Positions 1 to 64,000 of a DNA stretch of 64,000 nucleotides are shown here, in pieces. The notes under the pieces are model-generated. The model ran no database searches and was not told the DNA's origin. It was given only the letters and a program-made list of their open reading frames with translations. Within the stretch, counting starts at the first letter, position 1. Each line of letters opens with the position of its first letter. The DNA lies in NCBI RefSeq assembly GCF_002886045.1, contig NZ_CP025791.1, positions 1,200,001 through 1,264,000 on the forward strand, read 5' to 3'. The translations under genes were made by a program, and so were the position numbers. Source of the stretch: Flavivirga eckloniae. GTDB taxonomy: Bacteria; Bacteroidota; Bacteroidia; Flavobacteriales; Flavobacteriaceae.

Positions 1-472
1 CTATTTCACGCCATGTAGTTGGTACGATAGCATTATCTACTGCAGGTCTCTCTACCCCATTAAATGTTGTTGGCTCATGAAACTCATTTACAATCCCCAT
101 AGGTACCAACATTAAACCACCTCGTAAACTTACATTTGGTGCTATGGCATAGTTTACAAAAGCTTGTTCTATAAATACTTCTTCAACATGCTCAAATTCT
201 ACCTCTGTTACAAATTGTGTTTTATCATTAAACTTATAACCAAAAAGTAATACCAAACGCTGTACATCTAATTCGCCATTATCTGCTTCAGGCTGGTTAT
301 ATGTTACCTCCCCGTAAGCGCCTACTGTAACAGATTTACCATAGTTACCAGATAGTATACGCTGTGCTGCATTTAATTGTTTTTGAGGGTCGAATGTAAT
401 AGAATCCTGTACTGTTTGAGCATAAGTCATTGATGCTATAAAAATTGTAAAAAGTAAGGTTAGTCTTTTCAT
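1..472 (-). CDS. Porin-like outer membrane protein, N-terminal fragment
   Basis: Partial gene read on the minus strand; the start codon is the CAT at 470-472 and the coding frame runs off the left edge of the window. It begins MKRLTLLFTIFIASMTYAQ, a clear signal peptide, followed by about 138 residues with alternating polar/hydrophobic strands (for example VTVGAYGEVTYNQPE, LDVQRLVLLFGYKF, QFVTEVEFEHVEEVFIEQAF) and a stretch with GGLMLVPMGIVNEFHEPTTF. This pattern resembles the OprO/OprP-type (phosphate-selective) porins of Bacteroidota, beta-barrels of the outer membrane, but the substrate cannot be inferred. A good promoter lies 60-90 bases upstream. Identification is by style of the N-terminus only. 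Confidence 0.75.
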   Translation of the reverse strand, partial: MKRLTLLFTIFIASMTYAQTVQDSITFDPQKQLNAAQRILSGNYGKSVTVGAYGEVTYNQPEADNGELDVQRLVLLFGYKFNDKTQFVTEVEFEHVEEVFIEQAFVNYAIAPNVSLRGGLMLVPMGIVNEFHEPTTFNGVERPAVDNAIVPTTWREI

Positions 473-533
473 TTTAAGTTTGTATTGTTATCTTTATTTA
501 GACTTGTTATAAATAATATTTGATTTGAAGTTG

Positions 534-564
534 CAAATATAAAATTCAAAATTGCTTTAGCAAA
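534..564 (-). promoter_or_regulatory. Bacteroidota-type promoter of the porin gene
   Basis: On the minus strand TTTG (561-564) is followed after exactly 19 bases by TATATTTG (534-541). This matches the -33/-7 consensus (TTTG, TANNTTTG) of the primary sigma factor in this phylum. Initiation near 526 would give a leader of about 55 bases. Confidence 0.7.
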
Positions 565-644
565 GTTTATTTAGATTAAATTTAAATAAACTTTTAAGAC
601 ATAAGTTAAAAAACTAATAAACAATAACTTATACTGATAAAAAA

Positions 645-1508
645 TTAATGATAAAAATTAAAAACCTTAGAAGCTTCATTAAAAGCACTCTCAAAACTAA
701 GAGCATTTAAACTATTATTTTTATTAGAAGTAAAGTAAGATAATAGTTTTTCGGTAGGCATATTACCCGTTAATTCATCTTTTGCCATAGGGCATCCGCC
801 AAAGCCTTGAATAGCACCATCAAAACGGTTGCAACCTGCTTTATATGCAGCATCAACTTTTTCGAACCATGTACTTGGTGTTGTGTGTAAGTGAGCTCCA
901 AATTCAATATCTGGATATAGAGGTATTAAATTTGAAAAAAGGTAATCAATACTTTCGGCATTAGAACTGCCAATGGTATCGCTTAACGACAGTATTTTAA
1001 CTCCCATCTTTGATAATTTTTCGGTCCACTCTCCTACTATATCAACATTCCAGGGGTCTCCGTAAGGGTTACCAAATCCCATAGATATATACACAACGAC
1101 TTCTTTATTAGATTTGTTGGCGATTTCCAGTATTTCTGAAAGTGTATCGACAGATTGCGCAATGGTTTTATGTGTATTACGCATCTGGAAGTTTTCTGAA
1201 ATTGAAAACGGATACCCTAAATAATCTATTTCAGGATGTGTACTTGCATCATTTGCTCCTCTCGTATTTGCAATAATAGCGAGTAACTTGCTTGTTGTTT
1301 TTGATAAATCGAGTTTAGATAATACCTCGGCCGTATCAACCATTTGAGGAATCGCTTTAGGAGATACAAAACTCCCAAAATCAATAGTATCGAAACCAAC
1401 GCGAAGCAGCGATTGTATGTACTGCACCTTTTTCTCTGTTGGAATAAAGGTCTTAATACCTTGCATGGCATCTCGCGGGCATTCAATAATCTTTACTTCG
1501 TTTTGCAT
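645..1508 (-). CDS. Hydroxymethylglutaryl-CoA lyase
   Basis: A 287-residue cytoplasmic TIM-barrel enzyme of the HMGL-like family, expected to cleave 3-hydroxy-3-methylglutaryl-CoA to acetoacetate and acetyl-CoA, the last step of leucine breakdown. Visible landmarks are the N-terminal KIIECPRDAMQG (family motif with the catalytic Arg-Asp), FGAHLHTTPSTW (metal-binding His pair), and the C-terminal loop FDGAIQGFGGCPMAKD with the conserved catalytic Cys. Length fits the bacterial family. It lies alone, divergent from the spondin-domain gene at 1645, with a 136-base shared promoter region. Confidence 0.92.
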   Translation of the reverse strand: MQNEVKIIECPRDAMQGIKTFIPTEKKVQYIQSLLRVGFDTIDFGSFVSPKAIPQMVDTAEVLSKLDLSKTTSKLLAIIANTRGANDASTHPEIDYLGYPFSISENFQMRNTHKTIAQSVDTLSEILEIANKSNKEVVVYISMGFGNPYGDPWNVDIVGEWTEKLSKMGVKILSLSDTIGSSNAESIDYLFSNLIPLYPDIEFGAHLHTTPSTWFEKVDAAYKAGCNRFDGAIQGFGGCPMAKDELTGNMPTEKLLSYFTSNKNNSLNALSFESAFNEASKVFNFYH

Positions 1509-1644
1509 TTAGTTCAAAAAATAGGAGGATAAAAATACTATTAATTTAGTTAAGCTTTTAACATTAAAATAAAGATTTTTTAATTAAGCTGTAAGTTTAT
1601 TCATAATTAAACGACCCTATCTTTAACATCTAAAATAACCAACC

Positions 1645-2586
1645 ATGAAAAAAATTACACTGCTGTTTTTTTGCATATGTTTTATTCCATTACTTTCATT
1701 TAGTCAAAGTACAGCTAATTATACTGTTGAATTTGCAAGTATATGGGAAGAAGTTAGTACAAACCCAACCGATGGCCAAAGTACCATTAACCTACCCAAT
1801 AGTGCGCATTGGTCACCATTAGCCTTGGTTACACACCAAACTGCAGATACTTTCTTTAAGGTGGGAGCAGCTGCCTCACCCGGCATTGAAGATATTGCCG
1901 AAACAGGTGGCACAAATATTTTTCAAAATGAAGTTAATACAAATGCAGATGCAGACAAAGTAGTTGTAGGTAGTGGACTTGGTAGCGCTAAAGGCTCCAT
2001 TGTTATAAACAGTCTGGATGTTAGCGAAAATTACCCGCTGGTTACTTTAGCTTCAATGATAGCACCAAGCCCAGATTGGTTTATTGGCATTAACGGTATT
2101 AGTTTAAGATCTGGAAACAATAGTGTTAATAACGGATGGAAAGACACCTTTACAATAGACCTTTATCCTTATGATGCAGGTACCGAAGATGGAAACTTGT
2201 ATTCCGGCAGCAACCCAGACAGCAACCCGATTGGAGTAATAGCCAGCCGATCTAATGTAACGCCTTTTAATGATAAAAAAATTGGCACGCTTACTTTTAC
2301 ATACAATTCATCTACCCTAAGTGCAGAAACGGCAAACACTGTCGATTCTATTAAAATATTTCCTAATCCAACCCATGGACACATTACGGTTTCCAACATA
2401 CAAAACATAGAGCTAAGCTCTGTAAAAGTTTATAATGTTTTAGGACGGTTGGTAAAGCAGATAAAAGTAATAAAAGACGTATCTAAATTACATGCCAATC
2501 TAACCGATTTAAGCAAAGGTATTTATCTATTGAATTTAAAAACTATTGATGGTAAAAACAAGTCAGAAAAATTGGTAATCAACTAA
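1645..2586 (+). CDS. Secreted spondin-domain protein with T9SS type A sorting domain
   Basis: 313 residues. A signal peptide (MKKITLLFFCICFIPLLSFS, cleavage near 21) is followed at about 22-200 by a spondin N-terminal-like domain: motifs NSAHWSPLALVTH, FFKVGAAASPGIEDIAETG and SPDWFIGINGISL are characteristic of the family. The last 80 residues (IKIFPNPTHGHITVSN ... VLGRLVKQI ... LSKGIYLLNL ... EKLVIN) are a type A C-terminal domain that directs export across the outer membrane by the type IX system. It is probably a cell-surface or released protein; ligand and role unknown. The next gene encodes another T9SS cargo. Confidence 0.88.
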   Translation: MKKITLLFFCICFIPLLSFSQSTANYTVEFASIWEEVSTNPTDGQSTINLPNSAHWSPLALVTHQTADTFFKVGAAASPGIEDIAETGGTNIFQNEVNTNADADKVVVGSGLGSAKGSIVINSLDVSENYPLVTLASMIAPSPDWFIGINGISLRSGNNSVNNGWKDTFTIDLYPYDAGTEDGNLYSGSNPDSNPIGVIASRSNVTPFNDKKIGTLTFTYNSSTLSAETANTVDSIKIFPNPTHGHITVSNIQNIELSSVKVYNVLGRLVKQIKVIKDVSKLHANLTDLSKGIYLLNLKTIDGKNKSEKLVIN

Positions 2587-2678
2587 ATATTAAGTACATA
2601 ATTGAAAGGTAACCGATAAAATTAACGTTTAGACGTTTTTATTATTCATCTTTTTCATTAAGGTATACATTTGAAAAA

Positions 2679-4634
2679 ATGTTTGCCCTGATGAATATTT
2701 TTATTACTAACCCAAAATACTTACTACTTCCGATAGTTCTTCTATCGGCTACGTGTTATATCTCTGGACAGAACATGGAATCCTGTGGTACAGTTACCAC
2801 ACCAGAATCTCTTGAATACATAAATAGTTTAAAACCACAAATCAAACAATACGAACAAGAGTTTGCGCTAAATAAAGCTAAATCAGGTAAAAACAACACC
2901 TATCGTGTGGTTAACTCTATTCCAATTAAAGCACATATTATTAGAGCTACAAATGGCACAGGCGGACTGGATGCTTCAGATCTTTATGATGCTATCGAGA
3001 ACCTTAACACTATTTATGCCGATGCCTTTATGGAATTTTTCTTATGCGATGGCATTAACTATATAGATAATGATGCCTTTTGTCATTTAAAAAAAGGAGA
3101 CGAAAGTCATTTAAAAGAAGGAAGCTACACATCTGGCTTGATCAATATTTATTTTGTTAATCATTTAGTAAACACATCCGATCAAAGTATTTGTGGCTAT
3201 AGCAACAATGTTGGGAGGAATGACGATGTTATTGTTATAAAAAACAGCTGTGCGACCAACGATTCTTCTTTGGCACATGAATTGGGGCACTTTTTCTCTT
3301 TAGTCCATACACACGGTCCTGATAATAATAAATTAACATCGGAATTAGCTAATGGCAGCAATTGCGATACAGATGGCGATGGTATTTGCGATACACCGGC
3401 AGATCCCATGCTTTCATGTACAAATGTAGATAACTCTTGCGAGTATATAGGTAAAGAAACAGATGTTAATGGTCATGCGTTTAATCCAGATACGGGCAAT
3501 TTAATGTCGTATTCCAAAAAATCGTGTAGAGATCACTTTACACCTCAACAACTTGCTAGAATGTATGCCTTTTATCAAACTACAAAAAGCTATTTGGCAT
3601 GTCCTTCTTTTAATGCCAATTTTAGTGTAGATACGAGTTCAACTTGTGAAGAAATACTAACCGTAAACTTTAAAAATAAATGTTCGAATGCTACCCATTG
3701 GGAATGGGATGTAGATTCAGACGGGGTTATAGATTATACCGATCAAAACCCTTCGCATACCTATAACACAGGAATATATGATGTAACGCTTACTGTTTCC
3801 AATACATCGGAAACTATAAAGCGAACATTTTCAAAGTTTATAAAGGTTGGAACGGAAATAGATCCTAACCACGAGGATTTCGAAGATTTTGAAATGGCTG
3901 AAGATAACGGTTGGACTGTAATAGACGACTCTAATAGCGGTTACAGCTGGTACTCTAATTCTGGAAAAACAGCCTCGGACGATACGGGACCTTTAAGCGA
4001 TAATACATCCGAGGATAATACCGGTACATATATTTATGCAGAAGCTTCGGGAGCAGAACCTGGAGATGTTGCCACCTTTATTTCCCCGTGTATCAATATA
4101 ACTAATACAAATACCTTACTGGAGTTTTCATACCATATGTATGGCAAAAACACAGGAGAGTTGCACGTAGATATTAAAACTAACGATGGTTATATTAATG
4201 ATGTTATCCCTGCGCTTTACGGAAATCAGCAAGCTAATCAAGAGGATGCGTTTTTAAAACGCACAATCGATTTATCGTCTTATGCTTACGAAACCATAAA
4301 AGTTCGTTTTAGAGCTGTAAGAGGTACCCATTGGGATGGAGATATTGCTATAGACGATATTCTTATTAAAAGCATCAAAGAGGTTCCTAATAGTGTTGAC
4401 ACGCTATTGGATATAAAAGTGTATCCGAACCCAATTACCAATGCGACACTTTATATTAACTCCAGAAATACGAATGGTACTTTAAATTATCAAATTTCTA
4501 ACTTGGTTGGACAAATATTCTTATCGGGAACACTAACAAATCACCCTATTGATGTGAGTAGTCTATCTTCAGGAACCTACTTTATATCTATAAATGGCAA
4601 GAATTCCAGAATTGTAAAAAAGATAGTTAAGTAA
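2679..4634 (+). CDS. Secreted M43-type zinc metalloprotease with PKD, MAM-like and T9SS domains
   Basis: 651 residues; the start at 2679 is the longest, but the ATG at 2691 (codon 5) gives a cleaner signal peptide (NPKYLLLPIVLLSATCYISG). The catalytic region (about 60-310) has HELGHFFSLVH at residues 200-210, providing His200, Glu201, His204 and His210, and a Met-turn NLMSYS, as in pappalysin-like M43 peptidases. The usual Gly of HExxHxxGxxH is Ser207 here. A PKD domain follows at about 318-388 (WEWDVDSDGVIDY ... PSHTYNTGIYDVTLTVSN), then a MAM/jelly-roll-like domain (about 398-565) and a type A sorting domain (IKVYPNPITNATLYI ... IVKKIVK). Probably an extracellular protease exported by T9SS. 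Confidence 0.88.
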   Translation: MFALMNIFITNPKYLLLPIVLLSATCYISGQNMESCGTVTTPESLEYINSLKPQIKQYEQEFALNKAKSGKNNTYRVVNSIPIKAHIIRATNGTGGLDASDLYDAIENLNTIYADAFMEFFLCDGINYIDNDAFCHLKKGDESHLKEGSYTSGLINIYFVNHLVNTSDQSICGYSNNVGRNDDVIVIKNSCATNDSSLAHELGHFFSLVHTHGPDNNKLTSELANGSNCDTDGDGICDTPADPMLSCTNVDNSCEYIGKETDVNGHAFNPDTGNLMSYSKKSCRDHFTPQQLARMYAFYQTTKSYLACPSFNANFSVDTSSTCEEILTVNFKNKCSNATHWEWDVDSDGVIDYTDQNPSHTYNTGIYDVTLTVSNTSETIKRTFSKFIKVGTEIDPNHEDFEDFEMAEDNGWTVIDDSNSGYSWYSNSGKTASDDTGPLSDNTSEDNTGTYIYAEASGAEPGDVATFISPCINITNTNTLLEFSYHMYGKNTGELHVDIKTNDGYINDVIPALYGNQQANQEDAFLKRTIDLSSYAYETIKVRFRAVRGTHWDGDIAIDDILIKSIKEVPNSVDTLLDIKVYPNPITNATLYINSRNTNGTLNYQISNLVGQIFLSGTLTNHPIDVSSLSSGTYFISINGKNSRIVKKIVK

Positions 4635-4780
4635 AAAGGAAAGACGTAAGACCGCTTCGCTTTTAGAATTAAGACTTGATTCTAACTAGTTTTAACCAAG
4701 CTGACATCAACTTAGCTTTTTCAAAAAAATTAATATCCGTTTTTGTCATTACTTCGGTCTGTGCTGAACTTGTTTCTGTA

Positions 4781-5090
4781 AGCTATAGTGTCCCCACATC
4801 TTTTTAATCAAGCCACGAATTACACAGATTTACACGAATAAAACCTCAATATAATGGATTGCTCTCTATACTATTCATAATCACGAATCATACTTTCAGT
4901 CTGTTTTTACAATCCAAACCCGATTTAATCCTATTATATCTCTGCGCTTTAGTTTACTAATAAGCAAACACAGATTACTTATTAGTAAACAATCTATATT
5001 TAGAATCATTTGTGATAATTCGTAAAATTAGTGTCTATCTTTGTAAAATTATTATTTAATATGCAGCCATATTTGTTGGTACATCGTAGT
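4781..5090 (+). repeat. Family-1 MITE-like repeat, copy A (310 bp)
   Basis: Non-coding element with degenerate terminal inverted repeats: left AGCTATAGTGTCCCCACA (4781-4798), right ending TGTTGGTACATCGTAGT (5074-5090). The interior matches copies at 29360 and 43422 over its whole length, including GCCACGAATTACACAGATTT near the left end and AATTCGTAAAATTAGTGTC near the right end. It fills most of the 477-base gap between the convergent protease and pyrD genes. It holds no gene. Confidence 0.85.
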
Positions 5091-5111
5091 TCATTAAGGC
5101 AGGAATAAAAA

Positions 5112-6143
5112 CTACCTTTTAAGCAATGCCTTATTAATTTTCTTTACAAGACTCGGACCTTCATAAATAAACCCGGTATAAACTTGTACTAAATCGGCAC
5201 CAGCATCTATTTTTTCAAGAGCATCCTCTGCAGAATGAATACCTCCTACTCCAATAATAGGGAATGCTTTGTTACTTTTTTCAGATAAATACTTAATAAC
5301 ACTTGTACTTTTATCCTTTATGGGTTGGCCGCTTAAACCTCCGTTACCAATATTTTCAAGTAATGCTTCCGAAGCTTTTAAATCGCTTCTGTCCATAGAT
5401 GTATTACTGGCAATAACCCCATCCAGTTTTGTATCTGCAACAAGTTCTACAATCTCATCCAATTGACCATTATTTAAATCTGGTGCTATTTTTAACAGAA
5501 TTGGTTTTTTGCTTTCGAATGAAGCATTAGCCTCTTGTACCGCACCAATAAGCTCTTCCAAATAATCTTTATCATTTAATTTGGCATGGCTCCCCACATT
5601 CGGGCAACTTACATTAAGTACAAAGTAATCAACATAAGGGTGCAATGCATTAAAGCATTCCAAATAATCTTTAGTATAATCCTCTGGTTTCGTATCGGTG
5701 TTTTTTCCAATATTACCTCCAATAATCAATTTACCCTGATTCTTCTTTAATTGAGAAATGGCAGCTTCTACTCCCTCGTTATTAAACCCCATTCGGTTAA
5801 TAATTCCCTGATCATCCTTAAGTCTGAATAATCTTTTCTTAGGGTTTCCTACCTGTCCCCTTGGAGTTACCGTACCAATTTCTATAAAACCGAACCCGAA
5901 ATTTGCCAACTCATTGTATAGCACAGCATTTTTATCGAAACCAGCAGCCAAACCTACCGGATTTTTAAACGTTAAACCAAACAGGTTCCGCTTTAATTTG
6001 GCACCTTTAACCACATATAAACTTCTAAAAAGAGCTGCAAAGCCAGGTATTTTAGATGTGACTTTTATAAGTGAAAATGTAAAATGGTGAATCTTTTCTG
6101 GGTCGAATAAAAAAAATAGAGGGCGAAGTAATAATTTGTACAT
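5112..6143 (-). CDS. pyrD: Dihydroorotate dehydrogenase (quinone), class 2
   Basis: 343 residues, the usual length for the membrane-associated class 2 enzyme, which oxidises dihydroorotate to orotate with quinone as acceptor (pyrimidine synthesis). The N-terminus has the short amphipathic membrane-binding segment ([20 protein letters not shown]). FMN and substrate motifs are visible: [31 protein letters not shown] with the catalytic Ser of class 2 enzymes, KIAPDL, IASNTS and GVGGIHS. It is a single gene; its 3' end faces repeat copy A and its start is divergent from pepT. Confidence 0.96.
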
Positions 6144-6158
6144 CCGGTATTATTTATG

Positions 6159-6189
6159 CAAAAGTACTTCTAAATAAAAAATTGCACAA
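6159..6189 (-). promoter_or_regulatory. Probable pyrD promoter
   Basis: Minus-strand TACTTTTG (6159-6166) matches TANNTTTG, with TTG (6187-6189) 20 bases upstream as a weak -33 box. The start codon lies about 15 bases downstream, so the leader would be very short. Confidence 0.45.
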
Positions 6190-6281
6190 TTCTAAGAGCA
6201 AAAAAAATTAATAATCGTATTTTTAAACCCATAACAAACACTAAGTATTTTCATACTAAACCATACCAAAGTTTATTTAAA

Positions 6282-7529
6282 ATGATTTCAAAAGAAAACA
6301 TCATAAAACGATTTGTAAGTTACGTTACTATCGATACCGAATCAGATCCATCATCAAATACAACACCAAGTACCAAAAAACAATGGGATTTGGCCAACAA
6401 ACTGGCCGAAGAGCTTAAATCTATTGGTTTGCAAGATGTTACCATTGACGATAACGCGTACATTATGGCTACATTACCTGCTAATGTAGAATACGATGTA
6501 CCGACTATAGGATTTATTTCTCATTTCGATACCTCACCAGATTTTACAGGAGCCAATGTAAATCCTCAAATTATAGAAAACTATGATGGTAAGGATATTG
6601 TTTTAAATTCAGAAGAAAACATCGTACTATCTCCAGGTTATTTTGAGGATTTATTACTATACAAAGGCCAAACCTTAATAACAACAGACGGCACTACACT
6701 TTTGGGTGCCGACGATAAAGGCGGTATTTGTGAAATTGTTTCGGCTATGGAATACTTAATAAACCATCCGGAAATTAAACATGGAAAAATTAGGGTTGGT
6801 TTTACTCCCGATGAAGAAATTGGAAGAGGAGCACATAAATTTGATGTTGAAAAATTTGGTGCAGATTGGGCTTACACCATAGATGGTAGCCAAATAGGCG
6901 AATTAGAATACGAAAACTTTAATGCCGCAAGTGCGGTGGTAACCGTTAAAGGTAAAATTGTACACCCAGGATATGCTAAAGGTAAAATGATAAATTCTAT
7001 GTATATCGCACAGGAGTTTATTAATTCGTTACCACGACTGGAAACCCCAGAACATACAGAAGGCTATCAAGGTTTTTTCCATTTGCATAACATGAAAGGT
7101 GATGTTGAAGAAACGATTTTAGAATATATTATTCGCGATCATGATCGAGGACATTTTGAAGCACGTAAAGAAGTGATGCAAAAATTAACCAACGAATTAA
7201 ATTCCCAATACGGCAGAGAGGCTATTACTACCGAAATAAAAGATCAATATTACAATATGAAAGAAAAGGTTGAGCCTGTAATGCATATTGTAGATATTGC
7301 AGAAAAAGCCATGAAACAACTGGGTATACAACCGCTTATAAAAGCCATTCGAGGTGGTACCGATGGTTCGCAATTAAGCTACATGGGACTTCCCTGCCCC
7401 AATATTTTTGCTGGTGGACATAATTTTCATGGACGTTATGAATACGTTCCTGTTGAGAGTATGATTAAAGCCACTGAGGTGATCTGCAAAATTGCAGAAT
7501 TAACAGCTTTAGAAAAAAAATTGAATTAA
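6282..7529 (+). CDS. pepT: Peptidase T (tripeptide aminopeptidase)
   Basis: 415 residues, standard length for this M20B cytoplasmic aminopeptidase, which releases the N-terminal residue of tripeptides. Metal and catalytic motifs are all present: [12 protein letters not shown] (zinc ligand His, catalytic Asp), [11 protein letters not shown] (bridging Asp), [10 protein letters not shown] (general-base Glu and ligand), [14 protein letters not shown], and the C-terminal [19 protein letters not shown] with [10 protein letters not shown] (last His ligand). The next gene starts 2 bases after its stop, so the two are probably co-transcribed. Confidence 0.96.
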
Positions 7530-7530
7530 T

Positions 7531-8412
7531 TTGAAACATTATATATTCTTTTTATTCCTGTTTTGTACTTTCTTAAGCTCCTCTCAAACCGAAAACTATC
7601 ATATTAAAGTCGTTTACGAACCTAACCAGACTTATACATACAGAATAAAAGAGACATCTAGCATAAATACGTTTAAGGATGTTGATAAGGATATGAAACG
7701 AATGTTAGACTCTATTGGGTCTGTTAAAAGTTTAAAGTCCGGTAAAGAGGAATCTTTTAGAATGAAAATATCAACTTTCAATCTTGATAGTGAAGGAAAC
7801 ATACCTATTAAAATATTGTTTGACCAACTTTCTTATAAAGGCTTTTATGAGAGAGAAAAGATAAATAAAGAGCATGGTTTTAAATCTTTGAAACTGGTTG
7901 GAAAAATTAATTCTAAAAATAAAGTTCAGATAGATGAAGTTTTTGTTGATAATCTAAAAAGCAAAAACGAATCCATGATAAAACTATATTATAAAAATGT
8001 TGAAAGTACCGTTTTCTTTCCCGATAATGCTTTATCCATAGGTGATTCATTCATTCTAGAGAAACCTCTCAGACTATTATTAGCAGAAAAGCCAGCAATG
8101 TTGGAGAATGCTCCTATTAAGGACATTATTAGCAACAACACAAAAAATAAATTCACCCTTACAAAAGTTAAAGCAGACAAAGCGTATTTTGATGTTGAAG
8201 GTATAGTTGAATTAAATAAAGAGGAAGTACCTAACAATATCATTAATTTAAATGTAAAATCTAAGGGTAAAATAGAGGTCAACATTAAAGATAAGCATAT
8301 AAATAAAGTATCATTAGAATCTTATCTTAGTTATGATGAAATACTATTTGAAAATAATGTTGTAAATTTCAATTACAAATTTACTTTAAAGATAAATGCC
8401 ATAACACAATAG
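7531..8412 (+). CDS. Secreted or periplasmic protein of unknown function
   Basis: 293 residues from a TTG start two bases after the pepT stop. The start is supported by an immediately following signal peptide (MKHYIFFLFLFCTFLSSSQ). The mature part is lysine- and asparagine-rich with predicted beta structure (YHIKVVYEPNQTYTYRIKE, EEVPNNIINLNVKSKGKIEV, YLSYDEILFENNVVNFNYKF); there are no cysteines in the mature region and no T9SS domain. The overall look recalls the DUF6263-type proteins of Bacteroidota, but I do not recognise it with confidence. Position suggests translational coupling to pepT rather than a shared function. Confidence 0.75.
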   Translation: MKHYIFFLFLFCTFLSSSQTENYHIKVVYEPNQTYTYRIKETSSINTFKDVDKDMKRMLDSIGSVKSLKSGKEESFRMKISTFNLDSEGNIPIKILFDQLSYKGFYEREKINKEHGFKSLKLVGKINSKNKVQIDEVFVDNLKSKNESMIKLYYKNVESTVFFPDNALSIGDSFILEKPLRLLLAEKPAMLENAPIKDIISNNTKNKFTLTKVKADKAYFDVEGIVELNKEEVPNNIINLNVKSKGKIEVNIKDKHINKVSLESYLSYDEILFENNVVNFNYKFTLKINAITQ

Positions 8413-8441
8413 CACTTTTTTAGGGCTTAATAAGGAACAAA

Positions 8442-9449
8442 ATGAATAAAGCAATAACCTTTCAAAGGCATCTAATAATTTTCGGAATTCCGTTATTGAT
8501 TATAGGGTTGATGGTTTTAATCGCTAAATCATCCGTTTTTCAATCGAACCCAACTAGTTTAGCTATTGGTATTACATGCGATTTGTTATTAACCGTTCCT
8601 TTAGTCTATTTTTTACTCATTAGGAAAACCAACATTCCCAAAACAACGATTGTTCCTTTTATCATTTTTGGAATGATTGTTTGTTCGTTAATACTTCCTT
8701 CGGAAAACCAGTATTACCTAAACCTTTTTAAAACCTGGGTATTTCCTCTTATGGAGCTATCAATTTTAGCGTTTATAATCTACAATGTTCGAAAAGGCAT
8801 AAAACGTTTCAAACATGAAAAAACGGCTTCGTTCGACTTTTTTACAACGCTAAAAAAGACCTGTTATAACATACTGCCTAAACCAGTAGTTATTCCATTT
8901 GTAACAGAAATTGCGGTGTTTTATTATGGCTTTATATATTGGAAAAAAAGAGAATTAAGCAGTAATGAATTCTCATACCACAAGAACAGTGGTACACCAA
9001 CATTACTAATTGCCATAATACTTATTGTAGCTATAGAAACCTTTGTTTTACATGCATTGCTCGTTAAGTGGAGTAATATAGCGGCATGGATTTTAACATG
9101 CCTCAGTATTTATTCCGGTATTCAGATTTTCGGTTTTTTAAAATCGATGACAAAACGTCCCATTTCAATTGAAAACAACAAACTCTATCTGCGATACGGC
9201 ATCATGACCGAATGCACTATCGCTATAGAAAATATTGATTCCATAGAGCTATCGTCAAAAGATCTTGAAAAGGACAAAGCTGTTCAAAGATTATCATTTT
9301 TAGGAGAACTGGAAAGTCACAACGTTATCATTAAATTAAAAACCGAACAAACATTAATTGGACTTTATGGTATTAAAAGAAAATTTAAAGTTTTGGCGTT
9401 GTACATAGATAACAAAAATGAGTTTAAAAATTATATCAATAATATTTAA
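8442..9449 (+). CDS. Multipass membrane protein with PH-like C-terminal region
   Basis: 335 residues; about six hydrophobic segments (for example LIIFGIPLLIIGLMVLIA, LLLTVPLVYFLLI, VPFIIFGMIVCSLIL, LIAIILIVAIETFVLHALLV, ILTCLSIYSGIQIFGFL). The last 100 residues form a soluble domain (KRPISIENNKLYLRYGIMTECTIAIENIDSIELS), the pattern of bacterial PH-like domains, presumably on the cytoplasmic face. 29 bases downstream of the secreted protein and probably in the same transcript. Function unknown. Confidence 0.72.
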   Translation: MNKAITFQRHLIIFGIPLLIIGLMVLIAKSSVFQSNPTSLAIGITCDLLLTVPLVYFLLIRKTNIPKTTIVPFIIFGMIVCSLILPSENQYYLNLFKTWVFPLMELSILAFIIYNVRKGIKRFKHEKTASFDFFTTLKKTCYNILPKPVVIPFVTEIAVFYYGFIYWKKRELSSNEFSYHKNSGTPTLLIAIILIVAIETFVLHALLVKWSNIAAWILTCLSIYSGIQIFGFLKSMTKRPISIENNKLYLRYGIMTECTIAIENIDSIELSSKDLEKDKAVQRLSFLGELESHNVIIKLKTEQTLIGLYGIKRKFKVLALYIDNKNEFKNYINNI

Positions 9450-9450
9450 T

Positions 9451-9483
9451 GAGGCAGTCCCAAAAGTGTTCATTCTGAATGAC
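9451..9483 (+). repeat. Remnant of family-2 inverted-repeat element
   Basis: GAGGCAGTCCCAAAAGTG followed by TTCATTCTGAATGAC resembles one end of the element at 42926-43059 (GAGGTTGTCTGAAAAGTG, then TCATTCAGAATGA). No opposite end is seen, so this is a one-ended relic directly before the zincin-like gene. Confidence 0.45.
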
Positions 9484-9554
9484 ATATAATGCTTTGTACA
9501 ACAAGCTTTCACTACGTTCTAAATAAAACCCCGCCTTTAAATCCCCAAAAAACC

Positions 9555-10940
9555 ATGAAAAAACTCGTAACGGTTCTTTTCCTAATTCTATTCTTTATAC
9601 ACAGTTATTCGCAAAACATGACATTTCAGGTTGAGTTTTCGAAAAACTATGCAACACTGGATTTTTTAAATAATATATCCTCAACTCGCCAAACCAATCC
9701 GTACAAAAAGGCTTTTAACAAATCGAAATATAATACAGAAAAGTACAATCAACTCTTAAAAGCATTTGCCAACATAAACATTTTTTATTCGTACGAGTTT
9801 CCGCAATATCCTTACGGGAACAAAATTGGAGGGAACACCTATTTCATATTAAATAGAAACCTTCTTGAAAGTTCCAACCTAGAAGAATTTAAAAAGAAGT
9901 CATTTGGTATAATTCCAAACGAAGACCTCAACAAGCTTTACAACATTCTTGTTGAATTTCAACCTATTTACGAAGACCTTATTTATATTCCTTGCAAACC
10001 GCTTTTCGAAAAACAATTGAAAAACATACAAAGCCTTGTAGCGGCAGTTGATATCGATTCCCCTTTTAAACAGCTGTTACATTTTCATAAATCGAATTGG
10101 GATTTAAACCTGCCCTTTAAAATGTACATCTCTCCAATTCCGGATGAAAGAAAAATCGGGTTTACTGCTACTGCCTTTTACAATTTGGCCATAGCTGGAA
10201 TTCCTCAGGGCTTCGACAATTACAAACAGCTCCTGGCTGTTATGTTTCACGAATCGTTCCATATTTTGTATGATGAACAATCTCTAAAGGTTAAGGAAGA
10301 TATTGCTTCTTGGTTTAACGCTAACGACTCAAAAAATGCCAATTATGCTCAATTGCTATTCAATGAAGCCATAACCACTGCGACTGCCAACGGTTATTTG
10401 TATAAAAACTTGGCTGGTACACTACCAAAAGGAAATTGGTACAATAACAAATACATTGCTGAAATGGCCCAAAAAATGTATCCATTAGTCAAAACCTATC
10501 TGGATGAAAAAAAACAAATTGATCAAAAATTTATTAATAAGTATATCGCACTAATGGATAATGAGTTTCCGCAATGGCTGTATGATATTGATCATGTTTT
10601 AATGCAACGTTATATTATTTCGGAAAGCAAAGACGCCTACCGAAACTTATCAAAAAAGCATCGATACTCAAACATAAACGAATATAGAAACACAATTAGC
10701 GCCTTAACCATTCAAGAAATGAAAGGCCATCCTATTACTAAAGTTATTATAGTAACCAATAACAACGAAAAACACTTAAGCTTAATTAAAAACAGCTTTC
10801 AAGAATTAAAGCATTGGGCACCAAAGCCAAATTCGAATTTTGCATTCACGACATTTTTAAGCGATAAAACACACTTAATTATCATTAATTCACTATCAGA
10901 AGATATTTCGGGTTTATTGGAAAATCTGCATATTAAGTAA
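9555..10940 (+). CDS. Putative secreted zincin-like metalloprotein
   Basis: An upstream in-frame ATG exists at 9489, but it overlaps the repeat remnant; the ATG at 9555 gives a proper signal peptide (MKKLVTVLFLILFFIHSYS), so I use it (461 residues). The mature protein contains MFHESFHILYDE, an HExxH motif at about His232-His236, followed 35 residues after the second His by FNEAITTATANG, where Glu271 is in the usual place for the third ligand of gluzincins. The remainder is not recognised. A periplasmic or surface peptidase is plausible but unproven. Confidence 0.7.
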   Translation: MKKLVTVLFLILFFIHSYSQNMTFQVEFSKNYATLDFLNNISSTRQTNPYKKAFNKSKYNTEKYNQLLKAFANINIFYSYEFPQYPYGNKIGGNTYFILNRNLLESSNLEEFKKKSFGIIPNEDLNKLYNILVEFQPIYEDLIYIPCKPLFEKQLKNIQSLVAAVDIDSPFKQLLHFHKSNWDLNLPFKMYISPIPDERKIGFTATAFYNLAIAGIPQGFDNYKQLLAVMFHESFHILYDEQSLKVKEDIASWFNANDSKNANYAQLLFNEAITTATANGYLYKNLAGTLPKGNWYNNKYIAEMAQKMYPLVKTYLDEKKQIDQKFINKYIALMDNEFPQWLYDIDHVLMQRYIISESKDAYRNLSKKHRYSNINEYRNTISALTIQEMKGHPITKVIIVTNNNEKHLSLIKNSFQELKHWAPKPNSNFAFTTFLSDKTHLIIINSLSEDISGLLENLHIK

Positions 10941-10952
10941 TGTAAATTTTCA

Positions 10953-10983
10953 TGTAACTTTTTTACAATATCACAGTCTACAT
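10953..10983 (+). promoter_or_regulatory. Candidate ECF-sigma promoter upstream of the first ECF operon
   Basis: TGTAAC (10953-10958) followed after 18 bases by TCTACAT (10977-10983) resembles a GTAAC-type ECF -35 element with a -10 box. A TGTAAC/CTACAT pair also precedes the other ECF gene at 51108, but its spacing is 16 bases. The start codon is about 235 bases away, so either the leader is long or the match is accidental. Confidence 0.25.
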
Positions 10984-11219
10984 AATATATCTGTATCAAG
11001 GCGCTTTAACATGGTATAGAAAAGAAGAGGGAGAATATCTTTTGAAAAAATAGTGTTTACGCAAGCCTTTTTTACAATTAAAAATACATGCTATAAACTC
11101 TGAATATATAAGCATGGGCAATCTCTTCTTTACAAAAAGATGACATTTTTTTAAAATAAAATGCAATAGATTAAAAAACTGTCGTCTTTAAAACCAAAGA
11201 GCCTCTATAAACGGTTACA

Positions 11220-11759
11220 ATGAACTCGGAATCTGAAAACAGTAAAAAACTTAACGATTTTTTTGGTAGAGAATACCGGTCTCTTAAAGTTTATGTAAGC
11301 AACCGAATAAAAGACTCGGCCAGCAGAAGTGCCGAAGATATTATTCAGGATGTAGCCCTAAAACTATTCTCCGGAGCAGATAGATCTGCACCCATTAATA
11401 ATGTGGCTGGTTTTGTGTACAGGTCAATTAAAAACAGAATAATTGATATTATGCGTACATCTAAAAAAACGGAGCAAGTAGACATTGATTACGAGTACTT
11501 AAATCTGGCAGAAAAGATAAACCAGTCTACAGACGATCATATATCTGAAGACATAATTCCTGCTTTAAAAAGTAGCATAGAACAGCTTAAACCCGGTTAT
11601 AGAGATATTATTATAGCTGTAGATTTTGAAGGCTATACGTATAAAGAGATTTCCAAAGAAACTGGAATTCCAGAAGGCACACTTATGTCTCGAAGACATA
11701 GAGCCATTGGGATGTTATATAAAAAATTAGAATCAGAAATTAACAAACATAAAAATTAG
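11220..11759 (+). CDS. ECF RNA polymerase sigma factor
   Basis: 179 residues. Region 2 is at about 10-80 (FFGREYRSLKVYVSNRI ... AEDIIQDVALKLF ... VAGFVYRSIKNRIIDIMRT) and region 4 at about 120-172 (IEQLKPGYRDIIIAVDFEGYTYKEISKETGIPEGTLMSRRHRAIGML), the helix-turn-helix that reads the -35 element. It leads a tight operon with a membrane protein 6 bases downstream and a small HMA-like protein beyond, but with no recognisable anti-sigma factor. Activating signal unknown. Confidence 0.9.
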   Translation: MNSESENSKKLNDFFGREYRSLKVYVSNRIKDSASRSAEDIIQDVALKLFSGADRSAPINNVAGFVYRSIKNRIIDIMRTSKKTEQVDIDYEYLNLAEKINQSTDDHISEDIIPALKSSIEQLKPGYRDIIIAVDFEGYTYKEISKETGIPEGTLMSRRHRAIGMLYKKLESEINKHKN

Positions 11760-11765
11760 CATATC

Positions 11766-12170
11766 ATGAAAAACTTTTTCACACATAAATTCAGAAGTAA
11801 GTCTCCGATAGAGATTGCAGGCATAATCATCTTTGGAGCTATTGCTATCGCTGGATTAGCCATTTTGTTCGGCTTTGTAATCATGTGGCTATGGAATTGG
11901 CTTATGCCAGAAATTTTCGGACTAGCCACACTTACGTATTGGCAAGCTGTAGGTTTATTTATATTCTTAAAATTACTACTTGGAGGCTGCGGAGGCGGAG
12001 GAAAATCTTCTAAAAGTTCAAAACGAAAATGCGATGATGACTCAAAAACCGATTTCTCAAAATGGAAGCACTATGACGAGTTTTGGGAAGAAGAAGGCGA
12101 CGAGCTTTATAAACAATATATCTCACGCAAAACAAATCAAAATCAATCAAACGAATTAAAAGAACTCTAA
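11766..12170 (+). CDS. Small membrane protein with Gly/Cys-rich linker
   Basis: 134 residues. Two hydrophobic segments (IEIAGIIIFGAIAIAGLAILFGFVIMW; ATLTYWQAVGLFIFLKLLLGG) are followed by an unusual GCGGGGKSSKSSKRKCDDD stretch and an acidic, aromatic tail (FSKWKHYDEFWEEEGDELYKQY). Six bases after the ECF sigma stop, so surely co-transcribed. It could hold the sigma factor at the membrane, but it has no zinc-binding anti-sigma motif; that role is speculation. Confidence 0.75.
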   Translation: MKNFFTHKFRSKSPIEIAGIIIFGAIAIAGLAILFGFVIMWLWNWLMPEIFGLATLTYWQAVGLFIFLKLLLGGCGGGGKSSKSSKRKCDDDSKTDFSKWKHYDEFWEEEGDELYKQYISRKTNQNQSNELKEL

Positions 12171-12189
12171 TTCTTTAAAATCTTCTATT

Positions 12190-12408
12190 ATGCACCTGCT
12201 CATATTTAAAACAAACATTGAATCGAAGAAAAAAGTAAAATCCTTAAACCCAGTACTCAATAAACATTCTGATATTTTAGATTGGACTATCGACCTCGAA
12301 GACATCGATAATGTTCTAAGAATTGAAGCCACAAGTAACATTACAGAATCAGATATTATCGATATGGTTAGCATGCGTGGCTTTACCATAAAAACTTTAA
12401 CAGATTGA
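12190..12408 (+). CDS. Small HMA-fold-like protein without metal cysteines
   Basis: 72 residues, beginning MHLLIFKTNIESKKKVKSLN. The predicted beta-alpha-beta-beta-alpha-beta order and length (TNIESKKKVKSLNPVLNK ... WTIDLEDIDNVLRIEA ... ESDIIDMVSMRGFTIKTL) are those of heavy-metal-associated domains, yet the CxxC metal site is absent. Third gene of the ECF operon, 19 bases downstream. Probably a small cytoplasmic binding or regulatory protein; function unknown. Confidence 0.65.
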   Translation: MHLLIFKTNIESKKKVKSLNPVLNKHSDILDWTIDLEDIDNVLRIEATSNITESDIIDMVSMRGFTIKTLTD

Positions 12409-12586
12409 ATATAAAGCATTAAACACCTCATCGGGTTATCATAGATTTATGTATTAAGTTAAAATTCTTTATACGCCCTCGTCTTGCACAACAACGAAAG
12501 ATAAAAAACCGTTAAACCTATGATAAAACGAAAATTTGTAAATTAAATGCTTAAAGCATTACATTTACACCGAAAACAACGATACT

Positions 12587-13759
12587 ATGAATCCGTCTGC
12601 ACAAGGTTGGATAAAAAAGCTACTAAAAGAAATTGAAAAAAAAGATGCCATCTTTAATTTTAACGAAGAGGCATTTTACAATACATTAAGAAACTGTGGC
12701 TTTATTTACGGAAGCAATTTAGATATTATCGGGGGTATTCTTGATAAAAAGGATCTTACCGAGGAAGAACTTTGTAAAACAAATTTACTTTTAACGCTAT
12801 TATATACCCATAAAAAATCAAAGTCGAACATACCATTTATTAAAAGTGTTATAAACTTTTATACAGATATAAATGAACTTAAATTATCTTTCTTTCAAGA
12901 GTTATTAGGTGGTAAAAAATCGAGCGAACAACTTGAAAAAATAATACACAAACGCATACAAATAGATGCCAATGTACTCACCAAAAACTTTAAATATTTT
13001 ATAGTTAATGCCTTACTTTTTATTGATGCGCTAGCCTATAGGGAGTTTTTAAAAAACAATAGCATTTCAGTTAGTTACATAAAAAATCTGGAAGCCGCTA
13101 TAGAGTTTATTTCTCTAGATGTTCTAAACTCCAAAACCACAAAAAATCAATACGACGAAAGTTTGATAAAACTCTTCGAATCTTCGTTACGATTTAAAAA
13201 TAATACGCATATAGATTACGAAAAGGCCATTAAAATCATAAAAACACAGCAGGAAAAAAACTATGTTTTAGACTTAGCTTGTATGGCTACCTGGGGAGAC
13301 AGAACGATAGATGATAACGAACAACAATTTTTAATACAGTTAGGAACCGATTTAAACATTCACGTATCGCAAATTAATCAATCTATAGAAACCGTAAATC
13401 ATTTTTACAATACCAATAAAGACAACATAGCACTTTTAAGTTCTAAGAATATTGTACAAAGTTTTTACAACAACTCTAGCAAGATGGTTAACAAACTAAT
13501 TACAAGAAATAGCAAACGTCTGTACCAAGAGCTTAAAGACAGTAAAGAACTTATGGTTTTGTTATCGCAATCGACAGTTCGGGATTTAAATAACGAAGAG
13601 CAAAAAAAAGTACAAGAACAATTGCTGGATATTTTTAAATCTATTCCAAGTCTGGCTATATTCATGCTTCCGGGTGGCGCACTTTTACTCCCCCTGGTTA
13701 TTAAATTTATTCCGAAATTATTACCCTCTGCGTTTGATGATAATAGAATAGATGATTAA
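12587..13759 (+). CDS. LETM1-related protein with TerB-like middle region
   Basis: 390 residues. The C-terminal part (about 300-380) has the LETM1-type signature SIPSLAIFMLPGGALLLPL followed by VIKFIPKLLPSAF, a hydrophobic hairpin resembling the LETM1 domain of mitochondrial carriers. The middle (about 225-275; LDLACMATWGDRTIDDNEQQF) has the acidic DxxIDxxE look of TerB-like helical domains. Related flavobacterial proteins are annotated as LETM1-related and biofilm-associated. The downstream Crp/Fnr regulator starts 2 bases after its stop, so the two form an operon. Biochemical role unknown. Confidence 0.75.
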   Translation: MNPSAQGWIKKLLKEIEKKDAIFNFNEEAFYNTLRNCGFIYGSNLDIIGGILDKKDLTEEELCKTNLLLTLLYTHKKSKSNIPFIKSVINFYTDINELKLSFFQELLGGKKSSEQLEKIIHKRIQIDANVLTKNFKYFIVNALLFIDALAYREFLKNNSISVSYIKNLEAAIEFISLDVLNSKTTKNQYDESLIKLFESSLRFKNNTHIDYEKAIKIIKTQQEKNYVLDLACMATWGDRTIDDNEQQFLIQLGTDLNIHVSQINQSIETVNHFYNTNKDNIALLSSKNIVQSFYNNSSKMVNKLITRNSKRLYQELKDSKELMVLLSQSTVRDLNNEEQKKVQEQLLDIFKSIPSLAIFMLPGGALLLPLVIKFIPKLLPSAFDDNRIDD

Positions 13760-13761
13760 TT

Positions 13762-14331
13762 ATGAAAAAGCAGCTTCATACCTACTTAAATCGTTATGTT
13801 CCTTTTTCTGAAGAAGAAACAGACTTGTTTTACACATATCTTACGCCAAAAACATTTCAAAAAAAGGACTATATCCTAAAGGAAGGCGACGTATGCAAAA
13901 TTAAATTCTTTATTACAAAAGGCTTAATTCGTATTTTTAAGATTGACGATAAAGGCAATGAAAACATTATTCATTTTGGTATAGAAAATTGGTGGATGAC
14001 CAATATGGAAAGTTTTGTTACCCAACAACCCTCGCTTTTATATATTCAAGCTTTAGAAGAAACCTCCATACTCACTATAAGTAAGGCAGATTTAGAAAAA
14101 GCGTATACTACAATACCAAAACTGGAACGGTTGTTTAGGATTATCACAGAAAAAATGCTTATTGCTGTTGAACGTAAGAATGAGCATTATCTTAAAATGA
14201 GCAGTAAGGAACGGTATCGCGGATTTATAAATGAGCTTATGGCATTTTCGCAACGTGTTCCTCAATATATGATAGCCTCTTACCTAGATATTACACCAGA
14301 ATATTTAAGCGAGCTCAGAAAAAACAAATAG
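13762..14331 (+). CDS. Crp/Fnr-family transcription regulator (first of three)
   Basis: 189 residues: cyclic-nucleotide-binding-like beta-roll at about 20-115 (KDYILKEGDVCKIKFFITKGLIRIFKIDDKGNENIIHFGIENWWM), dimer helix, and a short C-terminal wHTH (SKERYRGFINELMAFSQRVPQYMIASYLDITPEYLSELRKN). No Fe-S cysteines of Fnr type are present, so the ligand is unknown. It is translationally coupled to the LETM1-like gene and lies 82 bases before the AhpD-like gene, a possible target. Confidence 0.9.
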   Translation: MKKQLHTYLNRYVPFSEEETDLFYTYLTPKTFQKKDYILKEGDVCKIKFFITKGLIRIFKIDDKGNENIIHFGIENWWMTNMESFVTQQPSLLYIQALEETSILTISKADLEKAYTTIPKLERLFRIITEKMLIAVERKNEHYLKMSSKERYRGFINELMAFSQRVPQYMIASYLDITPEYLSELRKNK

Positions 14332-14377
14332 TGTCTATTTCTTAAGACATCTTAATATCCACGGATTTTCTCTATCC

Positions 14378-14385
14378 TAACTTTG
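14378..14385 (+). promoter_or_regulatory. Probable -7 box for the AhpD-like gene
   Basis: TAACTTTG matches TANNTTTG and lies 28 bases before the ATG at 14414. An imperfect palindrome TGTCTATTTCTTAAGACA (14332-14349) lies just upstream and could be a regulator site. No clear -33 box. Confidence 0.4.
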
Positions 14386-14413
14386 TTTCATAATACAAAA
14401 ACAATATAAAATT

Positions 14414-14866
14414 ATGGAACGAATTACTTATGCTGATATCCCAGAAGGCATGTTTGAAAACTTAAGAGTTATTCAAGACTCGATAGACCATTCTACTCTA
14501 GATAATAAGCTAATAGGGCTTATTAAACTTAGGGTATCTCAAAAAAACGGTTGCGCGTATTGCGTAGATATGCACTACAAAGAATTACAACATGAAGGAG
14601 AAACAGAATTGCGCTTATCGTCGCTATGTGTTTGGGAAGAAACCCCTTATTTTACAGATAAGGAACGTATAGTATTAAAGTTTGCCGAAACCCTTACTAC
14701 AATAAATAGCTCCCCAATATCTGAAGAAGACTATGTTCCTTTATTAGATCATTTTAATAAAGAGGAAATATGCTACTTATCATTAGCCATAGCACAAATA
14801 AATACTTGGAACAGACTTATGAAAGTATTTAGATTTACTCCAGGAAATTATAAAGTGGAACATTAA
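14414..14866 (+). CDS. Carboxymuconolactone decarboxylase / AhpD-like protein
   Basis: 150 residues, cytoplasmic. The AhpD-type active site is visible in KNGCAYCVDMHYKELQHEGE: CxxC followed by His at the usual spacing, a dithiol centre that reduces peroxide or acts as a peroxidase partner. Flanking helices (FTDKERIVLKFAETLTTI; YLSLAIAQINTWNRLMKVF) fit the all-alpha family. It follows the Crp/Fnr gene in the same direction. Substrate unknown; an antioxidant role is inferred from the family. Confidence 0.88.
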   Translation: MERITYADIPEGMFENLRVIQDSIDHSTLDNKLIGLIKLRVSQKNGCAYCVDMHYKELQHEGETELRLSSLCVWEETPYFTDKERIVLKFAETLTTINSSPISEEDYVPLLDHFNKEEICYLSLAIAQINTWNRLMKVFRFTPGNYKVEH

Positions 14867-14871
14867 GCATT

Positions 14872-15009
14872 ATTAAATTATTCTTACGACTGATAATTAG
14901 TGGAAGTTTTATATCTGCTATTGCAGACCGATTTGGTTTTTGGCACAACAGCGAATTTTCTACAGGAATTAAAGGTTTTTTGATTATTCTCTATGGACCA
15001 GCTTTCTAA
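14872..15009 (+). pseudogene. Remnant of a DoxX-like membrane protein
   Basis: Directly after the AhpD-like gene, a frame without a usable start codon reads LRLIISGSFISAIADRFGFW, which matches the first transmembrane segment of flavobacterial DoxX-family proteins. It continues about 25 residues (HNSEFSTGIKGFLIILYGPAF) to a stop. A complete member is about 120-140 residues, so this looks like a gene that lost its start and most of its interior. DoxX genes often neighbour AhpD-like genes. Confidence 0.45.
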
Positions 15010-15112
15010 AGGTGATTTTTCACCTTAAACTTTATGAAAATAAAATATTATGAAATAGATATCATTTTAAATATAAGGTAGTTAAAGCCCCCTTTTCTTA
15101 CCTCAGATGTAT

Positions 15113-15160
15113 CACCCAAAAAAGTAGTTTTAATATTACATTTCTTGGGTGTTTTCTTTT
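15113..15160 (+). terminator. Candidate rho-independent terminator
   Basis: CACCCAA (15113-15119) pairs with TTGGGTG (15145-15151), with a few further A-T pairs inside, followed by TTTTCTTTT. The loop is long (about 25 bases). It would end the transcript of the AhpD-like gene. Confidence 0.4.
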
Positions 15161-15253
15161 ATACAATTATTTGAATTAAAAAAAAAAAATGTATTTTGCT
15201 ATATTTCAATTAGATTTACGAGTACTAGTTAACATCTAACCTAATAAAAAAGC

Positions 15254-16246
15254 ATGGCATCTTATACTATAAAAGAAATTAATGATATCTTAAAAGGTGA
15301 ATTAATAGGAAACACGACGCAATCAATTAGTGGACCTGAACAGTTACAAAATGCTGGTATTAATCATATAACTTTTATAGGAAGCACAAAATACATTAAG
15401 CTCTGGGCAGACTCAAAAGCTTCTGCTGCAATTGTTAACGACAATTTAAATGTAGAGCCCGGAGACAATCGTGCATTAATTAAAGTAAAAAATGCCGATT
15501 TAGCTATGGCTAAAGTTTTGGAGCTCTTTAATCCTCCTGCTCCAGAATTCGATATCGATATTCATCCTACAGCAACTATTCATAAAACTGCAAAAATTGG
15601 AAATGGATGTAAAATTGGAGCCAATTGTTATGTTGGTAAAAATGTAGAACTCGGCGACGGTGTTATTTTATACCCTAATGTTTGTGTTTTTGATGAAACA
15701 ACAATTGGTAACAATACTACGGTTTGGTCTGGAACAGTTATTCGGGAACGTTGTATAATTGGTAGCCATTGTATATTCCATACCAATGTAAGCATTGGTG
15801 CCGATGGTTTTGGATATCGCCCTAGCGATGATGGCCGTGGTCTTGTTAAAATACCACAAATTGGTAATGTTATTATTGGTCATTATGTTGAAATTGGAGC
15901 CAATTCCTGTGTAGATCGTGCTAAATTCAGTGCCACTATTGTTGGTGATGGTTGCAAAATAGACAACTTAGTACAAATAGCACATAATAGCGTTATGGGT
16001 CGTTTTTGTATTATGGCTGGTCATAGCGGACTTGCAGGCTCTGTAACTTTAGGTGATGGTGTTATTATTGGTGGAAGTGCTTCAATTAAAGATCACACGA
16101 CAATAGAATCTGGTGCTACAGTGGGTGCAGGTTCTGGTGTTATGAATAATGTAAAAGCCGGAGAAACCGTTTTAGGATACCCTGCACAAGATGCCAGAGA
16201 TATGCTAAAGCAATGGGTAGCCATGAGAAGACTTGCTAAAAAGTAG
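15254..16246 (+). CDS. lpxD: UDP-3-O-acylglucosamine N-acyltransferase (LpxD)
   Basis: 330 residues. The N-terminal uridine-binding domain (about 1-100: YTIKEINDILKGELIG ... INHITFIGSTKYIKLW) precedes a left-handed beta-helix of hexapeptide repeats (IHPTATIHKTAKIGNGCKIG ... IGNNTTVWSGTVI), then the catalytic segment VQIAHNSVMGRFCIMAGHSG with the essential His, and a C-terminal helix (DMLKQWVAMRRLAKK). It transfers the second hydroxyacyl chain in lipid A synthesis. It stands alone here, not beside lpxA or lpxC; flavobacteria can carry two lpxD-like genes, and this may be the stand-alone paralogue. Confidence 0.93.
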   Translation: MASYTIKEINDILKGELIGNTTQSISGPEQLQNAGINHITFIGSTKYIKLWADSKASAAIVNDNLNVEPGDNRALIKVKNADLAMAKVLELFNPPAPEFDIDIHPTATIHKTAKIGNGCKIGANCYVGKNVELGDGVILYPNVCVFDETTIGNNTTVWSGTVIRERCIIGSHCIFHTNVSIGADGFGYRPSDDGRGLVKIPQIGNVIIGHYVEIGANSCVDRAKFSATIVGDGCKIDNLVQIAHNSVMGRFCIMAGHSGLAGSVTLGDGVIIGGSASIKDHTTIESGATVGAGSGVMNNVKAGETVLGYPAQDARDMLKQWVAMRRLAKK

Positions 16247-16836
16247 TTCCCCCCATTAAAATCCATATATTTTTAAATATAAAAGCAATTGTTTTTATAT
16301 CATTCTTATAGTGAATTACAAGAATGACTTTAAAACAAAAAATATCCAGACTTCTACCTTGCACATCAGGTTGTCTGCCCTTAACGCTATTTTTTACCAT
16401 CAATGAAAAACTACCAAGAGCCCAAATTTTTGTCCTCAATATCGATAATCATCAATAGAACATAAAATTCCGGTAATTTCATCTTTAGCTATCATAGCAG
16501 AGCATTTAATTACACAACTGAAATACAGCGCTTAAATTCTCTAAATGTTTTGCTTTTTCATACTATAAACCTAGGTTTCTTACTTCGAATTCACGTTACT
16601 TTAAGAACACACCTGAACTTTTAATTCAAACTAAAAAAGAAGTTTTTTGACTAACAGCTTTAACTGTTAAAGGATTATTTTTATCAAAAATGTGCTTTCC
16701 AAATACTAGAAAACATGACGAAGAAACCTACTTTTCTAATTCTTCTATCCCTATTGAAGAATGTTTTACTTATTGAAGTTTATAAAATTGTTGCGAAAAA
16801 TAGCTGTAGAATCTTTTAAAGAAAAAAAATTGAAAT
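16247..16836. other. Intergenic stretch without recognised genes
   Basis: 590 AT-rich bases between lpxD and the next gene. A minus-strand reading frame of 67 codons at 16236-16439 overlaps the lpxD 3' end and resembles nothing I know. No hairpin with a T-run, no member of either repeat family and no RNA gene are visible. Confidence 0.6.
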
Positions 16837-17337
16837 ATGAAAAACTATAAAATTTTAATATTAGGTGCTCTTATAGTTTTTAACCTGAACTCTTTTTCTC
16901 AATCACTTTTACCTACTGCAAATATAGAAGGTGGCTATAATTCTGGATTTACTGGGAAAGTAGGTATTGGATTTACCACAATGAATTGGGGAGATCAAGG
17001 CGATTTTTCAGATTTTATGGACGACCTTGCTGCCCCTGCTATTGGTGGAAATTTGCAATACAAAATTAATAGGATAAATAAAGAGACCTTTCAAGGGCCT
17101 AATTTACAATTATTTGCTTCATTTCTAGGGTTATTAAGAGTTGGTGTAAATGGTTCATATCTTTTTAATAATGGAAATTCTATGTTCATATTTGAACCCG
17201 AAATTGGTATAACAGCCTTTACTATAATTACTATTAAATATACTTACAATTTAACTAATACTAACGGTTTTTTTCCTGACATTTATAAAAAGAGTGGAAT
17301 ACTATTGAGTCTAGATATTCCCATATTAGTATGGTAA
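16837..17337 (+). CDS. Secreted protein, probably small outer membrane beta-barrel
   Basis: 166 residues: signal peptide MKNYKILILGALIVFNLNSFSQ, then glycine- and aromatic-rich strands (ANIEGGYNSGFTGKVGIGFTT, GNLQYKINRI, GVNGSYLFNNGNSMFIFEPEIGITAF) ending in LLSLDIPILVW, where an aromatic final residue is typical of outer membrane barrels. Not recognised as a known family. Isolated by gaps of 590 and 349 bases. Confidence 0.65.
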   Translation: MKNYKILILGALIVFNLNSFSQSLLPTANIEGGYNSGFTGKVGIGFTTMNWGDQGDFSDFMDDLAAPAIGGNLQYKINRINKETFQGPNLQLFASFLGLLRVGVNGSYLFNNGNSMFIFEPEIGITAFTIITIKYTYNLTNTNGFFPDIYKKSGILLSLDIPILVW

Positions 17338-17399
17338 GAACAGAAAGAACTAATGGTTAAAGCATATATAATTAATTATATTTGTATACGTTGGAAAAT

Positions 17400-17423
17400 C
17401 GGAAAATCCTAACTGATTTTCCG
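17400..17423. repeat. Inverted repeat in the 17338-17686 gap
   Basis: CGGAAAATC (17400-17408) and GATTTTCCG (17415-17423) form a perfect 9-bp stem with a 6-base loop; no T-run follows. A TATATTTG box (17377-17384) lies 15 bases before it, so a short transcript or a long leader for the gene at 17687 is possible. The remaining 260 bases of this gap show nothing recognisable. Confidence 0.45.
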
Positions 17424-17686
17424 TAACTAACCATATACTAAACGTCAGTTTGTCTAAAAACTATGTTGCAAACAATAAAAATGCGAACAAATGTTATTGG
17501 TATTCCAGACTCACAAATTAGAAAAACTTATCTTTTTGACTAAAAATTAAATTTAAATTTCACAACCTCCGTCTGAATAATGGATTTTCATTGAATTAAT
17601 TAATACTTATTCTTTATAGAAAACAACTAGAAAGTACATTACCAAACATAGTATCTTAAAATAAAGTATAACATATAAAAAGTCTA

Positions 17687-18490
17687 ATGAAATACATATT
17701 AAAATCATTAACCTTGCTTTTTATTTTTATGCTTTTCATTAACGGAAAAACGCATCAAAAAAATTCATCTATGCATATTGTTAGAGGTCTAAAACCTACC
17801 ATCTCAGAATATACGGTCTTAGAACAAGATTTTATTATGAAAATTGCTAATAAACTAAAGAGCAATGGCTTTCCTCTTAACCAATTAACAAGAGTTCATC
17901 TTAAAAATAGAATTCATACTAAAAAGGACTATTACACGTATAATGAAGTTACATTTTTAATTAATCCTGGAGTTTACAAACAAGGTGAATTTAATAGTGG
18001 TATTGAGAATATTGGTATAGGCTGGGAAGATCCTTCTATGATAAGAACACCAGATGGAGGGATTGAATTTGAAGTAGGTCGTAAAGTAAAATATACAGAT
18101 TTAGTAATGGATCTTTTTCGTTTGAAAGATTCTTATTCTTCCTATACACTTTTAAAAGATCATGATAACATACTAGAAAAAATAAATGAGGTCTTAATTT
18201 CGAACGAGATAGAAGATATTAAATATTTCACGTCCAAAGGCATATTGGAATTAATTAAAAATTACCACATTTCAATAACTGCACATCAAGAAAAAGAGGA
18301 AGTATATGAAATGGAGATTAGAAAATTAGATCATGGTCTAATAAACCCCAAACATTTTAATGCACTTATTAAACAATATCGCTTACTAATAAACCTTAAC
18401 ACATTAACAATAGAAGTACTAAATAGCTTTGACCCAACTTTCTTTCCAACACCTGCTATCGACCCTTCCAGTCCTTTTACCAAAGAATAG
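17687..18490 (+). CDS. Hypothetical secreted protein
   Basis: 267 residues with a hydrophobic N-terminus (MKYILKSLTLLFIFMLFINGK) that could be a signal peptide or anchor. The rest is soluble and lysine-rich with no cysteine, no repeats and no sorting domain; segments such as EVTFLINPGVYKQGEFNSGIENIGIGWED and KHFNALIKQYRLLINLNTLTIEVL are not familiar. Alone between two large gaps. Codon pattern is coherent and the frame is long, so it is likely real. Confidence 0.6.
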   Translation: MKYILKSLTLLFIFMLFINGKTHQKNSSMHIVRGLKPTISEYTVLEQDFIMKIANKLKSNGFPLNQLTRVHLKNRIHTKKDYYTYNEVTFLINPGVYKQGEFNSGIENIGIGWEDPSMIRTPDGGIEFEVGRKVKYTDLVMDLFRLKDSYSSYTLLKDHDNILEKINEVLISNEIEDIKYFTSKGILELIKNYHISITAHQEKEEVYEMEIRKLDHGLINPKHFNALIKQYRLLINLNTLTIEVLNSFDPTFFPTPAIDPSSPFTKE

Positions 18491-18696
18491 TATTAAAAAT
18501 AAACAAAAACGCAACACTTAAAAACCTTTACTTTTTATTAAACCGGTATTGCTTTCGATAACAACATACTGTGAAAAAATATATTGTTCCCTCTAATTGA
18601 CCCAAAAGCTCATATGAGGCATAATACATATGTACAAAAGCGGAATAGTTGTTGATTAAAATCTTTCTTTAATCATTAATCTGAAAAAAATACTAA

Positions 18697-19260
18697 ATGA
18701 AAAAATTTCTATTGTTCCTCATTTTCTTTGGACTAACCCTTATTGTTAAATCTCAAAACGCTAGTGTTGAAAAATCAACTTACGGAATACAAACAGGATC
18801 TTTTGGTGTTTGGATTCATAACGAGACCAAACTATCAAATAAAATAGCACTACGATCCGAGTTAGGCCTTGATAGTGGGATTCTAGCTGGAAGTTATTAT
18901 GACAGGGTAGGCTTTTTAATGACACCTGTAGTTACTTTAGAACCTAGATGGTATTATAATTTAAATCAAAGAGCTTCCAAATCGAAAAACATAGCTGGAA
19001 ATAGTGGGAATTTCTTGTCTTTAAAAACAAGCTATAACCCAGACTGGTTTACAGTTTTTGATAATACCAATTTAAAAGTTATAGATCAAATTTCAATTAT
19101 TCCAACCTGGGGCATGAGACGACAAATTGGAAAACATTTTATGTATGAAACTGGTATTGGAATTGGATACAGGCATATTTTTTCAAAAAATTCTGGGTAT
19201 ACAGACAATAAAAGTGAAGCTGCAGTAAATTTACATTTGAGAATTGGATACAGATTTTAA
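18697..19260 (+). CDS. Small outer membrane beta-barrel-like protein
   Basis: 187 residues: signal peptide MKKFLLFLIFFGLTLIVKSQ, then beta strands with aromatic girdles (YGIQTGSFGVWIHNETKLSN, ALRSELGLDSGILAGSYYDRV, MYETGIGIGYRHIFSK) and a final AAVNLHLRIGYRF; the terminal Phe after alternating residues is the usual barrel signal. Probably an outer membrane protein of unknown function. Its last 30 bases overlap the 3' end of the convergent arginase-family gene. Confidence 0.7.
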   Translation: MKKFLLFLIFFGLTLIVKSQNASVEKSTYGIQTGSFGVWIHNETKLSNKIALRSELGLDSGILAGSYYDRVGFLMTPVVTLEPRWYYNLNQRASKSKNIAGNSGNFLSLKTSYNPDWFTVFDNTNLKVIDQISIIPTWGMRRQIGKHFMYETGIGIGYRHIFSKNSGYTDNKSEAAVNLHLRIGYRF

Positions 19261-20142
19261 AATCTCCACAAAGTGTTGAACAAACTTAATGGTGTATTTA
19301 CCATTCTTGTCTAAATCCGGGTCGAGAATGGTAATTTCAATTCCAACAGCTTTTTCACTCGAAATCAAAGGAATTAATAATTCCGATAATTCGACATAAG
19401 TTAGTCCTCCTTTTGCCCTACTATCTACAGCTGGCATAATATCATCATTAAGCACATCTAAATCCAAATGAATAAAAAATCCATCCAACCGATTGTCGTT
19501 AACCAATTTCAAAAATTGATCAACCGTATTTTTAAACCCATTACGCCTTAGCCTGTTTAAATTATAATAGCCAATTTCCGAATCTAAAATTGGTTGCACA
19601 TAGTCTTCATCAAACGCTCTATTTCCAACACAAAACACATTACGTTCCATAAAATAGGGGTTCAAACCATGAATATTGGTCAATTTTTCATGACCATACC
19701 CTGTAACAATAGCCAGATCCATACCTGCCGCTCCACCAGTTTGCGAAATTTCAGGTAATATAAAATCGGTATGACCATCAATAAAAAACAGTCCAAATTC
19801 ACCCTTTTTCTTTAATGCGATGGCACTTCCAATTAAAATGCTACAATCACCTCCTATAACTATTTTAAAAGCTTCTTCTTTTAAAGATTCAAGAAGTTGA
19901 GATTGTTCTTTGGCGTACTTAATAATTTTATCAGCATTTCTAACCCCAGATTCTTTGTCGAAATCCATGGAGTAACTCGGAGGCTCTAAACCCAAAACCC
20001 TTTCGGGGTTAACCTGTTTATGAAGACCAAACTGTTTTAACCATTTCGGTAGTTTCTTAACACTAGGTTCAATGGCATAATCCGTTTGCTTCAAACCTAA
20101 ATTTGATGGAAATTCTACGATGTAGATTTTATGACTATTCAT
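19231..20142 (-). CDS. Arginase/agmatinase-family ureohydrolase
   Basis: 303 residues with the dimanganese-site motifs in order: VIGGDCSILIGS (97-101), IDGHTDF (Asp122, His124, Asp126) and HLDLDVLND. The usual GGDHS of arginase has Cys100 in place of the Mn-ligand His, a substitution also seen in part of this superfamily. Substrate is therefore uncertain (arginine, agmatine, formimidoylglutamate or another guanidino compound). Last gene of the minus-strand cassette, 52 bases after the response regulator. Confidence 0.85.
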   Translation of the reverse strand: MNSHKIYIVEFPSNLGLKQTDYAIEPSVKKLPKWLKQFGLHKQVNPERVLGLEPPSYSMDFDKESGVRNADKIIKYAKEQSQLLESLKEEAFKIVIGGDCSILIGSAIALKKKGEFGLFFIDGHTDFILPEISQTGGAAGMDLAIVTGYGHEKLTNIHGLNPYFMERNVFCVGNRAFDEDYVQPILDSEIGYYNLNRLRRNGFKNTVDQFLKLVNDNRLDGFFIHLDLDVLNDDIMPAVDSRAKGGLTYVELSELLIPLISSEKAVGIEITILDPDLDKNGKYTIKFVQHFVEILKSVSNSQM

Positions 20143-20194
20143 TTTCTAATTCGCATACAATAAAGCCTTCTAAAAACGATTACTTAGTTATTAC

Positions 20195-20950
20195 CTACTC
20201 CAACCAGGTTTTAAAGTCTTTAACACGTTCGCGAGCCACGATAACCTCTTGGTCTTTATACGACTTTAGTTTTATTTGTAAACGCGAATTCGTATAGCTT
20301 ACCATATCTTTTATAGCATTAATATTTACAAAGAACTTTCGGTTAATACGAAAAAACGTTTGAGGCTCCAATTCGTTTTCTAAATGCTCCAACGTTGTGT
20401 CTAAAAGATAATTTCTACCTTCTGTAGTATATAGGTAAGTGCCTTTATTCTCGCTATAAAAACACTCAATATCATCTATATTAATAAGCTTTAAATGTTG
20501 CCCTACTTTTACCGAAAACCGCTTTTTGTATTCACGATCAATTGGGTTTACCAAAAGCTTTTTAATGTCATTAAAATCTAGGGTAACCGCTTGTTTCTGT
20601 GGCATACGTTCCTGATATTTTTTTACCGCAATTGTTAATTCGTCCTCATCAATAGGTTTTAATAAATAATCTATGCTATTTAGTTTAAAAGCTTGCAGTG
20701 CATACTCATCGTAAGCTGTGGTAAATATAACGGCACTTTTAATTTCAATGGATTCAAAAATTTCGAAGGACAACCCATCACTCAATTGAATATCAAGAAA
20801 AATTAAATCGGGATGGGCGTTATTTTGAAACCATTCTATAGATTCTTCTACAGAATGTAGCAAGGTATCAACTTCAATATTTAAAGTATTCAACATACGC
20901 TGCAAACGTCTTGCTGATGGTTTCTCATCTTCGATAATAATTACATTCAT
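20195..20950 (-). CDS. LytTR-family response regulator
   Basis: 251 residues: receiver domain (about 1-120) with acidic pocket MNVIIIEDEK, phosphoacceptor Asp53 in DLIFLDIQL and the conserved Lys in YLLKPIDEDEL; then a LytTR DNA-binding domain (about 145-245; FSVKVGQHLKLINIDDIECFYSENKGTYLYT ... FFRINRKFFVNINAI). This matches the partner class for LytS-type kinases such as the one encoded upstream in the same operon. Confidence 0.95.
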   Translation of the reverse strand: MNVIIIEDEKPSARRLQRMLNTLNIEVDTLLHSVEESIEWFQNNAHPDLIFLDIQLSDGLSFEIFESIEIKSAVIFTTAYDEYALQAFKLNSIDYLLKPIDEDELTIAVKKYQERMPQKQAVTLDFNDIKKLLVNPIDREYKKRFSVKVGQHLKLINIDDIECFYSENKGTYLYTTEGRNYLLDTTLEHLENELEPQTFFRINRKFFVNINAIKDMVSYTNSRLQIKLKSYKDQEVIVARERVKDFKTWLE

Positions 20951-20975
20951 GTCTTACTATATTTTTGCGTTAACG

Positions 20976-21305
20976 CTATTCCCAACGTTTTTTGTCTTTA
21001 TCCATAAACTCTCTAATCTTGCGCTCCTCCCATGCTTTTCCAAAAAATATGTTTTTACCAAATACACCCAAAGCATGAAATCCTAAGCCAATACCCCAAA
21101 AAATTGGTGTAGAGAATGTTCCTATATTCCAGAAAGCACCATTGGAATTTACAGTAATAGTAATAACAATAAATATATTTACTAACACATAGGCTAACGC
21201 ATGCCAGTAAAAGCCCTTTAGCTCCTTTAGTCTTTTTTGAGCTCTTAGAAAAGCTTCTTCCTTTCTAAAATCTTCAGAAGAATAATTATGATCTTTATGT
21301 TTCAT
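20976..21305 (-). CDS. 2TM domain protein, second free copy
   Basis: 109 residues. A charged N-terminus (RKEEAFLRAQKRLKELKGFYWHALAYV) leads into two membrane helices (LVNIFIVITITVN; IFWGIGLGFHALGVF) and a tail with GKAWEERKIREFMDKD. This is the Bacteroidota 2TM domain, whose function is unknown. 11 bases downstream of the other free 2TM gene and 25 bases before the LytTR regulator gene. Confidence 0.88.
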   Translation of the reverse strand: MKHKDHNYSSEDFRKEEAFLRAQKRLKELKGFYWHALAYVLVNIFIVITITVNSNGAFWNIGTFSTPIFWGIGLGFHALGVFGKNIFFGKAWEERKIREFMDKDKKRWE

Positions 21306-21316
21306 TTCAATTAAAT

Positions 21317-21634
21317 TTAGTTCCAGTGCTTTCGTTCCTCCTCTTTATCTATAAGTTCCTGTATCTTTCTTTCCTCCCATTTACGTCCCAACACACCATT
21401 GTTCACAAATGTATTATAAGCATGAAACCCTAAACCAACACCCCAGCCCGCCATAGGAAACCAAAACCAATGATACTCCCAATACGTTTTATAGTTTACA
21501 AATACCAAAAAAGGAACTACTAAGCAATAAACTATTAAATGATAGTAAAATTCTTTAATATCCTCTACTCTTTTTCGTGCTCTTAAGTATCTACTATTTG
21601 CTTCAGAATCTGGTAACTTCTCCATAATTTTCAC
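21317..21634 (-). CDS. 2TM domain protein, first free copy
   Basis: 105 residues, sharing the motif pattern RARKRVEDIKEFYYHLIVY, VNYKTYWEYHWFWFPMAGWG and GRKWEERKIQELIDKEEE with the C-terminal part of the adjacent kinase, to which it is clearly more similar than to the third copy. Start is 3 bases after the kinase stop, so translation is probably coupled. Likely arose by duplication within the cassette. Possibly a membrane partner of the kinase. Confidence 0.88.
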   Translation of the reverse strand: MKIMEKLPDSEANSRYLRARKRVEDIKEFYYHLIVYCLVVPFLVFVNYKTYWEYHWFWFPMAGWGVGLGFHAYNTFVNNGVLGRKWEERKIQELIDKEEERKHWN

Positions 21635-21637
21635 TTT

Positions 21638-22981
21638 TTAATTCCAATGTTTATTTTCTTCTTCCTCACGCATAAACTTTTCAATTTTACGCCTTTCCCA
21701 ATCTCTGCTAAAAGTCCCGTTATTCACAAAAACTTTAAAAGCCTGAATGGCCAAACCTAAGCCCCAGCCAAACATAGGAAACCAAAACCATTGAAACTCC
21801 CAGGAGGTTTTATAGTTTACAAATATTAAAAACGGAATGACGAAACAATACGATATAAGGCTATAATAAAATCCTTTAAGTTCTTCTACATGGTTACGTG
21901 CTCTTACATAACTATCATCTATTTGAGGTTGCGATTGAGATCTCATAACTACTATTTGTTTAGTAAGCATTGGTATTGCTACTGCAAAACTGTTTGCTTC
22001 TTTATAAATGTTTACTTTTTTATTTGTTAATAAATCGTAGCGCTGTTTTATATTACTAAGTCCCACACCACTACTCTTTTTTACTATTTGTTTTGGCTGC
22101 AAATTATTTTCTACAACCAAATTATCACCGTCTTCATAAATCTTTATATGCAGCGGTTTGCTTGATGTTACCATATTATGCTTTACTGCATTTTCCAATA
22201 GCAGCTGCAACGATAATGGTACAACTTTACTTTCCGGATTTGATGCCGTTTCCGGCATATCGAAAATAATACTGTCTTCAAAACGCATTTTAACTAAAGA
22301 CATATAGGTCTTTGCGAATTGCAGTTCCTCATCAACAGTTACCAACTCCTTATCCTTTTGCTCTAAAACATAGCGATACACCTTAGATAAGGATGTTGTA
22401 AACTTTTGTGCATTATCCGGGTTTTCTTCAATTAAACTGGTAAGTACATTTAAACTATTAAATAAAAAATGCGGGTCTAATTGATTTTTTAAAGCATTAA
22501 ATTTGGCACTGGCCGTACCTGCAATAACCTTTTGTTCCTTTATTCTATTCTGTTGGTATTTATTATAAAAATAAACTATATGAAAAACAGAAACTATGGT
22601 TAAAGTTACCCACAATCCAAATTGGTACGATTTCAATGTTTCATTTGAAATAAACTCATAAAGAGACTTGCCTCCCAGGGTTAAAGATGTAAGCATTCGC
22701 AATACAAATAACCCCATTAACGTAATGATTGTTGAACATATAATTCCTAAAACAATACGTTTAACTGTATCTCCCTTTTTCCAGTTGAGTCTATTAAAAT
22801 AATTGAAGAAATACACATTGGAAAACCCGAGTACGAATGCATACAATTGAAAAAAAACAAAATCGATCAAAAAGTCATTAACACTATCGAATATAAATCC
22901 ACCTGAAATCAAGTTATCCACTATAAAGATGGCACATCCAATAGCAAAAATTATAATGATATTTTTTACCGATTTTGTCAT
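21638..22981 (-). CDS. LytS-type sensor histidine kinase fused to a 2TM domain
   Basis: 447 residues: four N-terminal membrane helices (about 8-138), then a His_kinase domain with phosphoacceptor His171 in NQLDPHFLFNSLNVL and ATPase motifs PLSLQLLLENAVKHN and SSGVGLSNIKQRYDLL. The kinase would normally end near residue 345 (FAVAIPMLTKQIVV); here the frame continues through Met346 into a complete 2TM domain (VNYKTSWEFQWFWFPMFGWG ... WERRKIEKFM). No periplasmic sensor domain is evident. Operon with two free 2TM proteins and a LytTR regulator. Confidence 0.93.
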   Translation of the reverse strand: MTKSVKNIIIIFAIGCAIFIVDNLISGGFIFDSVNDFLIDFVFFQLYAFVLGFSNVYFFNYFNRLNWKKGDTVKRIVLGIICSTIITLMGLFVLRMLTSLTLGGKSLYEFISNETLKSYQFGLWVTLTIVSVFHIVYFYNKYQQNRIKEQKVIAGTASAKFNALKNQLDPHFLFNSLNVLTSLIEENPDNAQKFTTSLSKVYRYVLEQKDKELVTVDEELQFAKTYMSLVKMRFEDSIIFDMPETASNPESKVVPLSLQLLLENAVKHNMVTSSKPLHIKIYEDGDNLVVENNLQPKQIVKKSSGVGLSNIKQRYDLLTNKKVNIYKEANSFAVAIPMLTKQIVVMRSQSQPQIDDSYVRARNHVEELKGFYYSLISYCFVIPFLIFVNYKTSWEFQWFWFPMFGWGLGLAIQAFKVFVNNGTFSRDWERRKIEKFMREEEENKHWN

Positions 22982-23005
22982 TCTATTTTCTTTTAATGCT
23001 TTGGT

Positions 23006-23626
23006 TTATTTTCCACAAGACTCTAATATTTGAGCAGCACGTTCTTTACCCCATTTAGGGTGAAACGGTGTTTCTGGCTTAAAGTTAGCAAAAAGTTCCA
23101 TGGCTCTTTCCAGATCTTTACAATATGGTGTTACATCTTGACCAAAATAACGTGCACTCCCCATATCCCATTCGGCCTTACAATAAACCACTCTTGGATT
23201 TTTGGGTGCTATCTGCCCAGCTTTTGTATATAATTCGGCAACTTTCCCAGATAATGTCATACCATATGTTGCTCCGTCGTAAGCCACCCAAGCTGTATGT
23301 AATAATGCTTGTAATACTAAAATTTCCGGATTATTTTTAGAAATAGCGGTGGCATCATTAATTAAATCCTGTGCCTTTTTTAATTTAGCAGTTAGTATTT
23401 TTTCGTCTTTTTCTCCAAAACTGCCAATAATATTTATTTGTGCCGCATAGTAAGGCGGTAACCAATTATCTGATTCTGCAGTAGCAATCCGTTCAAACAT
23501 ATTCGAAGCTTCAACAGGATTGTTTCCCCAAAGCTCGAATGCTTTTTTCATACCTTTTTCGTAGTTAGTTTGAGAATGTATGAATCCTGAAACTAGTAAT
23601 GCCGTAAAAATAATTAGATGTTTCAT
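23006..23626 (-). CDS. Secreted helical (TPR-like) protein
   Basis: The frame opens at 23674, but the ATG at 23626 gives a standard signal peptide (MKHLIIFTALLVSGFIHSQ) and is chosen (206 residues). The mature part is alpha-helical with TPR-like spacing (YEKGMKKAFELWGNNPVEAS, WLPPYYAAQINI, LYTKAGQIAPKNPRVVYCKAE, YCKDLERAMELFANF). 24 bases before the kinase gene, so it heads the sensor operon and could be its periplasmic sensing partner; this is inference. The leader carries GATATTTG, close to a -7 box. Confidence 0.78.
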   Translation of the reverse strand: MKHLIIFTALLVSGFIHSQTNYEKGMKKAFELWGNNPVEASNMFERIATAESDNWLPPYYAAQINIIGSFGEKDEKILTAKLKKAQDLINDATAISKNNPEILVLQALLHTAWVAYDGATYGMTLSGKVAELYTKAGQIAPKNPRVVYCKAEWDMGSARYFGQDVTPYCKDLERAMELFANFKPETPFHPKWGKERAAQILESCGK

Positions 23627-23789
23627 GTAATTTGTATTTATAGTTTTAATTATAAAACAAATATCACATGTCACCCCCTTTTTTTAAAAACCGACTTACC
23701 GAACTGTTATTTTTCCAAGATGAAATGTTAAACTCATGTAAAATGCTTAAAACGGCTATCATTTACCGTAAACCATTCCACACAAAATA

Positions 23790-23943
23790 GGGTATCTAAA
23801 AAGTAATTTATTCTGTCATTCAGAGCGACTAGTGCTGAGCGAAGTCGAAGCAAGCGAAGAATCTTAATTAGTCTGTGAATTAACAGATTAATAATTTAAT
23901 GAGATTCTTCATTTCATTCTGAATGACACTTTTTAGATACCCC
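23790..23943 (+). repeat. Family-2 inverted-repeat element, copy 1 (about 154 bp)
   Basis: GGGTATCTAAAAAGT at the left end is repeated inverted at the right end (ACTTTTTAGATACCC), with internal TGTCATTCAGAG and CATTCTGAATGACA forming a second inverted pair. The interior includes GCTGAGCGAAGTCGAAG and GAATCTT, common in flavobacterial intergenic repeats. It occupies half of the gap between TonB and the TPR-like gene; no coding potential. Confidence 0.7.
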
Positions 23944-23974
23944 TTCACATAGATATAATAACTATTTACTATCC

Positions 23975-24700
23975 TTAACCTTCACTAAATTTGAAGAATA
24001 TAGGTACAGCATAAGCTACTTTAACTGGTTTACCTCGTTGAGTTCCCGGCTTCATTTTAGGCAATAATCCAATAATTCGTTCTGCTTCTTCTTCCAAGAT
24101 TTTATCCGGACCTCTAGATCTAATACCTGTAATATGACCTTTGGAATCTATAATGAATATTACAGATACACGTCCTTGCAATCCCATATCTAAAGCAACT
24201 TCAGGATATTGGAAATTATTAACCACATGCTCCTGCATTTTTTGCTGAAAACAATCTTTCATCTTCTTCTTAGGAAGTCCTTCACATCCGGGAAATACAG
24301 GTACATTCTCAATAACAGCAAATGCAACTTCTACATCTTCCTCAACCTCTTCTACCACAACATCACTCACTTCTACAACTTCTTGAATAGCCTCTTCCTG
24401 CGATGTCTCGGTACTTTCTATTATTGTTTCTTCTATATCTTCAACATCTTCTACAATTTGAATAGATTGTTGAACGGCCACAGGAGGTGGTGGCGGTGGT
24501 GACGTATTTACATTCACTATGGGAATATCCTCTTCAACCTCCTTTTCCATTGCCAAAAGTTCTGCAACGATGTCTTCTTTTTCGTAAGTTTTATACTCTA
24601 AAACTTGCCAGGAAAGAAGCAACATTAAATTAAGACCTATAGCAAAATAAATGCTGCTATTCCTACCTATTTCTAAGTTTGGGTTCTTTTTTGCTTCCAT
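23975..24700 (-). CDS. TonB-family energy transducer
   Basis: 241 residues: one N-terminal membrane helix (SIYFAIGLNLMLLLSW), a short proline tract (NTSPPPPPPVAVQQ), an acidic Glu/Val-rich spacer with repeats of VEEVEEDVEV type (about 85-130), and a C-terminal TonB domain (about 160-238; QYPEVALDMGLQGRVSVIFIIDSKGHI ... PVKVAYAVPIFFKF). It couples the proton motive force to outer membrane receptors. No exbB/exbD nearby, and 348 bases of repeat-bearing DNA separate it from the next minus-strand gene. Confidence 0.93.
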   Translation of the reverse strand: MEAKKNPNLEIGRNSSIYFAIGLNLMLLLSWQVLEYKTYEKEDIVAELLAMEKEVEEDIPIVNVNTSPPPPPPVAVQQSIQIVEDVEDIEETIIESTETSQEEAIQEVVEVSDVVVEEVEEDVEVAFAVIENVPVFPGCEGLPKKKMKDCFQQKMQEHVVNNFQYPEVALDMGLQGRVSVIFIIDSKGHITGIRSRGPDKILEEEAERIIGLLPKMKPGTQRGKPVKVAYAVPIFFKFSEG

Positions 24701-24986
24701 GACTTTAAGATTTATTGATCTAACAATGATTAATTAACTACTTAAATTTATCATATATTCAATAAAATAACTATGACAATTATCATATCGCAAAATATTC
24801 GTGATTCTTTGAATATATCACATTATTTAACCTTTTTGGATTGAAAGCTAATTTTATAAACGTCTATAAGTATAGCGGTTGAAAGATTTATTATCTTAGT
24901 TTTTATATTGCGGATATAGGGCAATTATATATACTATTGTTGTGTACCATTTGCAGAAACCGTTTAAATTCTAATGAAATTACTTT

Positions 24987-25412
24987 TTGAAAAAAATAAC
25001 TGAATACTTAAAATTTGATAAAAACCAAAGATTTATCTATGGAATTGGACTTATTTTATGGGTATTTCTTTGGATTCAAGACTTCAAATATATCACGAAT
25101 GAAAACTTTTTTAGAATTTATTTATGGCAAGTAATAATTCCTATTGTATTACTAATTGGTCAACTGATTTTTAATAACAAAACCATCTGGATTACTCTTG
25201 TCGCATATGTAAGTTTATATAGTTTATGGATTATTTGGAATATAATTGAGTTAGATATTTTAATTGATATTCAGAGAGACTATTCGCCAAGACCTTTTTG
25301 GACTTTTGAAAAAATTATGAATTGGGTAATTATGATTTTAATATTACTGGTAACGAACTGGACTGTTTGGAAAGTAAAACCGACTGAAATCAAAAAAAAC
25401 GATACACAATAA
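24987..25412 (+). CDS. Hypothetical four-helix membrane protein
   Basis: 141 residues from a TTG start at 24987; no ATG lies near the start of the frame. Four hydrophobic segments: FIYGIGLILWVFLWIQDF, IYLWQVIIPIVLLIGQLIF, WITLVAYVSLYSLWIIWNII and WVIMILILLVTNWTVW, then a short charged tail. Not recognised. 67 bases before a Crp/Fnr gene in the same direction. Confidence 0.65.
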   Translation: MKKITEYLKFDKNQRFIYGIGLILWVFLWIQDFKYITNENFFRIYLWQVIIPIVLLIGQLIFNNKTIWITLVAYVSLYSLWIIWNIIELDILIDIQRDYSPRPFWTFEKIMNWVIMILILLVTNWTVWKVKPTEIKKNDTQ

Positions 25413-25479
25413 CGTTGGTATACATTAAAAACCATCAACATAGCTAGCTTATAAAAATACATTACCTACAATTATAAAA

Positions 25480-26043
25480 ATGACACACCCTCTCAGAAAA
25501 CATATCGAAGAAATAATTAGCCTTACAGATGAGGAATTTAATTTTGTTTTGAGTCACTTTGAGCAAATCAAAAAACGTAAACATCAATATATTGTTCAAG
25601 AAGGAGAAATTGTAGACAAAGAATACTGGATAATAAAAGGTTGTTTAAAAAGCTACTTTGTTGACGATACGGGAAAGGAGCATATACTTCAATTTGGTAT
25701 GGAAAATTGGTGGATTACAGATTATGAATCTTTTGTAAAACAAACCAAATCCAAAACGTCTATCGACTGTATAGAAGATAGTGAACTACTATACATCTCT
25801 TTTGAAAATAGAGATAAACTAACGGCTCAAATGCATAAAATGGAACGGTTTTGGGCTAAAAAAAGTAAAATGGGTAGAATTTCGCTTCAAAACAGGATTT
25901 TATCATTGTTAAAAAACTCAACCAAAGAAAGGTACGATTTACTTCTAGAACAATACCCGAAACTTTTTCAACGTGTTCCTAAAAAAATGATTGCCGCCTA
26001 TTTAGGTGTTTCCAGAGAAACGCTTAGTAGATTAAATTCATAG
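25480..26043 (+). CDS. Crp/Fnr-family transcription regulator (second of three)
   Basis: 187 residues, clearly paralogous to the one at 13762: beta-roll HQYIVQEGEIVDKEYWIIKGCLKSYFVDDTGKEHILQFGMENWWI and C-terminal helices ERYDLLLEQYPKLFQRVPKKMIAAYLGVSRETLSRL. The recognition helix region (GVSRETLSRL) is intact. It is followed by a CRP-like palindrome and by the tautomerase-SDR-NTF2 operon, which it probably controls. Confidence 0.92.
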   Translation: MTHPLRKHIEEIISLTDEEFNFVLSHFEQIKKRKHQYIVQEGEIVDKEYWIIKGCLKSYFVDDTGKEHILQFGMENWWITDYESFVKQTKSKTSIDCIEDSELLYISFENRDKLTAQMHKMERFWAKKSKMGRISLQNRILSLLKNSTKERYDLLLEQYPKLFQRVPKKMIAAYLGVSRETLSRLNS

Positions 26044-26070
26044 CTCACCTTCTTTCATTTTATCACTTCA

Positions 26071-26086
26071 TGTGATCTATATCACT
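26071..26086 (+). promoter_or_regulatory. CRP-type operator palindrome
   Basis: TGTGATCTATATCACT is nearly identical to the classical consensus TGTGA-N6-TCACA (core TGTGATCTAGATCACA). It lies 28 bases after the Crp/Fnr gene and 79 bases before the tautomerase ATG. A further inverted pair TCACTTC (26063-26069) / GAAGTGA (26092-26098) surrounds it and TATCACTT occurs twice. Probably the binding site of the adjacent regulator. Confidence 0.65.
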
Positions 26087-26165
26087 TTAAAGAAGTGACA
26101 TACCTCCTTTCTAAAAAAATAGGTTCTCACCAATTTTGTATGACAATTAATTTAATAAAAAAGTT

Positions 26166-26360
26166 ATGCCATACATTAACATTAGAGTTACTGATGAAGA
26201 AGTAACACGAGAACAAAAACGTCAATTAATAGAAGGCGCTACCCAACTGGTAGTGGACATTCTTAACAAAAATCCGCAAACAACCCATGTTGTTATTGAT
26301 GAAGTACCCATAGCAAATTGGGGTGTAAATGGGAAACAATATTTAGGAACTAAAAAATAA
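26166..26360 (+). CDS. 4-oxalocrotonate tautomerase-family protein
   Basis: 64 residues, the usual length of the small hexameric tautomerases. After removal of Met the protein begins with Pro, the catalytic base of the family (MPYINIRVTDEEVTREQKRQLI), and continues with the beta-alpha-beta pattern and the typical HVVIDEVPIANWGVNGKQY. Substrate unknown; members often isomerise enols or dehalogenate. First gene of a tight operon; the SDR gene starts 5 bases downstream. Confidence 0.92.
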   Translation: MPYINIRVTDEEVTREQKRQLIEGATQLVVDILNKNPQTTHVVIDEVPIANWGVNGKQYLGTKK

Positions 26361-26365
26361 AGAAC

Positions 26366-27109
26366 ATGAAAAACAAAACCGTAATTATTACAGGAGCATC
26401 CACAGGAATTGGGAAAGAAATTGCAAAATATTTTATAGCACGAGAAAGCAATGTTGTAATGAACTCTTCTAATGAAGAAAACTTAAGCAAGACTTATCAA
26501 GACCTTGGTGCGCCTTCAAATGCTGTTTACTTAGTTGGAGATATCAGTAAACAAGAAACTGGCCAGAAGCTTATTGCTTTAGCGCTCAAAAAATTTAACG
26601 CCGTAGATGTTTTAATTAATAATGCAGGCATCTTTTCTCCAAAGCCCTTTTTAGATGTTGAAGAACAAGATTTAGACCTTTATTGGAATGTAAACCTAAA
26701 GGGAACATATTTTACTTCACAAGCAGCTATTCCTCAAATGATAAAACAACAAAATGGTTCTATAATAAACATAGGAACTGTTTTGGTAGAACATGCTATT
26801 GATGGATTTCCTGCAACGGCACCATTAACAAGCAAAGGAGCTATACATGCTTTAACAAGACAATTAGCCGCAGAATTTGGTAAAAATAATATTAAGGTAA
26901 ATACCATCGCTCCTGGAATTATTAGAAGCCCACTACAAGAGAAAATAGGAATTGAAGATGCCGATAGTTTAGCAGGATTGCACTTACTAAATAGAATTGG
27001 TGAAGCAAATGAAATTGCAGAAGCAGCTTATTACTTAGCAACTTCAGGATTTATAACAGGTGAAACAATTAATGTAGCTGGCGGGCACACCGTTGGACAT
27101 GCTATTTAA
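26366..27109 (+). CDS. SDR-family oxidoreductase with altered catalytic residues
   Basis: 247 residues with a Rossmann fold: TGASTGIG (10-17) for NAD(P), NNAGIF (85-90), a Lys in TSKGAIHALTRQLA, and NTIAPGIIRSPL, GFITGETINVAGG at the C-terminus. The catalytic tetrad is incomplete: the usual Ser is Thr138 and the usual Tyr, four residues before Lys157, is Pro153 (FPATAPLTSKG). A subgroup of SDR proteins has this replacement. It may use another residue or not be a classical dehydrogenase. Operon with tautomerase and NTF2-like gene. Confidence 0.88.
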   Translation: MKNKTVIITGASTGIGKEIAKYFIARESNVVMNSSNEENLSKTYQDLGAPSNAVYLVGDISKQETGQKLIALALKKFNAVDVLINNAGIFSPKPFLDVEEQDLDLYWNVNLKGTYFTSQAAIPQMIKQQNGSIINIGTVLVEHAIDGFPATAPLTSKGAIHALTRQLAAEFGKNNIKVNTIAPGIIRSPLQEKIGIEDADSLAGLHLLNRIGEANEIAEAAYYLATSGFITGETINVAGGHTVGHAI

Positions 27110-27120
27110 AATAAAAGAAT

Positions 27121-27489
27121 ATGTATAAAGAGAATATAAAAAACATTGAAAATTTAATTACGAATTACTTTGAAGGTATTTTTCACGGAGATATTATAAA
27201 GCTTGAAGCTTGCTTTCATAAAAATGTGAATATTTATGGAGACATCAAGGGTGTTGATTATTTAAAAAATATAAATGAATACCTGGAAGGCGTAAAAAAC
27301 AGACAAAGCCCTAAAGATTTAAATGAGGATTTAAAAATGAAAATTATAGGAATAGACATTATGGGTAAAATTGCCATGGCTAAATTGCATGTACCTATGT
27401 TAGGCTATAACTATTATGACTATTTATCTCTAGTTAAAATTGATAATACCTGGAAAATTGTGAATAAGATATTTACTCATGTAGAATAA
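27121..27489 (+). CDS. NTF2-like (SnoaL/lumazine-binding type) protein
   Basis: 122 residues with the order of the NTF2-like cone fold: N-terminal helices (NIENLITNYFEGIFHGDIIKLEACFHKN), then KIIGIDIMGKIAMAKLHV, YYDYLSLVKIDNTWKIVNKIF. Typically a small-molecule isomerase, dehydratase or binding protein; substrate not predictable. 11 bases after the SDR gene and last in the operon before a strong hairpin terminator. Confidence 0.85.
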   Translation: MYKENIKNIENLITNYFEGIFHGDIIKLEACFHKNVNIYGDIKGVDYLKNINEYLEGVKNRQSPKDLNEDLKMKIIGIDIMGKIAMAKLHVPMLGYNYYDYLSLVKIDNTWKIVNKIFTHVE

Positions 27490-27516
27490 ATAAACATTGT
27501 TATCAATCTATAAAAC

Positions 27517-27560
27517 AATAGCGGTTTGAGGTTAAACTCTTACCGCTATTTCATTTTAAT
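27517..27560 (+). terminator. Rho-independent terminator of the tautomerase-SDR operon
   Basis: AATAGCGGT (27517-27525) and ACCGCTATT (27542-27550) form a perfect 9-bp stem; inside the loop GAG/CTC can pair around GTTAAA. TCATTTTAATT follows. It lies 27 bases after the NTF2-like stop. Confidence 0.7.
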
Positions 27561-27629
27561 TGAGTATTTTGTAATAAGGTTTAGTATACTTTTCAATATG
27601 GCTCAAATGCAGCCCGTAAACTGAAGAAA

Positions 27630-28052
27630 ATGGATAATGACATAAAGATTGAATTTTTAGACCATGTGGCTATTAGAGTCAAAGATTTAAATACCTCTAT
27701 AGAATGGTATCAAAATGTTTTGGGGCTAAAAAAATATCAACTACCTGAATGGGGAGAATTTCCAATTTTTATGCTTTCCGGAAAATCAGGAATTGCATTA
27801 TTCCCTGCCAATTTAAGTGATACTGAACTTGATTTAAATTCCAGAAATGTAAAAATCGACCATATTGCCTTTAACGTAACGAATAGCAATTTCGAAAAAG
27901 CAAAAAGACGTTACACCGAATTAAATCTGGACTTCAATATTCAAGACCATCATTACTTTGATTCCATCTACACGAAAGACCCAGATGGTCATACCATAGA
28001 ACTAACTACCATAAAAGTGAATGAGGAAGCGTTTTACAAACTAAAAGACTAA
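27630..28052 (+). CDS. VOC-superfamily (glyoxalase/bleomycin-resistance-like) protein
   Basis: 140 residues with the two beta-alpha-beta-beta-beta modules of the vicinal oxygen chelate fold: FLDHVAIRVKDLNTSIEWYQNVLGLKKYQ, IDHIAFNVTNSNFEKAKRRY, and the terminal DPDGHTIELTTI. The first His, the second-module His and the Glu of HTIELT are the typical metal ligands. Substrate unknown. Own transcript after the terminator. Confidence 0.88.
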   Translation: MDNDIKIEFLDHVAIRVKDLNTSIEWYQNVLGLKKYQLPEWGEFPIFMLSGKSGIALFPANLSDTELDLNSRNVKIDHIAFNVTNSNFEKAKRRYTELNLDFNIQDHHYFDSIYTKDPDGHTIELTTIKVNEEAFYKLKD

Positions 28053-28169
28053 AACTAAACAGCGTTTTCCTCTTATAAAAACATATGCTCCTCTTTTTGG
28101 ATTTAAAAAAAGGGTTATATTTACACTATTAGGTTTAACACCATAAAACACCAAATATAACACGCCCCA

Positions 28170-28766
28170 ATGAACAATGAAATAATTGAGTTTTTCTCTC
28201 AATATGTCGATCTGTCTGATGAAGAAATAAGCATTATCTCAAAACAAAATTTGATACAATCCTATAAAAAGGGAACCTTTTTATTAAAAGAAGGAGAAAT
28301 AGCCAATCAGTGTTATTTCCTCCTTAAAGGTTGTATAAGTAGTTATCATATGGTAGAAGGAGAAATTAAAGTCACTGAATTTTATACCGAAATACAACCT
28401 ATCAGGCCCGTTAGTTATACCACAAAAAAACCATCTGAATATTATTTGAAATGTATAGAAGATTGCATCATTTCAATAGGTACACCGGAAAAAAGTGAAA
28501 TACTAATGGAGCAAGTTCCTAAAATTTCCAAGCTTTGTACCATGATAATCGAAGAACAACTGGCAAATCAGCAAATAAAATATGATACCCTTATAAAACT
28601 AACGCCAGAACAACGCTATTTAAACCTACAAGAAAAATCTCCCGATCTTCTTAACAGAATACCACAATATTTAATAGCCAGTTATTTAGGTATAAGACCG
28701 GAATCGCTAAGTAGAATACGCAAGCGCCTCAGTAAACAGCAGTCATTTCTTAACTCAAATCAATGA
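28170..28766 (+). CDS. Crp/Fnr-family transcription regulator (third of three)
   Basis: 198 residues: cNMP-binding-like roll (KKGTFLLKEGEIANQCYFLLKGCISSYHMVEGEIKVTEFYTE), dimer helix, C-terminal wHTH (QRYLNLQEKSPDLLNRIPQYLIASYLGIRPESLSRIRKRL). More divergent from the other two, with a longer Gln/Ser tail. It precedes the SRPBCC gene by 58 bases. Ligand unknown; no Fe-S cysteine cluster. Confidence 0.9.
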   Translation: MNNEIIEFFSQYVDLSDEEISIISKQNLIQSYKKGTFLLKEGEIANQCYFLLKGCISSYHMVEGEIKVTEFYTEIQPIRPVSYTTKKPSEYYLKCIEDCIISIGTPEKSEILMEQVPKISKLCTMIIEEQLANQQIKYDTLIKLTPEQRYLNLQEKSPDLLNRIPQYLIASYLGIRPESLSRIRKRLSKQQSFLNSNQ

Positions 28767-28824
28767 ACAACGAATATTCAACATGTAATTTCGTGTTTCA
28801 AAATATAAATTAGTATTAATCTGT

Positions 28825-29253
28825 ATGAACAAAACATATATCTCTAAATCATCAATAGCAATTAATGCTTCTCCTTCTAAAATCTGGGAAGCATTGGTTA
28901 CACCAGAAATAGCAAAAGAGTACTTCCACGGAGCTAAACTGATAACAGACTGGAAAATAGGAAGTCCAATCACATTCAAAGGCGAATTCAACGGAAACAA
29001 ATATGAAGAAAAGGGTATCATACTAAATATGGAACCCAATACGCAGCTTCAATATTCGCATTGGAGCAACTTTGATGGATTACCCGATGAACCTGAAAAC
29101 TATAGGGTTTGGACATTTAACCTATCAGAATCTAAAAACCATACATTACTCTCAATTTCTGAAGACAATATTCCAACAGAAAAAAAGCAACAACGTTCTG
29201 ATGAATTTTGGAATGGTGTTTTATCAATAATTAAGCAAATAGCCGAGAGGTAA
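28825..29253 (+). CDS. SRPBCC / AHSA1-like domain protein
   Basis: 142 residues matching the activator-of-Hsp90-like START fold: SSIAINASPSKIWEALVTPEIAKEYFHGAKLITDWKIGSPITFKGE, then GIILNMEPNTQLQYSHWS and the C-terminal helix RSDEFWNGVLSIIKQIAE. Such proteins bind hydrophobic ligands or serve in stress response. Last gene before repeat copy B; opposite in direction to the large regulator gene beyond. Confidence 0.88.
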   Translation: MNKTYISKSSIAINASPSKIWEALVTPEIAKEYFHGAKLITDWKIGSPITFKGEFNGNKYEEKGIILNMEPNTQLQYSHWSNFDGLPDEPENYRVWTFNLSESKNHTLLSISEDNIPTEKKQQRSDEFWNGVLSIIKQIAER

Positions 29254-29359
29254 AATGATATGGCAACACCATAAATAACTCAATGTAAGTTATACAGAAA
29301 AAAATTAAACTAAAACATTGAAATACAATTTTTTGCCATGTCTACACCTGCCTGCAGGC

Positions 29360-29669
29360 AGCTACGGTGTACCCACAAATATGGCTGCTTAAATAATAAT
29401 TCTAGAAAGATAGACACTAATTTCACGAATTATCACAAATGGTTCTAAATATAAATTATTTACAAATAAATAATCATGCTTTACTTATTTATATATTAAA
29501 GTACAGAAATATAATAGAATTAAATCGGGTTTAGATTGTAAAAACAGACTGAAAGTCTGATTCGTGATTATGAATAGTTATAGAGAGCTATCCATCATAT
29601 TGAAGTTTTATTCGCGTAAATCTGTGTAATTCGTGGCTTGATTAAAAAGATATGGGGGACACCGTAGCT
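29360..29669 (-). repeat. Family-1 MITE-like repeat, copy B (310 bp)
   Basis: Same unit as copy A in inverted orientation and exactly the same length: left end AGCTACGGTGTACCCACA (29360-29377), right end GGGGGACACCGTAGCT (29654-29669). Beyond the shared ends, the local flanks are also inverted repeats of each other: CCTGCCTGCAGGC on the left and, reverse-complemented from the right, CCCTGTCTGCCCGC. It lies between the convergent SRPBCC and regulator genes. No coding potential; this accounts for the 542-base gap. Confidence 0.88.
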
Positions 29670-29795
29670 GCGGGCAGACAGGGAATCTCAACTTTATGAA
29701 ATTTCTCCTCGTTCCTCGTCAGAAATCGCAAGGTTTCATCTTTAAAATCTATCAAAAAACTTATTATCAGCATTAAATATGTCGAGAAACTGACG

Positions 29796-32309
29796 TTAAA
29801 TAAGATCCTGAAACTCGATATGATACTTCTCATCATACGCTTCAAAATACTTCTCACAAAATTTATCGTAATAATATCTAGCCCGTGTTTGGCTTTCCTT
29901 GCTTTTTAAATAGCTAACTATATACTGCAAAGCTTGTTCATTTAAATCATCAATTTTTATGACTAATGTGTAAACCTCAAAAGCTTGAGCCTGTTCTTTT
30001 AATTCATCTAATGTTAAGGCATAGTCATTAAGCGCATCAACAACATCAAAATTTATTGAAGTTTGAAATTCTTCAAGCCATTCCCAGTTTGAATTTTCCA
30101 AAAACTTACCGGACTTAACATATTGAAACAGTTCTTTATACTTTTCTGGTCTGGATTTATCCAATTGTTTAAGAATAGAAGATACCCGTAAATAATCGCA
30201 AATAAAGCTTTCATTCCAAGTTATTTTCCAGTATCCACTTTCAAAATTAATGCTAATACCTTCAATATCTGAAATGGCAGACCTAAGTTTATTAAAACTT
30301 ACACTACGATTGTTCGATGCCTTTTTTGTTGAAAAACCGTGCCAAATAATATTCGTTATTTTTTGGGATGATATCCCTCTTGTTGATTTAACAGAATAAA
30401 GCAATATGATTAAAAACAATTCTTTTATTTTCGGAGGGAATTTCAATGTTATATCTTTCCCGTGCTTATCGTACACTCTAAAACCACCAAATAATGTTAT
30501 TGTGTTAATCTTACTTCCCAGAATTTCAGAAGTTTTAAATGATTTTACTCTTGTAGTTTGAAATTTAACGCTGCGCCTTCTTCTTACTACCATTAGAATT
30601 ACCAACGCCAAAACGACAAGAGTAATGAGAGTTAAAAAAATAAAAACCAGATTGTTTTTCTTTTCAACTTTTACACCATCAGAAAAAACTGTTTTTATTT
30701 CATTATTGCTAAGTGCCCTGTTCCATATATATAAATCATCGATATACCCAGACAGATGCCCCTCTTGAATAAACCCTCTTCCTAACATCAACTCCGATTC
30801 ACCAATATACGAAGGGTGCCCAGTAGAAGAGCCATGTTGTTTTCCATTTATAAATATAGATTGCTCTTGGTTTTTTATATCGTATCTAACAACTAGATTA
30901 TACCATTTAGAGGGTTCAAGCTTTTTGTAAACAGAAACGTCTGAACCATAAAACCCAAAATAAGGAATGCCTTTTCTTATATTTACATGTAAACTCTTTC
31001 TGTATTCCTTTTCATTTGCTCCAATAAGAAAATAATCATTTTCTAAATCCAGTTCCGAAAGCTTAATATTTAAACTAATTGTAAAACTACTTTTCCTAAT
31101 GCCAAAATCATCTGGTATGCCAAAAACAGCATATGAGCTATCCTGAAACTTAAGGACTTCTCCTTTTACAATATCTTTCGCAAACTCGCACTTAAAGTTT
31201 TTAGTTGATGAAGCTGGTTTTATGAGGTTATTAATCTTACCGTTAAAGGTAAATGCACCAGTTAACTCTTCATCCAACGACAGCGGAAAGGCAGTAAAAT
31301 TAATGACGCCTTTTTTTAAATATTCTTCCGTTACCTGTATATTAGAGGGCCTAAAGGAATAGCCATGTTGATAAGGACGAAGTACCGGAGCCTCATCTTC
31401 AACAACCGGAAAACTGTAATATCCATTTGTAATAGCTTTAACTTTATTCTCCCAAAAAACTTGTTCTAGAGGTTTATTCCTATACGATACAACCCCAGAA
31501 ATAGATGGAAAGTCTCTTAACACATAATTCAAATAATATATTTTTCTTATATGCTTACCTTCAACCATAATAAAATTTGGCCGTTTACCACATAATTGCC
31601 AGCACTTTATAGCATGTAAAATACTAAAGTTATTTTCACTAAGATTCAACCAGCTTTCATCAATTTTTGACTTCTCTATATTACTCTTTTCAAAGTGTCT
31701 GAGAAGTAAAAGTTCGTTTTCAGGTTTTCCGTTGGAATAATAACCTTCAAAAATAGGACTGTCAAAATTGGTAAAAGGAAATTCAGCAATATGATCCCAG
31801 GCATAATTAATAATTTTGTCTTCATCATTGGTTTGATGAAAAGAGAAGATTATAAGCCGTTTTCCTGTATCTCTTATCTCTTCCAAATTGGGCCACTTTT
31901 CTCCTGCAGGTAGAAAAAAGCAATAATCGTCCAAATTAGCTTTATTTAATACTTGTTTAAGCCAGTTTTCCGGACCTTCATAGTTAATAAAAAGAGGAAC
32001 GACCTTAGATGGGTTTTTATCCAGATATACCTTTAAAGCCTCTACATACTGCTGAAAAGTCACATACGAATCGGAAGATTCTACGTAGAGTTCATTACTA
32101 TCGAGCGCATAATTAATATGAATACTGAAACCAATATTGTAGTCTGACTTGTCTTCTTCAAAATAATTAATGGCCTCTTTTGCATTTTCAAAATCACCTA
32201 TTAAATAACTGTTACTACTTAAATGTTGAGCATTTACAGTATTAACCAATAAAACAATAGCTGTGAAACAAATAACTAAAATACTTTTCCTTGAAAATAT
32301 TCGCAGCAT
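29796..32309 (-). CDS. Membrane-bound SARP-like regulator with periplasmic PLC-like and LamG domains
   Basis: 837 residues. Signal peptide/anchor at about 8-27. Residues 35-275 resemble the PI-PLC X domain (NPSKVVPLFINYEGPENWL, CFFLPAGEKWPNLEEIRDTG, KRLIIFSFHQTND), but the first catalytic His motif is missing, so it is probably not an enzyme. A LamG/concanavalin-like domain follows (about 395-545; SSFTISLNIKLSEL, WYNLVVRYD, GYIDDLYIWNRALSNNEI). One membrane helix at 553-575 is followed by an Arg-rich cytoplasmic stop. The cytoplasmic part (602-697) is a winged helix of OmpR/SARP type, then a bacterial transcriptional activator (BTAD)-like helical repeat region (700-830). Divergent from the GH95 operon, which it probably senses and controls. 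Confidence 0.75.
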   Translation of the reverse strand: MLRIFSRKSILVICFTAIVLLVNTVNAQHLSSNSYLIGDFENAKEAINYFEEDKSDYNIGFSIHINYALDSNELYVESSDSYVTFQQYVEALKVYLDKNPSKVVPLFINYEGPENWLKQVLNKANLDDYCFFLPAGEKWPNLEEIRDTGKRLIIFSFHQTNDEDKIINYAWDHIAEFPFTNFDSPIFEGYYSNGKPENELLLLRHFEKSNIEKSKIDESWLNLSENNFSILHAIKCWQLCGKRPNFIMVEGKHIRKIYYLNYVLRDFPSISGVVSYRNKPLEQVFWENKVKAITNGYYSFPVVEDEAPVLRPYQHGYSFRPSNIQVTEEYLKKGVINFTAFPLSLDEELTGAFTFNGKINNLIKPASSTKNFKCEFAKDIVKGEVLKFQDSSYAVFGIPDDFGIRKSSFTISLNIKLSELDLENDYFLIGANEKEYRKSLHVNIRKGIPYFGFYGSDVSVYKKLEPSKWYNLVVRYDIKNQEQSIFINGKQHGSSTGHPSYIGESELMLGRGFIQEGHLSGYIDDLYIWNRALSNNEIKTVFSDGVKVEKKNNLVFIFLTLITLVVLALVILMVVRRRRSVKFQTTRVKSFKTSEILGSKINTITLFGGFRVYDKHGKDITLKFPPKIKELFLIILLYSVKSTRGISSQKITNIIWHGFSTKKASNNRSVSFNKLRSAISDIEGISINFESGYWKITWNESFICDYLRVSSILKQLDKSRPEKYKELFQYVKSGKFLENSNWEWLEEFQTSINFDVVDALNDYALTLDELKEQAQAFEVYTLVIKIDDLNEQALQYIVSYLKSKESQTRARYYYDKFCEKYFEAYDEKYHIEFQDLI

Positions 32310-32713
32310 AAAAGATAAAATTAATAAGCGCTTTAAAAGTTTAAATTTAACATTAAAGACGTATTAATAAGCAAAAAAACAATAAATATTAAAAAAAATG
32401 TTAAACACCTAAAAACATGACACTTACAAAGGCTATTAATAGGTTAATTAATACCTTAATTAAGACTACAGGTATTTGTTTGATAATTTTCTGTTAACCA
32501 GAGTTAATTATGTTTGGCTTGAATGATTTTGATTTATTAATGAAGAGACACTATTTTACATCAATAACATTCATAAAAACCATATAGGGGTTAAAAAACT
32601 TTATAAGATATAAATACCTAAAGGAAACCCTTAGAAAAAGGCTAACTTTTAGCATACCTATATAAAAAATAAGACATTAACTATAATTACGTAACTATAA
32701 ATCAACATTTAAT
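32310..32713. promoter_or_regulatory. Divergent control region of the carbohydrate locus
   Basis: 404 AT-rich bases between the regulator and GH95 start codons. No TTTG/TANNTTTG pair is visible. Candidate sites are the direct repeat AACTATAA (32679-32686 and 32693-32700, 14 bases apart) just before the GH95 start, and a patch with GGTTAATTAATACC followed by TTAATTAAG near 32450. SARP-type regulators bind direct repeats, so the first is the better candidate; both are unproven. Confidence 0.35.
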
Positions 32714-35185
32714 ATGCAATACATGTATAGAAAAATTTATTTTTTACTCTTTACACTTTTTACCGGAAGCATTTTCTACTCTTTTGGTCAAGAAGTAAAG
32801 AAGATAGAAACAAACTCAATTGTAATAAATAACTCAACACCTACAGAAGACTGGGAAGAATCTCTAGTTAGTGGAAATGGTGCCCAAGGTGTTATGGTAT
32901 ATGGACACCCTTTACGTGAATCTATCGTATTAAACCATGAAAAACTTTGGATTCCTGGTCAGTCAGTATATCCAGACGTGCCAAATATAGTTCCAGGATT
33001 AAATAAGGCTCGAGAACTAGCCAAACAATCTAAGTGGAAAGAAGCAAACAGAATGCTATGGAGAAGTTTTTGCAAAGGAAATGTCGACATGTTTTCTACA
33101 GAAGATTTGTCAAGACCAGGACCTCGTTTAAATTATAATTCGGTACACCCCGGACACAAACTAAACATTAGAATAGATGAACTTGGTAGTATTGTAAACT
33201 ATAATCGTTCTTTAGAATTAAACAGTGGTGAGATTACTACGAGCTGGGAAGATTTCCGCGGTAAATTTGAAAAATCTGTTTTTGTATCCAGACCAGACAA
33301 TGTTATAGTTACTCGAGTAAAGTGCGATGGTTTAAGTTTTGGTGCCAGTATAAACATCAAGGATATTGATGGTTGGAAACCCGAAGATATTAGAAAACCA
33401 TTGATAGAACACGGAGAACAAGAACTATATTATAAAACATCTTACGTACGTTTACACGGACTTCCTGAACCTGATGGATATCATTCTCTTTCTAGAGTCA
33501 TTACAAAAGGAGGAAACATTCAAGTAAAGAGTGACCGACTTATAGTAAGCGATGTAAACGAAATAATTGTAATTACACGCTTAGATTATCTTCCTGTGGC
33601 ATCTAAACCTGAAAGACAAGCGCTTTCAATCAGCTTATCGGACTTGCCAGCTTCTTATGAAGCATTATATAATCGTCACACCGTAATACAGGCTGAAATG
33701 ATGAACCGTTGTTCCTTAAATTTAGGCGGAAACAATGGTGCAGGAAAAACAACTGACGAAATATTATTTGATGCAAAATCAAACGGACCTTCTCCAGAAT
33801 TTCTGGAACTTCTTTTTGCCGTAGGTAGATATGCTTTTATTGCCAGTAGTGGAGATCTTCCTCCTGCATTAATGGGCATCTGGGGTAATACCTGGACACC
33901 AAATTGGTGGGGACATTATACAAACGATTCAAACCTCAACTTGGCAGTAGCTTCTGGAAGTGTTACAAATCTTCCTGAAATGATGGAAAGCTATTTTTCA
34001 TGGATTGAAAGCTTATATCCAGACTGGAAAAGGAATGCAGCCCAGCTATATGGTGCCGATGGATATATGGCTGCTATAGCTCATGGATGGAGACACGGTA
34101 TCGCTTTAGGTGGCTGGAATGAGTGGATTGGTGGTGCTGGATGGCTTGGAAGCTATTTTTACGAGCACTATCAATTTACAGACGATAAAGAATTCCTAAA
34201 AAAACGAGTTATTCCTTTATTTGAAAACATTGTATCCTTTTATGAAGGCGCCATGAAAGATATGGAAATGCCAGATGGCAAATTTCTTGTATGGCCAGGT
34301 TGCTCAGTAGAAAATGCACCTGCTGATATTCGCAGGTACGGTGAGCAAGGCGCACCAAATGCGACTCATGAATTGGCAGTAATGAAATACTCATTTAATG
34401 TTTTAATTGATGGGTATCGTACCCTTGGAATAAATGAGGAAAGAATTCCTGAGCTTGAAGCATTTATTAGCAAAATTCCCGAGTACATGATAAACGACGT
34501 AGGGGCACTTGCCGAATGGAGCCATCCTGATATGAATGAGCAATACAACAACAATCACAACTCACACCTATGGCCTTTATATCCTGGTACAGAAATCACT
34601 CCATGGAAATCTTCTCCCAAACTCATTAAGGCTTGTAAAATAGCCATTAGAGAGCGTAATAGGGTTATTGTTGATACGAACAGATGCGGACACGGTATTA
34701 TGCACCTCGGTTATATGGGAGCGCGTCTTAACGATCCTAAAATGGCATGGAGAACCTTAGATGTTATTGCTCGTAACGACTTAATTTACAATAGCTTTGT
34801 TTCATCTCACAACTCACTCCATCATACTTTTAACCTTGATGCCTCGCTTTCTCTTCCAGGTTTAATGGCCGAAATGTGCGTTACCTCTGCACCGGGAAGA
34901 CTTGCTCTTTTATCCGGTTTGCCTCTGGAAAAATTACCACACGGTGAAATCAAGGGCATTTTAGCCAGAAAAGGTATCAAAATAAACAAAATGGTCTGGG
35001 ATAGAAAAACAGGAACTATTAACATGAATCTTACCAGCGTCAATAATCAGGAGGTTATTATTTGTAGTCGCCTTGAGTTAACAGATCTAAAAGCAAATAC
35101 AAAAGCGAGAAAGGAAAATGATGAATGGTTGGTGCGTCTGCCTAAAAATAAAAACGTTCGATTAACCATAAAATTTAAAGAATAA
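32714..35185 (+). CDS. Glycoside hydrolase, GH95-like (alpha-L-fucosidase/galactosidase type)
   Basis: 823 residues; start at 32714 or the ATG at 32723, both leading to a signal peptide (KIYFLLFTLFTGSIFYSFGQ). The N-terminal beta-sandwich (about 35-300; SLVSGNGAQGVMVYGHPLRESIVLNHEKLW) precedes an (alpha/alpha)6 barrel with GDLPPALMGIWGNTWTPNWW, TNDSNLNLAVASG, WNEWIGGAGWLGSYFYEHY and NNHNSHLWPLYPG. Order and length fit GH95, which removes alpha-linked L-fucose or L-galactose. Probably periplasmic. First gene of a five-gene operon. The exact sugar specificity cannot be told. Confidence 0.82.
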   Translation: MQYMYRKIYFLLFTLFTGSIFYSFGQEVKKIETNSIVINNSTPTEDWEESLVSGNGAQGVMVYGHPLRESIVLNHEKLWIPGQSVYPDVPNIVPGLNKARELAKQSKWKEANRMLWRSFCKGNVDMFSTEDLSRPGPRLNYNSVHPGHKLNIRIDELGSIVNYNRSLELNSGEITTSWEDFRGKFEKSVFVSRPDNVIVTRVKCDGLSFGASINIKDIDGWKPEDIRKPLIEHGEQELYYKTSYVRLHGLPEPDGYHSLSRVITKGGNIQVKSDRLIVSDVNEIIVITRLDYLPVASKPERQALSISLSDLPASYEALYNRHTVIQAEMMNRCSLNLGGNNGAGKTTDEILFDAKSNGPSPEFLELLFAVGRYAFIASSGDLPPALMGIWGNTWTPNWWGHYTNDSNLNLAVASGSVTNLPEMMESYFSWIESLYPDWKRNAAQLYGADGYMAAIAHGWRHGIALGGWNEWIGGAGWLGSYFYEHYQFTDDKEFLKKRVIPLFENIVSFYEGAMKDMEMPDGKFLVWPGCSVENAPADIRRYGEQGAPNATHELAVMKYSFNVLIDGYRTLGINEERIPELEAFISKIPEYMINDVGALAEWSHPDMNEQYNNNHNSHLWPLYPGTEITPWKSSPKLIKACKIAIRERNRVIVDTNRCGHGIMHLGYMGARLNDPKMAWRTLDVIARNDLIYNSFVSSHNSLHHTFNLDASLSLPGLMAEMCVTSAPGRLALLSGLPLEKLPHGEIKGILARKGIKINKMVWDRKTGTINMNLTSVNNQEVIICSRLELTDLKANTKARKENDEWLVRLPKNKNVRLTIKFKE

Positions 35186-35251
35186 CAACTGTTTTAGGAT
35201 GGAGTATAAACGCCATCTAAAACGCCCAGAAATCAATCTTGAACTATCAGA

Positions 35252-37519
35252 ATGAAAAGAACCAATTACCAACTATTTGATTTTATGGACCTCTCCCCTT
35301 CTTTAGATGAAGAAGAGTGCCTTTGGATCGCAGGTCAATATAAAAACATACAAGAAGACCAGGGAGATATCCTTATAGATATTCCTTTTATCAAACAGAA
35401 TAACTCTAACGATATTCAACCTGATTTAGAAGCCGCCCCATTAATGCGTCGTTTAAGAATAAGGGCATACGGAAGTCGTATATTGAGAGTCGCTTTTGAT
35501 GAGGGAGAAGCCAAAATGACGGATTCTCTTATGCTCGATTGGCATAGTGACCTTGCAGCAACTCCACTTAAAATTAAATCTTCTGATGATTGCATAAAAA
35601 TTATAGATGAGCTTAAAGATGTAAGGGCTGAGTTAAACCTGGCAAGTGCCGAGATTGACTATTGGAGTGACTTACTACCCCCAGCTCCTGAAACAATTAA
35701 CATAACACTTTACCCAGAAAAAGGTAAAGCTGTAAAGATTAATGGTCAGGATCAATTTTTTCCAAGAAGAAGAGACGGGTTACCAATTGCCTTTGTAGAA
35801 AAGGATGCATGCACAGACAGAAGTGCTTTTTCTTTAGCATGCGACCCAAACGAACAGTTTTGTGGCACAGGCGAACGGTTCAGCAAAATGGATCTTAGCG
35901 GAAAAACAATTCAACTAGAAAATCAGGATGCTCAGGGCGTAAATAATAATCGGGCTTATAAGAATATCCCGTTCTTTATTTCCAGCCGTATGTATGGTTT
36001 TTTCCTCCATACCACAGCCTTTTCTAAAATTTCATTTGCAGATCATTCCACACGTTCCGTACAGGTATTATCAGAGTATAATCAGATGGATTTCTTCTTA
36101 TTTGGAGGTTCCAGCATCGAAGAAATCCTATACAGTTATAAACAAGTAACAGGCTTTCCAACACTTCTTCCTAAATGGAGTTTTGGAACATGGATGAGTC
36201 GAATGACATATTTTTCAGCCGATGAAGTAAATAATATTTGTGATCGGCTTCGAAAAGAGGATTACCCTTGCGATGTTATTCATTTAGATACCGGATGGTT
36301 TAAAACAGATTGGCTCTGTGAGTGGACCTTTAACTCTGAACGCTTTCCCGATCCCAAAGGATTCATCTCAAAACTTAGAGATAATGGATACAAGGTAAGC
36401 TTGTGGCAACTGCCCTATATTGCTGCAGATGCAAAACAGCATGATGAAGCAAAAGAAAACAAATACTTTGCCCCTTTAAAAGAAATAAAAGAACAGGGCG
36501 GTTCAAACTTCTCAGCTTTGGATTATGCAGGTACTATAGATTTTACTAACCCGAAAGCTGTAAAGTGGTACAAAGAACTACTCAAGAATCTTTTAGATAT
36601 GGGAGTGGTTTGTATAAAAACCGATTTTGGAGAAGAAATTCATCTTGAAGCAGACTATCATGGAATGGATGCCCGATTGCTACAGAACTTATATCCGCTT
36701 TTATACCAGAAAGCAGCATATGAAGTTACCAAGGAAGTTACAGGCGATGGTATCGTTTGGGCTCGTGCCGCCTGGGCTGGTTGCCAACGATTTCCACTTC
36801 ACTGGGGTGGCGATGCAGCTTGTACATGGGACGGCATGGCTGGCTCTTTAAAAGGAGGGCTACATCTAGGGTTATCTGGCTTCGGATATTGGAGTCATGA
36901 TGTACCCGGATTTCATGGTATTCCAAATTTTATGAATACCGTAATTCCCGACGATCTATATATAAGATGGACCCAGTTTGGAGTTTTCACATCACATCTT
37001 CGTTACCACGGAACATCTAAAAGAGAACCTTACGAATATCCATTAGCTGCTTCAATTGTAAAAAAATGGTGGAAGCTTAGATATGCGCTTCTACCCTACA
37101 TATGGCAACAAAGCGAACGTGTTACTAACTCTGGCTTCACTTTTTTACGGGCGCTTATATTCCATCACCCTAACGATAAAGTTTGCTGGAATATCCACGA
37201 TCAATACTTCTTTGGTGACGATTTTTTAGTTGCTCCTGTTATGAATTCAGAAAACAAAAGAGATATCTACTTACCAGAAGGAACATGGATAAACTTCTTT
37301 AATGGTGAAAAAGTAAATGGCCCCATTTGGTTATACAACCAAAACATCCCACTTGAAGAAATGCCAGTTTGGGTACGATTCGATGCATCTGTGGCTTTTT
37401 ATCCTGAACCAGTAAATTCAACAGATGATGTTGAAGAGGGTAAAGAAACCACAATAGTTTTTAATGACTCATACAAAGGTATTGCTCATACAGTAATTGG
37501 TGATTTAGTAGGGTTTTAA
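35252..37519 (+). CDS. Glycoside hydrolase family 31, alpha-xylosidase-like
   Basis: 755 residues, without a signal peptide, so probably cytoplasmic. The GH31 nucleophile is Asp458 in VCIKTDFGEEI and the acid/base is Asp521 in HWGGDAACTWDG; WSFGTWMSRMTYFSADEV, VIHLDTGWF and LHLGLSGFGYWSHDVPGF complete the family pattern. The KTDFGE form is like that of YicI-type alpha-xylosidases rather than alpha-glucosidases (WxDMNE). It would act on alpha-xylosyl ends of imported oligosaccharides. Second gene of the operon, 66 bases after the GH95 gene. Confidence 0.9.
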   Translation: MKRTNYQLFDFMDLSPSLDEEECLWIAGQYKNIQEDQGDILIDIPFIKQNNSNDIQPDLEAAPLMRRLRIRAYGSRILRVAFDEGEAKMTDSLMLDWHSDLAATPLKIKSSDDCIKIIDELKDVRAELNLASAEIDYWSDLLPPAPETINITLYPEKGKAVKINGQDQFFPRRRDGLPIAFVEKDACTDRSAFSLACDPNEQFCGTGERFSKMDLSGKTIQLENQDAQGVNNNRAYKNIPFFISSRMYGFFLHTTAFSKISFADHSTRSVQVLSEYNQMDFFLFGGSSIEEILYSYKQVTGFPTLLPKWSFGTWMSRMTYFSADEVNNICDRLRKEDYPCDVIHLDTGWFKTDWLCEWTFNSERFPDPKGFISKLRDNGYKVSLWQLPYIAADAKQHDEAKENKYFAPLKEIKEQGGSNFSALDYAGTIDFTNPKAVKWYKELLKNLLDMGVVCIKTDFGEEIHLEADYHGMDARLLQNLYPLLYQKAAYEVTKEVTGDGIVWARAAWAGCQRFPLHWGGDAACTWDGMAGSLKGGLHLGLSGFGYWSHDVPGFHGIPNFMNTVIPDDLYIRWTQFGVFTSHLRYHGTSKREPYEYPLAASIVKKWWKLRYALLPYIWQQSERVTNSGFTFLRALIFHHPNDKVCWNIHDQYFFGDDFLVAPVMNSENKRDIYLPEGTWINFFNGEKVNGPIWLYNQNIPLEEMPVWVRFDASVAFYPEPVNSTDDVEEGKETTIVFNDSYKGIAHTVIGDLVGF

Positions 37520-37593
37520 TAATTAAAAGATGTAGGCGCCGATAAGAAGCGCTCAAAAATTATATAACGATAGAAATAAAAGCAAAATTACTC

Positions 37594-38649
37594 ATGTTAA
37601 AATTAGGAATATTAGGCCTAGGAGAAGGAAGAAGTGCCATTTCAGCAGCACTGAATAGTTCTGCCATTGAATTGGTAACCGTATGCGATTTAAATGAAGA
37701 CTTGTGCAAAAAACGTACTGCCGAATTTGGATTAAGCAATTACACCACCAATTATTCTGACATGCTGAATAATCCGGACATTGACATTATAGCCATATAT
37801 ACTCCGGATAAACTTCATGCCCAACACATAAAAATGGCGCTACAGCATAATAAACATGTTGTATGCACCAAACCATTAATAGATAATTTGGAAGATGGTC
37901 AGGAATTGATCGATCTGGTTAATAAAACCGGAAAAAAGGTATTTGTCGGGCAAAGCTCCAGGTTTTTTGAACCCATGATTAAACAACGTAAAGATTACTT
38001 AAATGGTGAAATTGGAGACATTATAACAGTTGAGGCGCACTATAATGCAGACCATCGATGGTTTTTGGAAAAACCTTGGGCTCTGGAAAAAGCATTCAAA
38101 TGGTTATACGGCGGATTAAGTCATCCTATAGATTTTTTGAGATGGTATATGCCAGATCTCTCAGAAGTTATGGGCTATGGTATGATTAGCCAGAATGGCA
38201 TTAAAGCCGGGCTTAAAAACGAAGATACCATGCACTTTATTTTTAAAACACACAGTGGTAAAGTAGCCCGTCTTAGCGGATGTTATACAGGACCTGTACA
38301 GCCTCAAACGCGAGAAAGTGAAATGAGCTGTATTATTCGAGGCACAGAAGGCTGTAGCCATGCCGATTACATGGATTTACGCTATGCCATTACAAATAAA
38401 GACGGTGAAGAAAAAATCTACACCTTCGATTATAAAAACAAACATTATTTCAGGTTTGAGGGGAAAAGCCATCATGCAGGAGAATACCAGAATTATCTTG
38501 AATATTTTGCGAATTGTATTAAACACAATGAAACGCCTTATCCAGATATTATTGAAGGCATTGGAACAGTTTCGGTCCTACAAGCCATGGAGCAAACTAT
38601 GGCTACAGGTTTACCTGTTAAGATTCCAAATTTATTACCCAAAAACTAA
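37594..38649 (+). CDS. Gfo/Idh/MocA-family oxidoreductase
   Basis: 351 residues: N-terminal Rossmann domain (LKLGILGLGEGRSAISAAL) and the typical VVCTKPLIDNLEDGQEL in place of EKP, followed by the C-terminal alpha/beta domain (FFEPMIKQRKDYLNGEIGDI, LYGGLSHPIDFLRWYMPDL with the catalytic His). Such NAD(P)-dependent enzymes oxidise sugars or cyclitols, or act as glycosidases. No export signal. In this operon it probably processes a released sugar. Confidence 0.9.
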   Translation: MLKLGILGLGEGRSAISAALNSSAIELVTVCDLNEDLCKKRTAEFGLSNYTTNYSDMLNNPDIDIIAIYTPDKLHAQHIKMALQHNKHVVCTKPLIDNLEDGQELIDLVNKTGKKVFVGQSSRFFEPMIKQRKDYLNGEIGDIITVEAHYNADHRWFLEKPWALEKAFKWLYGGLSHPIDFLRWYMPDLSEVMGYGMISQNGIKAGLKNEDTMHFIFKTHSGKVARLSGCYTGPVQPQTRESEMSCIIRGTEGCSHADYMDLRYAITNKDGEEKIYTFDYKNKHYFRFEGKSHHAGEYQNYLEYFANCIKHNETPYPDIIEGIGTVSVLQAMEQTMATGLPVKIPNLLPKN

Positions 38650-38672
38650 CAATATAAATACAACCAACTATT

Positions 38673-40250
38673 ATGGAAAATATTCACAACTTTTTACATA
38701 CTATTGATTTTGTCGTAGTACTTGCCTATTTAGTAATACTAATAGGAATAGGCTATTGGGTTAGTTTTGTTAAAAAGAGTAAAAAAGATGAAAACTTATT
38801 TTTGGCCGGACATTCACTTGGCTGGGGCAGCATAGGATTTACCATGTGGGGAACCAACGTAGGTCCTTCTATGCTTATAGCCTCTGCAAGTATTGGTTAT
38901 ACAACTGGTATTGTTGCCGGTAATTTTAGTTGGCTGGCTTTTATCTTCATTTTCCTATTAGCTACTGTTTTTGCCCCAAGATACCTGAATGCAAAAGTAC
39001 AAACGCTTCCAGAATTTATGGGAAGACGATTCGGGGAATCCACTAGAAAAATTCTAGCATGGTATTCACTAGTTACGATACTTATTTCGTGGTTGGCACT
39101 TACACTTTTTGCAGGTGGCATACTTGTGGGACAAATTCTAGACCTACCGCTCTGGGGCTCGGTCATTATTCTTGTAATAATTGCGGCCTTTTTTACTATT
39201 GCCGGAGGATTGAAAGCCATTGCCATTACCAATATTTTCCAAATGCTCTTGCTAATAATTGTGTCGTTAATTTTAACTGTAGTAGGCGTATATAAAGCAG
39301 GTGGTTTAGTTACCATTTACGAATCGACACCTACAGAGTTTTGGAACCTGTTTTTACCGGTTGATGATCCTAATTACCCGTGGATAGCTCTGGTTCTGGG
39401 GTATCCTGTTATGGGAGTTTGGTTTTGGTGTACAGATCAATCTATGGTGCAATCTGTTTTAGGTGCAAAAAGCCTTAAACAAGGCCAAATGGGTACTAAT
39501 TTTACTGGATGGCTTAAAATTTTAGATGTTGCGCTTTTTATTATTCCTGGAATAACTTGTCTGGTTCTTTTTCCAAATCTAACCAATCCGGATGAAGCTT
39601 ATATGACCATGGTAACAAGACTACTCCCAGCTGGCATGGTAGGTTTGGTAATGGCCGTTCTTATTGCAGCATTAGTAAGTACAATAGATTCCGCTTTAAA
39701 CTCTTTAAGCACCGTTTTTACAATGGATATCTATCTAAAAAAATACAACCCCAATGCTTCACAGAAAGAGATCGTAAAAATTGGTCGAATCGTTACAGTA
39801 GTTGGAGCTGTTGCAGCCATATTTCTTACTTTGGCTATAGACAGCATAAAAGGGCTTAAGCTTTTTGATGTTTTTCAGGCCGTTCTAGGTTTTATTGCTC
39901 CCCCAATGTCTGTGATATTTCTTTTTGGAGTACTATGGAAAAAAAGCACCACTCTGGCAGCCAATTTCGTCTTATCTGGCGGTACGATTATCAGTTTGGG
40001 TATTGGTATCGTTTATTTCATTACAAAGGAGCAGGTTGACTGGCCTCATTTCCTTTTGCTTTCCTTTTACATTTTCGTATTCCTTTCCTTTTGCATGTGG
40101 GCGATTAGCTTTTTCGGTAGAAAGAAGGCTACAGACAACAACCAACTTTTAGACAATATACCATCTAAAACAAGCAAAAGTGTTTGGATTAGTTGGATTC
40201 TCTTAATTATAGTGATGATTGGGTTATACATCTTTTTCAACAATAATTAA
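38673..40250 (+). CDS. Sodium:solute symporter (SSS family)
   Basis: 525 residues with about 13-14 membrane helices and SSS motifs: LFLAGHSLGWGSIGFTMWGTN, FAPRYLNAKVQTLPEFMGRRFG, GGLKAIAITNIFQMLL and LIAALVSTIDSALNSLSTVFTMDIY, the sodium-site region. SGLT-like members take up sugars. Gap of 23 bases after the oxidoreductase gene. In the absence of SusC/SusD this would be the operon's inner membrane importer. Confidence 0.93.
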   Translation: MENIHNFLHTIDFVVVLAYLVILIGIGYWVSFVKKSKKDENLFLAGHSLGWGSIGFTMWGTNVGPSMLIASASIGYTTGIVAGNFSWLAFIFIFLLATVFAPRYLNAKVQTLPEFMGRRFGESTRKILAWYSLVTILISWLALTLFAGGILVGQILDLPLWGSVIILVIIAAFFTIAGGLKAIAITNIFQMLLLIIVSLILTVVGVYKAGGLVTIYESTPTEFWNLFLPVDDPNYPWIALVLGYPVMGVWFWCTDQSMVQSVLGAKSLKQGQMGTNFTGWLKILDVALFIIPGITCLVLFPNLTNPDEAYMTMVTRLLPAGMVGLVMAVLIAALVSTIDSALNSLSTVFTMDIYLKKYNPNASQKEIVKIGRIVTVVGAVAAIFLTLAIDSIKGLKLFDVFQAVLGFIAPPMSVIFLFGVLWKKSTTLAANFVLSGGTIISLGIGIVYFITKEQVDWPHFLLLSFYIFVFLSFCMWAISFFGRKKATDNNQLLDNIPSKTSKSVWISWILLIIVMIGLYIFFNNN

Positions 40251-40298
40251 AAGCACTAGAATACTAAAACAATTATAACTGAATAATATTATAGAAAA

Positions 40299-42908
40299 AT
40301 GAACAAAACAAGAATAACTAATTTACTGATACTAACAATATTTCTTATAGGAATTCCTTTTAGAAGTATAGCTCAATATCAACATAAATTTATGGATCCA
40401 AACCTTGATATCGAAAAAAGGTTAGATGATCTTCTTGAAACGCTTACTCTGGATGAAAAAATAACCATGTTATCTGAAACTGCTCCTGCTGTTGAACGGC
40501 TGGGCATAGATGCTTACAATCATGGTAATGAGGCTTTACACGGTATTATGCGCCCTGGAAAATTTACAGTTTTTCCACGCCCAATGGGTTTAGCTGCAAC
40601 TTTTAATCCTGATGCCATACAGCTTATGGCAGATTATATAAGTGATGAAGCTCGCGGAAGGTATAATGAGCTGGGAAGAAAATGTGTTGGCGGACGATTT
40701 AATGGACACTTTAATGGACTGCTTACTTTTTGGTCTCCAAATGTAAACATGGCAAGAGATCCTCGTTGGGGACGTACCGGTGAAACATATGGAGAAGACC
40801 CATTGTTAACTTCAAGAATGGGAGCTTCCTTTACACGAGGCTTGCAAGGCGACGGCAAATATTTAAAAGCAATAGCTACACCAAAGCATTATGCAGCGAA
40901 TAACGAAGAGCATAATCGTTTCTCATGCAATGCTGAGATACCAGAACGTTCATTACGCGAATACTACCTCAAAGGATTTGAAGGCTGTATTGTTGATGGC
41001 AAAGCATTTTCAATCATGGCTGCCTATAATTCAATTAACGGTGTACCCTGCTCCGTAAACCCGTATTTATTAAATGATATTCTACGTGACGAATGGGGTT
41101 TTAAAGGCTATGTTGTTGGTGATTTAAATTCCCCTCATTATGTTTATACGCGCCATAAATACACAAAATCTCAAGCAGAAACTGCTGCATTGTGTATTAA
41201 AAGTGGTCTTGAGCTCGACAGTGGATTTAAACCATTCAAACACCTAAAAAAAGCCATTAAGAAAGGGTTATGTACAGAAGAAGAAGTAACCGAGGCTGCA
41301 AGAAGAGTTCTTAGAGGGCGTTTTAAATTAGGTATGTTCGACCCGATCGACATGGTACCTTACAACAGTATAAAACCAGATATAGTAGGCTCTGAGAAAC
41401 ATCAGAAACTTGCTCTTGAATTGGCACAACAATCCATGGTGTTACTCAAAAATGACAACTTTTTACCATTAAAGGATGATATAAAGAAAATAGCTGTGCT
41501 AGGACCGTGTATTAATATGTACAAGCACCCCCATTATAGTGCCTATGAAGGTTCTGCAAACCCTCCGGTGACTCCTATCGATGGTATCAAAAGTATTTGT
41601 AACGAAAAGGGTATAGAGCTTGTAGAAATCCCATGGGAATTACTCTCTGGTAGTAGCCAGTTAGTAAAAGTTGAATCATCATTTCTGAAACCAGAAATAG
41701 AAATCGGAAATAAATCGGTTGGTCTTACTGGCTATTACTATGATAATAAAAATCTTGAAGGTAAACCTCTAGGCAAAAGAGTGGATGGTGATATAGATTT
41801 TGACCGTGTAAAAAAAGCACCTGATAGTTACTTTATTAATGAACCTTTAAGTGTACGATGGACTGGTAAACTTATGCCTCCCGTTAGCGGAAATTATAAA
41901 TTATCATTTACTTACGACGATGGTGCAAAAGTATGGCTAAATGGCAAAGAAGTATTAAATGATTGGGTTGTTGGAGCATCAAGAACCAAAGCATTTGATT
42001 TCAAGATGGTTAAAGACACCCCTGTGGATATTCGCATTGAGTACTTTGATACTGGTGGAGGTGCTGTTGCGCAGCTTAAGTGGTTAATTCCAGAATCGAC
42101 AGACAAGAACCTACACCTAAACGCCATAGCGGATTGTGATGCGGTTATAATGGTCATGGGACTCGACGATAACCATACAGGAGAAGGCTTTGATAAGACC
42201 TACCTTGATTTACCAGCAGACCAAGATGAAATGATTCGTAAAGTACATGCTTTGAATAAAGAAATAGCCTTAGTGTTAATGAATAGTACTGCACTTACAA
42301 TAAACTGGGAGAACAAGAATATACCAGCTATTTTGGAGGCTTGGTATCCTGGTGAAAAAACAGGAACTGCTCTTGCTGATATACTTTGGGGTAAAATAAG
42401 CCCTAGCGGTAAACTACCAATGACTTTTTGCAACAGTGTTGATGATTTGCCTCCATTCGACGATTATGATGTTACCAACGGTCGCACATACATGTATGCC
42501 AAAGCAGAACCTTTGTTTGAATTTGGTTATGGTCTTAGCTACACGACCTTTGCTTATTCGAACCTAAAATTGAATAAGAAGTCGTATGCAAAGAACAAAA
42601 CCATCAAGCTTAGTTTTGATGTTAAGAATACTGGCGACTTTAATGCCGATGAAATTGCCCAGGTTTACATAAAACCGGTAAATGTTAAACCAAGTATTAA
42701 GTTACCAATTAAACAACTTAAAGGTTTTAAACGGACTTCCATTACATCTGGGGCATCAAAAACGATAGTTATTGAAATACCTGTTAATGACATAAACTAT
42801 TACAATGAAAAAGAAAAGAAATTCGATATCATTAAAGGTGAGTTTGAAATACAAGTGGGTGCTTCTTCAAAAGACATTAGATTGAAAGAAAAACTTGTAA
42901 TTAAGTAA
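40299..42908 (+). CDS. Glycoside hydrolase family 3 with PA14 insert
   Basis: 869 residues with a signal peptide (ITNLLILTIFLIGIPFRSIAQ). GH3 N-terminal domain (about 45-340) has NVNMARDPRWGRTGETYGEDP, IATPKHYAANNEEHNR and the nucleophile Asp275 in FKGYVVGDLNSP. The C-terminal GH3 domain is split by a PA14 domain at about 477-617 (LTGYYYDNKNL ... RWTGKLMPPVSGNYKLSFTYDD), and a fibronectin III-like tail closes the protein. Expected to be a periplasmic or surface beta-glucosidase or beta-xylosidase. The PA14 insert often narrows specificity to short substrates. Last gene of the operon. Confidence 0.92.
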   Translation: MNKTRITNLLILTIFLIGIPFRSIAQYQHKFMDPNLDIEKRLDDLLETLTLDEKITMLSETAPAVERLGIDAYNHGNEALHGIMRPGKFTVFPRPMGLAATFNPDAIQLMADYISDEARGRYNELGRKCVGGRFNGHFNGLLTFWSPNVNMARDPRWGRTGETYGEDPLLTSRMGASFTRGLQGDGKYLKAIATPKHYAANNEEHNRFSCNAEIPERSLREYYLKGFEGCIVDGKAFSIMAAYNSINGVPCSVNPYLLNDILRDEWGFKGYVVGDLNSPHYVYTRHKYTKSQAETAALCIKSGLELDSGFKPFKHLKKAIKKGLCTEEEVTEAARRVLRGRFKLGMFDPIDMVPYNSIKPDIVGSEKHQKLALELAQQSMVLLKNDNFLPLKDDIKKIAVLGPCINMYKHPHYSAYEGSANPPVTPIDGIKSICNEKGIELVEIPWELLSGSSQLVKVESSFLKPEIEIGNKSVGLTGYYYDNKNLEGKPLGKRVDGDIDFDRVKKAPDSYFINEPLSVRWTGKLMPPVSGNYKLSFTYDDGAKVWLNGKEVLNDWVVGASRTKAFDFKMVKDTPVDIRIEYFDTGGGAVAQLKWLIPESTDKNLHLNAIADCDAVIMVMGLDDNHTGEGFDKTYLDLPADQDEMIRKVHALNKEIALVLMNSTALTINWENKNIPAILEAWYPGEKTGTALADILWGKISPSGKLPMTFCNSVDDLPPFDDYDVTNGRTYMYAKAEPLFEFGYGLSYTTFAYSNLKLNKKSYAKNKTIKLSFDVKNTGDFNADEIAQVYIKPVNVKPSIKLPIKQLKGFKRTSITSGASKTIVIEIPVNDINYYNEKEKKFDIIKGEFEIQVGASSKDIRLKEKLVIK

Positions 42909-42925
42909 TTATATTTCATACTAGA

Positions 42926-43059
42926 AAGAGGTTGTCTGAAAAGTGTCATTCAGAATGAAATGAAGAATCCGTGAAGGTTTTAATATTTTGATTTACAAAT
43001 AAATAAAATTATTCGCTGTGCTCTGAATGACAAAAAAATCACTTTTTAGACAGCCTCTT
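42926..43059 (+). repeat. Family-2 inverted-repeat element, copy 2 (134 bp)
   Basis: AAGAGGTTGTCTGAAAAGTG at the left pairs with the inverted right end (reverse complement AAGAGGCTGTCTAAAAAGTG), 18 of 20 positions equal. Inside are GTCATTCAGAATGAAATGAA and CTCTGAATGAC. It starts 17 bases after the GH3 stop and is followed by the terminator at 43081. Confidence 0.75.
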
Positions 43060-43080
43060 CTTTAAATAACAACTTAAATA

Positions 43081-43116
43081 AACCGTAATCTTGATATTTT
43101 CAGATTACGGTTTTTT
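43081..43116 (+). terminator. Rho-independent terminator of the carbohydrate operon
   Basis: AACCGTAATCT (43081-43091) and AGATTACGGTT (43102-43112) make a perfect 11-bp stem with a 10-base loop, then TTTT. This is the clearest terminator of the window and lies 172 bases after the GH3 gene. Confidence 0.85.
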
Positions 43117-43421
43117 CTCTTTAAAAAATAAGTATATAAGTACGATTCTTGAGACTTCTCGAAATTAGTGTCTTCCTCCTTTAATCGCACAAGTAATTTA
43201 ACGTGAATCTTCTAAGAGAATTTATGTCGGTGTGCGTCCCAGACTTGTTTCAGGATGATTTTTTTAAGAACTATTTTTTTACTGTCATAGTGCTCTCCTC
43301 TTTAATTTAAAGCCGAGAAATGAATTTCGATTTTGATAAAAAATTGGAAGAAAGAGGCATTTTATTAAAACAAACAACCCTCCGAATCCCGATCTCATCG
43401 GGATCCACCTCCCTTTTAAAA

Positions 43422-43925
43422 AGCTACGGTGTACCCACATCTTTTTAATCAAGCCACGAATTACACAGATTTACACAAATAAAACCTCAATATGATGGAT
43501 AGCTCTCTATACTATTCATAATCACGAATCAGACTTTCAGTCTGTTTTTACAATCCAGACCCGATTTAATTCTATTATATTTCTGTACTCTAATTTATTA
43601 GTGAAACTCTATTTTGAAAAGTTGCGAAGCAAAGCATTCAAAATAGTAAGTTGAACTAATCCCGCTTTCTATGCTGAACTTGTTTCAGTATCTGGCGGGA
43701 TCTTAAGTCTAATACCTCGAAGCTTGCTTCTGAATTTATAAAGAATATTTTCAATTGAATGCCTCGTACGCTTGCTTCGAGGATTATTTACCTATAAGCA
43801 AGCATAGATTACTTATTTGTAAATAATTTATATTTAGATCCATTTGTGATAATTCGTGAAATTAGTGTCTATCTTTTTAGAATTATTATTTAATATGCAG
43901 CCATATTTGTGGGTACACCGTAGCT
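43422..43925 (+). repeat. Family-1 MITE-like repeat, copy C (504 bp, with insertion)
   Basis: Ends are perfect inverted repeats: AGCTACGGTGTACCCACA (43422-43439) and TGTGGGTACACCGTAGCT (43908-43925), extending through flanking AAAA/TTTT. The sequence aligns with copies A and B except for an extra 194 bases at 43601-43794; without them the length is exactly 310. Same orientation as copy A. Confidence 0.9.
43601..43794 (+). repeat. 194-bp insertion built of three hairpins
   Basis: Interrupts copy C between TAATTTATTA and TAAGCAAGC. It holds three successive inverted pairs: CTATTTTGAA/TTCAAAATAG (43609-43618, 43637-43646), ATCCCGC/GCGGGAT (43659-43665, 43695-43701; containing GCTGAACTTGTTTCAG) and CCTCGAAGC/GCTTCGAGG (43715-43723, 43774-43782). 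No obvious target duplication. Confidence 0.75.
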
Positions 43926-43974
43926 TTTAAAAAGAGAGGAACACCTTGAACCCTTAAGCAAGATTCACGTTAAT

Positions 43975-46260
43975 TTAATAAGTTACTGCCCCCATAATGG
44001 TTATATCTTTCAACCTTTCCTTTGGAGTAACTTTTAGTTTTTCAATTTTTCCATCCTTCAAAACGGCTTCTATTGTTGTGTTTAAAGGTGCATGAAGTTT
44101 AAAATCTACATCCCATTCTTTGGGCCACGCTGGGAAAAGAAGAATTTTATCACCAACAGGCTGCAATAACATGGCATGTAAAGTTTGTTGAGCTACTCCT
44201 CCATTATCATGGTCTGGCACCCAGTCGCCATGTATATAAAATGCCGGAAATCTGTATGCTCCCGAGTAAACAAATCTATTGCCAAGATGTATTCGCGCTT
44301 CATCAGTCAATCCCAAATAAGCTGCATAAACAGGATCATTATGCCAACATCTGTAAACACCTTTAAAATCTTTTTTATGAAAAGAGTTTTGTATCATTTC
44401 CAGATCATCAAACCCTAATCCATATTGGCGATAAGGAAACACTGAATAAAGTGCAACATTCTCAACATTATTGCTTTTTGAAAAGTTTTCCCAGGCGGGA
44501 GCCATATATCTTACTCCATTTTCATCAAGTTTTATTGGATAATCAGGAATCAGTTCTGCTATTCTTGCCCATTCATTTCGCTGTTCTTCTGTGGTGTTTT
44601 TTGTTAACGTCATTAATTCCTGCAATACTTTTTTCATACCTGCAATTTCTGGAAGTGGGTTTTTCACATTCCAATAAGTTTCCAGGGCTTGTGCCGGATA
44701 CATTTCTATTTTACCTTCTTTACCCAAGGGCCAATGATTAGCAAAAAACGTAACTACTTCTTTAATTATAGGTAAAGCTGTGTCTTCAAGAAAAGCTGTA
44801 TCTTGAGTATATTTAAAGTATTCCAACATCATTACACTAAGTTCCAGACCTCCTTGCCAATAACGCTTTACATAACCACTGCGTACCAACCCTAATGGTT
44901 TGTTATTTCTGTCGTAACCATAATCGCTATTTGCGTAAGTTCCCCAAAAAAGCATAGTTTCCGGGAAAAAAGCGCCTTTATGATCATAATAAAGTTCAGT
45001 ACGTTTTTTTGCCAAAGGAAGTGCATCACGATACATCTTAAAGAATGGTTTCATCAACTCAAAATCACCCGTTGCAATCATCGGCCAATACACCTGACGT
45101 TGATTTTGAAACCAAAAGGGTTCACCCCAATTCCTATAGTCTGCATCCCAATTCTTTTTTGGATCTACATGCCCGGTTTTGGTTCCGGGATGCGCATCAA
45201 CTGTAAATAGTGAGCCATTATACTTAATAGGGTATTTACCTCTACCAGCACACCCCATCAAGTAGCGATGAGCATACCAACCTCTAGAAATATCGTTTGT
45301 CTCTTTTGTATTCTTTCCAGATACTTTTACCCAACTTGTGTTCCAGAAGTCATTCCACCAGTCAAGATGCTTATTTTTTGCCAATGCTACATCAAGAGCC
45401 TCCATTTTAGTAGCATTGTCCTTTATTTTATCTTTCCACTCCTCAATTGTAGCTTTCTCCATTGTTAAAACATGAACGGACAGATTTAAATGCTTAGTTT
45501 TCTTTTTAGAAATTAGAGATGTAGACGATTCTTTAGTTAAACCTTCAGCTCTTATTAGCCCTCCAAAAGTTCGGTGAAGTAACGGATCTTCTCCAATTAT
45601 CGATTCTAAACCCTGTAATTCCATGGATGCTCTGTAAACCGAACGTTTGTTGTGATGCAACCACATGAGTTCATCCTTTCCTGATTCCACAATTGAATCT
45701 GGTTCTACGTATATAGGTTCTCCTGATTCTCGACTATGGAAAAAAGAAAACTTTTCATATTCTTCTATTTGGCGTCTTTCTGTACGCCATGGTTCTATCG
45801 AAACTTTTGCTTTAAACTTTTTGCCTCCTTCAACATCAACATGTATAACTGGGTTGTTCGCATCAACCCACATAACAATGGTACGCTTATTTTCACCTTC
45901 ATCCATTTTCACAACCCATTGTCCCTGCTTAAACTGCAGTTCTTGAAAATAAGGCGTTTTAGGAGTTACCAGGTTGGGAGAAAACGACACTCTAACCTTA
46001 CCTAGTTTTACAAGACGTGCATTATCGCTCCAGGCATCCGTTTTTGAGATATAAAAAATCAAATCCCCACTCTCCTCTACCCAGGCATTAACACCAATAT
46101 CGCCGTTACCTAAAGGCATTGATCCAAGCGAGTTCTTACATGGCGCATTCCAAATGGGGTTGTAATCGGAAATATTTTGTGCCTGAACTTCACTCTTGTT
46201 TGTTATTGTAAATACTAAAGTAATAAGTAAATAAGCTAATGCATTGAAATAGTTGTTCAT
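43975..46260 (-). CDS. DUF5703-like secreted glycoside hydrolase (GH95-related fold)
   Basis: 761 residues with a signal peptide (NALAYLLITLVFTITNKSEVQAQ). N-terminal beta-sandwich (about 32-290; DYNPIWNAPCKNSLGSMPLGNGDIGVNAWVEESGDL) matches the DUF5703 domain, followed by an (alpha/alpha)6-barrel-like half with GWYAHRYLMGCAGRGKYP, NWGEPFWFQNQRQVYWPM and HGDWVPDHDNGGVAQQTLHAML, and a short beta C-terminus. It probably acts on a polysaccharide side chain and belongs with the facing operon, but it is transcribed convergently. Substrate unknown. Confidence 0.75.
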   Translation of the reverse strand: MNNYFNALAYLLITLVFTITNKSEVQAQNISDYNPIWNAPCKNSLGSMPLGNGDIGVNAWVEESGDLIFYISKTDAWSDNARLVKLGKVRVSFSPNLVTPKTPYFQELQFKQGQWVVKMDEGENKRTIVMWVDANNPVIHVDVEGGKKFKAKVSIEPWRTERRQIEEYEKFSFFHSRESGEPIYVEPDSIVESGKDELMWLHHNKRSVYRASMELQGLESIIGEDPLLHRTFGGLIRAEGLTKESSTSLISKKKTKHLNLSVHVLTMEKATIEEWKDKIKDNATKMEALDVALAKNKHLDWWNDFWNTSWVKVSGKNTKETNDISRGWYAHRYLMGCAGRGKYPIKYNGSLFTVDAHPGTKTGHVDPKKNWDADYRNWGEPFWFQNQRQVYWPMIATGDFELMKPFFKMYRDALPLAKKRTELYYDHKGAFFPETMLFWGTYANSDYGYDRNNKPLGLVRSGYVKRYWQGGLELSVMMLEYFKYTQDTAFLEDTALPIIKEVVTFFANHWPLGKEGKIEMYPAQALETYWNVKNPLPEIAGMKKVLQELMTLTKNTTEEQRNEWARIAELIPDYPIKLDENGVRYMAPAWENFSKSNNVENVALYSVFPYRQYGLGFDDLEMIQNSFHKKDFKGVYRCWHNDPVYAAYLGLTDEARIHLGNRFVYSGAYRFPAFYIHGDWVPDHDNGGVAQQTLHAMLLQPVGDKILLFPAWPKEWDVDFKLHAPLNTTIEAVLKDGKIEKLKVTPKERLKDITIMGAVTY

Positions 46261-46506
46261 TTAAAATCTAATTAATTGTTCTTTAGTTATAATATTAAGA
46301 AAGGAAGATTACATTATAATGCTATGTTGTATAAAAACCGCAAGTATCAGAACGGATAAAATAGCATATCTTCTTCCTTTATTTTCTAAAGTATAATGAT
46401 AATCAATTTTATCGAGTTCTTATGGGGATATTTAGTTTAAAAACGATAATATATTAATCAAAATATTTCTTCGAACACATGTTAATCAGGATTTTTCATA
46501 ATTTCT

Positions 46507-48660
46507 CTACAAATTATCCAACTGGTTGCTTTTCTTATCCTCACTAATCGTCCAAAAGAAGCCTACAAAAAAGAACTGATCTACCGATGGCTGCAAAGCA
46601 CGTCTATTAAAATGCCCGTTTAAATCTGGAGTGTTGGCATACTGATACCCATTAATATTTCTAAACCCTAAAGCATTGTTTACAGAAGCATAAAGGATTT
46701 TTTGGGGACTAATTAAATACGCCCAGTTAATACTCAAACTGTTATACGGTTTAGTTTTGTTATTTAAAAACCCCGGTTCGTTAGGATTCGTATAAGTTCT
46801 ACCAGACGCTAAGGCATAACTAAACCCTATCTGGCTTTTCCACTTGTCAACCCAATATTTCCCAACAACCGATAAGTTATGTGTATTGGCAAAGTTTGGC
46901 TGAGATTTTACCGGGTAATTCTTATAATCTCGCTCGGTATCCAAAAAGGAATAGCTTAGCCAGTAATCGACATTTTTAATGCTTTTGCTATCTCTCCAAA
47001 AGAAATCAATACCCCTGGCAAAACCAGAGCCATTATTATTAAAATTAGTATTAAAATTGGTAAACTCAGAATCATATTTTACTAAATGGTCATACTTTTT
47101 ATAATAGGCTTCAGCCCTAAACAATCGCCTGTCGGCATTATACTGATAATTAAAAATATAATGTGAGGTATTCTGAGCTTTTAAGTCTTGATTAAACTTT
47201 AAAACATTACTTGTTGGGTTTTGATAAAAATTACCATAAGCCAATGACACCTGACTTTTTGCAGATGTTTTATAAGCTAAAGACAATCTTGGTGCTAAAG
47301 TAAAGTCTTTAAACAACTCACTATACTCACCTCTTAATCCTGATTTAAAAGCTAAATTTTTAGATATAAAAATATCGGCTTCGGCAAAAACTGCGGCTAT
47401 GTTGTTATTATAACCATATTTTGCATTGTTGATAGAAGCATCCGAATAGCTTTCATCAAAATCAGTTGCAAAATATTCAGCGCCAAAATAAAGCTTAAAC
47501 CGGTTGCTAATTCTGTTTTTAAATTTCAATTTGCCGTGCAGTGAATTTTCTATATTATCTACATCACTTTCAATAATGTTTAAATTGTTTTTTGCGTGCG
47601 TATAGCTTAAACCTCCAAATAACGACCAGGTATCGTTTAAAGCTCCTTGATACGAACCATTTACATATACGTTATTGTTATTCAATTTAAAATAAGCCCC
47701 CTCGCTAATATTAATATCCTCCTGTGTTAATTCAAAATTAGTAACATCGAATGCACCATAAAGCTTAAACAAACCGTTATCGGTCTTTTTTCTTAAAACA
47801 GCTTCGCCAGAAACCGTTTCGTATGGCTTTATCCAATCATTTCTGTTCGTAAATATTGCATTGTACGGTGCCAAATTAATATAGGATGCATTCACACTCA
47901 ATGAACTTTTCTCCCACTTTTGCGTATTTCCTATAGTTGCCCCAACGCTCATAATGCCTATATCTGTTTTTTCTTGATCCGGTTCATCAATAGTATTCAA
48001 CAACAATACACTTGAAAGTGCCTGTCCGAATTCTGCAGAATATCCCCCTGTAGAAAATGTAATACCATCAAATAAAAATGGAGAATACCTACCACGTGTT
48101 GGCGCATTATTAGTAGTTGGTGTGTATGGCGTAAATACCCGAATGCCATCTATAAATATTTGTGTTTCGTTAGCATCGCCACCACGTACAAATAATCGTC
48201 CATCTTCTGCCACAGTAGTTGTTCCCGGTAATGTTTGTAGTGCGCCTACAAAATCGCCCAGAGCACTCGCCGTAGTAACAACATCTAAGGGTTTTAACAC
48301 ATTAACCTTACTATTATCACCTGCTGAAAAAGTACCTGCAGATAATACCACAGCATCTAATGTATTCACATCTTCCCGAAGTTTAATACTTAAATCCTTC
48401 ATAAAAGATATATCTCCTACCATGGTATATGTTTCGTAAGACACGTAAGAAACTATTAAAGTTTGTGAGCCTTTCTCGGTTGTTTTAAACGAAAAGTTTC
48501 CATGCTCATCTGTAGTACCACCATCGTAAGTACCTTCCAAATAAACATTAGCCCCCATAATTGGAGTATTTTTCATAGTATAAACCGTACCATTAATAGT
48601 TTTTTGGGCGCTTAGCTGAATTGATATTAAGACAATCAAGCTGGTTAAAATAGTTTTCAT
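46507..48660 (-). CDS. TonB-dependent receptor
   Basis: 717 residues: signal peptide (MKTILTSLIVLISIQLSAQ), a carboxypeptidase-regulatory-like domain (20-85; KTINGTVYTMKNTPIMGANVYLEG), the plug (about 120-215; ALQTLPGTTTVAEDGRLFVRGGDANETQIFIDGI) and a 22-strand-type barrel with many aromatic strand ends (NASYINLAPY, AYGNFYQNPTS). It is short for a SusC-type protein (about 1,000 residues) and no SusD gene is adjacent, so an ion, siderophore or cofactor receptor is as likely as a glycan one. It uses TonB. Confidence 0.93.
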   Translation of the reverse strand: MKTILTSLIVLISIQLSAQKTINGTVYTMKNTPIMGANVYLEGTYDGGTTDEHGNFSFKTTEKGSQTLIVSYVSYETYTMVGDISFMKDLSIKLREDVNTLDAVVLSAGTFSAGDNSKVNVLKPLDVVTTASALGDFVGALQTLPGTTTVAEDGRLFVRGGDANETQIFIDGIRVFTPYTPTTNNAPTRGRYSPFLFDGITFSTGGYSAEFGQALSSVLLLNTIDEPDQEKTDIGIMSVGATIGNTQKWEKSSLSVNASYINLAPYNAIFTNRNDWIKPYETVSGEAVLRKKTDNGLFKLYGAFDVTNFELTQEDINISEGAYFKLNNNNVYVNGSYQGALNDTWSLFGGLSYTHAKNNLNIIESDVDNIENSLHGKLKFKNRISNRFKLYFGAEYFATDFDESYSDASINNAKYGYNNNIAAVFAEADIFISKNLAFKSGLRGEYSELFKDFTLAPRLSLAYKTSAKSQVSLAYGNFYQNPTSNVLKFNQDLKAQNTSHYIFNYQYNADRRLFRAEAYYKKYDHLVKYDSEFTNFNTNFNNNGSGFARGIDFFWRDSKSIKNVDYWLSYSFLDTERDYKNYPVKSQPNFANTHNLSVVGKYWVDKWKSQIGFSYALASGRTYTNPNEPGFLNNKTKPYNSLSINWAYLISPQKILYASVNNALGFRNINGYQYANTPDLNGHFNRRALQPSVDQFFFVGFFWTISEDKKSNQLDNL

Positions 48661-48889
48661 AGATAAATTTATTCTGTTGTTCGTTTTTTATTGATAATGC
48701 AAATTTGCAACAGAACTCTAGTCCATTAAATTCAATTTAACCGAACTGTAATTTTTTAATGATGAATTGAAACCCCATGATGAATCCGTAAAAGATTGTA
48801 GCTAATTCTTTTAATGATAGATTACGCTATTTTATGAAAGTGTTTTTTAGGTACTAAAGATATGTAGCCTATTAATAAGGTGTTTTTCC

Positions 48890-49435
48890 TTATTCTTTTT
48901 TATTTACTGCTAGTGATTTTTTAATAATATCAAGATATAATGGCAAACCTTTGACTAACTTGTCAATTCCTTTTTCATAAGTATCAACCAAATATATTTT
49001 ATTGTCCTCCATCCCATTCCATAGCCAGTTCTTTCTTGCCGCTATATCCCCTTTTCTAACAATTATTATTTTATAATATTGAATCCTTGAATTCGTATCA
49101 TAAATTGTTAGTTCGTTAAAATCTGAAATGTTAGGATCGTTATTTATATTTCTTGAATCGTCTGCTCCAAAGTATATTTTGAAATTTCCGAAGTCATAAC
49201 AGGGGTTATTACTATCAATAGACCTAAATATAAATGAGCAATCACTATCCAAAGCCATATGCTTAATTTTTTCGAAATCATAAAAAGATAGCATCTCAGT
49301 TATTTCTACAAATTTAGGTGATTGATTCTCTTTTATATTTTTCATGGATTGGTATGAATTGAAACTTAATTCAGAAATTGAAAAAAGAAATATCATTACA
49401 ACTTTCCCTATAAGTTTAATTCTAGCTAATGCCAT
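48890..49435 (-). CDS. Hypothetical exported protein
   Basis: 181 residues. A basic-hydrophobic N-terminus (LARIKLIGKVVMIFLFSISELSFN) looks like a signal peptide or anchor. The remainder is soluble (FIFRSIDSNNPCYDFGNFKIYFGADDSR ... YYKIIIVRKGDIAARKNWLWNGM ... GLPLYLDIIKKSL). No family recognised. It stands alone in minus orientation between the receptor and ndh with gaps of about 230-260 bases that show nothing. Confidence 0.65.
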   Translation of the reverse strand: MALARIKLIGKVVMIFLFSISELSFNSYQSMKNIKENQSPKFVEITEMLSFYDFEKIKHMALDSDCSFIFRSIDSNNPCYDFGNFKIYFGADDSRNINNDPNISDFNELTIYDTNSRIQYYKIIIVRKGDIAARKNWLWNGMEDNKIYLVDTYEKGIDKLVKGLPLYLDIIKKSLAVNKKE

Positions 49436-49699
49436 TTTTAATAACTATAAAACTTGATTCATTTTCTTTATAAACCAATAGATTAAAAAATAAAATTAAC
49501 GTCTATAATATTTTTATATTATATTGGCAGTAAATAGATTTAACTACATATTTTACTTTTTTAGGAACTTGTATTTTGAGTACCTACTAAACAACTCAAA
49601 ATCACGTCTTTAAAAGCACAAAAAAACGATCATAGACAAAAACTATAATATATAGCTAACAGGCTACTAACCAGTTTTTAACAAAAATAGTCTAAACTA

Positions 49700-50980
49700 T
49701 TAATTTAACTTCTTAAAAGGCCGTATAATAAGTCGTGCAGCTTTATCAAAATTAATATAATTATAGCCCCAATTAAAGAAAACGATCACCCTATTTCTAA
49801 AACCTACCAATGCCATAAGGTGCACAAACATCCATACGAACCAAGCAAAAAAACCTGCAAACCTAAAATGTTTTAAGTCTACAACAGCTTTATTTCTTCC
49901 CACGGTTGCCATCGAACCTTTGTCCTTATATTTGAATTTTTTTAACGGTTTCCCTTCTATTAATCTTATAAGGTTTTTTCCTAAAAGTACACCTTGTTGA
50001 ATAGCCGGTTGCGCCACTTGTGGGTGTCCGTTTGGATATTCATCGGTCTGCATCAAACTAATATCTCCTAAGGCAAAAATATTGTTATAGCCTTCAATCT
50101 GACTATACTCGTTTACCTTGTATCTGTTTGCTCGATCTATAAGCACATCTGCCTGAAGCCCCATTACCGGGTTTCCGGTAACACCTGCTGCCCAAATTAA
50201 TGTTTCCGATTGTAGTTCTAAACTCAAATTGGTTTGCACTTTTTTACCATCGTAATTTTTAACAAACGTATTGCAGTGTACCAGAACACCTAATTTAGAA
50301 AGAAACTTTGCGGCTTTTTTAGAAGCATGCTCACTCATAGTTGGTAAAACGCGTTCCCCGCCTTCCAATAAGTATATCTGCATATCTTCTGGAATTAAAT
50401 CGCGATAATCCCTAGGCAAAATATGATTTTTAAGCTCCGCTATAGCTCCTGCCAACTCCACACCTGTTGGACCTCCTCCAACAATAACGAAATTTAACAA
50501 TGCCTTTCTGGCTTCCCGATCGTGCGTAATAGCTGCCTGTTCAAAATTCTGCAATATTAAACTGCGAATGTTTAAAGCTTGTGGCACCTTCTTCATAGGC
50601 ATACCATGGGTTTCAATAGATTTGTTGCCAAAATAATTAGTCTTGGTACCCGTAGCTATTACCAAATAATCATAACTTATATTACCAATACTTGTTGTTA
50701 TTTCGTTTTTTTCTGAATCTATCGATTCCACCTCTGCCAAACGAAAAAAGGTATTTTTATGCTTCTTTAATATTTTCCGAAGTGGATAAGCAATGGAATC
50801 CGGCTCTAACCCTGCCGAGGAAACCTGGTACAATAACGGTTGAAATGTATGATAATTACGCTTATCAATTAAAACAACCTGTACATTTTTATTTGCTATT
50901 TTTCTTGCAAAATTAATACCTGCAAAACCTCCGCCTATTATAACGACTCTGGGATAGTTGGATTGGGGGATATTCATCAT
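49700..50980 (-). CDS. ndh: Type II NADH dehydrogenase
   Basis: 426 residues, NDH-2 size, membrane-attached, passing electrons from NADH to quinone without proton pumping. FAD site PRVVIIGGGFAGINFARKIA at the N-terminus; NAD site FVIVGGGPTGVELAGAIAEL; FALGDISLMQTDEYPNGHPQ (second FAD motif) and AQPAIQQGVLLGKNL near the quinone pocket. The C-terminus has a hydrophobic helix (FAGFFAWFVWMFVHLMALVGF) and a basic amphipathic tail, a known membrane-anchor form. Divergent from an ECF sigma operon. Confidence 0.94.
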   Translation of the reverse strand: MMNIPQSNYPRVVIIGGGFAGINFARKIANKNVQVVLIDKRNYHTFQPLLYQVSSAGLEPDSIAYPLRKILKKHKNTFFRLAEVESIDSEKNEITTSIGNISYDYLVIATGTKTNYFGNKSIETHGMPMKKVPQALNIRSLILQNFEQAAITHDREARKALLNFVIVGGGPTGVELAGAIAELKNHILPRDYRDLIPEDMQIYLLEGGERVLPTMSEHASKKAAKFLSKLGVLVHCNTFVKNYDGKKVQTNLSLELQSETLIWAAGVTGNPVMGLQADVLIDRANRYKVNEYSQIEGYNNIFALGDISLMQTDEYPNGHPQVAQPAIQQGVLLGKNLIRLIEGKPLKKFKYKDKGSMATVGRNKAVVDLKHFRFAGFFAWFVWMFVHLMALVGFRNRVIVFFNWGYNYINFDKAARLIIRPFKKLN

Positions 50981-50997
50981 AAAATAAAAATATCATG

Positions 50998-51005
50998 CAA
51001 ATATA
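50998..51005 (-). promoter_or_regulatory. -7 box of ndh
   Basis: Minus-strand TATATTTG, a full match to TANNTTTG, 18 bases before the start codon. No TTTG at the -33 position. The leader would be about 10 bases. Confidence 0.45.
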
Positions 51006-51056
51006 ATACTATCCAAATACGTTTTTCGCTATTTAAAATATTATTTTTAGTCCTTG

Positions 51057-51084
51057 TGTAACATTTTAAAATTTTTAGCTACAT
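51057..51084 (+). promoter_or_regulatory. Candidate autoregulated ECF promoter
   Basis: TGTAAC (51057-51062), then 16 bases, then CTACAT (51079-51084), 24 bases before the TTG start at 51108. GTAAC is a frequent core of ECF -35 sites. The distance to the gene fits a promoter; no experiment-level support. Confidence 0.35.
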
Positions 51085-51107
51085 ATACATGTAACTAAAC
51101 CATCACA

Positions 51108-51602
51108 TTGAGTAAAGAACTAGAACATAATTTTGTTGAATTGCTGGAAAAGCATCAAAATATCATACACAAAGTATGCCGTTTATATACTAACAATTAT
51201 GATGCTCATAATGATTTATTTCAAGAAATAACCATTCAACTTTGGAAAGCATATCCAAAATTTCGAGGTGATGCCAAATTTAGTACATGGATGTATAGAG
51301 TTGGGTTAAATACCGCAATAACACTTTACAGAAAATCGAAACGAACCATCAACACACAAGATTATAATGGTGTTGAATATAAAATAAAAGCAGTAGACTA
51401 TGATGATACAGAAGAACAACAACTAAAAATACTCTACAAAGCGGTACATCAATTAAACGATATTGAAAAAGCGCTTGTTTTCTTATACTTAGAGGATAAA
51501 GATTATAGAGAAATTAGTGAAACTTTGGGAATTAGCGAAGTTAATGCACGCGTGAAGATGAATAGAATAAAAACGAAGCTTAAAACCATATTAAATCCGT
51601 AA
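51108..51602 (+). CDS. ECF RNA polymerase sigma factor
   Basis: 164 residues starting at TTG 51108 (MSKELEHNFVELLEKHQNII). Region 2: ICR-type KVCRLYTNNYDAHNDLFQEITIQLW and FRGDAKFSTWMYRVGLNTAI; region 4: AVHQLNDIEKALVFLYLEDKDYREISETLGISEVNARVKMNRIK. Typical flavobacterial ECF factor of the 'RNA polymerase sigma factor, sigma-70 family' group. The membrane protein 4 bases downstream probably tunes its activity. Confidence 0.93.
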   Translation: MSKELEHNFVELLEKHQNIIHKVCRLYTNNYDAHNDLFQEITIQLWKAYPKFRGDAKFSTWMYRVGLNTAITLYRKSKRTINTQDYNGVEYKIKAVDYDDTEEQQLKILYKAVHQLNDIEKALVFLYLEDKDYREISETLGISEVNARVKMNRIKTKLKTILNP

Positions 51603-51606
51603 GGCT

Positions 51607-52248
51607 ATGGATGAACTAGATTTATTAAAGAAAGACTGGAATAAGGATAATGATAATTATCCTAAACTAACATATGACGAAATATATAAGATGATTTTGA
51701 AAAAATCATCCTCCATCGTAAAATGGATCTTTATTATTAGTTTGTTAGAGTTTGGGTTTTGGACAATTATCTCTTTATTGCTAAAAGACGCAGAGGGTGT
51801 CAAAAACTTTGAACAGCTTAACAACAATGCTTTTTTTATAGCTCTAATAGTAATTGGGTATGTTGTTTTAGCGCTTTTCTTTTATTTATTCTTTAGAAAC
51901 TACAGAAGAATATCAACTACAGACAGTGCCAAGGTACTAATGGAAAATATTCTTAAAACCAGAAAAACCGTAAAGCAATATGTAGCTTTCAATTTAATTT
52001 ATTTAATAATAGGCACCATTTTTGGCGTGTTTATTGAGCTGGGTCAGGATCAACTTGTTATAGATCAAATAGAACAAGCAACAGCCAATGGAGAAATTTT
52101 TAAATTTTATGCTGTATTTATAATATCAGCCGTTTTATTATTAGCCGTATGTATTGGAATGCTTCTATTATTCTACTGGCTTGTTTACGGTATTTTATTA
52201 AAACGCCTAAACCACAACTACAAAGAATTAAAGAAACTGGAAATTTAG
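51607..52248 (+). CDS. Membrane protein, putative partner of the ECF sigma factor
   Basis: 213 residues: a soluble N-terminus (MDELDLLKKDWNKDNDNYPKLTYDEIYKMI), then four membrane helices (IVKWIFIISLLEFGFWTIISLLL, IALIVIGYVVLALFFYLFF, NLIYLIIGTIFGVFIEL, FIISAVLLLAVCIGMLLLFY). The N-terminal pattern LLKKDW is common in flavobacterial sigma-associated membrane proteins and may be the sigma-binding part. No zinc-anti-sigma motif. Translational coupling to the sigma gene is likely. Confidence 0.78.
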   Translation: MDELDLLKKDWNKDNDNYPKLTYDEIYKMILKKSSSIVKWIFIISLLEFGFWTIISLLLKDAEGVKNFEQLNNNAFFIALIVIGYVVLALFFYLFFRNYRRISTTDSAKVLMENILKTRKTVKQYVAFNLIYLIIGTIFGVFIELGQDQLVIDQIEQATANGEIFKFYAVFIISAVLLLAVCIGMLLLFYWLVYGILLKRLNHNYKELKKLEI

Positions 52249-52296
52249 CATCATCATATATTAAACGATGCCATTCATTAATAGATGAAACCAACG

Positions 52297-52902
52297 TTAA
52301 TCAAAGTCTTCTTCCATTAATTTGTCAACCTCAATAACCCCTCCTATTTGCATTAATGCACTAAGATGAAAGCCTCCTACCCTAACACGCACTAAACGTA
52401 ACGTTGGAAAACCAACTGCCGAAGTCATTTTTCGAACCTGTCTAAACTTGCCCTCGGTTAACGTTATCGATACCCATGATGTTGGCCCATGCCTGTCATC
52501 TCGTATTTTTCGTGATCGTTCTGGTAAATGTGGAACACCGTCCAGTCTATGAGCTTTGCAAGGCTTTGTAAGATACTTTTCACCTTCGAAACCAATTTCT
52601 AAACCTGTTTTTAATTGTTGGATCGCTTCTTCCGAAATATCGCCATCTACCTGTGCATAATATTCCTTTTCAACCTTTCCGCTGTTAACATGATCACTCG
52701 TTTTACCATCGGTAGTAAGCAACAATACGCCTTCCGACTTTTCATCCAGCCTACCAATCGCCATAGTGCCTTCTGGAAAATCATGCAGTAATCCCAAAAA
52801 CTTTTTCGATTGTTGTTTTGAGTCATGGCTTATAAACTGACTCAAATAACCGTACGGTTTGTAGATTACGAAATGCCGATGCTTACTTTTAGATGCTTCC
52901 AT
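52297..52902 (-). CDS. rluE: 23S rRNA pseudouridine synthase, RluE-like
   Basis: 201 residues. Catalytic Asp in AIGRLDEKSEGVLLLTTDG; HFVIYKPYGYLSQF at the N-terminus and RHGPTSWVSITLTEGKFRQVRKMTSAVGFPTLRL at the C-terminus match the RluE/RsuA subfamily that acts on a single 23S position (U2457 in E. coli numbering). No S4 domain, as in RluE. Its start overlaps the topB end by 14 bases, suggesting translational coupling. Confidence 0.9.
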   Translation of the reverse strand: MEASKSKHRHFVIYKPYGYLSQFISHDSKQQSKKFLGLLHDFPEGTMAIGRLDEKSEGVLLLTTDGKTSDHVNSGKVEKEYYAQVDGDISEEAIQQLKTGLEIGFEGEKYLTKPCKAHRLDGVPHLPERSRKIRDDRHGPTSWVSITLTEGKFRQVRKMTSAVGFPTLRLVRVRVGGFHLSALMQIGGVIEVDKLMEEDFD

Positions 52903-55201
52903 TCAAAATACTATAAACAAGTTCTTTAGTTGGTTTTTGCCCATTTATTTTAGCTCTTACAACATCGAAAGCCACTTTAAAATCGCATCCCGATTTGTAT
53001 GCACTACACCCATAAGCGCTTCCTCCTTTTATAACAGTTCCTTTTTTACATTTCGGACACATCAATTCGTCAGATTTTGCGTTCTTGCCTGTATTGTCCG
53101 CAGACGCTGAGGCCTTTTTAGGCTCTAATTTTAAATTGAATGCCTCATCAAAACGCAACAAACCTTCCATTGGGCCAGAATCTGTTTTAAACCCTTTTAA
53201 ATTAACGGTAGACCCTTTTTGGAGCAACCTGATAAACTGCTTTTCAGAAACCTTTTTATTAGCATAGGAAAAAGGCATTACAAAATTACAACCTGTTTTA
53301 TAAGCACTGCAACCATATGCTTTTTTTCCTTTTAGAATATGTCCTTGTTTACATTTAGGACAGGCTTCTGCTGTAATACCAGCCGATTTTTTCTTAACAG
53401 CCTTGACTTCTCTATTTTTAACCGTTTCAGCATAAGATATATTGGCGCGCTTGGCTTCACTTCTCACCTCATACACCAAAGCATCTACCATACGTTTCAT
53501 GTTCTTTATAAATGCCCCTGCACTAAAAGCACCTTTTTCTATATCCTTAAGCTGTTTTTCCCAAGATCCTGTTAGTTCTGCCGATTTTAATAAATCGTTT
53601 TGAATGGTGTCGATAAGCTGAATTCCCGTAACGGTAGGCAATACCTGTTTTTTATTACGTTTTATATACTTTCTTTTAAAAAGTGTTTCAATAATATTAG
53701 CTCGGGTAGATGGTCTTCCAATACCATTTTCCTTCATCAACTCGCGCATGTCTTCATCATCTACTTGCTTTCCTGCAGTTTCCATAGCTCGTAACAAGGA
53801 GGCTTCTGTATATTGTTTTGGCGGTTTGGTTTCCTTTTCTAAAAACGTAGGTTCATGCGGTCCTCTTTCCCCTTTTTCAAAAGTAGGCAGTACCCCCATC
53901 TCCTTTTCTTTAGCATTGGGATTCTCAAAAACGACACGCCATCCCTTCTCTAAAATTTCTTTGCCCGTGGTTTTAAAAGATACATCGGCAGCCTTACCTA
54001 CAACATTGGTATTAGCCACCAAACAATCATCGTAAAAAACTGCTATAAAACGCCTTACTATAATGTCGTAAACCTGCTTCTGATTGTATTGCAAATTAAT
54101 CTGAACCCCAGTTGGAATAATAGCATGGTGATCGGTTACTTTTTTATCGTTAAAAACTTTAGCCGACTTTTTTATTTTCTTACCTAAAAGCGGTTCGGTT
54201 AGTATTGAATAGTTGGTTAACTTTTGAAGAATACCAGCTACTTTAGGATAAATATCTGTGGGCAAAAATGTAGTATCTACTCTAGGATATGTAACTGCTT
54301 TTTGTTCGTAAAGCCTCTGAACGATTTTAAGTGTTTCATCTGCCGAGAATCCAAACTTGGTATTGCAATACACTTGCAAACCTGTTAGATCGAAAAGCTT
54401 TGGCGCATACTCCTTCCCTTTTTTCTTTGTAATAGATTCAATTTCAAAATCACTCTCCTTTACTTTATTAGCCAAGGCTTCACCATCTTCCTTTTTTAAA
54501 AAACGTCCTTCTTCGTAACTAAAAAGTGTTTCCCTGTATAGTGTTTGCAGCTCCCAGTACGGTTGGGGTTTAAAATTCTCAATGTCTTTAAACCGCTTAA
54601 CCACCATAGCCAATGTTGGTGTTTGTACACGACCAACAGATAGTACTTGCTTATAACCGCCATGCTTTACTGTATACAATCTGGTCGCGTTCATCCCCAA
54701 CAACCAATCGCCAATAGCTCTGGAAAACCCTGCGTAGTATAAATTATCGTAATCTGAAGCTGGTTTTAAGTTTTCAAAACCTTCTTTAATGGCTTCTGTA
54801 GTTAATGAAGAAATCCATAAACGCTGTACTTCACCTTTATAATTTGCTTCATTTAATACCCAACGTTGAATCAATTCTCCTTCTTGACCGGCATCCCCAC
54901 AGTTTATAACCAAATCTGCCTTATCAAATAAACTCTTTACAATCTTAAACTGCTTTTGAATTCCCGAATTAGAAACCACTTTCGTTTCAAACTTTTCGGG
55001 CAACATGGGCAAGTTGTTTAAATCCCAACTTTTCCAATAGGGTTTATAATCGTTAGGTTCCTTTAATGTACATAAATGTCCAAAAGTATAAGTAATTGCA
55101 TAACCATTGCCTTCATAATAGCCATCACGTTTGGTGTTAGCTCCTAAAACAGAGGCTATTTCTCGTGCTACACTTGGTTTTTCGGCAATACAAACTTTCA
55201 C
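52889..55201 (-). CDS. topB: DNA topoisomerase III (type IA)
   Basis: 770 residues: Toprim domain at the start (MKVCIAEKPSVAREIASVLG, VINCGDAGQEGELIQRWVL), the cap and gate domains with active-site Tyr305 in AVTYPRVDTTFLPTD, GIGRPSTRANIIETL, and two C-terminal Cys4 zinc-finger-type modules (CPKCKQGHILKGKKAYGCSAY; CPKCKKGTVIKGGSAYGCSAY) each followed by a toprim-C-like repeat. It decatenates replicating DNA and resolves recombination intermediates. Length and order are normal for the family in Bacteroidota. First gene of a two-gene operon with rluE. Confidence 0.96.
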   Translation of the reverse strand: MKVCIAEKPSVAREIASVLGANTKRDGYYEGNGYAITYTFGHLCTLKEPNDYKPYWKSWDLNNLPMLPEKFETKVVSNSGIQKQFKIVKSLFDKADLVINCGDAGQEGELIQRWVLNEANYKGEVQRLWISSLTTEAIKEGFENLKPASDYDNLYYAGFSRAIGDWLLGMNATRLYTVKHGGYKQVLSVGRVQTPTLAMVVKRFKDIENFKPQPYWELQTLYRETLFSYEEGRFLKKEDGEALANKVKESDFEIESITKKKGKEYAPKLFDLTGLQVYCNTKFGFSADETLKIVQRLYEQKAVTYPRVDTTFLPTDIYPKVAGILQKLTNYSILTEPLLGKKIKKSAKVFNDKKVTDHHAIIPTGVQINLQYNQKQVYDIIVRRFIAVFYDDCLVANTNVVGKAADVSFKTTGKEILEKGWRVVFENPNAKEKEMGVLPTFEKGERGPHEPTFLEKETKPPKQYTEASLLRAMETAGKQVDDEDMRELMKENGIGRPSTRANIIETLFKRKYIKRNKKQVLPTVTGIQLIDTIQNDLLKSAELTGSWEKQLKDIEKGAFSAGAFIKNMKRMVDALVYEVRSEAKRANISYAETVKNREVKAVKKKSAGITAEACPKCKQGHILKGKKAYGCSAYKTGCNFVMPFSYANKKVSEKQFIRLLQKGSTVNLKGFKTDSGPMEGLLRFDEAFNLKLEPKKASASADNTGKNAKSDELMCPKCKKGTVIKGGSAYGCSAYKSGCDFKVAFDVVRAKINGQKPTKELVYSILNGSI

Positions 55202-55392
55202 TTAATACTTTTTGATTTTATTTATAGTGCAAAATAGAAATTTAGAACAAATTTTTGAAGCGGAGTTATTAGTAGTTATCAACGATACGTTAAAACTATG
55301 GTATTTTATCGTTTTTATTTAATTGTAGTATAACACTTCAATTTTATTCGCTAAATTCGCCACACGTTTAATGAAAAATGCCCCTTTTCAAA

Positions 55393-55743
55393 ATGATAAA
55401 ATTTGCATATTATACTATGTTTATATGTTTTAACATATATCATAGTTTCAGTCAAGTAGTTATAGAAACTACTAAACCAAACACTTCATCCATTTTAGAG
55501 CTTAGCTCGACAAATCAAGGTCTTTTTCCTCCTAGAATGACAGAAATTCAAAGAAACGCCATAGTTTCTCCTGCAGAAGGGTTGTTTATTTATAATACAG
55601 ACAGAAAATGTTTTTCTAAATTAGGTTTTAACTCCATTACCCAAGCAGGTTCTAGCACACTTCTGGTTTCTCAAATTGATGCATTTACTATAAATCTTGC
55701 AGAAACAAGTTCAACTTGTAATGTAGATGTCACGGTTTTTTAA
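55393..55743 (+). pseudogene. Degenerate first copy of the fibrinogen-like array
   Basis: The frame can open at 55378, but by comparison with its paralogues the start is the ATG at 55393 (116 residues). Signal peptide and head region (ILELSSTNQGLFPPRMTEIQ) are intact. After DRKCF the frame jumps to SKLGFNSIT, equivalent to a loss of about 73 residues (74-147 of the next copy), then runs ... STCNVDVTVF and stops before the fibrinogen-like domain. About 80 bases around the head region are almost identical to the next copy. It could still give a short secreted peptide. Confidence 0.75.
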
Positions 55744-55852
55744 TCAAATAAAACCTGGTCAAACCGATACCATTTCAACGTAACGGAAATAAAAAACTTT
55801 AATAAATTTCTTAATTAGCTAACAAGTTGATTAAAAAGCCCCTTTTCAAAAA

Positions 55853-57001
55853 ATGACAAAATCTACTTATTTTATAATACTCCTACTTTTTAGTATGTAT
55901 TATAGTTTCGGTCAGGTAGGAATAGGTACTACTACCCCAGACCCTTCTTCTATGTTAGATCTTAACTCTGTAACACAAGGCTTACTAATGCCCAGAATGA
56001 CAGAAATTCAAAGAAACGCCATAGTTTCTCCTGCAGAAGGATTGTTTATTTATAATACAGACAGAAAATGTTTTCAATATTACAAAGGCCCATTCTGGTC
56101 TAATTGTTTAAGGGAATCTCGAACAAACAGTTTGGATTGCAGCTCTGTTAATGCAAATGGAACTTATGTTTTTGGTACGCCCTTAACCAATGTAAATACC
56201 ATAACTATAGATGTTTTAGTTAACTCTTATGACACCTACAACATAACTACAAATACTGTTAATGGATATAGTTTTTCTGCTTCTGGAGTATTCTCATCTT
56301 TGGGCCTTAACACTATAACACTAATAGGCTCTGGTACACCTATAGCTACCCAAACAGATACATTCACTATAAGTTTTACAGGAACTGGTTATACCTGTAA
56401 TGTAGATATTGATGTAACAGCTTTGCCTAATTGTTTAGCCTATCTTAACGCCGGATTCACAACAGATGGTATATATCCCATTGATCCCGATGGTGTTGGA
56501 GGCAACCCTGCTTATGATTGCTATTGTGATATGACTAATGCTGGAGGGGGCTGGACACTTGTTTTCAATCATAATATAGTTGCAGGCTATTGGGCAAATA
56601 ATACCGAAGCTGAAAACCACAATATGGGGAGTCCTGGCTTGACAACAAATAAGTATTCGATATTAAACAGAATAGACGAAATAAAAAACGAAGCTGATTA
56701 TGAATTTCGATTGCATTATCCGTCGCTAGGACAAACAAACCATTGGTCGCAAACATCCGATCCCCGAAGCGGCCCCTACCCATTCGGTGTAGTACCTGGT
56801 TATAAAGCTATTAATGTACAAATGACTGGACAGAATTGGGGAGGGTTAGAATCTTCTGCATGTTGCACTTATTTAGACGGTAGTATAGATGGCGTAGGCT
56901 CTTTTTATTATGCCATAGGTAGTACTCAACCAGCATGGGGAGGGTTACCGATTGATAGACCTAGAAGATCTACTAATCATGTTCAACTATTTATCAGGTA
57001 A
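55853..57001 (+). CDS. Secreted fibrinogen-like domain protein, array copy 2
   Basis: 382 residues. Signal peptide (STYFIILLLFSMYYSFGQ), then the Bacteroidota head motif QVGIGTTTPDPSSMLDL ... GLLMPRMTEIQRNAI, a Cys-pair segment (DRKCFQYYKGPFWSNCL), an Ig-like middle region (about 93-190; TITIDVLVNSYDTYNI, GYSFSASGVF) and a C-terminal domain (about 195-382) with CYCDMTNAGGGWTLVF, the fibrinogen-related/COLFI-like signature, then NHWSQTSDPRSG and a terminal HVQLFIR. Likely a surface-exposed or secreted binding protein. No T9SS domain. Confidence 0.85.
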   Translation: MTKSTYFIILLLFSMYYSFGQVGIGTTTPDPSSMLDLNSVTQGLLMPRMTEIQRNAIVSPAEGLFIYNTDRKCFQYYKGPFWSNCLRESRTNSLDCSSVNANGTYVFGTPLTNVNTITIDVLVNSYDTYNITTNTVNGYSFSASGVFSSLGLNTITLIGSGTPIATQTDTFTISFTGTGYTCNVDIDVTALPNCLAYLNAGFTTDGIYPIDPDGVGGNPAYDCYCDMTNAGGGWTLVFNHNIVAGYWANNTEAENHNMGSPGLTTNKYSILNRIDEIKNEADYEFRLHYPSLGQTNHWSQTSDPRSGPYPFGVVPGYKAINVQMTGQNWGGLESSACCTYLDGSIDGVGSFYYAIGSTQPAWGGLPIDRPRRSTNHVQLFIR

Positions 57002-57064
57002 TTACCCGCTTTTCATCAACTACAAACGCTTTAGTTTAAAAATAATTAAATGCCCTTCTTTAAA

Positions 57065-58225
57065 ATGACAAAATTAACTTATATCGCCATTATATTATGC
57101 TGGTGTGTACATTATAGCTTTGCTCAAGTAGGCATTGGTACCACAGCACCAAGCACATCTGCTATTTTAGATGTGACATCCTCAACCCAAGGATTACTAA
57201 CTCCAAGAATGACAGAAGCCCAAAGAGACGCTATCGTTTCTCCGGCCGAAGGATTATTTATTTACAATCTGGATGCTAAGTGTTTCCAATATTATAAAGG
57301 ATCTGCATGGTCAGGTTGTTTGGGAGAGACTCAAAACAAATTAGATTGTAATTCTGTAAGCGCAAACGGAAATTACATTCATAGAAAACCGTTAAACAAC
57401 TCACATACAATTACTCTAGATGTATTGGTTAACGAAATTGGTCCTTACAATATCTCTACAAATAGCGCTAATGGGTACAGTTTCTCTGCTTCCGGAACAT
57501 TTGCATCCTTAGGAGTTAACACCATAACACTAATCGGATCCGGTACGTCTAGATCTCTTAGAACCAATACATTTACCATAACTTTCGCAGAAACCGGCCA
57601 AACTTGTAATATAGACATTCAAACAACCTTTAGACCCAGTTGCAAAGCGTATTTCGATGACGGATTTGTAGCCAATGGTTCTTATATGCTTGACTCTGAC
57701 GGCTCAGGTGGAAATCCTGCTTTCGAATGTTGGTGTGACCAGACCGTAGCCGGTGGTGGATGGACACTTGTATTTAGCCATTTCTCTCCCGACGGATATT
57801 GGGCAAATGCCACTGAAGCTAATGAACATAATGTCGACAAGTGGTCGTCAAGCAAGTATTCCATATTAAGTAAAATAGATGAATTAAAAAGCCAAGGGTA
57901 TTACGAATTCTTATTATACTACCCTCGTTTGAATAAACGTAACCATTGGAGACAAACAGCAGATCCCCGAAGTCGTGGAGGTTACCCGGCAGGCTCGGGA
58001 GTACCCGGTTATCAAGGTATTTCCTTAGAAATGACCGATTCTTCGTTTGGAGGGTTAGAATTGTCCGGACCTCATGCATATTTAGATGGTTCTATCGACG
58101 GTGCCGGTTCTTTTCATTATGCTGTAGGAAGTTTCGGCCCCGACCCTGGAGCCTCCGACCCCGCGGTGGGTCTTGCCGTTGGTGTCAATGAATTTACTTA
58201 CTATGTTCAATTATATACCAGGTAA
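57065..58225 (+). CDS. Secreted fibrinogen-like domain protein, array copy 3
   Basis: 386 residues from the ATG at 57065; the in-frame ATG at 57050 (MPFFK) is part of the conserved untranslated leader of the array. Same order as copy 2: signal peptide, QVGIGTTAPSTSAILDV ... LLTPRMTEAQRDAI, KCFQYYKGSAWSGCLG, Ig-like region, then ECWCDQTVAGGGWTLVF, NHWRQTADPRSRG and YYVQLYTR. It is the most divergent intact member (Trp for Tyr in CWCD, different loop lengths, Gly/Pro/Asp-rich loop DPGASDPAVG), as if under diversifying selection or older. Confidence 0.85.
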   Translation: MTKLTYIAIILCWCVHYSFAQVGIGTTAPSTSAILDVTSSTQGLLTPRMTEAQRDAIVSPAEGLFIYNLDAKCFQYYKGSAWSGCLGETQNKLDCNSVSANGNYIHRKPLNNSHTITLDVLVNEIGPYNISTNSANGYSFSASGTFASLGVNTITLIGSGTSRSLRTNTFTITFAETGQTCNIDIQTTFRPSCKAYFDDGFVANGSYMLDSDGSGGNPAFECWCDQTVAGGGWTLVFSHFSPDGYWANATEANEHNVDKWSSSKYSILSKIDELKSQGYYEFLLYYPRLNKRNHWRQTADPRSRGGYPAGSGVPGYQGISLEMTDSSFGGLELSGPHAYLDGSIDGAGSFHYAVGSFGPDPGASDPAVGLAVGVNEFTYYVQLYTR

Positions 58226-58274
58226 TTATACGCGTTTCATCAACATATAAAATTATAACGAAAGCCCTATTAAA

Positions 58275-59447
58275 ATGATTAAAATAACTTATACTACACT
58301 ATTATGGTGTTTCAGCATATTTTACAGCTTCAGCCAGGTGGGCATTGGAACAAAAAATCCGGATGCCTCATCTGCTTTAGAGATTAGTTCAACAACCAGA
58401 GGCCTTCTTCCTCCAAGAATGACACAAACCCAAAGAGATGCCATAACTTCCCCTGAAGAAGGGTTGTTTATATATAACATAAGCAGTAAATGCTTTCAAT
58501 ATTACAAAGGCGCATCTTGGTCTGGTTGTTTAAGTGAATCTCAAACAAATAAGTTGGATTGCAACTCCATTAGTACAAACGGAAACTATATTGTCGGTGT
58601 CCCTCTAACCAATTCAAATACAATAACTATAGATGTTTTAGTTAATTCTTACGACACGTACAACATAACCACAAACACCGTTAATGGCTATAGCTTTTCT
58701 GCCTCAGGAACGTTTACATCTTTGGGAGTTAAAACCGTAACATTAATGGCCTCTGGAACACCTCTGGTAGCTCAAAAAGACACTTTTACAATATACCATA
58801 CAGGAACAGATTTTAGCTGTAATTTAAATATTACCGTAGGAGATGGATATCTTGCAAATTGCTTAGAATATTTAAATGACGGACATTCAACAGATGGTAT
58901 ATATACGATCGATCCAGATGGTCCAGGTTCCAATGCTCCATACGATTGTTATTGCGATATGACTAATAATGGTGGTGGTTGGACACTTGTTTTTAATCAT
59001 AATATAGCTGGTGGATATTGGGCAAACGATACCGAAGCTAATGAACATAATATCAATTCTCCTGGCATAACGACTAACAAATATTCAATATTAAGTAAGT
59101 TAAATGAAATTAAAAGTAAAACGGATTACGAATTTAGGTTGCATTACCCTTTGTTAGCATTAACTAGCCATTGGTCCCAAACATTCGACCCAAGAAGTGG
59201 TCCTTCTGGAACAAATCCTGTTCTGGGGTATAAAGCAATTAATGTGCCTTTACCTATGACTGCCAAGTCATGGGGCGGTCTGGAGCTGTCTGCTAATAAG
59301 ACGTATTTAGATGGTAGTGCTAACAGTATTGACCTTTGGTACTATTCAATTGGTAGCAATGCAGTATGGAGTGACGGGACTAATCCAGATAGTGGTATTC
59401 CTGCCAATGATAGAGCTACCAGTCATGTTCAATTATTTATGAGATAA
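58275..59447 (+). CDS. Secreted fibrinogen-like domain protein, array copy 4
   Basis: 390 residues. Signal peptide (TTLLWCFSIFYSFSQ), QVGIGTKNPDASSALEIS ... GLLPPRMTQTQRDAI, KCFQYYKGASWSGCLS, Ig-like region close to that of copy 2 (NTITIDVLVNSYDTYNITTN), then IYTIDPDGPGSNAPYDCYCD, NNGGGWTLVFNHNIAGGYW, SHWSQTFDPRSG and SHVQLFMR. Only 49 bases separate it from copy 3. The Asn/Gly-rich loops may bind calcium, as in fibrinogen-type domains; not shown. Confidence 0.86.
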   Translation: MIKITYTTLLWCFSIFYSFSQVGIGTKNPDASSALEISSTTRGLLPPRMTQTQRDAITSPEEGLFIYNISSKCFQYYKGASWSGCLSESQTNKLDCNSISTNGNYIVGVPLTNSNTITIDVLVNSYDTYNITTNTVNGYSFSASGTFTSLGVKTVTLMASGTPLVAQKDTFTIYHTGTDFSCNLNITVGDGYLANCLEYLNDGHSTDGIYTIDPDGPGSNAPYDCYCDMTNNGGGWTLVFNHNIAGGYWANDTEANEHNINSPGITTNKYSILSKLNEIKSKTDYEFRLHYPLLALTSHWSQTFDPRSGPSGTNPVLGYKAINVPLPMTAKSWGGLELSANKTYLDGSANSIDLWYYSIGSNAVWSDGTNPDSGIPANDRATSHVQLFMR

Positions 59448-59499
59448 CTTTTGTAGCATTTTTAACATATTTAAAAACAAAAAGTTTCAACTAATTCTC

Positions 59500-59507
59500 T
59501 AATTTTG
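59500..59507 (+). promoter_or_regulatory. -7 box before array copy 5
   Basis: TAATTTTG matches TANNTTTG. The segment from here to the start codon resembles that before copy 1 (TAAATTCG, then TTTAATGAAAA and GCCCCTTTTCA), so first and last copies share an upstream region. Confidence 0.4.
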
Positions 59508-59541
59508 CAATGAATTTAATGAAAACAGCCCCTTTTCAGAA

Positions 59542-60705
59542 ATGACTAAAATCACTTATTTTATACTACTGCTATGCTGTAGTATATACTACAGCTTCGG
59601 TCAAGTAGGTATCGGAACAACGACACCTGACGCTTCATCCATTTTAGATGTAACTTCTACAACGCAAGGATTTCTACCTCCCAGAATGACGGAAGTTCAA
59701 AGAGACGCCATAGCATCACCCGCCAGAGGATTGTTAATATTTAATATGGATAGCAATTGTTTTCAATTTTACACCGGAGCAGCCTGGTCCGATTGCTTAG
59801 GCGCTGGTTCAGTGTCACAAAATAAATTAGATTGTGGCTCTATTAGTCTTAATGGTGCTTATATGGTTGGCACACCTTTTAATGGAACAAACACCATTAC
59901 TATAGATGTAGTGATTAATACTTACGATACATATAACATCACTACGAATAGTGCTAACGGATATAGCTTTTCTGCCTCAGGGTCATTTGCTTCTTTAGGA
60001 GTTCACACCATAACTCTAACAGGTACAGGTACGCCATTAGCTGCTCAAACCGATACCTTTACCATAAGTCTTAATGGAAGCGGCACGACCTGTAATATAG
60101 ATATTACTGCAACAAGCGGATATCTGGCAAACTGCTTGGAGTATTTTAATGGAGGTTACAAAACCGATGGTATATATACGATTGATCCGGATGGCATTGG
60201 GGGCAACTCGCCATATGATTGTTATTGTGATATGACAAATAATGGCGGCGGATGGACACTTGTTTTCAATCACATTGTATCTGGATTTAGTGGCTTTTGG
60301 GCAAACGAGAATGAAGCCCGAGAACATAATATTGCCTCTCCAGGTTTAACAACAAATAAATATTCAATACTAAATAAACTAGATGAGGTAAAAAGTGGTG
60401 CTGCTTACGAGTTCAGACTGCATTACCCTTCGCTAGGTTTAACAAACCATTGGTCGCAAACATTCGACCCCAGAAGTGGAAGATCTCCCTCAAATCCAGT
60501 TCCAGGGTATACCGAGTTTTATGCCGATATGTCTGATAATAACTGGGGTGGTCTTGAATGGGACGAAGACACTTACGGACAATCTTATTTAATGGGTAGC
60601 CTTGGCTATCCCTCATATGACCCGTATTATACTATAGGAGCCTTATATACTGCTATACGTGCTGATAATACAACAACAGATAGAGTACAGTTATTTATTA
60701 GATAA
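59542..60705 (+). CDS. Secreted fibrinogen-like domain protein, array copy 5
   Basis: 387 residues, last of the array. Signal peptide (TYFILLLCCSIYYSFGQ), QVGIGTTTPDASSILDVTS ... FLPPRMTEVQRDAI, NCFQFYTGAAWSDCLG, Ig-like region (SFSASGSFASLGVHTITL), TDGIYTIDPDGIGGNSPYDC, NNGGGWTLVFNHIVSG and NHWSQTFDPRSG with a Tyr-rich terminal loop (GYPSYDPYYTIG) and RVQLFIR. The loop near the C-terminus differs strongly from the other copies. Followed by repeat copy D. Confidence 0.86.
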   Translation: MTKITYFILLLCCSIYYSFGQVGIGTTTPDASSILDVTSTTQGFLPPRMTEVQRDAIASPARGLLIFNMDSNCFQFYTGAAWSDCLGAGSVSQNKLDCGSISLNGAYMVGTPFNGTNTITIDVVINTYDTYNITTNSANGYSFSASGSFASLGVHTITLTGTGTPLAAQTDTFTISLNGSGTTCNIDITATSGYLANCLEYFNGGYKTDGIYTIDPDGIGGNSPYDCYCDMTNNGGGWTLVFNHIVSGFSGFWANENEAREHNIASPGLTTNKYSILNKLDEVKSGAAYEFRLHYPSLGLTNHWSQTFDPRSGRSPSNPVPGYTEFYADMSDNNWGGLEWDEDTYGQSYLMGSLGYPSYDPYYTIGALYTAIRADNTTTDRVQLFIR

Positions 60706-60728
60706 AATCTACTATATCATCTTTAATT

Positions 60729-60910
60729 TGAGCCACGAATACACGAATTCACATTAATAGTGTCTCAAAATTGCGGTTACCTATACTTATGATAATCGCG
60801 AATCGCACTTTAAGTCTGTCTTAAAAGTTATACTGGGATGAATCCCACACACATCTGTATTTATTAATAAATAAACATAATTTACTTATAAATAAACAGC
60901 ATTTATAAAT
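60729..60910 (+). repeat. Family-1 repeat, degenerate copy D
   Basis: GAGCCACGAATACACGAATT and later TAATCGCGAATCGCACTTTA and AAGTCTGTCTTAAAAG align with the left two-thirds of copies A-C (GCCACGAATTACACAG, CACGAATCATACTTTCAGTCT); the terminal inverted repeats are lost. It lies between the convergent array end and the acyltransferase gene and also contains a small palindrome TGGGATGAATCCCA. Confidence 0.65.
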
Positions 60911-60987
60911 TCAATTAAAAGTCTAAAAATCGATAGATTATCTTGCTAAAAAATAGCTTCTCGCAATTGTGTGTACTGAAAGCTTGT

Positions 60988-61785
60988 TTACCACTCCCGT
61001 TTTTTATTGAGTTCTTCTAGAGCTTCCAGTTCTTTTTGAGGTATTACTTTTAAGAAAGAAGGGTGCTGCTCTATGGCATACTCTATTCTTTTTACGATCT
61101 CATCTGTAGTCTCGTTATCGTAGTCGATCTCTAAAGGCGCTTTTATTTCAAAAGACTGTAAAATGTTTTTCTTTTTAATACGTAAACCTTTTTTATCGAA
61201 CGATCGTCTAAACCCATCAATAACAATAGGCACTACAATAGGCTTATATCGCTTAATTATATGTGCTGTTCCTTTTCTTATAGGTTTAAAAGGCGTTGTA
61301 GTTCCTTGCGGAAAAGTAATAACCCAACCATCGTCTAATGCCTTACCAATATTAGAAATATCGCTCATCTTAACTTGCCTGTTCACATCCTGTCCTTCAG
61401 ATCTCCAAGTACGTTCAATACTTACAGAACCAACATAAGCCAATACTTTTGGTAACAATCCCGCCTTCATGGTTTCCTTAGCCGCTACATAGTAAATATT
61501 CAACTTAGGATTCCACAAATACCCAACATTTTTTATTGAGTCTACACGTCCGCTTAAACTAGCATTAAAAACATGAAACATAGATACCACATCGGCAAAA
61601 TAGGTCTGATGATTCGAAATAAATAATACATTAGTATCTGGTAATGTTTTAATAATTTCGGAACCCTCTATTTGTAATTCATTAAACCCTCTAAAACGTC
61701 TATGAGTTAACGCCCCTAGAATTCTAATAAGCCACTTTTTTAAAAATAATATATGTCCGAATGGATTTCTTTTAAACAATCCCAT
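60988..61785 (-). CDS. 1-acyl-sn-glycerol-3-phosphate acyltransferase-like protein
   Basis: 265 residues of the PlsC/LPLAT family, which acylates lysophosphatidic acid at the inner membrane. Motif I is seen as SNHQTYFADV: His is separated from Asp by five residues rather than the common four. Motif III reads FPQGTT in place of FPEGTR, and VPIVIDGFRRSF corresponds to motif IV. These deviations leave exact substrate uncertain. Single gene; the 3' end faces repeat copy D. Confidence 0.85.
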   Translation of the reverse strand: MGLFKRNPFGHILFLKKWLIRILGALTHRRFRGFNELQIEGSEIIKTLPDTNVLFISNHQTYFADVVSMFHVFNASLSGRVDSIKNVGYLWNPKLNIYYVAAKETMKAGLLPKVLAYVGSVSIERTWRSEGQDVNRQVKMSDISNIGKALDDGWVITFPQGTTTPFKPIRKGTAHIIKRYKPIVVPIVIDGFRRSFDKKGLRIKKKNILQSFEIKAPLEIDYDNETTDEIVKRIEYAIEQHPSFLKVIPQKELEALEELNKKREW

Positions 61786-61817
61786 AAATCAAGCATCAAA
61801 GATTGGTTGGTAATTTG

Positions 61818-61825
61818 CAAATGTA
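61818..61825 (-). promoter_or_regulatory. -7 box of the acyltransferase gene
   Basis: Minus-strand TACATTTG fits TANNTTTG and is about 33 bases before the start codon. No clear -33 box; the region upstream is the 3' end of the CoA pyrophosphatase gene. Confidence 0.4.
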
Positions 61826-61839
61826 ACAATTCTATTGAA

Positions 61840-62481
61840 TTACATGTATGGTTTTAACAAGTCTTTAATTTCGCTTAACATCATAGCTGTAGCCCCCCAA
61901 ACAATATGACCATTTAATTTAAATGCAGGAACCTCTACTTCAATACTATAAGAGGTCGATACTTTTTTACTTATCAAGATACTATCATCTAAAAAATGCA
62001 GTAAATCAATTTCAATAATAGCTTCTACCTCTTCTTCTTGTTTAACAAAACTTGGTGTATACTTAGTAATCCCCAAAAAAGGCTGTACATAGAAATTACT
62101 AGGCGGGATATAAACTTGAGATAATTCCCGAATAACTTCAATAGTCTTTATGGGCACACCAACCTCTTCAAAGGTCTCTCTTACAGCAGCTGCCTCTATC
62201 GAGTCATCTTGATTTTCCAGCTTCCCACCTGGAAAGCCTACCTGAGCCGAATGTACCCCATTATAAGTTTTTCTTAAAATTAAAACCAGTTTTGTCGCTT
62301 TATTTATGTCTGGATAAAACAATGCCAATACCCCTGCTCTTTTGGCATTTTTAATCGCTTCCTTTTGCGCTTCCATAAGTGCTCTTCTAAAAGGCGGAAC
62401 CATTTTAAAGTGAGACGATTCGGCTGGAAGAGGGATATTCTTTATTTTTGAGGTTAATTTTAAGAATCTATCAAAATCCAT
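61840..62481 (-). CDS. CoA pyrophosphatase (NUDIX, NudL-like)
   Basis: The frame is open back to 62727, but that extension runs antisense to the cyclophilin gene; the family start MDFDRFLKLTSKI at 62481 gives the usual 213 residues. The NuCoA motif (LVLILRKTYNGVHSAQVGFPGG) is followed directly by the NUDIX box (GGKLENQDD ... AAAVRETFEEVGV), with Asp at the first acidic position as in other CoA pyrophosphatases. It would hydrolyse CoA or oxidised CoA to 3',5'-ADP and phosphopantetheine. Its start is 4 bases from the divergent cyclophilin start. Confidence 0.9.
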   Translation of the reverse strand: MDFDRFLKLTSKIKNIPLPAESSHFKMVPPFRRALMEAQKEAIKNAKRAGVLALFYPDINKATKLVLILRKTYNGVHSAQVGFPGGKLENQDDSIEAAAVRETFEEVGVPIKTIEVIRELSQVYIPPSNFYVQPFLGITKYTPSFVKQEEEVEAIIEIDLLHFLDDSILISKKVSTSYSIEVEVPAFKLNGHIVWGATAMMLSEIKDLLKPYM

Positions 62482-62485
62482 ATCT

Positions 62486-63196
62486 ATGAGACTTCTATTT
62501 CTTTTATGTCTATTTTTTTTATTTCTAAACTGTGAAGATAAAAAAACTAAAAAGAAAACAACTTCTGAAACTACGGTAACAAAAAAGCAGAAAAAGGAGA
62601 AAGAAGCTATAAAAGATACAGTTGTAGAACCGGAAAGAGAATTTCCTAAACTGAATTCTAAAAATGCTATGGCATTCTTCCTGGAGTACGATAAACAACA
62701 CAAAGAAAATAAAGTGCGTATTACCACAGATTTTGGAAATATTGATATTTTACTCTATAATGAAACCAAATTTCACCGTTCCAACTTTATCTTTTTAACC
62801 AAGCAAAAGTATTTTGACAATACTCAATTTTACAGAGTTATAAATAATTTTATGATACAAGCCGGTAATAGTGATGATAAAAAAATTGCTAGAAAACGTA
62901 CTTATATTGGCAGGTACTTATTACCTCCAGATACAAAACGCGGTTTTAAACATGATAGAGGTGTCATATCAATGCCAAGTAGCGAAATTAACAACCCTTA
63001 TAAATTAGCATCTCCTTTTGAGTTTTTTATTGTACAGCAAAAAGGTGGAGCCCATTTTTTAGATGGCGACTATACCATTTTTGGTAAAGTAATAAAAGGT
63101 ATGGACGTTGTAGATAAAATTGCAGCTGTTGAAACCGATGATGGAGACTGGCCAGACAAAAATATTTATATTAGAAAGGTTGAAATAATAAAATAA
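62486..63196 (+). CDS. Cyclophilin-type peptidylprolyl isomerase, lipoprotein
   Basis: 236 residues. A lipoprotein signal (MRLLFLLCLFFLFLNCED, modified Cys at 16) and a Lys/Glu/Thr-rich linker (about 18-55) precede a cyclophilin domain (about 70-235) with VRITTDFGNIDILLYNETKF, FDNTQFYRVINNFMIQAGNS, and GGAHFLDGDYTIFGKVIKGMDVVDKI. Probably a periplasmic or envelope-anchored folding factor. Start is fixed by the lipobox. Confidence 0.93.
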   Translation: MRLLFLLCLFFLFLNCEDKKTKKKTTSETTVTKKQKKEKEAIKDTVVEPEREFPKLNSKNAMAFFLEYDKQHKENKVRITTDFGNIDILLYNETKFHRSNFIFLTKQKYFDNTQFYRVINNFMIQAGNSDDKKIARKRTYIGRYLLPPDTKRGFKHDRGVISMPSSEINNPYKLASPFEFFIVQQKGGAHFLDGDYTIFGKVIKGMDVVDKIAAVETDDGDWPDKNIYIRKVEIIK

Positions 63197-63243
63197 CAGG
63201 TTTATGACTACTTAGTCTCTAAATCTTCTAACGCCACTCATAT

Positions 63244-64000
63244 ATGTTAAAAATAAAATGGGCAGTGCTTTTGAGTATATTTTTACTACTTAACTCCTGC
63301 AAATCGAAAAACGAGCCCACTGTAATTGAAATTGAGCCTAAGGACAAACCCAATGTCGTCCTTATTTTAATTGACGACTTAAGCCACTTAGGTGTTTCTG
63401 CCTATGGTGCTAATCGAGTTTCATCTAATAGAGGTTTGTTTAAAAATGTTGAATATGCCACACCGCAAATAGATAAACTTGCAGACGAAGGTATTCTATT
63501 TAATAATGCACATGCTTATCCTTTATGCGAAGCCACCAGAATAGCCTTGATGTCTGGAAAACACAATTCCAGAAACTTTTTACGTTGTAAATCCCAACAT
63601 AAATCCGATATAACCTTTGGTGATCTGTTTCAAAAAAATGGTTATGCTACAGGAATTTTTGGAAAATGGAAACAAACCAGAGGCTCGAAAGAAATTCATG
63701 GTAAGGATTATATTTACGAATTTGGATGGGATGAGTTTACCTGTTTTGATGTACTTACGGAAGGGCAACGTTTTATCAACCCGAATTTAGTAGTAAATGG
63801 TCAAGTAATGAATTATGAAGGCAGAACCGATTTAGACCCGGAAACCGGTAGACGTTGGTATGGTCCTGATATTTGCAACAGAGATGCTTTAAAGTTTATT
63901 GATAAAAACAAAGACAAACCGTTTTTCTTATACTACCCGATGTTGTTGGTTCACGACGATCATAAACCTACTCCGGACACCAAACCAAACAGCTTGTTCG
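63244..64000 (+). CDS. Sulfatase, N-terminal part, lipoprotein
   Basis: Partial gene cut by the window end; it starts at ATG 63244. [20 protein letters not shown] is a lipoprotein signal with modified Cys19. The type I sulfatase N-terminal signature is clear: [18 protein letters not shown] (metal-binding Asp pair) and [14 protein letters not shown], where Cys95 in CxAxR is expected to become formylglycine. [10 protein letters not shown] and [12 protein letters not shown] are further active-site elements. Likely removes sulfate from a polysaccharide; the substrate cannot be told. Confidence 0.9.

Follow-up and report, generated by a model that had tools for sequence, protein, structure and literature searches.

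Within the window, by which we mean the whole stretch of 64,000 nucleotides analysed, a predicted membrane-anchored regulator is encoded on the minus strand, and 404 bp separate its gene from the start (32714) of a divergent operon with three glycoside hydrolase genes (Table 1). A preliminary description, made from the sequence alone, had put an open reading frame at 29796-32309 on the minus strand, divergent from a glycoside hydrolase operon, and both statements hold exactly: the frame begins with ATG, and the GH95 gene runs in the opposite direction. Apart from this operon, the window contains a DUF5703/GH95-like gene at 43975-46260 (-).

Table 1. Features of the regulator locus, with positions in the window and residue numbers of the regulator
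Feature	Position	Strand	Basis or remark
Regulator gene	29796..32309	(-)	Open reading frame, 837 aa, ATG start
Signal peptide, residues 1-28	32226..32309	(-)	Hydrophobic helix 7-24 in model; cleavage inferred from sequence
PI-PLC-X-like region, residues ~30-265, catalytic residues missing	31515..32222	(-)	Matches to PI-PLC-X proteins and alignment; model weak at 158-226
Small beta domain, residues ~268-350, unclassified	31260..31508	(-)	Strands in model; P-x-K-x-GY-x-F-x-P block conserved in alignment A2
LamG/concanavalin-like domain, residues ~373-545	30675..31193	(-)	Pfam E 2.2e-16; 22/22 members of alignment A2; fold matches
Single membrane helix, residues 553-575	30585..30653	(-)	Full-length model; basic residues after helix
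OmpR-type winged helix, residues 602-699	30213..30506	(-)	Models, Foldseek; conserved NNR-x-x-x-x-x-x-LR motif
Recognition helix, residues 661-679	30273-30329	(-)	Within OmpR-type winged helix
BTAD-like helical domain, residues 705-837	29799..30197	(-)	C-terminal model and PDB fold matches
Candidate operator, 11-bp period (AAAGGCTATTA ATAGGTTAATT ...)	32428..32460	(+)	Shared with the paralogue's divergent gap; weak
Candidate -7 element TTTGTTTG	32475..32482	(+)	Sequence; 47 nt from start of candidate operator
GH95 gene, first of divergent operon	32714..35185	(+)	Pfam 9e-71; GH95 alpha-L-fucosidase structures matched
GH31 gene	35252..37519	(+)	Pfam 8.8e-87; 5f7c, 1058 bits
Gfo/Idh/MocA oxidoreductase gene	37594..38649	(+)	Pfam 1.4e-22
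Sodium:solute symporter gene	38673..40250	(+)	Pfam 1.3e-51
GH3 gene with PA14	40299..42908	(+)	Pfam 1.5e-49

Predicted exported part and topology of the regulator

The full-length model (mean pLDDT 74.6, pTM 0.45, poor at residues 158-226) arranges the protein in the order signal-peptide helix, PLC-like region, small beta domain, LamG domain, membrane helix and C-terminal domains. Its helices at residues 7-24 and 553-575 agree with the signal/anchor and the one membrane helix proposed earlier, and it adds the small beta domain at about residues 268-350, which was absent from the earlier list of domains. In 36 of 37 family members, Lys and Arg are together more frequent after the most hydrophobic stretch than before it, so that the C-terminus should, by this rule of sequence, be cytoplasmic. 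The sole exception (L077) has no clear membrane helix. In this locus (7834-12253), the regulator is truncated next to transposase genes and a nearby sulfatase gene is in pieces; the regulator was left out of the tree.

The LamG domain is certain (Pfam Laminin_G_3, E 2.2e-16, residues 399-539), as the preliminary description had it, and represents the only confident Pfam match in the window protein. It occurs in all full-length members of alignment A2 (22/22), and Kelch-like propellers take the place of the sensor in four other members scanned. For the PLC-like part, Pfam gives no PI-PLC-X match in the window protein itself. However, residues 85-250 match a locus in genome G024 (E 1.5e-14) and residues 82-254 one in G151 (E 1.0e-13), and because both matched proteins are PI-PLC-X by Pfam, the homologous window region can be called PLC-X-like. 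In the alignment with these two proteins, the window protein has no counterpart of their TTHN motif, their later VYHN motif and the intervening Arg, which we take to be the catalytic residues. The earlier description of a PI-PLC X-like region without its first catalytic His motif is thus confirmed, and the loss goes beyond it, as the second motif and the Arg are gone too. Since these residues are missing, an enzymatic role of the PLC-like part was rejected, and judging from the alignment this part is a sensor or a relic. An intact PI-PLC-X gene, which keeps the His motifs and carries a secretion tail, adjoins a Kelch-type regulator of the family in genome G024 (L075, 12027-13598, minus strand); this neighbourhood hints at a possible origin of the dead PLC-like sensor from an enzyme of this kind.

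In a structure search with the full-length model, the best 50 of 435 matches at E<=0.001 are lectin-like jelly rolls, namely sialidase lectin domains, clostridial neurotoxin binding domains, CBM40, a GH43-attached domain and pentraxins. Because of this resemblance to carbohydrate-binding folds, sugar binding by the exported part is plausible as far as the model can tell, and not shown. The search of viral structures yielded no match at E<=0.001. Elsewhere in the same genome, at 1.098-1.124 Mb, a cluster of four long reading frames of 1637-1755 aa shows LamG-like matches.

The predicted cytoplasmic module and its relatives

For the C-terminal part, a model of 300 residues was built from 27 relatives. 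With a mean pLDDT of 89.9 it consists of strands, three helices and a beta hairpin followed by an all-helical domain, which is the order expected from the cytoplasmic winged helix with BTAD-like tail that had been suggested; the DNA-recognition helix, whose absence would have refuted that suggestion, is present in the model. Only six PDB chains were matched by Foldseek at E<=0.001, all of them AfsR or EmbR, and the next match lies at 0.02. These SARPs (AfsR, 8hvr and 8k60; EmbR, 2fez and 2ff4) share with the regulator the order of a winged helix and an all-helical BTA domain, with TM-scores of 0.50-0.52 over the query and an rmsd of 5.5-6.0 Å, but differ from it by a very low sequence identity of 11-15%.

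By sequence, this kinship appears nearly invisible. Neither BTAD nor Trans_reg_C is matched by Pfam in the window protein, and among the 27 relatives each is found only weakly in three (best E 3.7e-4 and 5.6e-3, respectively). Single-sequence searches against Pfam, NCBIfam and PDB sequences did not identify the C-terminal domain, and a profile search of PDB sequences found no SARP. Among the features by which we judged SARP membership, the winged helix followed by a BTA/BTAD helical domain is therefore met by fold and not by sequence, the Pfam BTAD/Trans_reg_C match is not met in the window protein, and an actinobacterial host is not met either, the genome and the relatives being Bacteroidota.

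Of 299 sampled Flavobacteriaceae genomes, 25 contain relatives at E<=1e-10, although in G151 and G275 only a sensor domain is matched; within the genus, 2 of 12 genomes have a match, the own genome included. A profile of the C-terminal part (E<=1e-8) found matches in 6 of 395 genomes of the class and 17 of 296 of the phylum, several of the latter being weak and of other architecture. A second, full-length copy of the regulator lies at 4.65 Mb in the same genome; it is 34% identical to the window copy and its sister in the tree (support 100/98). Three partial matches were dropped before the neighbourhoods were counted (L031, PLC part only; L032, LamG only; L064, a 52-aa fragment at a contig end).

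Sugar genes and direct repeats beside the regulators

To describe the neighbourhood, we used 36 loci, i.e. 35 relatives outside the window with these three fragment matches excluded and the paralogue among the 36, and dropped neighbouring open frames under 120 aa before counting. In 21 of them, the next gene on the same strand codes for a Gfo/Idh/MocA oxidoreductase; all 21 enzymes are mutual BLAST matches (E<=1e-5) and start with a twin-arginine RR-x-F/L motif. Ten loci (type A) encode a 422-aa oxidoreductase, mostly followed by a protein of 1082 to 1136 aa with HEAT repeats and a 3-keto-disaccharide hydrolase domain, and some of them add a GMC oxidoreductase and gluconate 2-dehydrogenase subunit 3. 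Seven (type B) have an oxidoreductase of 464 to 466 aa alone, and four (type C) one of 448 to 452 aa followed by two 3-keto-disaccharide hydrolase-like proteins. Of the 69 proteins encoded by the two genes downstream of each regulator, Pfam assigns 21 to Gfo/Idh/MocA and 14 to 3-keto-disaccharide hydrolase (two of the 69 are regulators counted by mistake), compared with Gfo/Idh/MocA in 2 of 51 for the two upstream genes and with at most one of each among 120 control genes elsewhere in the same genomes. The expectation that relatives of the same architecture would adjoin carbohydrate genes was thereby fulfilled. These counts are not independent, as the loci are related and the oxidoreductases are 73-91% identical to the query of their type. 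In 14 of the 15 other loci, a gene for a sulfatase, SusD, a glycoside hydrolase, a DUF5703 protein or a 3-keto hydrolase lies at a distance of at most about six genes; this count covers genes within the fetched stretch, with 53 of the scanned proteins picked by hand. The remaining locus (L070) has no carbohydrate gene in its fetched stretch.

All 21 gaps between regulator and oxidoreductase contain a direct repeat with a period of 12 bp, which reads TTACCCC-N5-TTACCCC in types A and C and is of a TTCACC type in type B. When a gap is shuffled 200 times with its dinucleotides kept, only 0-5 of the shuffles reach its period-12 pair. Averaged across gaps, period 12 scores 10.8 versus 6.3 after shuffling; a slight rise is seen at periods 11 and 13 (7.3 and 7.7), and the others between 8 and 19 stay at background level. 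The same repeat precedes a 3-keto hydrolase gene in L040, where a spurious open frame had hidden it, and a sulfatase gene in the distant L073. In 22 of 22 cases (the 21 gaps and L040), a T[A/T]nnTT[T/A] box starts 39-40 nt downstream, counted from where the first repeat begins, and for T[A/T]nnTTT none of the remaining distances between 25 and 60 nt has more than three occurrences. The box resembles the Bacteroidota -7 element TAnnTTTG.

Of the 14 sampled genomes with an A- or C-type regulator, 10 contain exact TTACCCC-N5-TTACCCC, compared with 8 of the 285 others (p 3e-11, without correction for kinship); of the 11 exact matches in those 10 genomes, 10 fall in the regulator-oxidoreductase gap. 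For the TTCACC type, 17 chosen genomes gave seven exact matches, five of them within the gap. The backward control of the TTACCCC pattern has matches in many genomes (untallied) and is, in the 17 chosen genomes, as common as the one-mismatch pattern. Because of this, the evidence lies in the place of the sites, not in their number. Such repeats at a promoter-like position in the regulator-oxidoreductase gap are a new finding beyond what the preliminary description had proposed. In the own genome, seven copies of GTTCACCTGTTCGATCACC occur on the minus strand at 4253299-4256341, mostly in 378-bp steps, probably inside a repetitive gene.

SARP operators consist, according to a 2024 review, of heptameric repeats with spacers of 4-15 nt that overlap the -35 region (PMC10972967), and the direct repeats of the relatives (7 + 5 nt) fall within this range. 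The relatives therefore fulfil the criterion of heptameric direct repeats near -35, with a box spacing unlike AfsR: about 20 nt separate the end of the repeat from the -7 box, about 12 bp more than the 8 bp reported for SARPs (PMC10936776). In the AfsR complex described in that study, two protomers lie side by side on two 11-bp repeats and contact both sigma region 4 and the beta flap. With no binding data at hand, we read the repeats and the -7-like box as SARP-operator anatomy outside actinobacteria, and their position is compatible with an inferred activation through RNA polymerase. Since the repeats are tandem, an AfsR-like side-by-side arrangement of protomers is suggested for the family.

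In addition, one position of the recognition helix seems to vary with the repeat type. Types A and C as well as L052 and L073 have Thr together with CCCC-type repeats, and Gly goes with CACC repeats in all type B regulators but one (six of seven); L052 belongs to the B clade by tree, yet combines Thr with CCCCC repeats. The window regulator, its paralogue and most Kelch-type regulators carry Val. In the 12 Val-type loci (13.8 kb), WWAGG-N6-WWAGG occurs six times in four loci, compared with once in 22 A/B/C loci (24.7 kb) and not at all in three further loci. None of six strong held-out relatives showed any of the three motifs at a promoter-like place, which leaves the helix-to-repeat rule unconfirmed, and such a code of residue and repeat is therefore only a putative lead. 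Three of the held-out loci (L170, L172, L173) have other heptamer repeats with a period of 11 or 12 downstream.

The absence of the three known motifs from these held-out relatives could also mean that another factor binds the repeats and that the membrane protein works otherwise, e.g. as a surface-facing scaffold with an inert SARP-like domain. The lack of binding data and the eight of 285 genomes that have exact TTACCCC repeats without an A/C-type regulator leave room for this explanation. Nevertheless, we consider it very improbable, as the repeats immediately follow the regulator gene in each of the 21 gaps, vary with the regulator clade and have the anatomy of SARP operators. A separate observation concerns type A oxidoreductases of about 86% identity (L053, L079 and L081 versus L038), which stand behind regulators of two separate clades and the same TTACCCC repeats; from these sequences, it looks as if the regulator had been exchanged and the operator retained.

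Proposed mechanism, target of the window copy and known systems

Based on these data, we favour, with a probability of about 75%, a membrane-anchored one-component activator of SARP type, in which an exported glycan or sugar sensor governs a repeat-binding cytoplasmic module that switches on the adjacent sugar operon. The exported part, made of the dead PLC-like module, the beta domain and LamG, would sense a glycan or sugar in the periplasm, and the single membrane helix would relay its state inward. The winged helix and BTAD-like domain would then bind the tandem repeats head to tail just upstream of the -7 box, and the bound module may recruit RNA polymerase and thereby turn on the neighbouring operon for sugar processing. 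At the level of the family, the fold rests on prediction and the repeats and gene linkage on comparison, and binding, activation and sensing are inferred.

The sensor could also govern cleavage instead of conformation, so that proteolysis in or near the membrane releases the C-terminal module as a soluble SARP. Between the membrane helix and the winged helix, the model has a linker of about 26 residues with low confidence (below 50 at 578-598), and protomers bound side by side to tandem repeats, as described for AfsR (PMC10936776), need no dimer in the membrane. We regard release by cleavage as improbable.

For the window copy, the target is less clear. The gap at 32310-32713 contains no GC-rich heptamer repeat, and a repeat search of 32300-32720 gave one 10-nt direct repeat at a spacing of 43. 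The best periodic motif common to both divergent gaps, with a period of 11, is AAAGGCTATTA-ATAGGTT (32428) in the window and TAAGGCTTTTG-TAAGGTT at the paralogue, a score that 14 of 1000 shuffled pairs also reach. The pattern common to the two sites occurs just at these two places in 5.67 Mb, but was derived from them. A looser pattern based on the paralogue has two matches in the window, one of them the 32428 site, versus 3.35 expected, and TAAGG-N6-TAAGG alone is not specific (seven matches in the own genome versus 11 for the backward control). Both candidate sites point away from the regulator, and the -7-like box of the paralogue (TACATTTAG) lies 47 nt from its first repeat, the distance seen in the window as well. 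From sequence comparison and without binding data, 32428-32460 is a weak operator candidate with about even odds.

This weakness, the distance of about 230 nt from the site to the GH95 start, and the divergent layout, unlike the co-directional one of the 21 loci, would suit a true family member whose target lies elsewhere. Against this stands the sister paralogue, which has a triple TAAGG repeat with an 11-bp period before its own divergent operon of ApbE, YceI-like, FGE-like and Gfo/Idh/MocA genes. We hold a target elsewhere to be unlikely, and infer that the divergent operon of GH95, GH31, Gfo/Idh/MocA, symporter and GH3 genes is most likely the target of the window copy, via the weak site near 32428-32460. 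No 3-keto hydrolase was found by Pfam among the scanned genes of this operon.

Transcription of glycan loci in Bacteroidota is normally controlled by hybrid two-component systems, SusR proteins or ECF/anti-sigma pairs. The window regulator has in common with these the linkage to polysaccharide genes and the path from a signal outside or in the periplasm to transcription, but differs in that no histidine kinase or receiver (Pfam, E<=1), no AraC domain and no sigma factor was matched in it. ToxR/CadC-type regulators also combine a sensor in the periplasm with a single membrane helix and a winged helix of OmpR type in one protein. However, their order, with the winged helix N-terminal in the cytoplasm and the periplasmic domain C-terminal, is reversed in the model of the window regulator, where the sensor comes first, after a signal peptide, and the DNA-binding part last, extended by a BTAD-like domain.

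In comparison with the SARPs, the regulator is membrane-anchored, carries an exported sensor and resides in Bacteroidota, and its family stands beside sugar genes rather than antibiotic clusters, with a period of 12 bp in most relatives. SARPs are exclusive to actinobacteria according to the 2024 review (PMC10972967). A BTAD domain outside actinobacteria is not new in itself, because such domains are on record at contractile-injection loci in 4 to 10 phyla (PMC8213781). A limited literature search, at the level of titles, found nothing on membrane-bound or Bacteroidota SARPs. In sum, the window regulator has a SARP fold, and its relatives SARP-like operators, while it fails the sequence-family and taxonomic criteria, and we file the family as one that works like a SARP, with binding and activation inferred.

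If true, this would be a SARP-type activator outside actinobacteria with a membrane sensor, in which one protein does the job of the hybrid two-component systems or sigma/anti-sigma pairs of other glycan loci, and which looks like a little-known direct link from outside sugars to gene switching. Operons of Gfo/Idh/MocA oxidoreductases and 3-keto-disaccharide hydrolases would, in addition, gain a regulator and an operator. With their 3-keto-disaccharide hydrolase, GMC oxidoreductase and gluconate 2-dehydrogenase subunit 3, type A operons resemble the periplasmic 3-keto-glycoside pathway (LacABC/DUF1080; PMC9007349). We take this to be the likely target pathway of the relatives and not a counterpart of the regulator itself. 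A wider proposal, to which we give slightly less than an even chance, is that transmembrane SARPs form a class spread across the phylum, in which the exported sensor can be exchanged (dead PLC together with LamG, or Kelch-like propellers). This class would provide a separate route from extracytoplasmic glycan to promoter, control the degradation of 3-keto-glycosides and sulfated glycans, and have the letters of its repeats set by one recognition-helix residue (Thr, CCCC; Gly, CACC; Val, AAGG-like). For such a helix-to-operator code, the family provides a ready test case. Near the paralogous regulator at 4.65 Mb, a gene (806 aa, L037 5181-7601) has the DUF5703 domain seen in the window gene at 43975-46260, with an IS110-type transposase gene in between it and the regulator.
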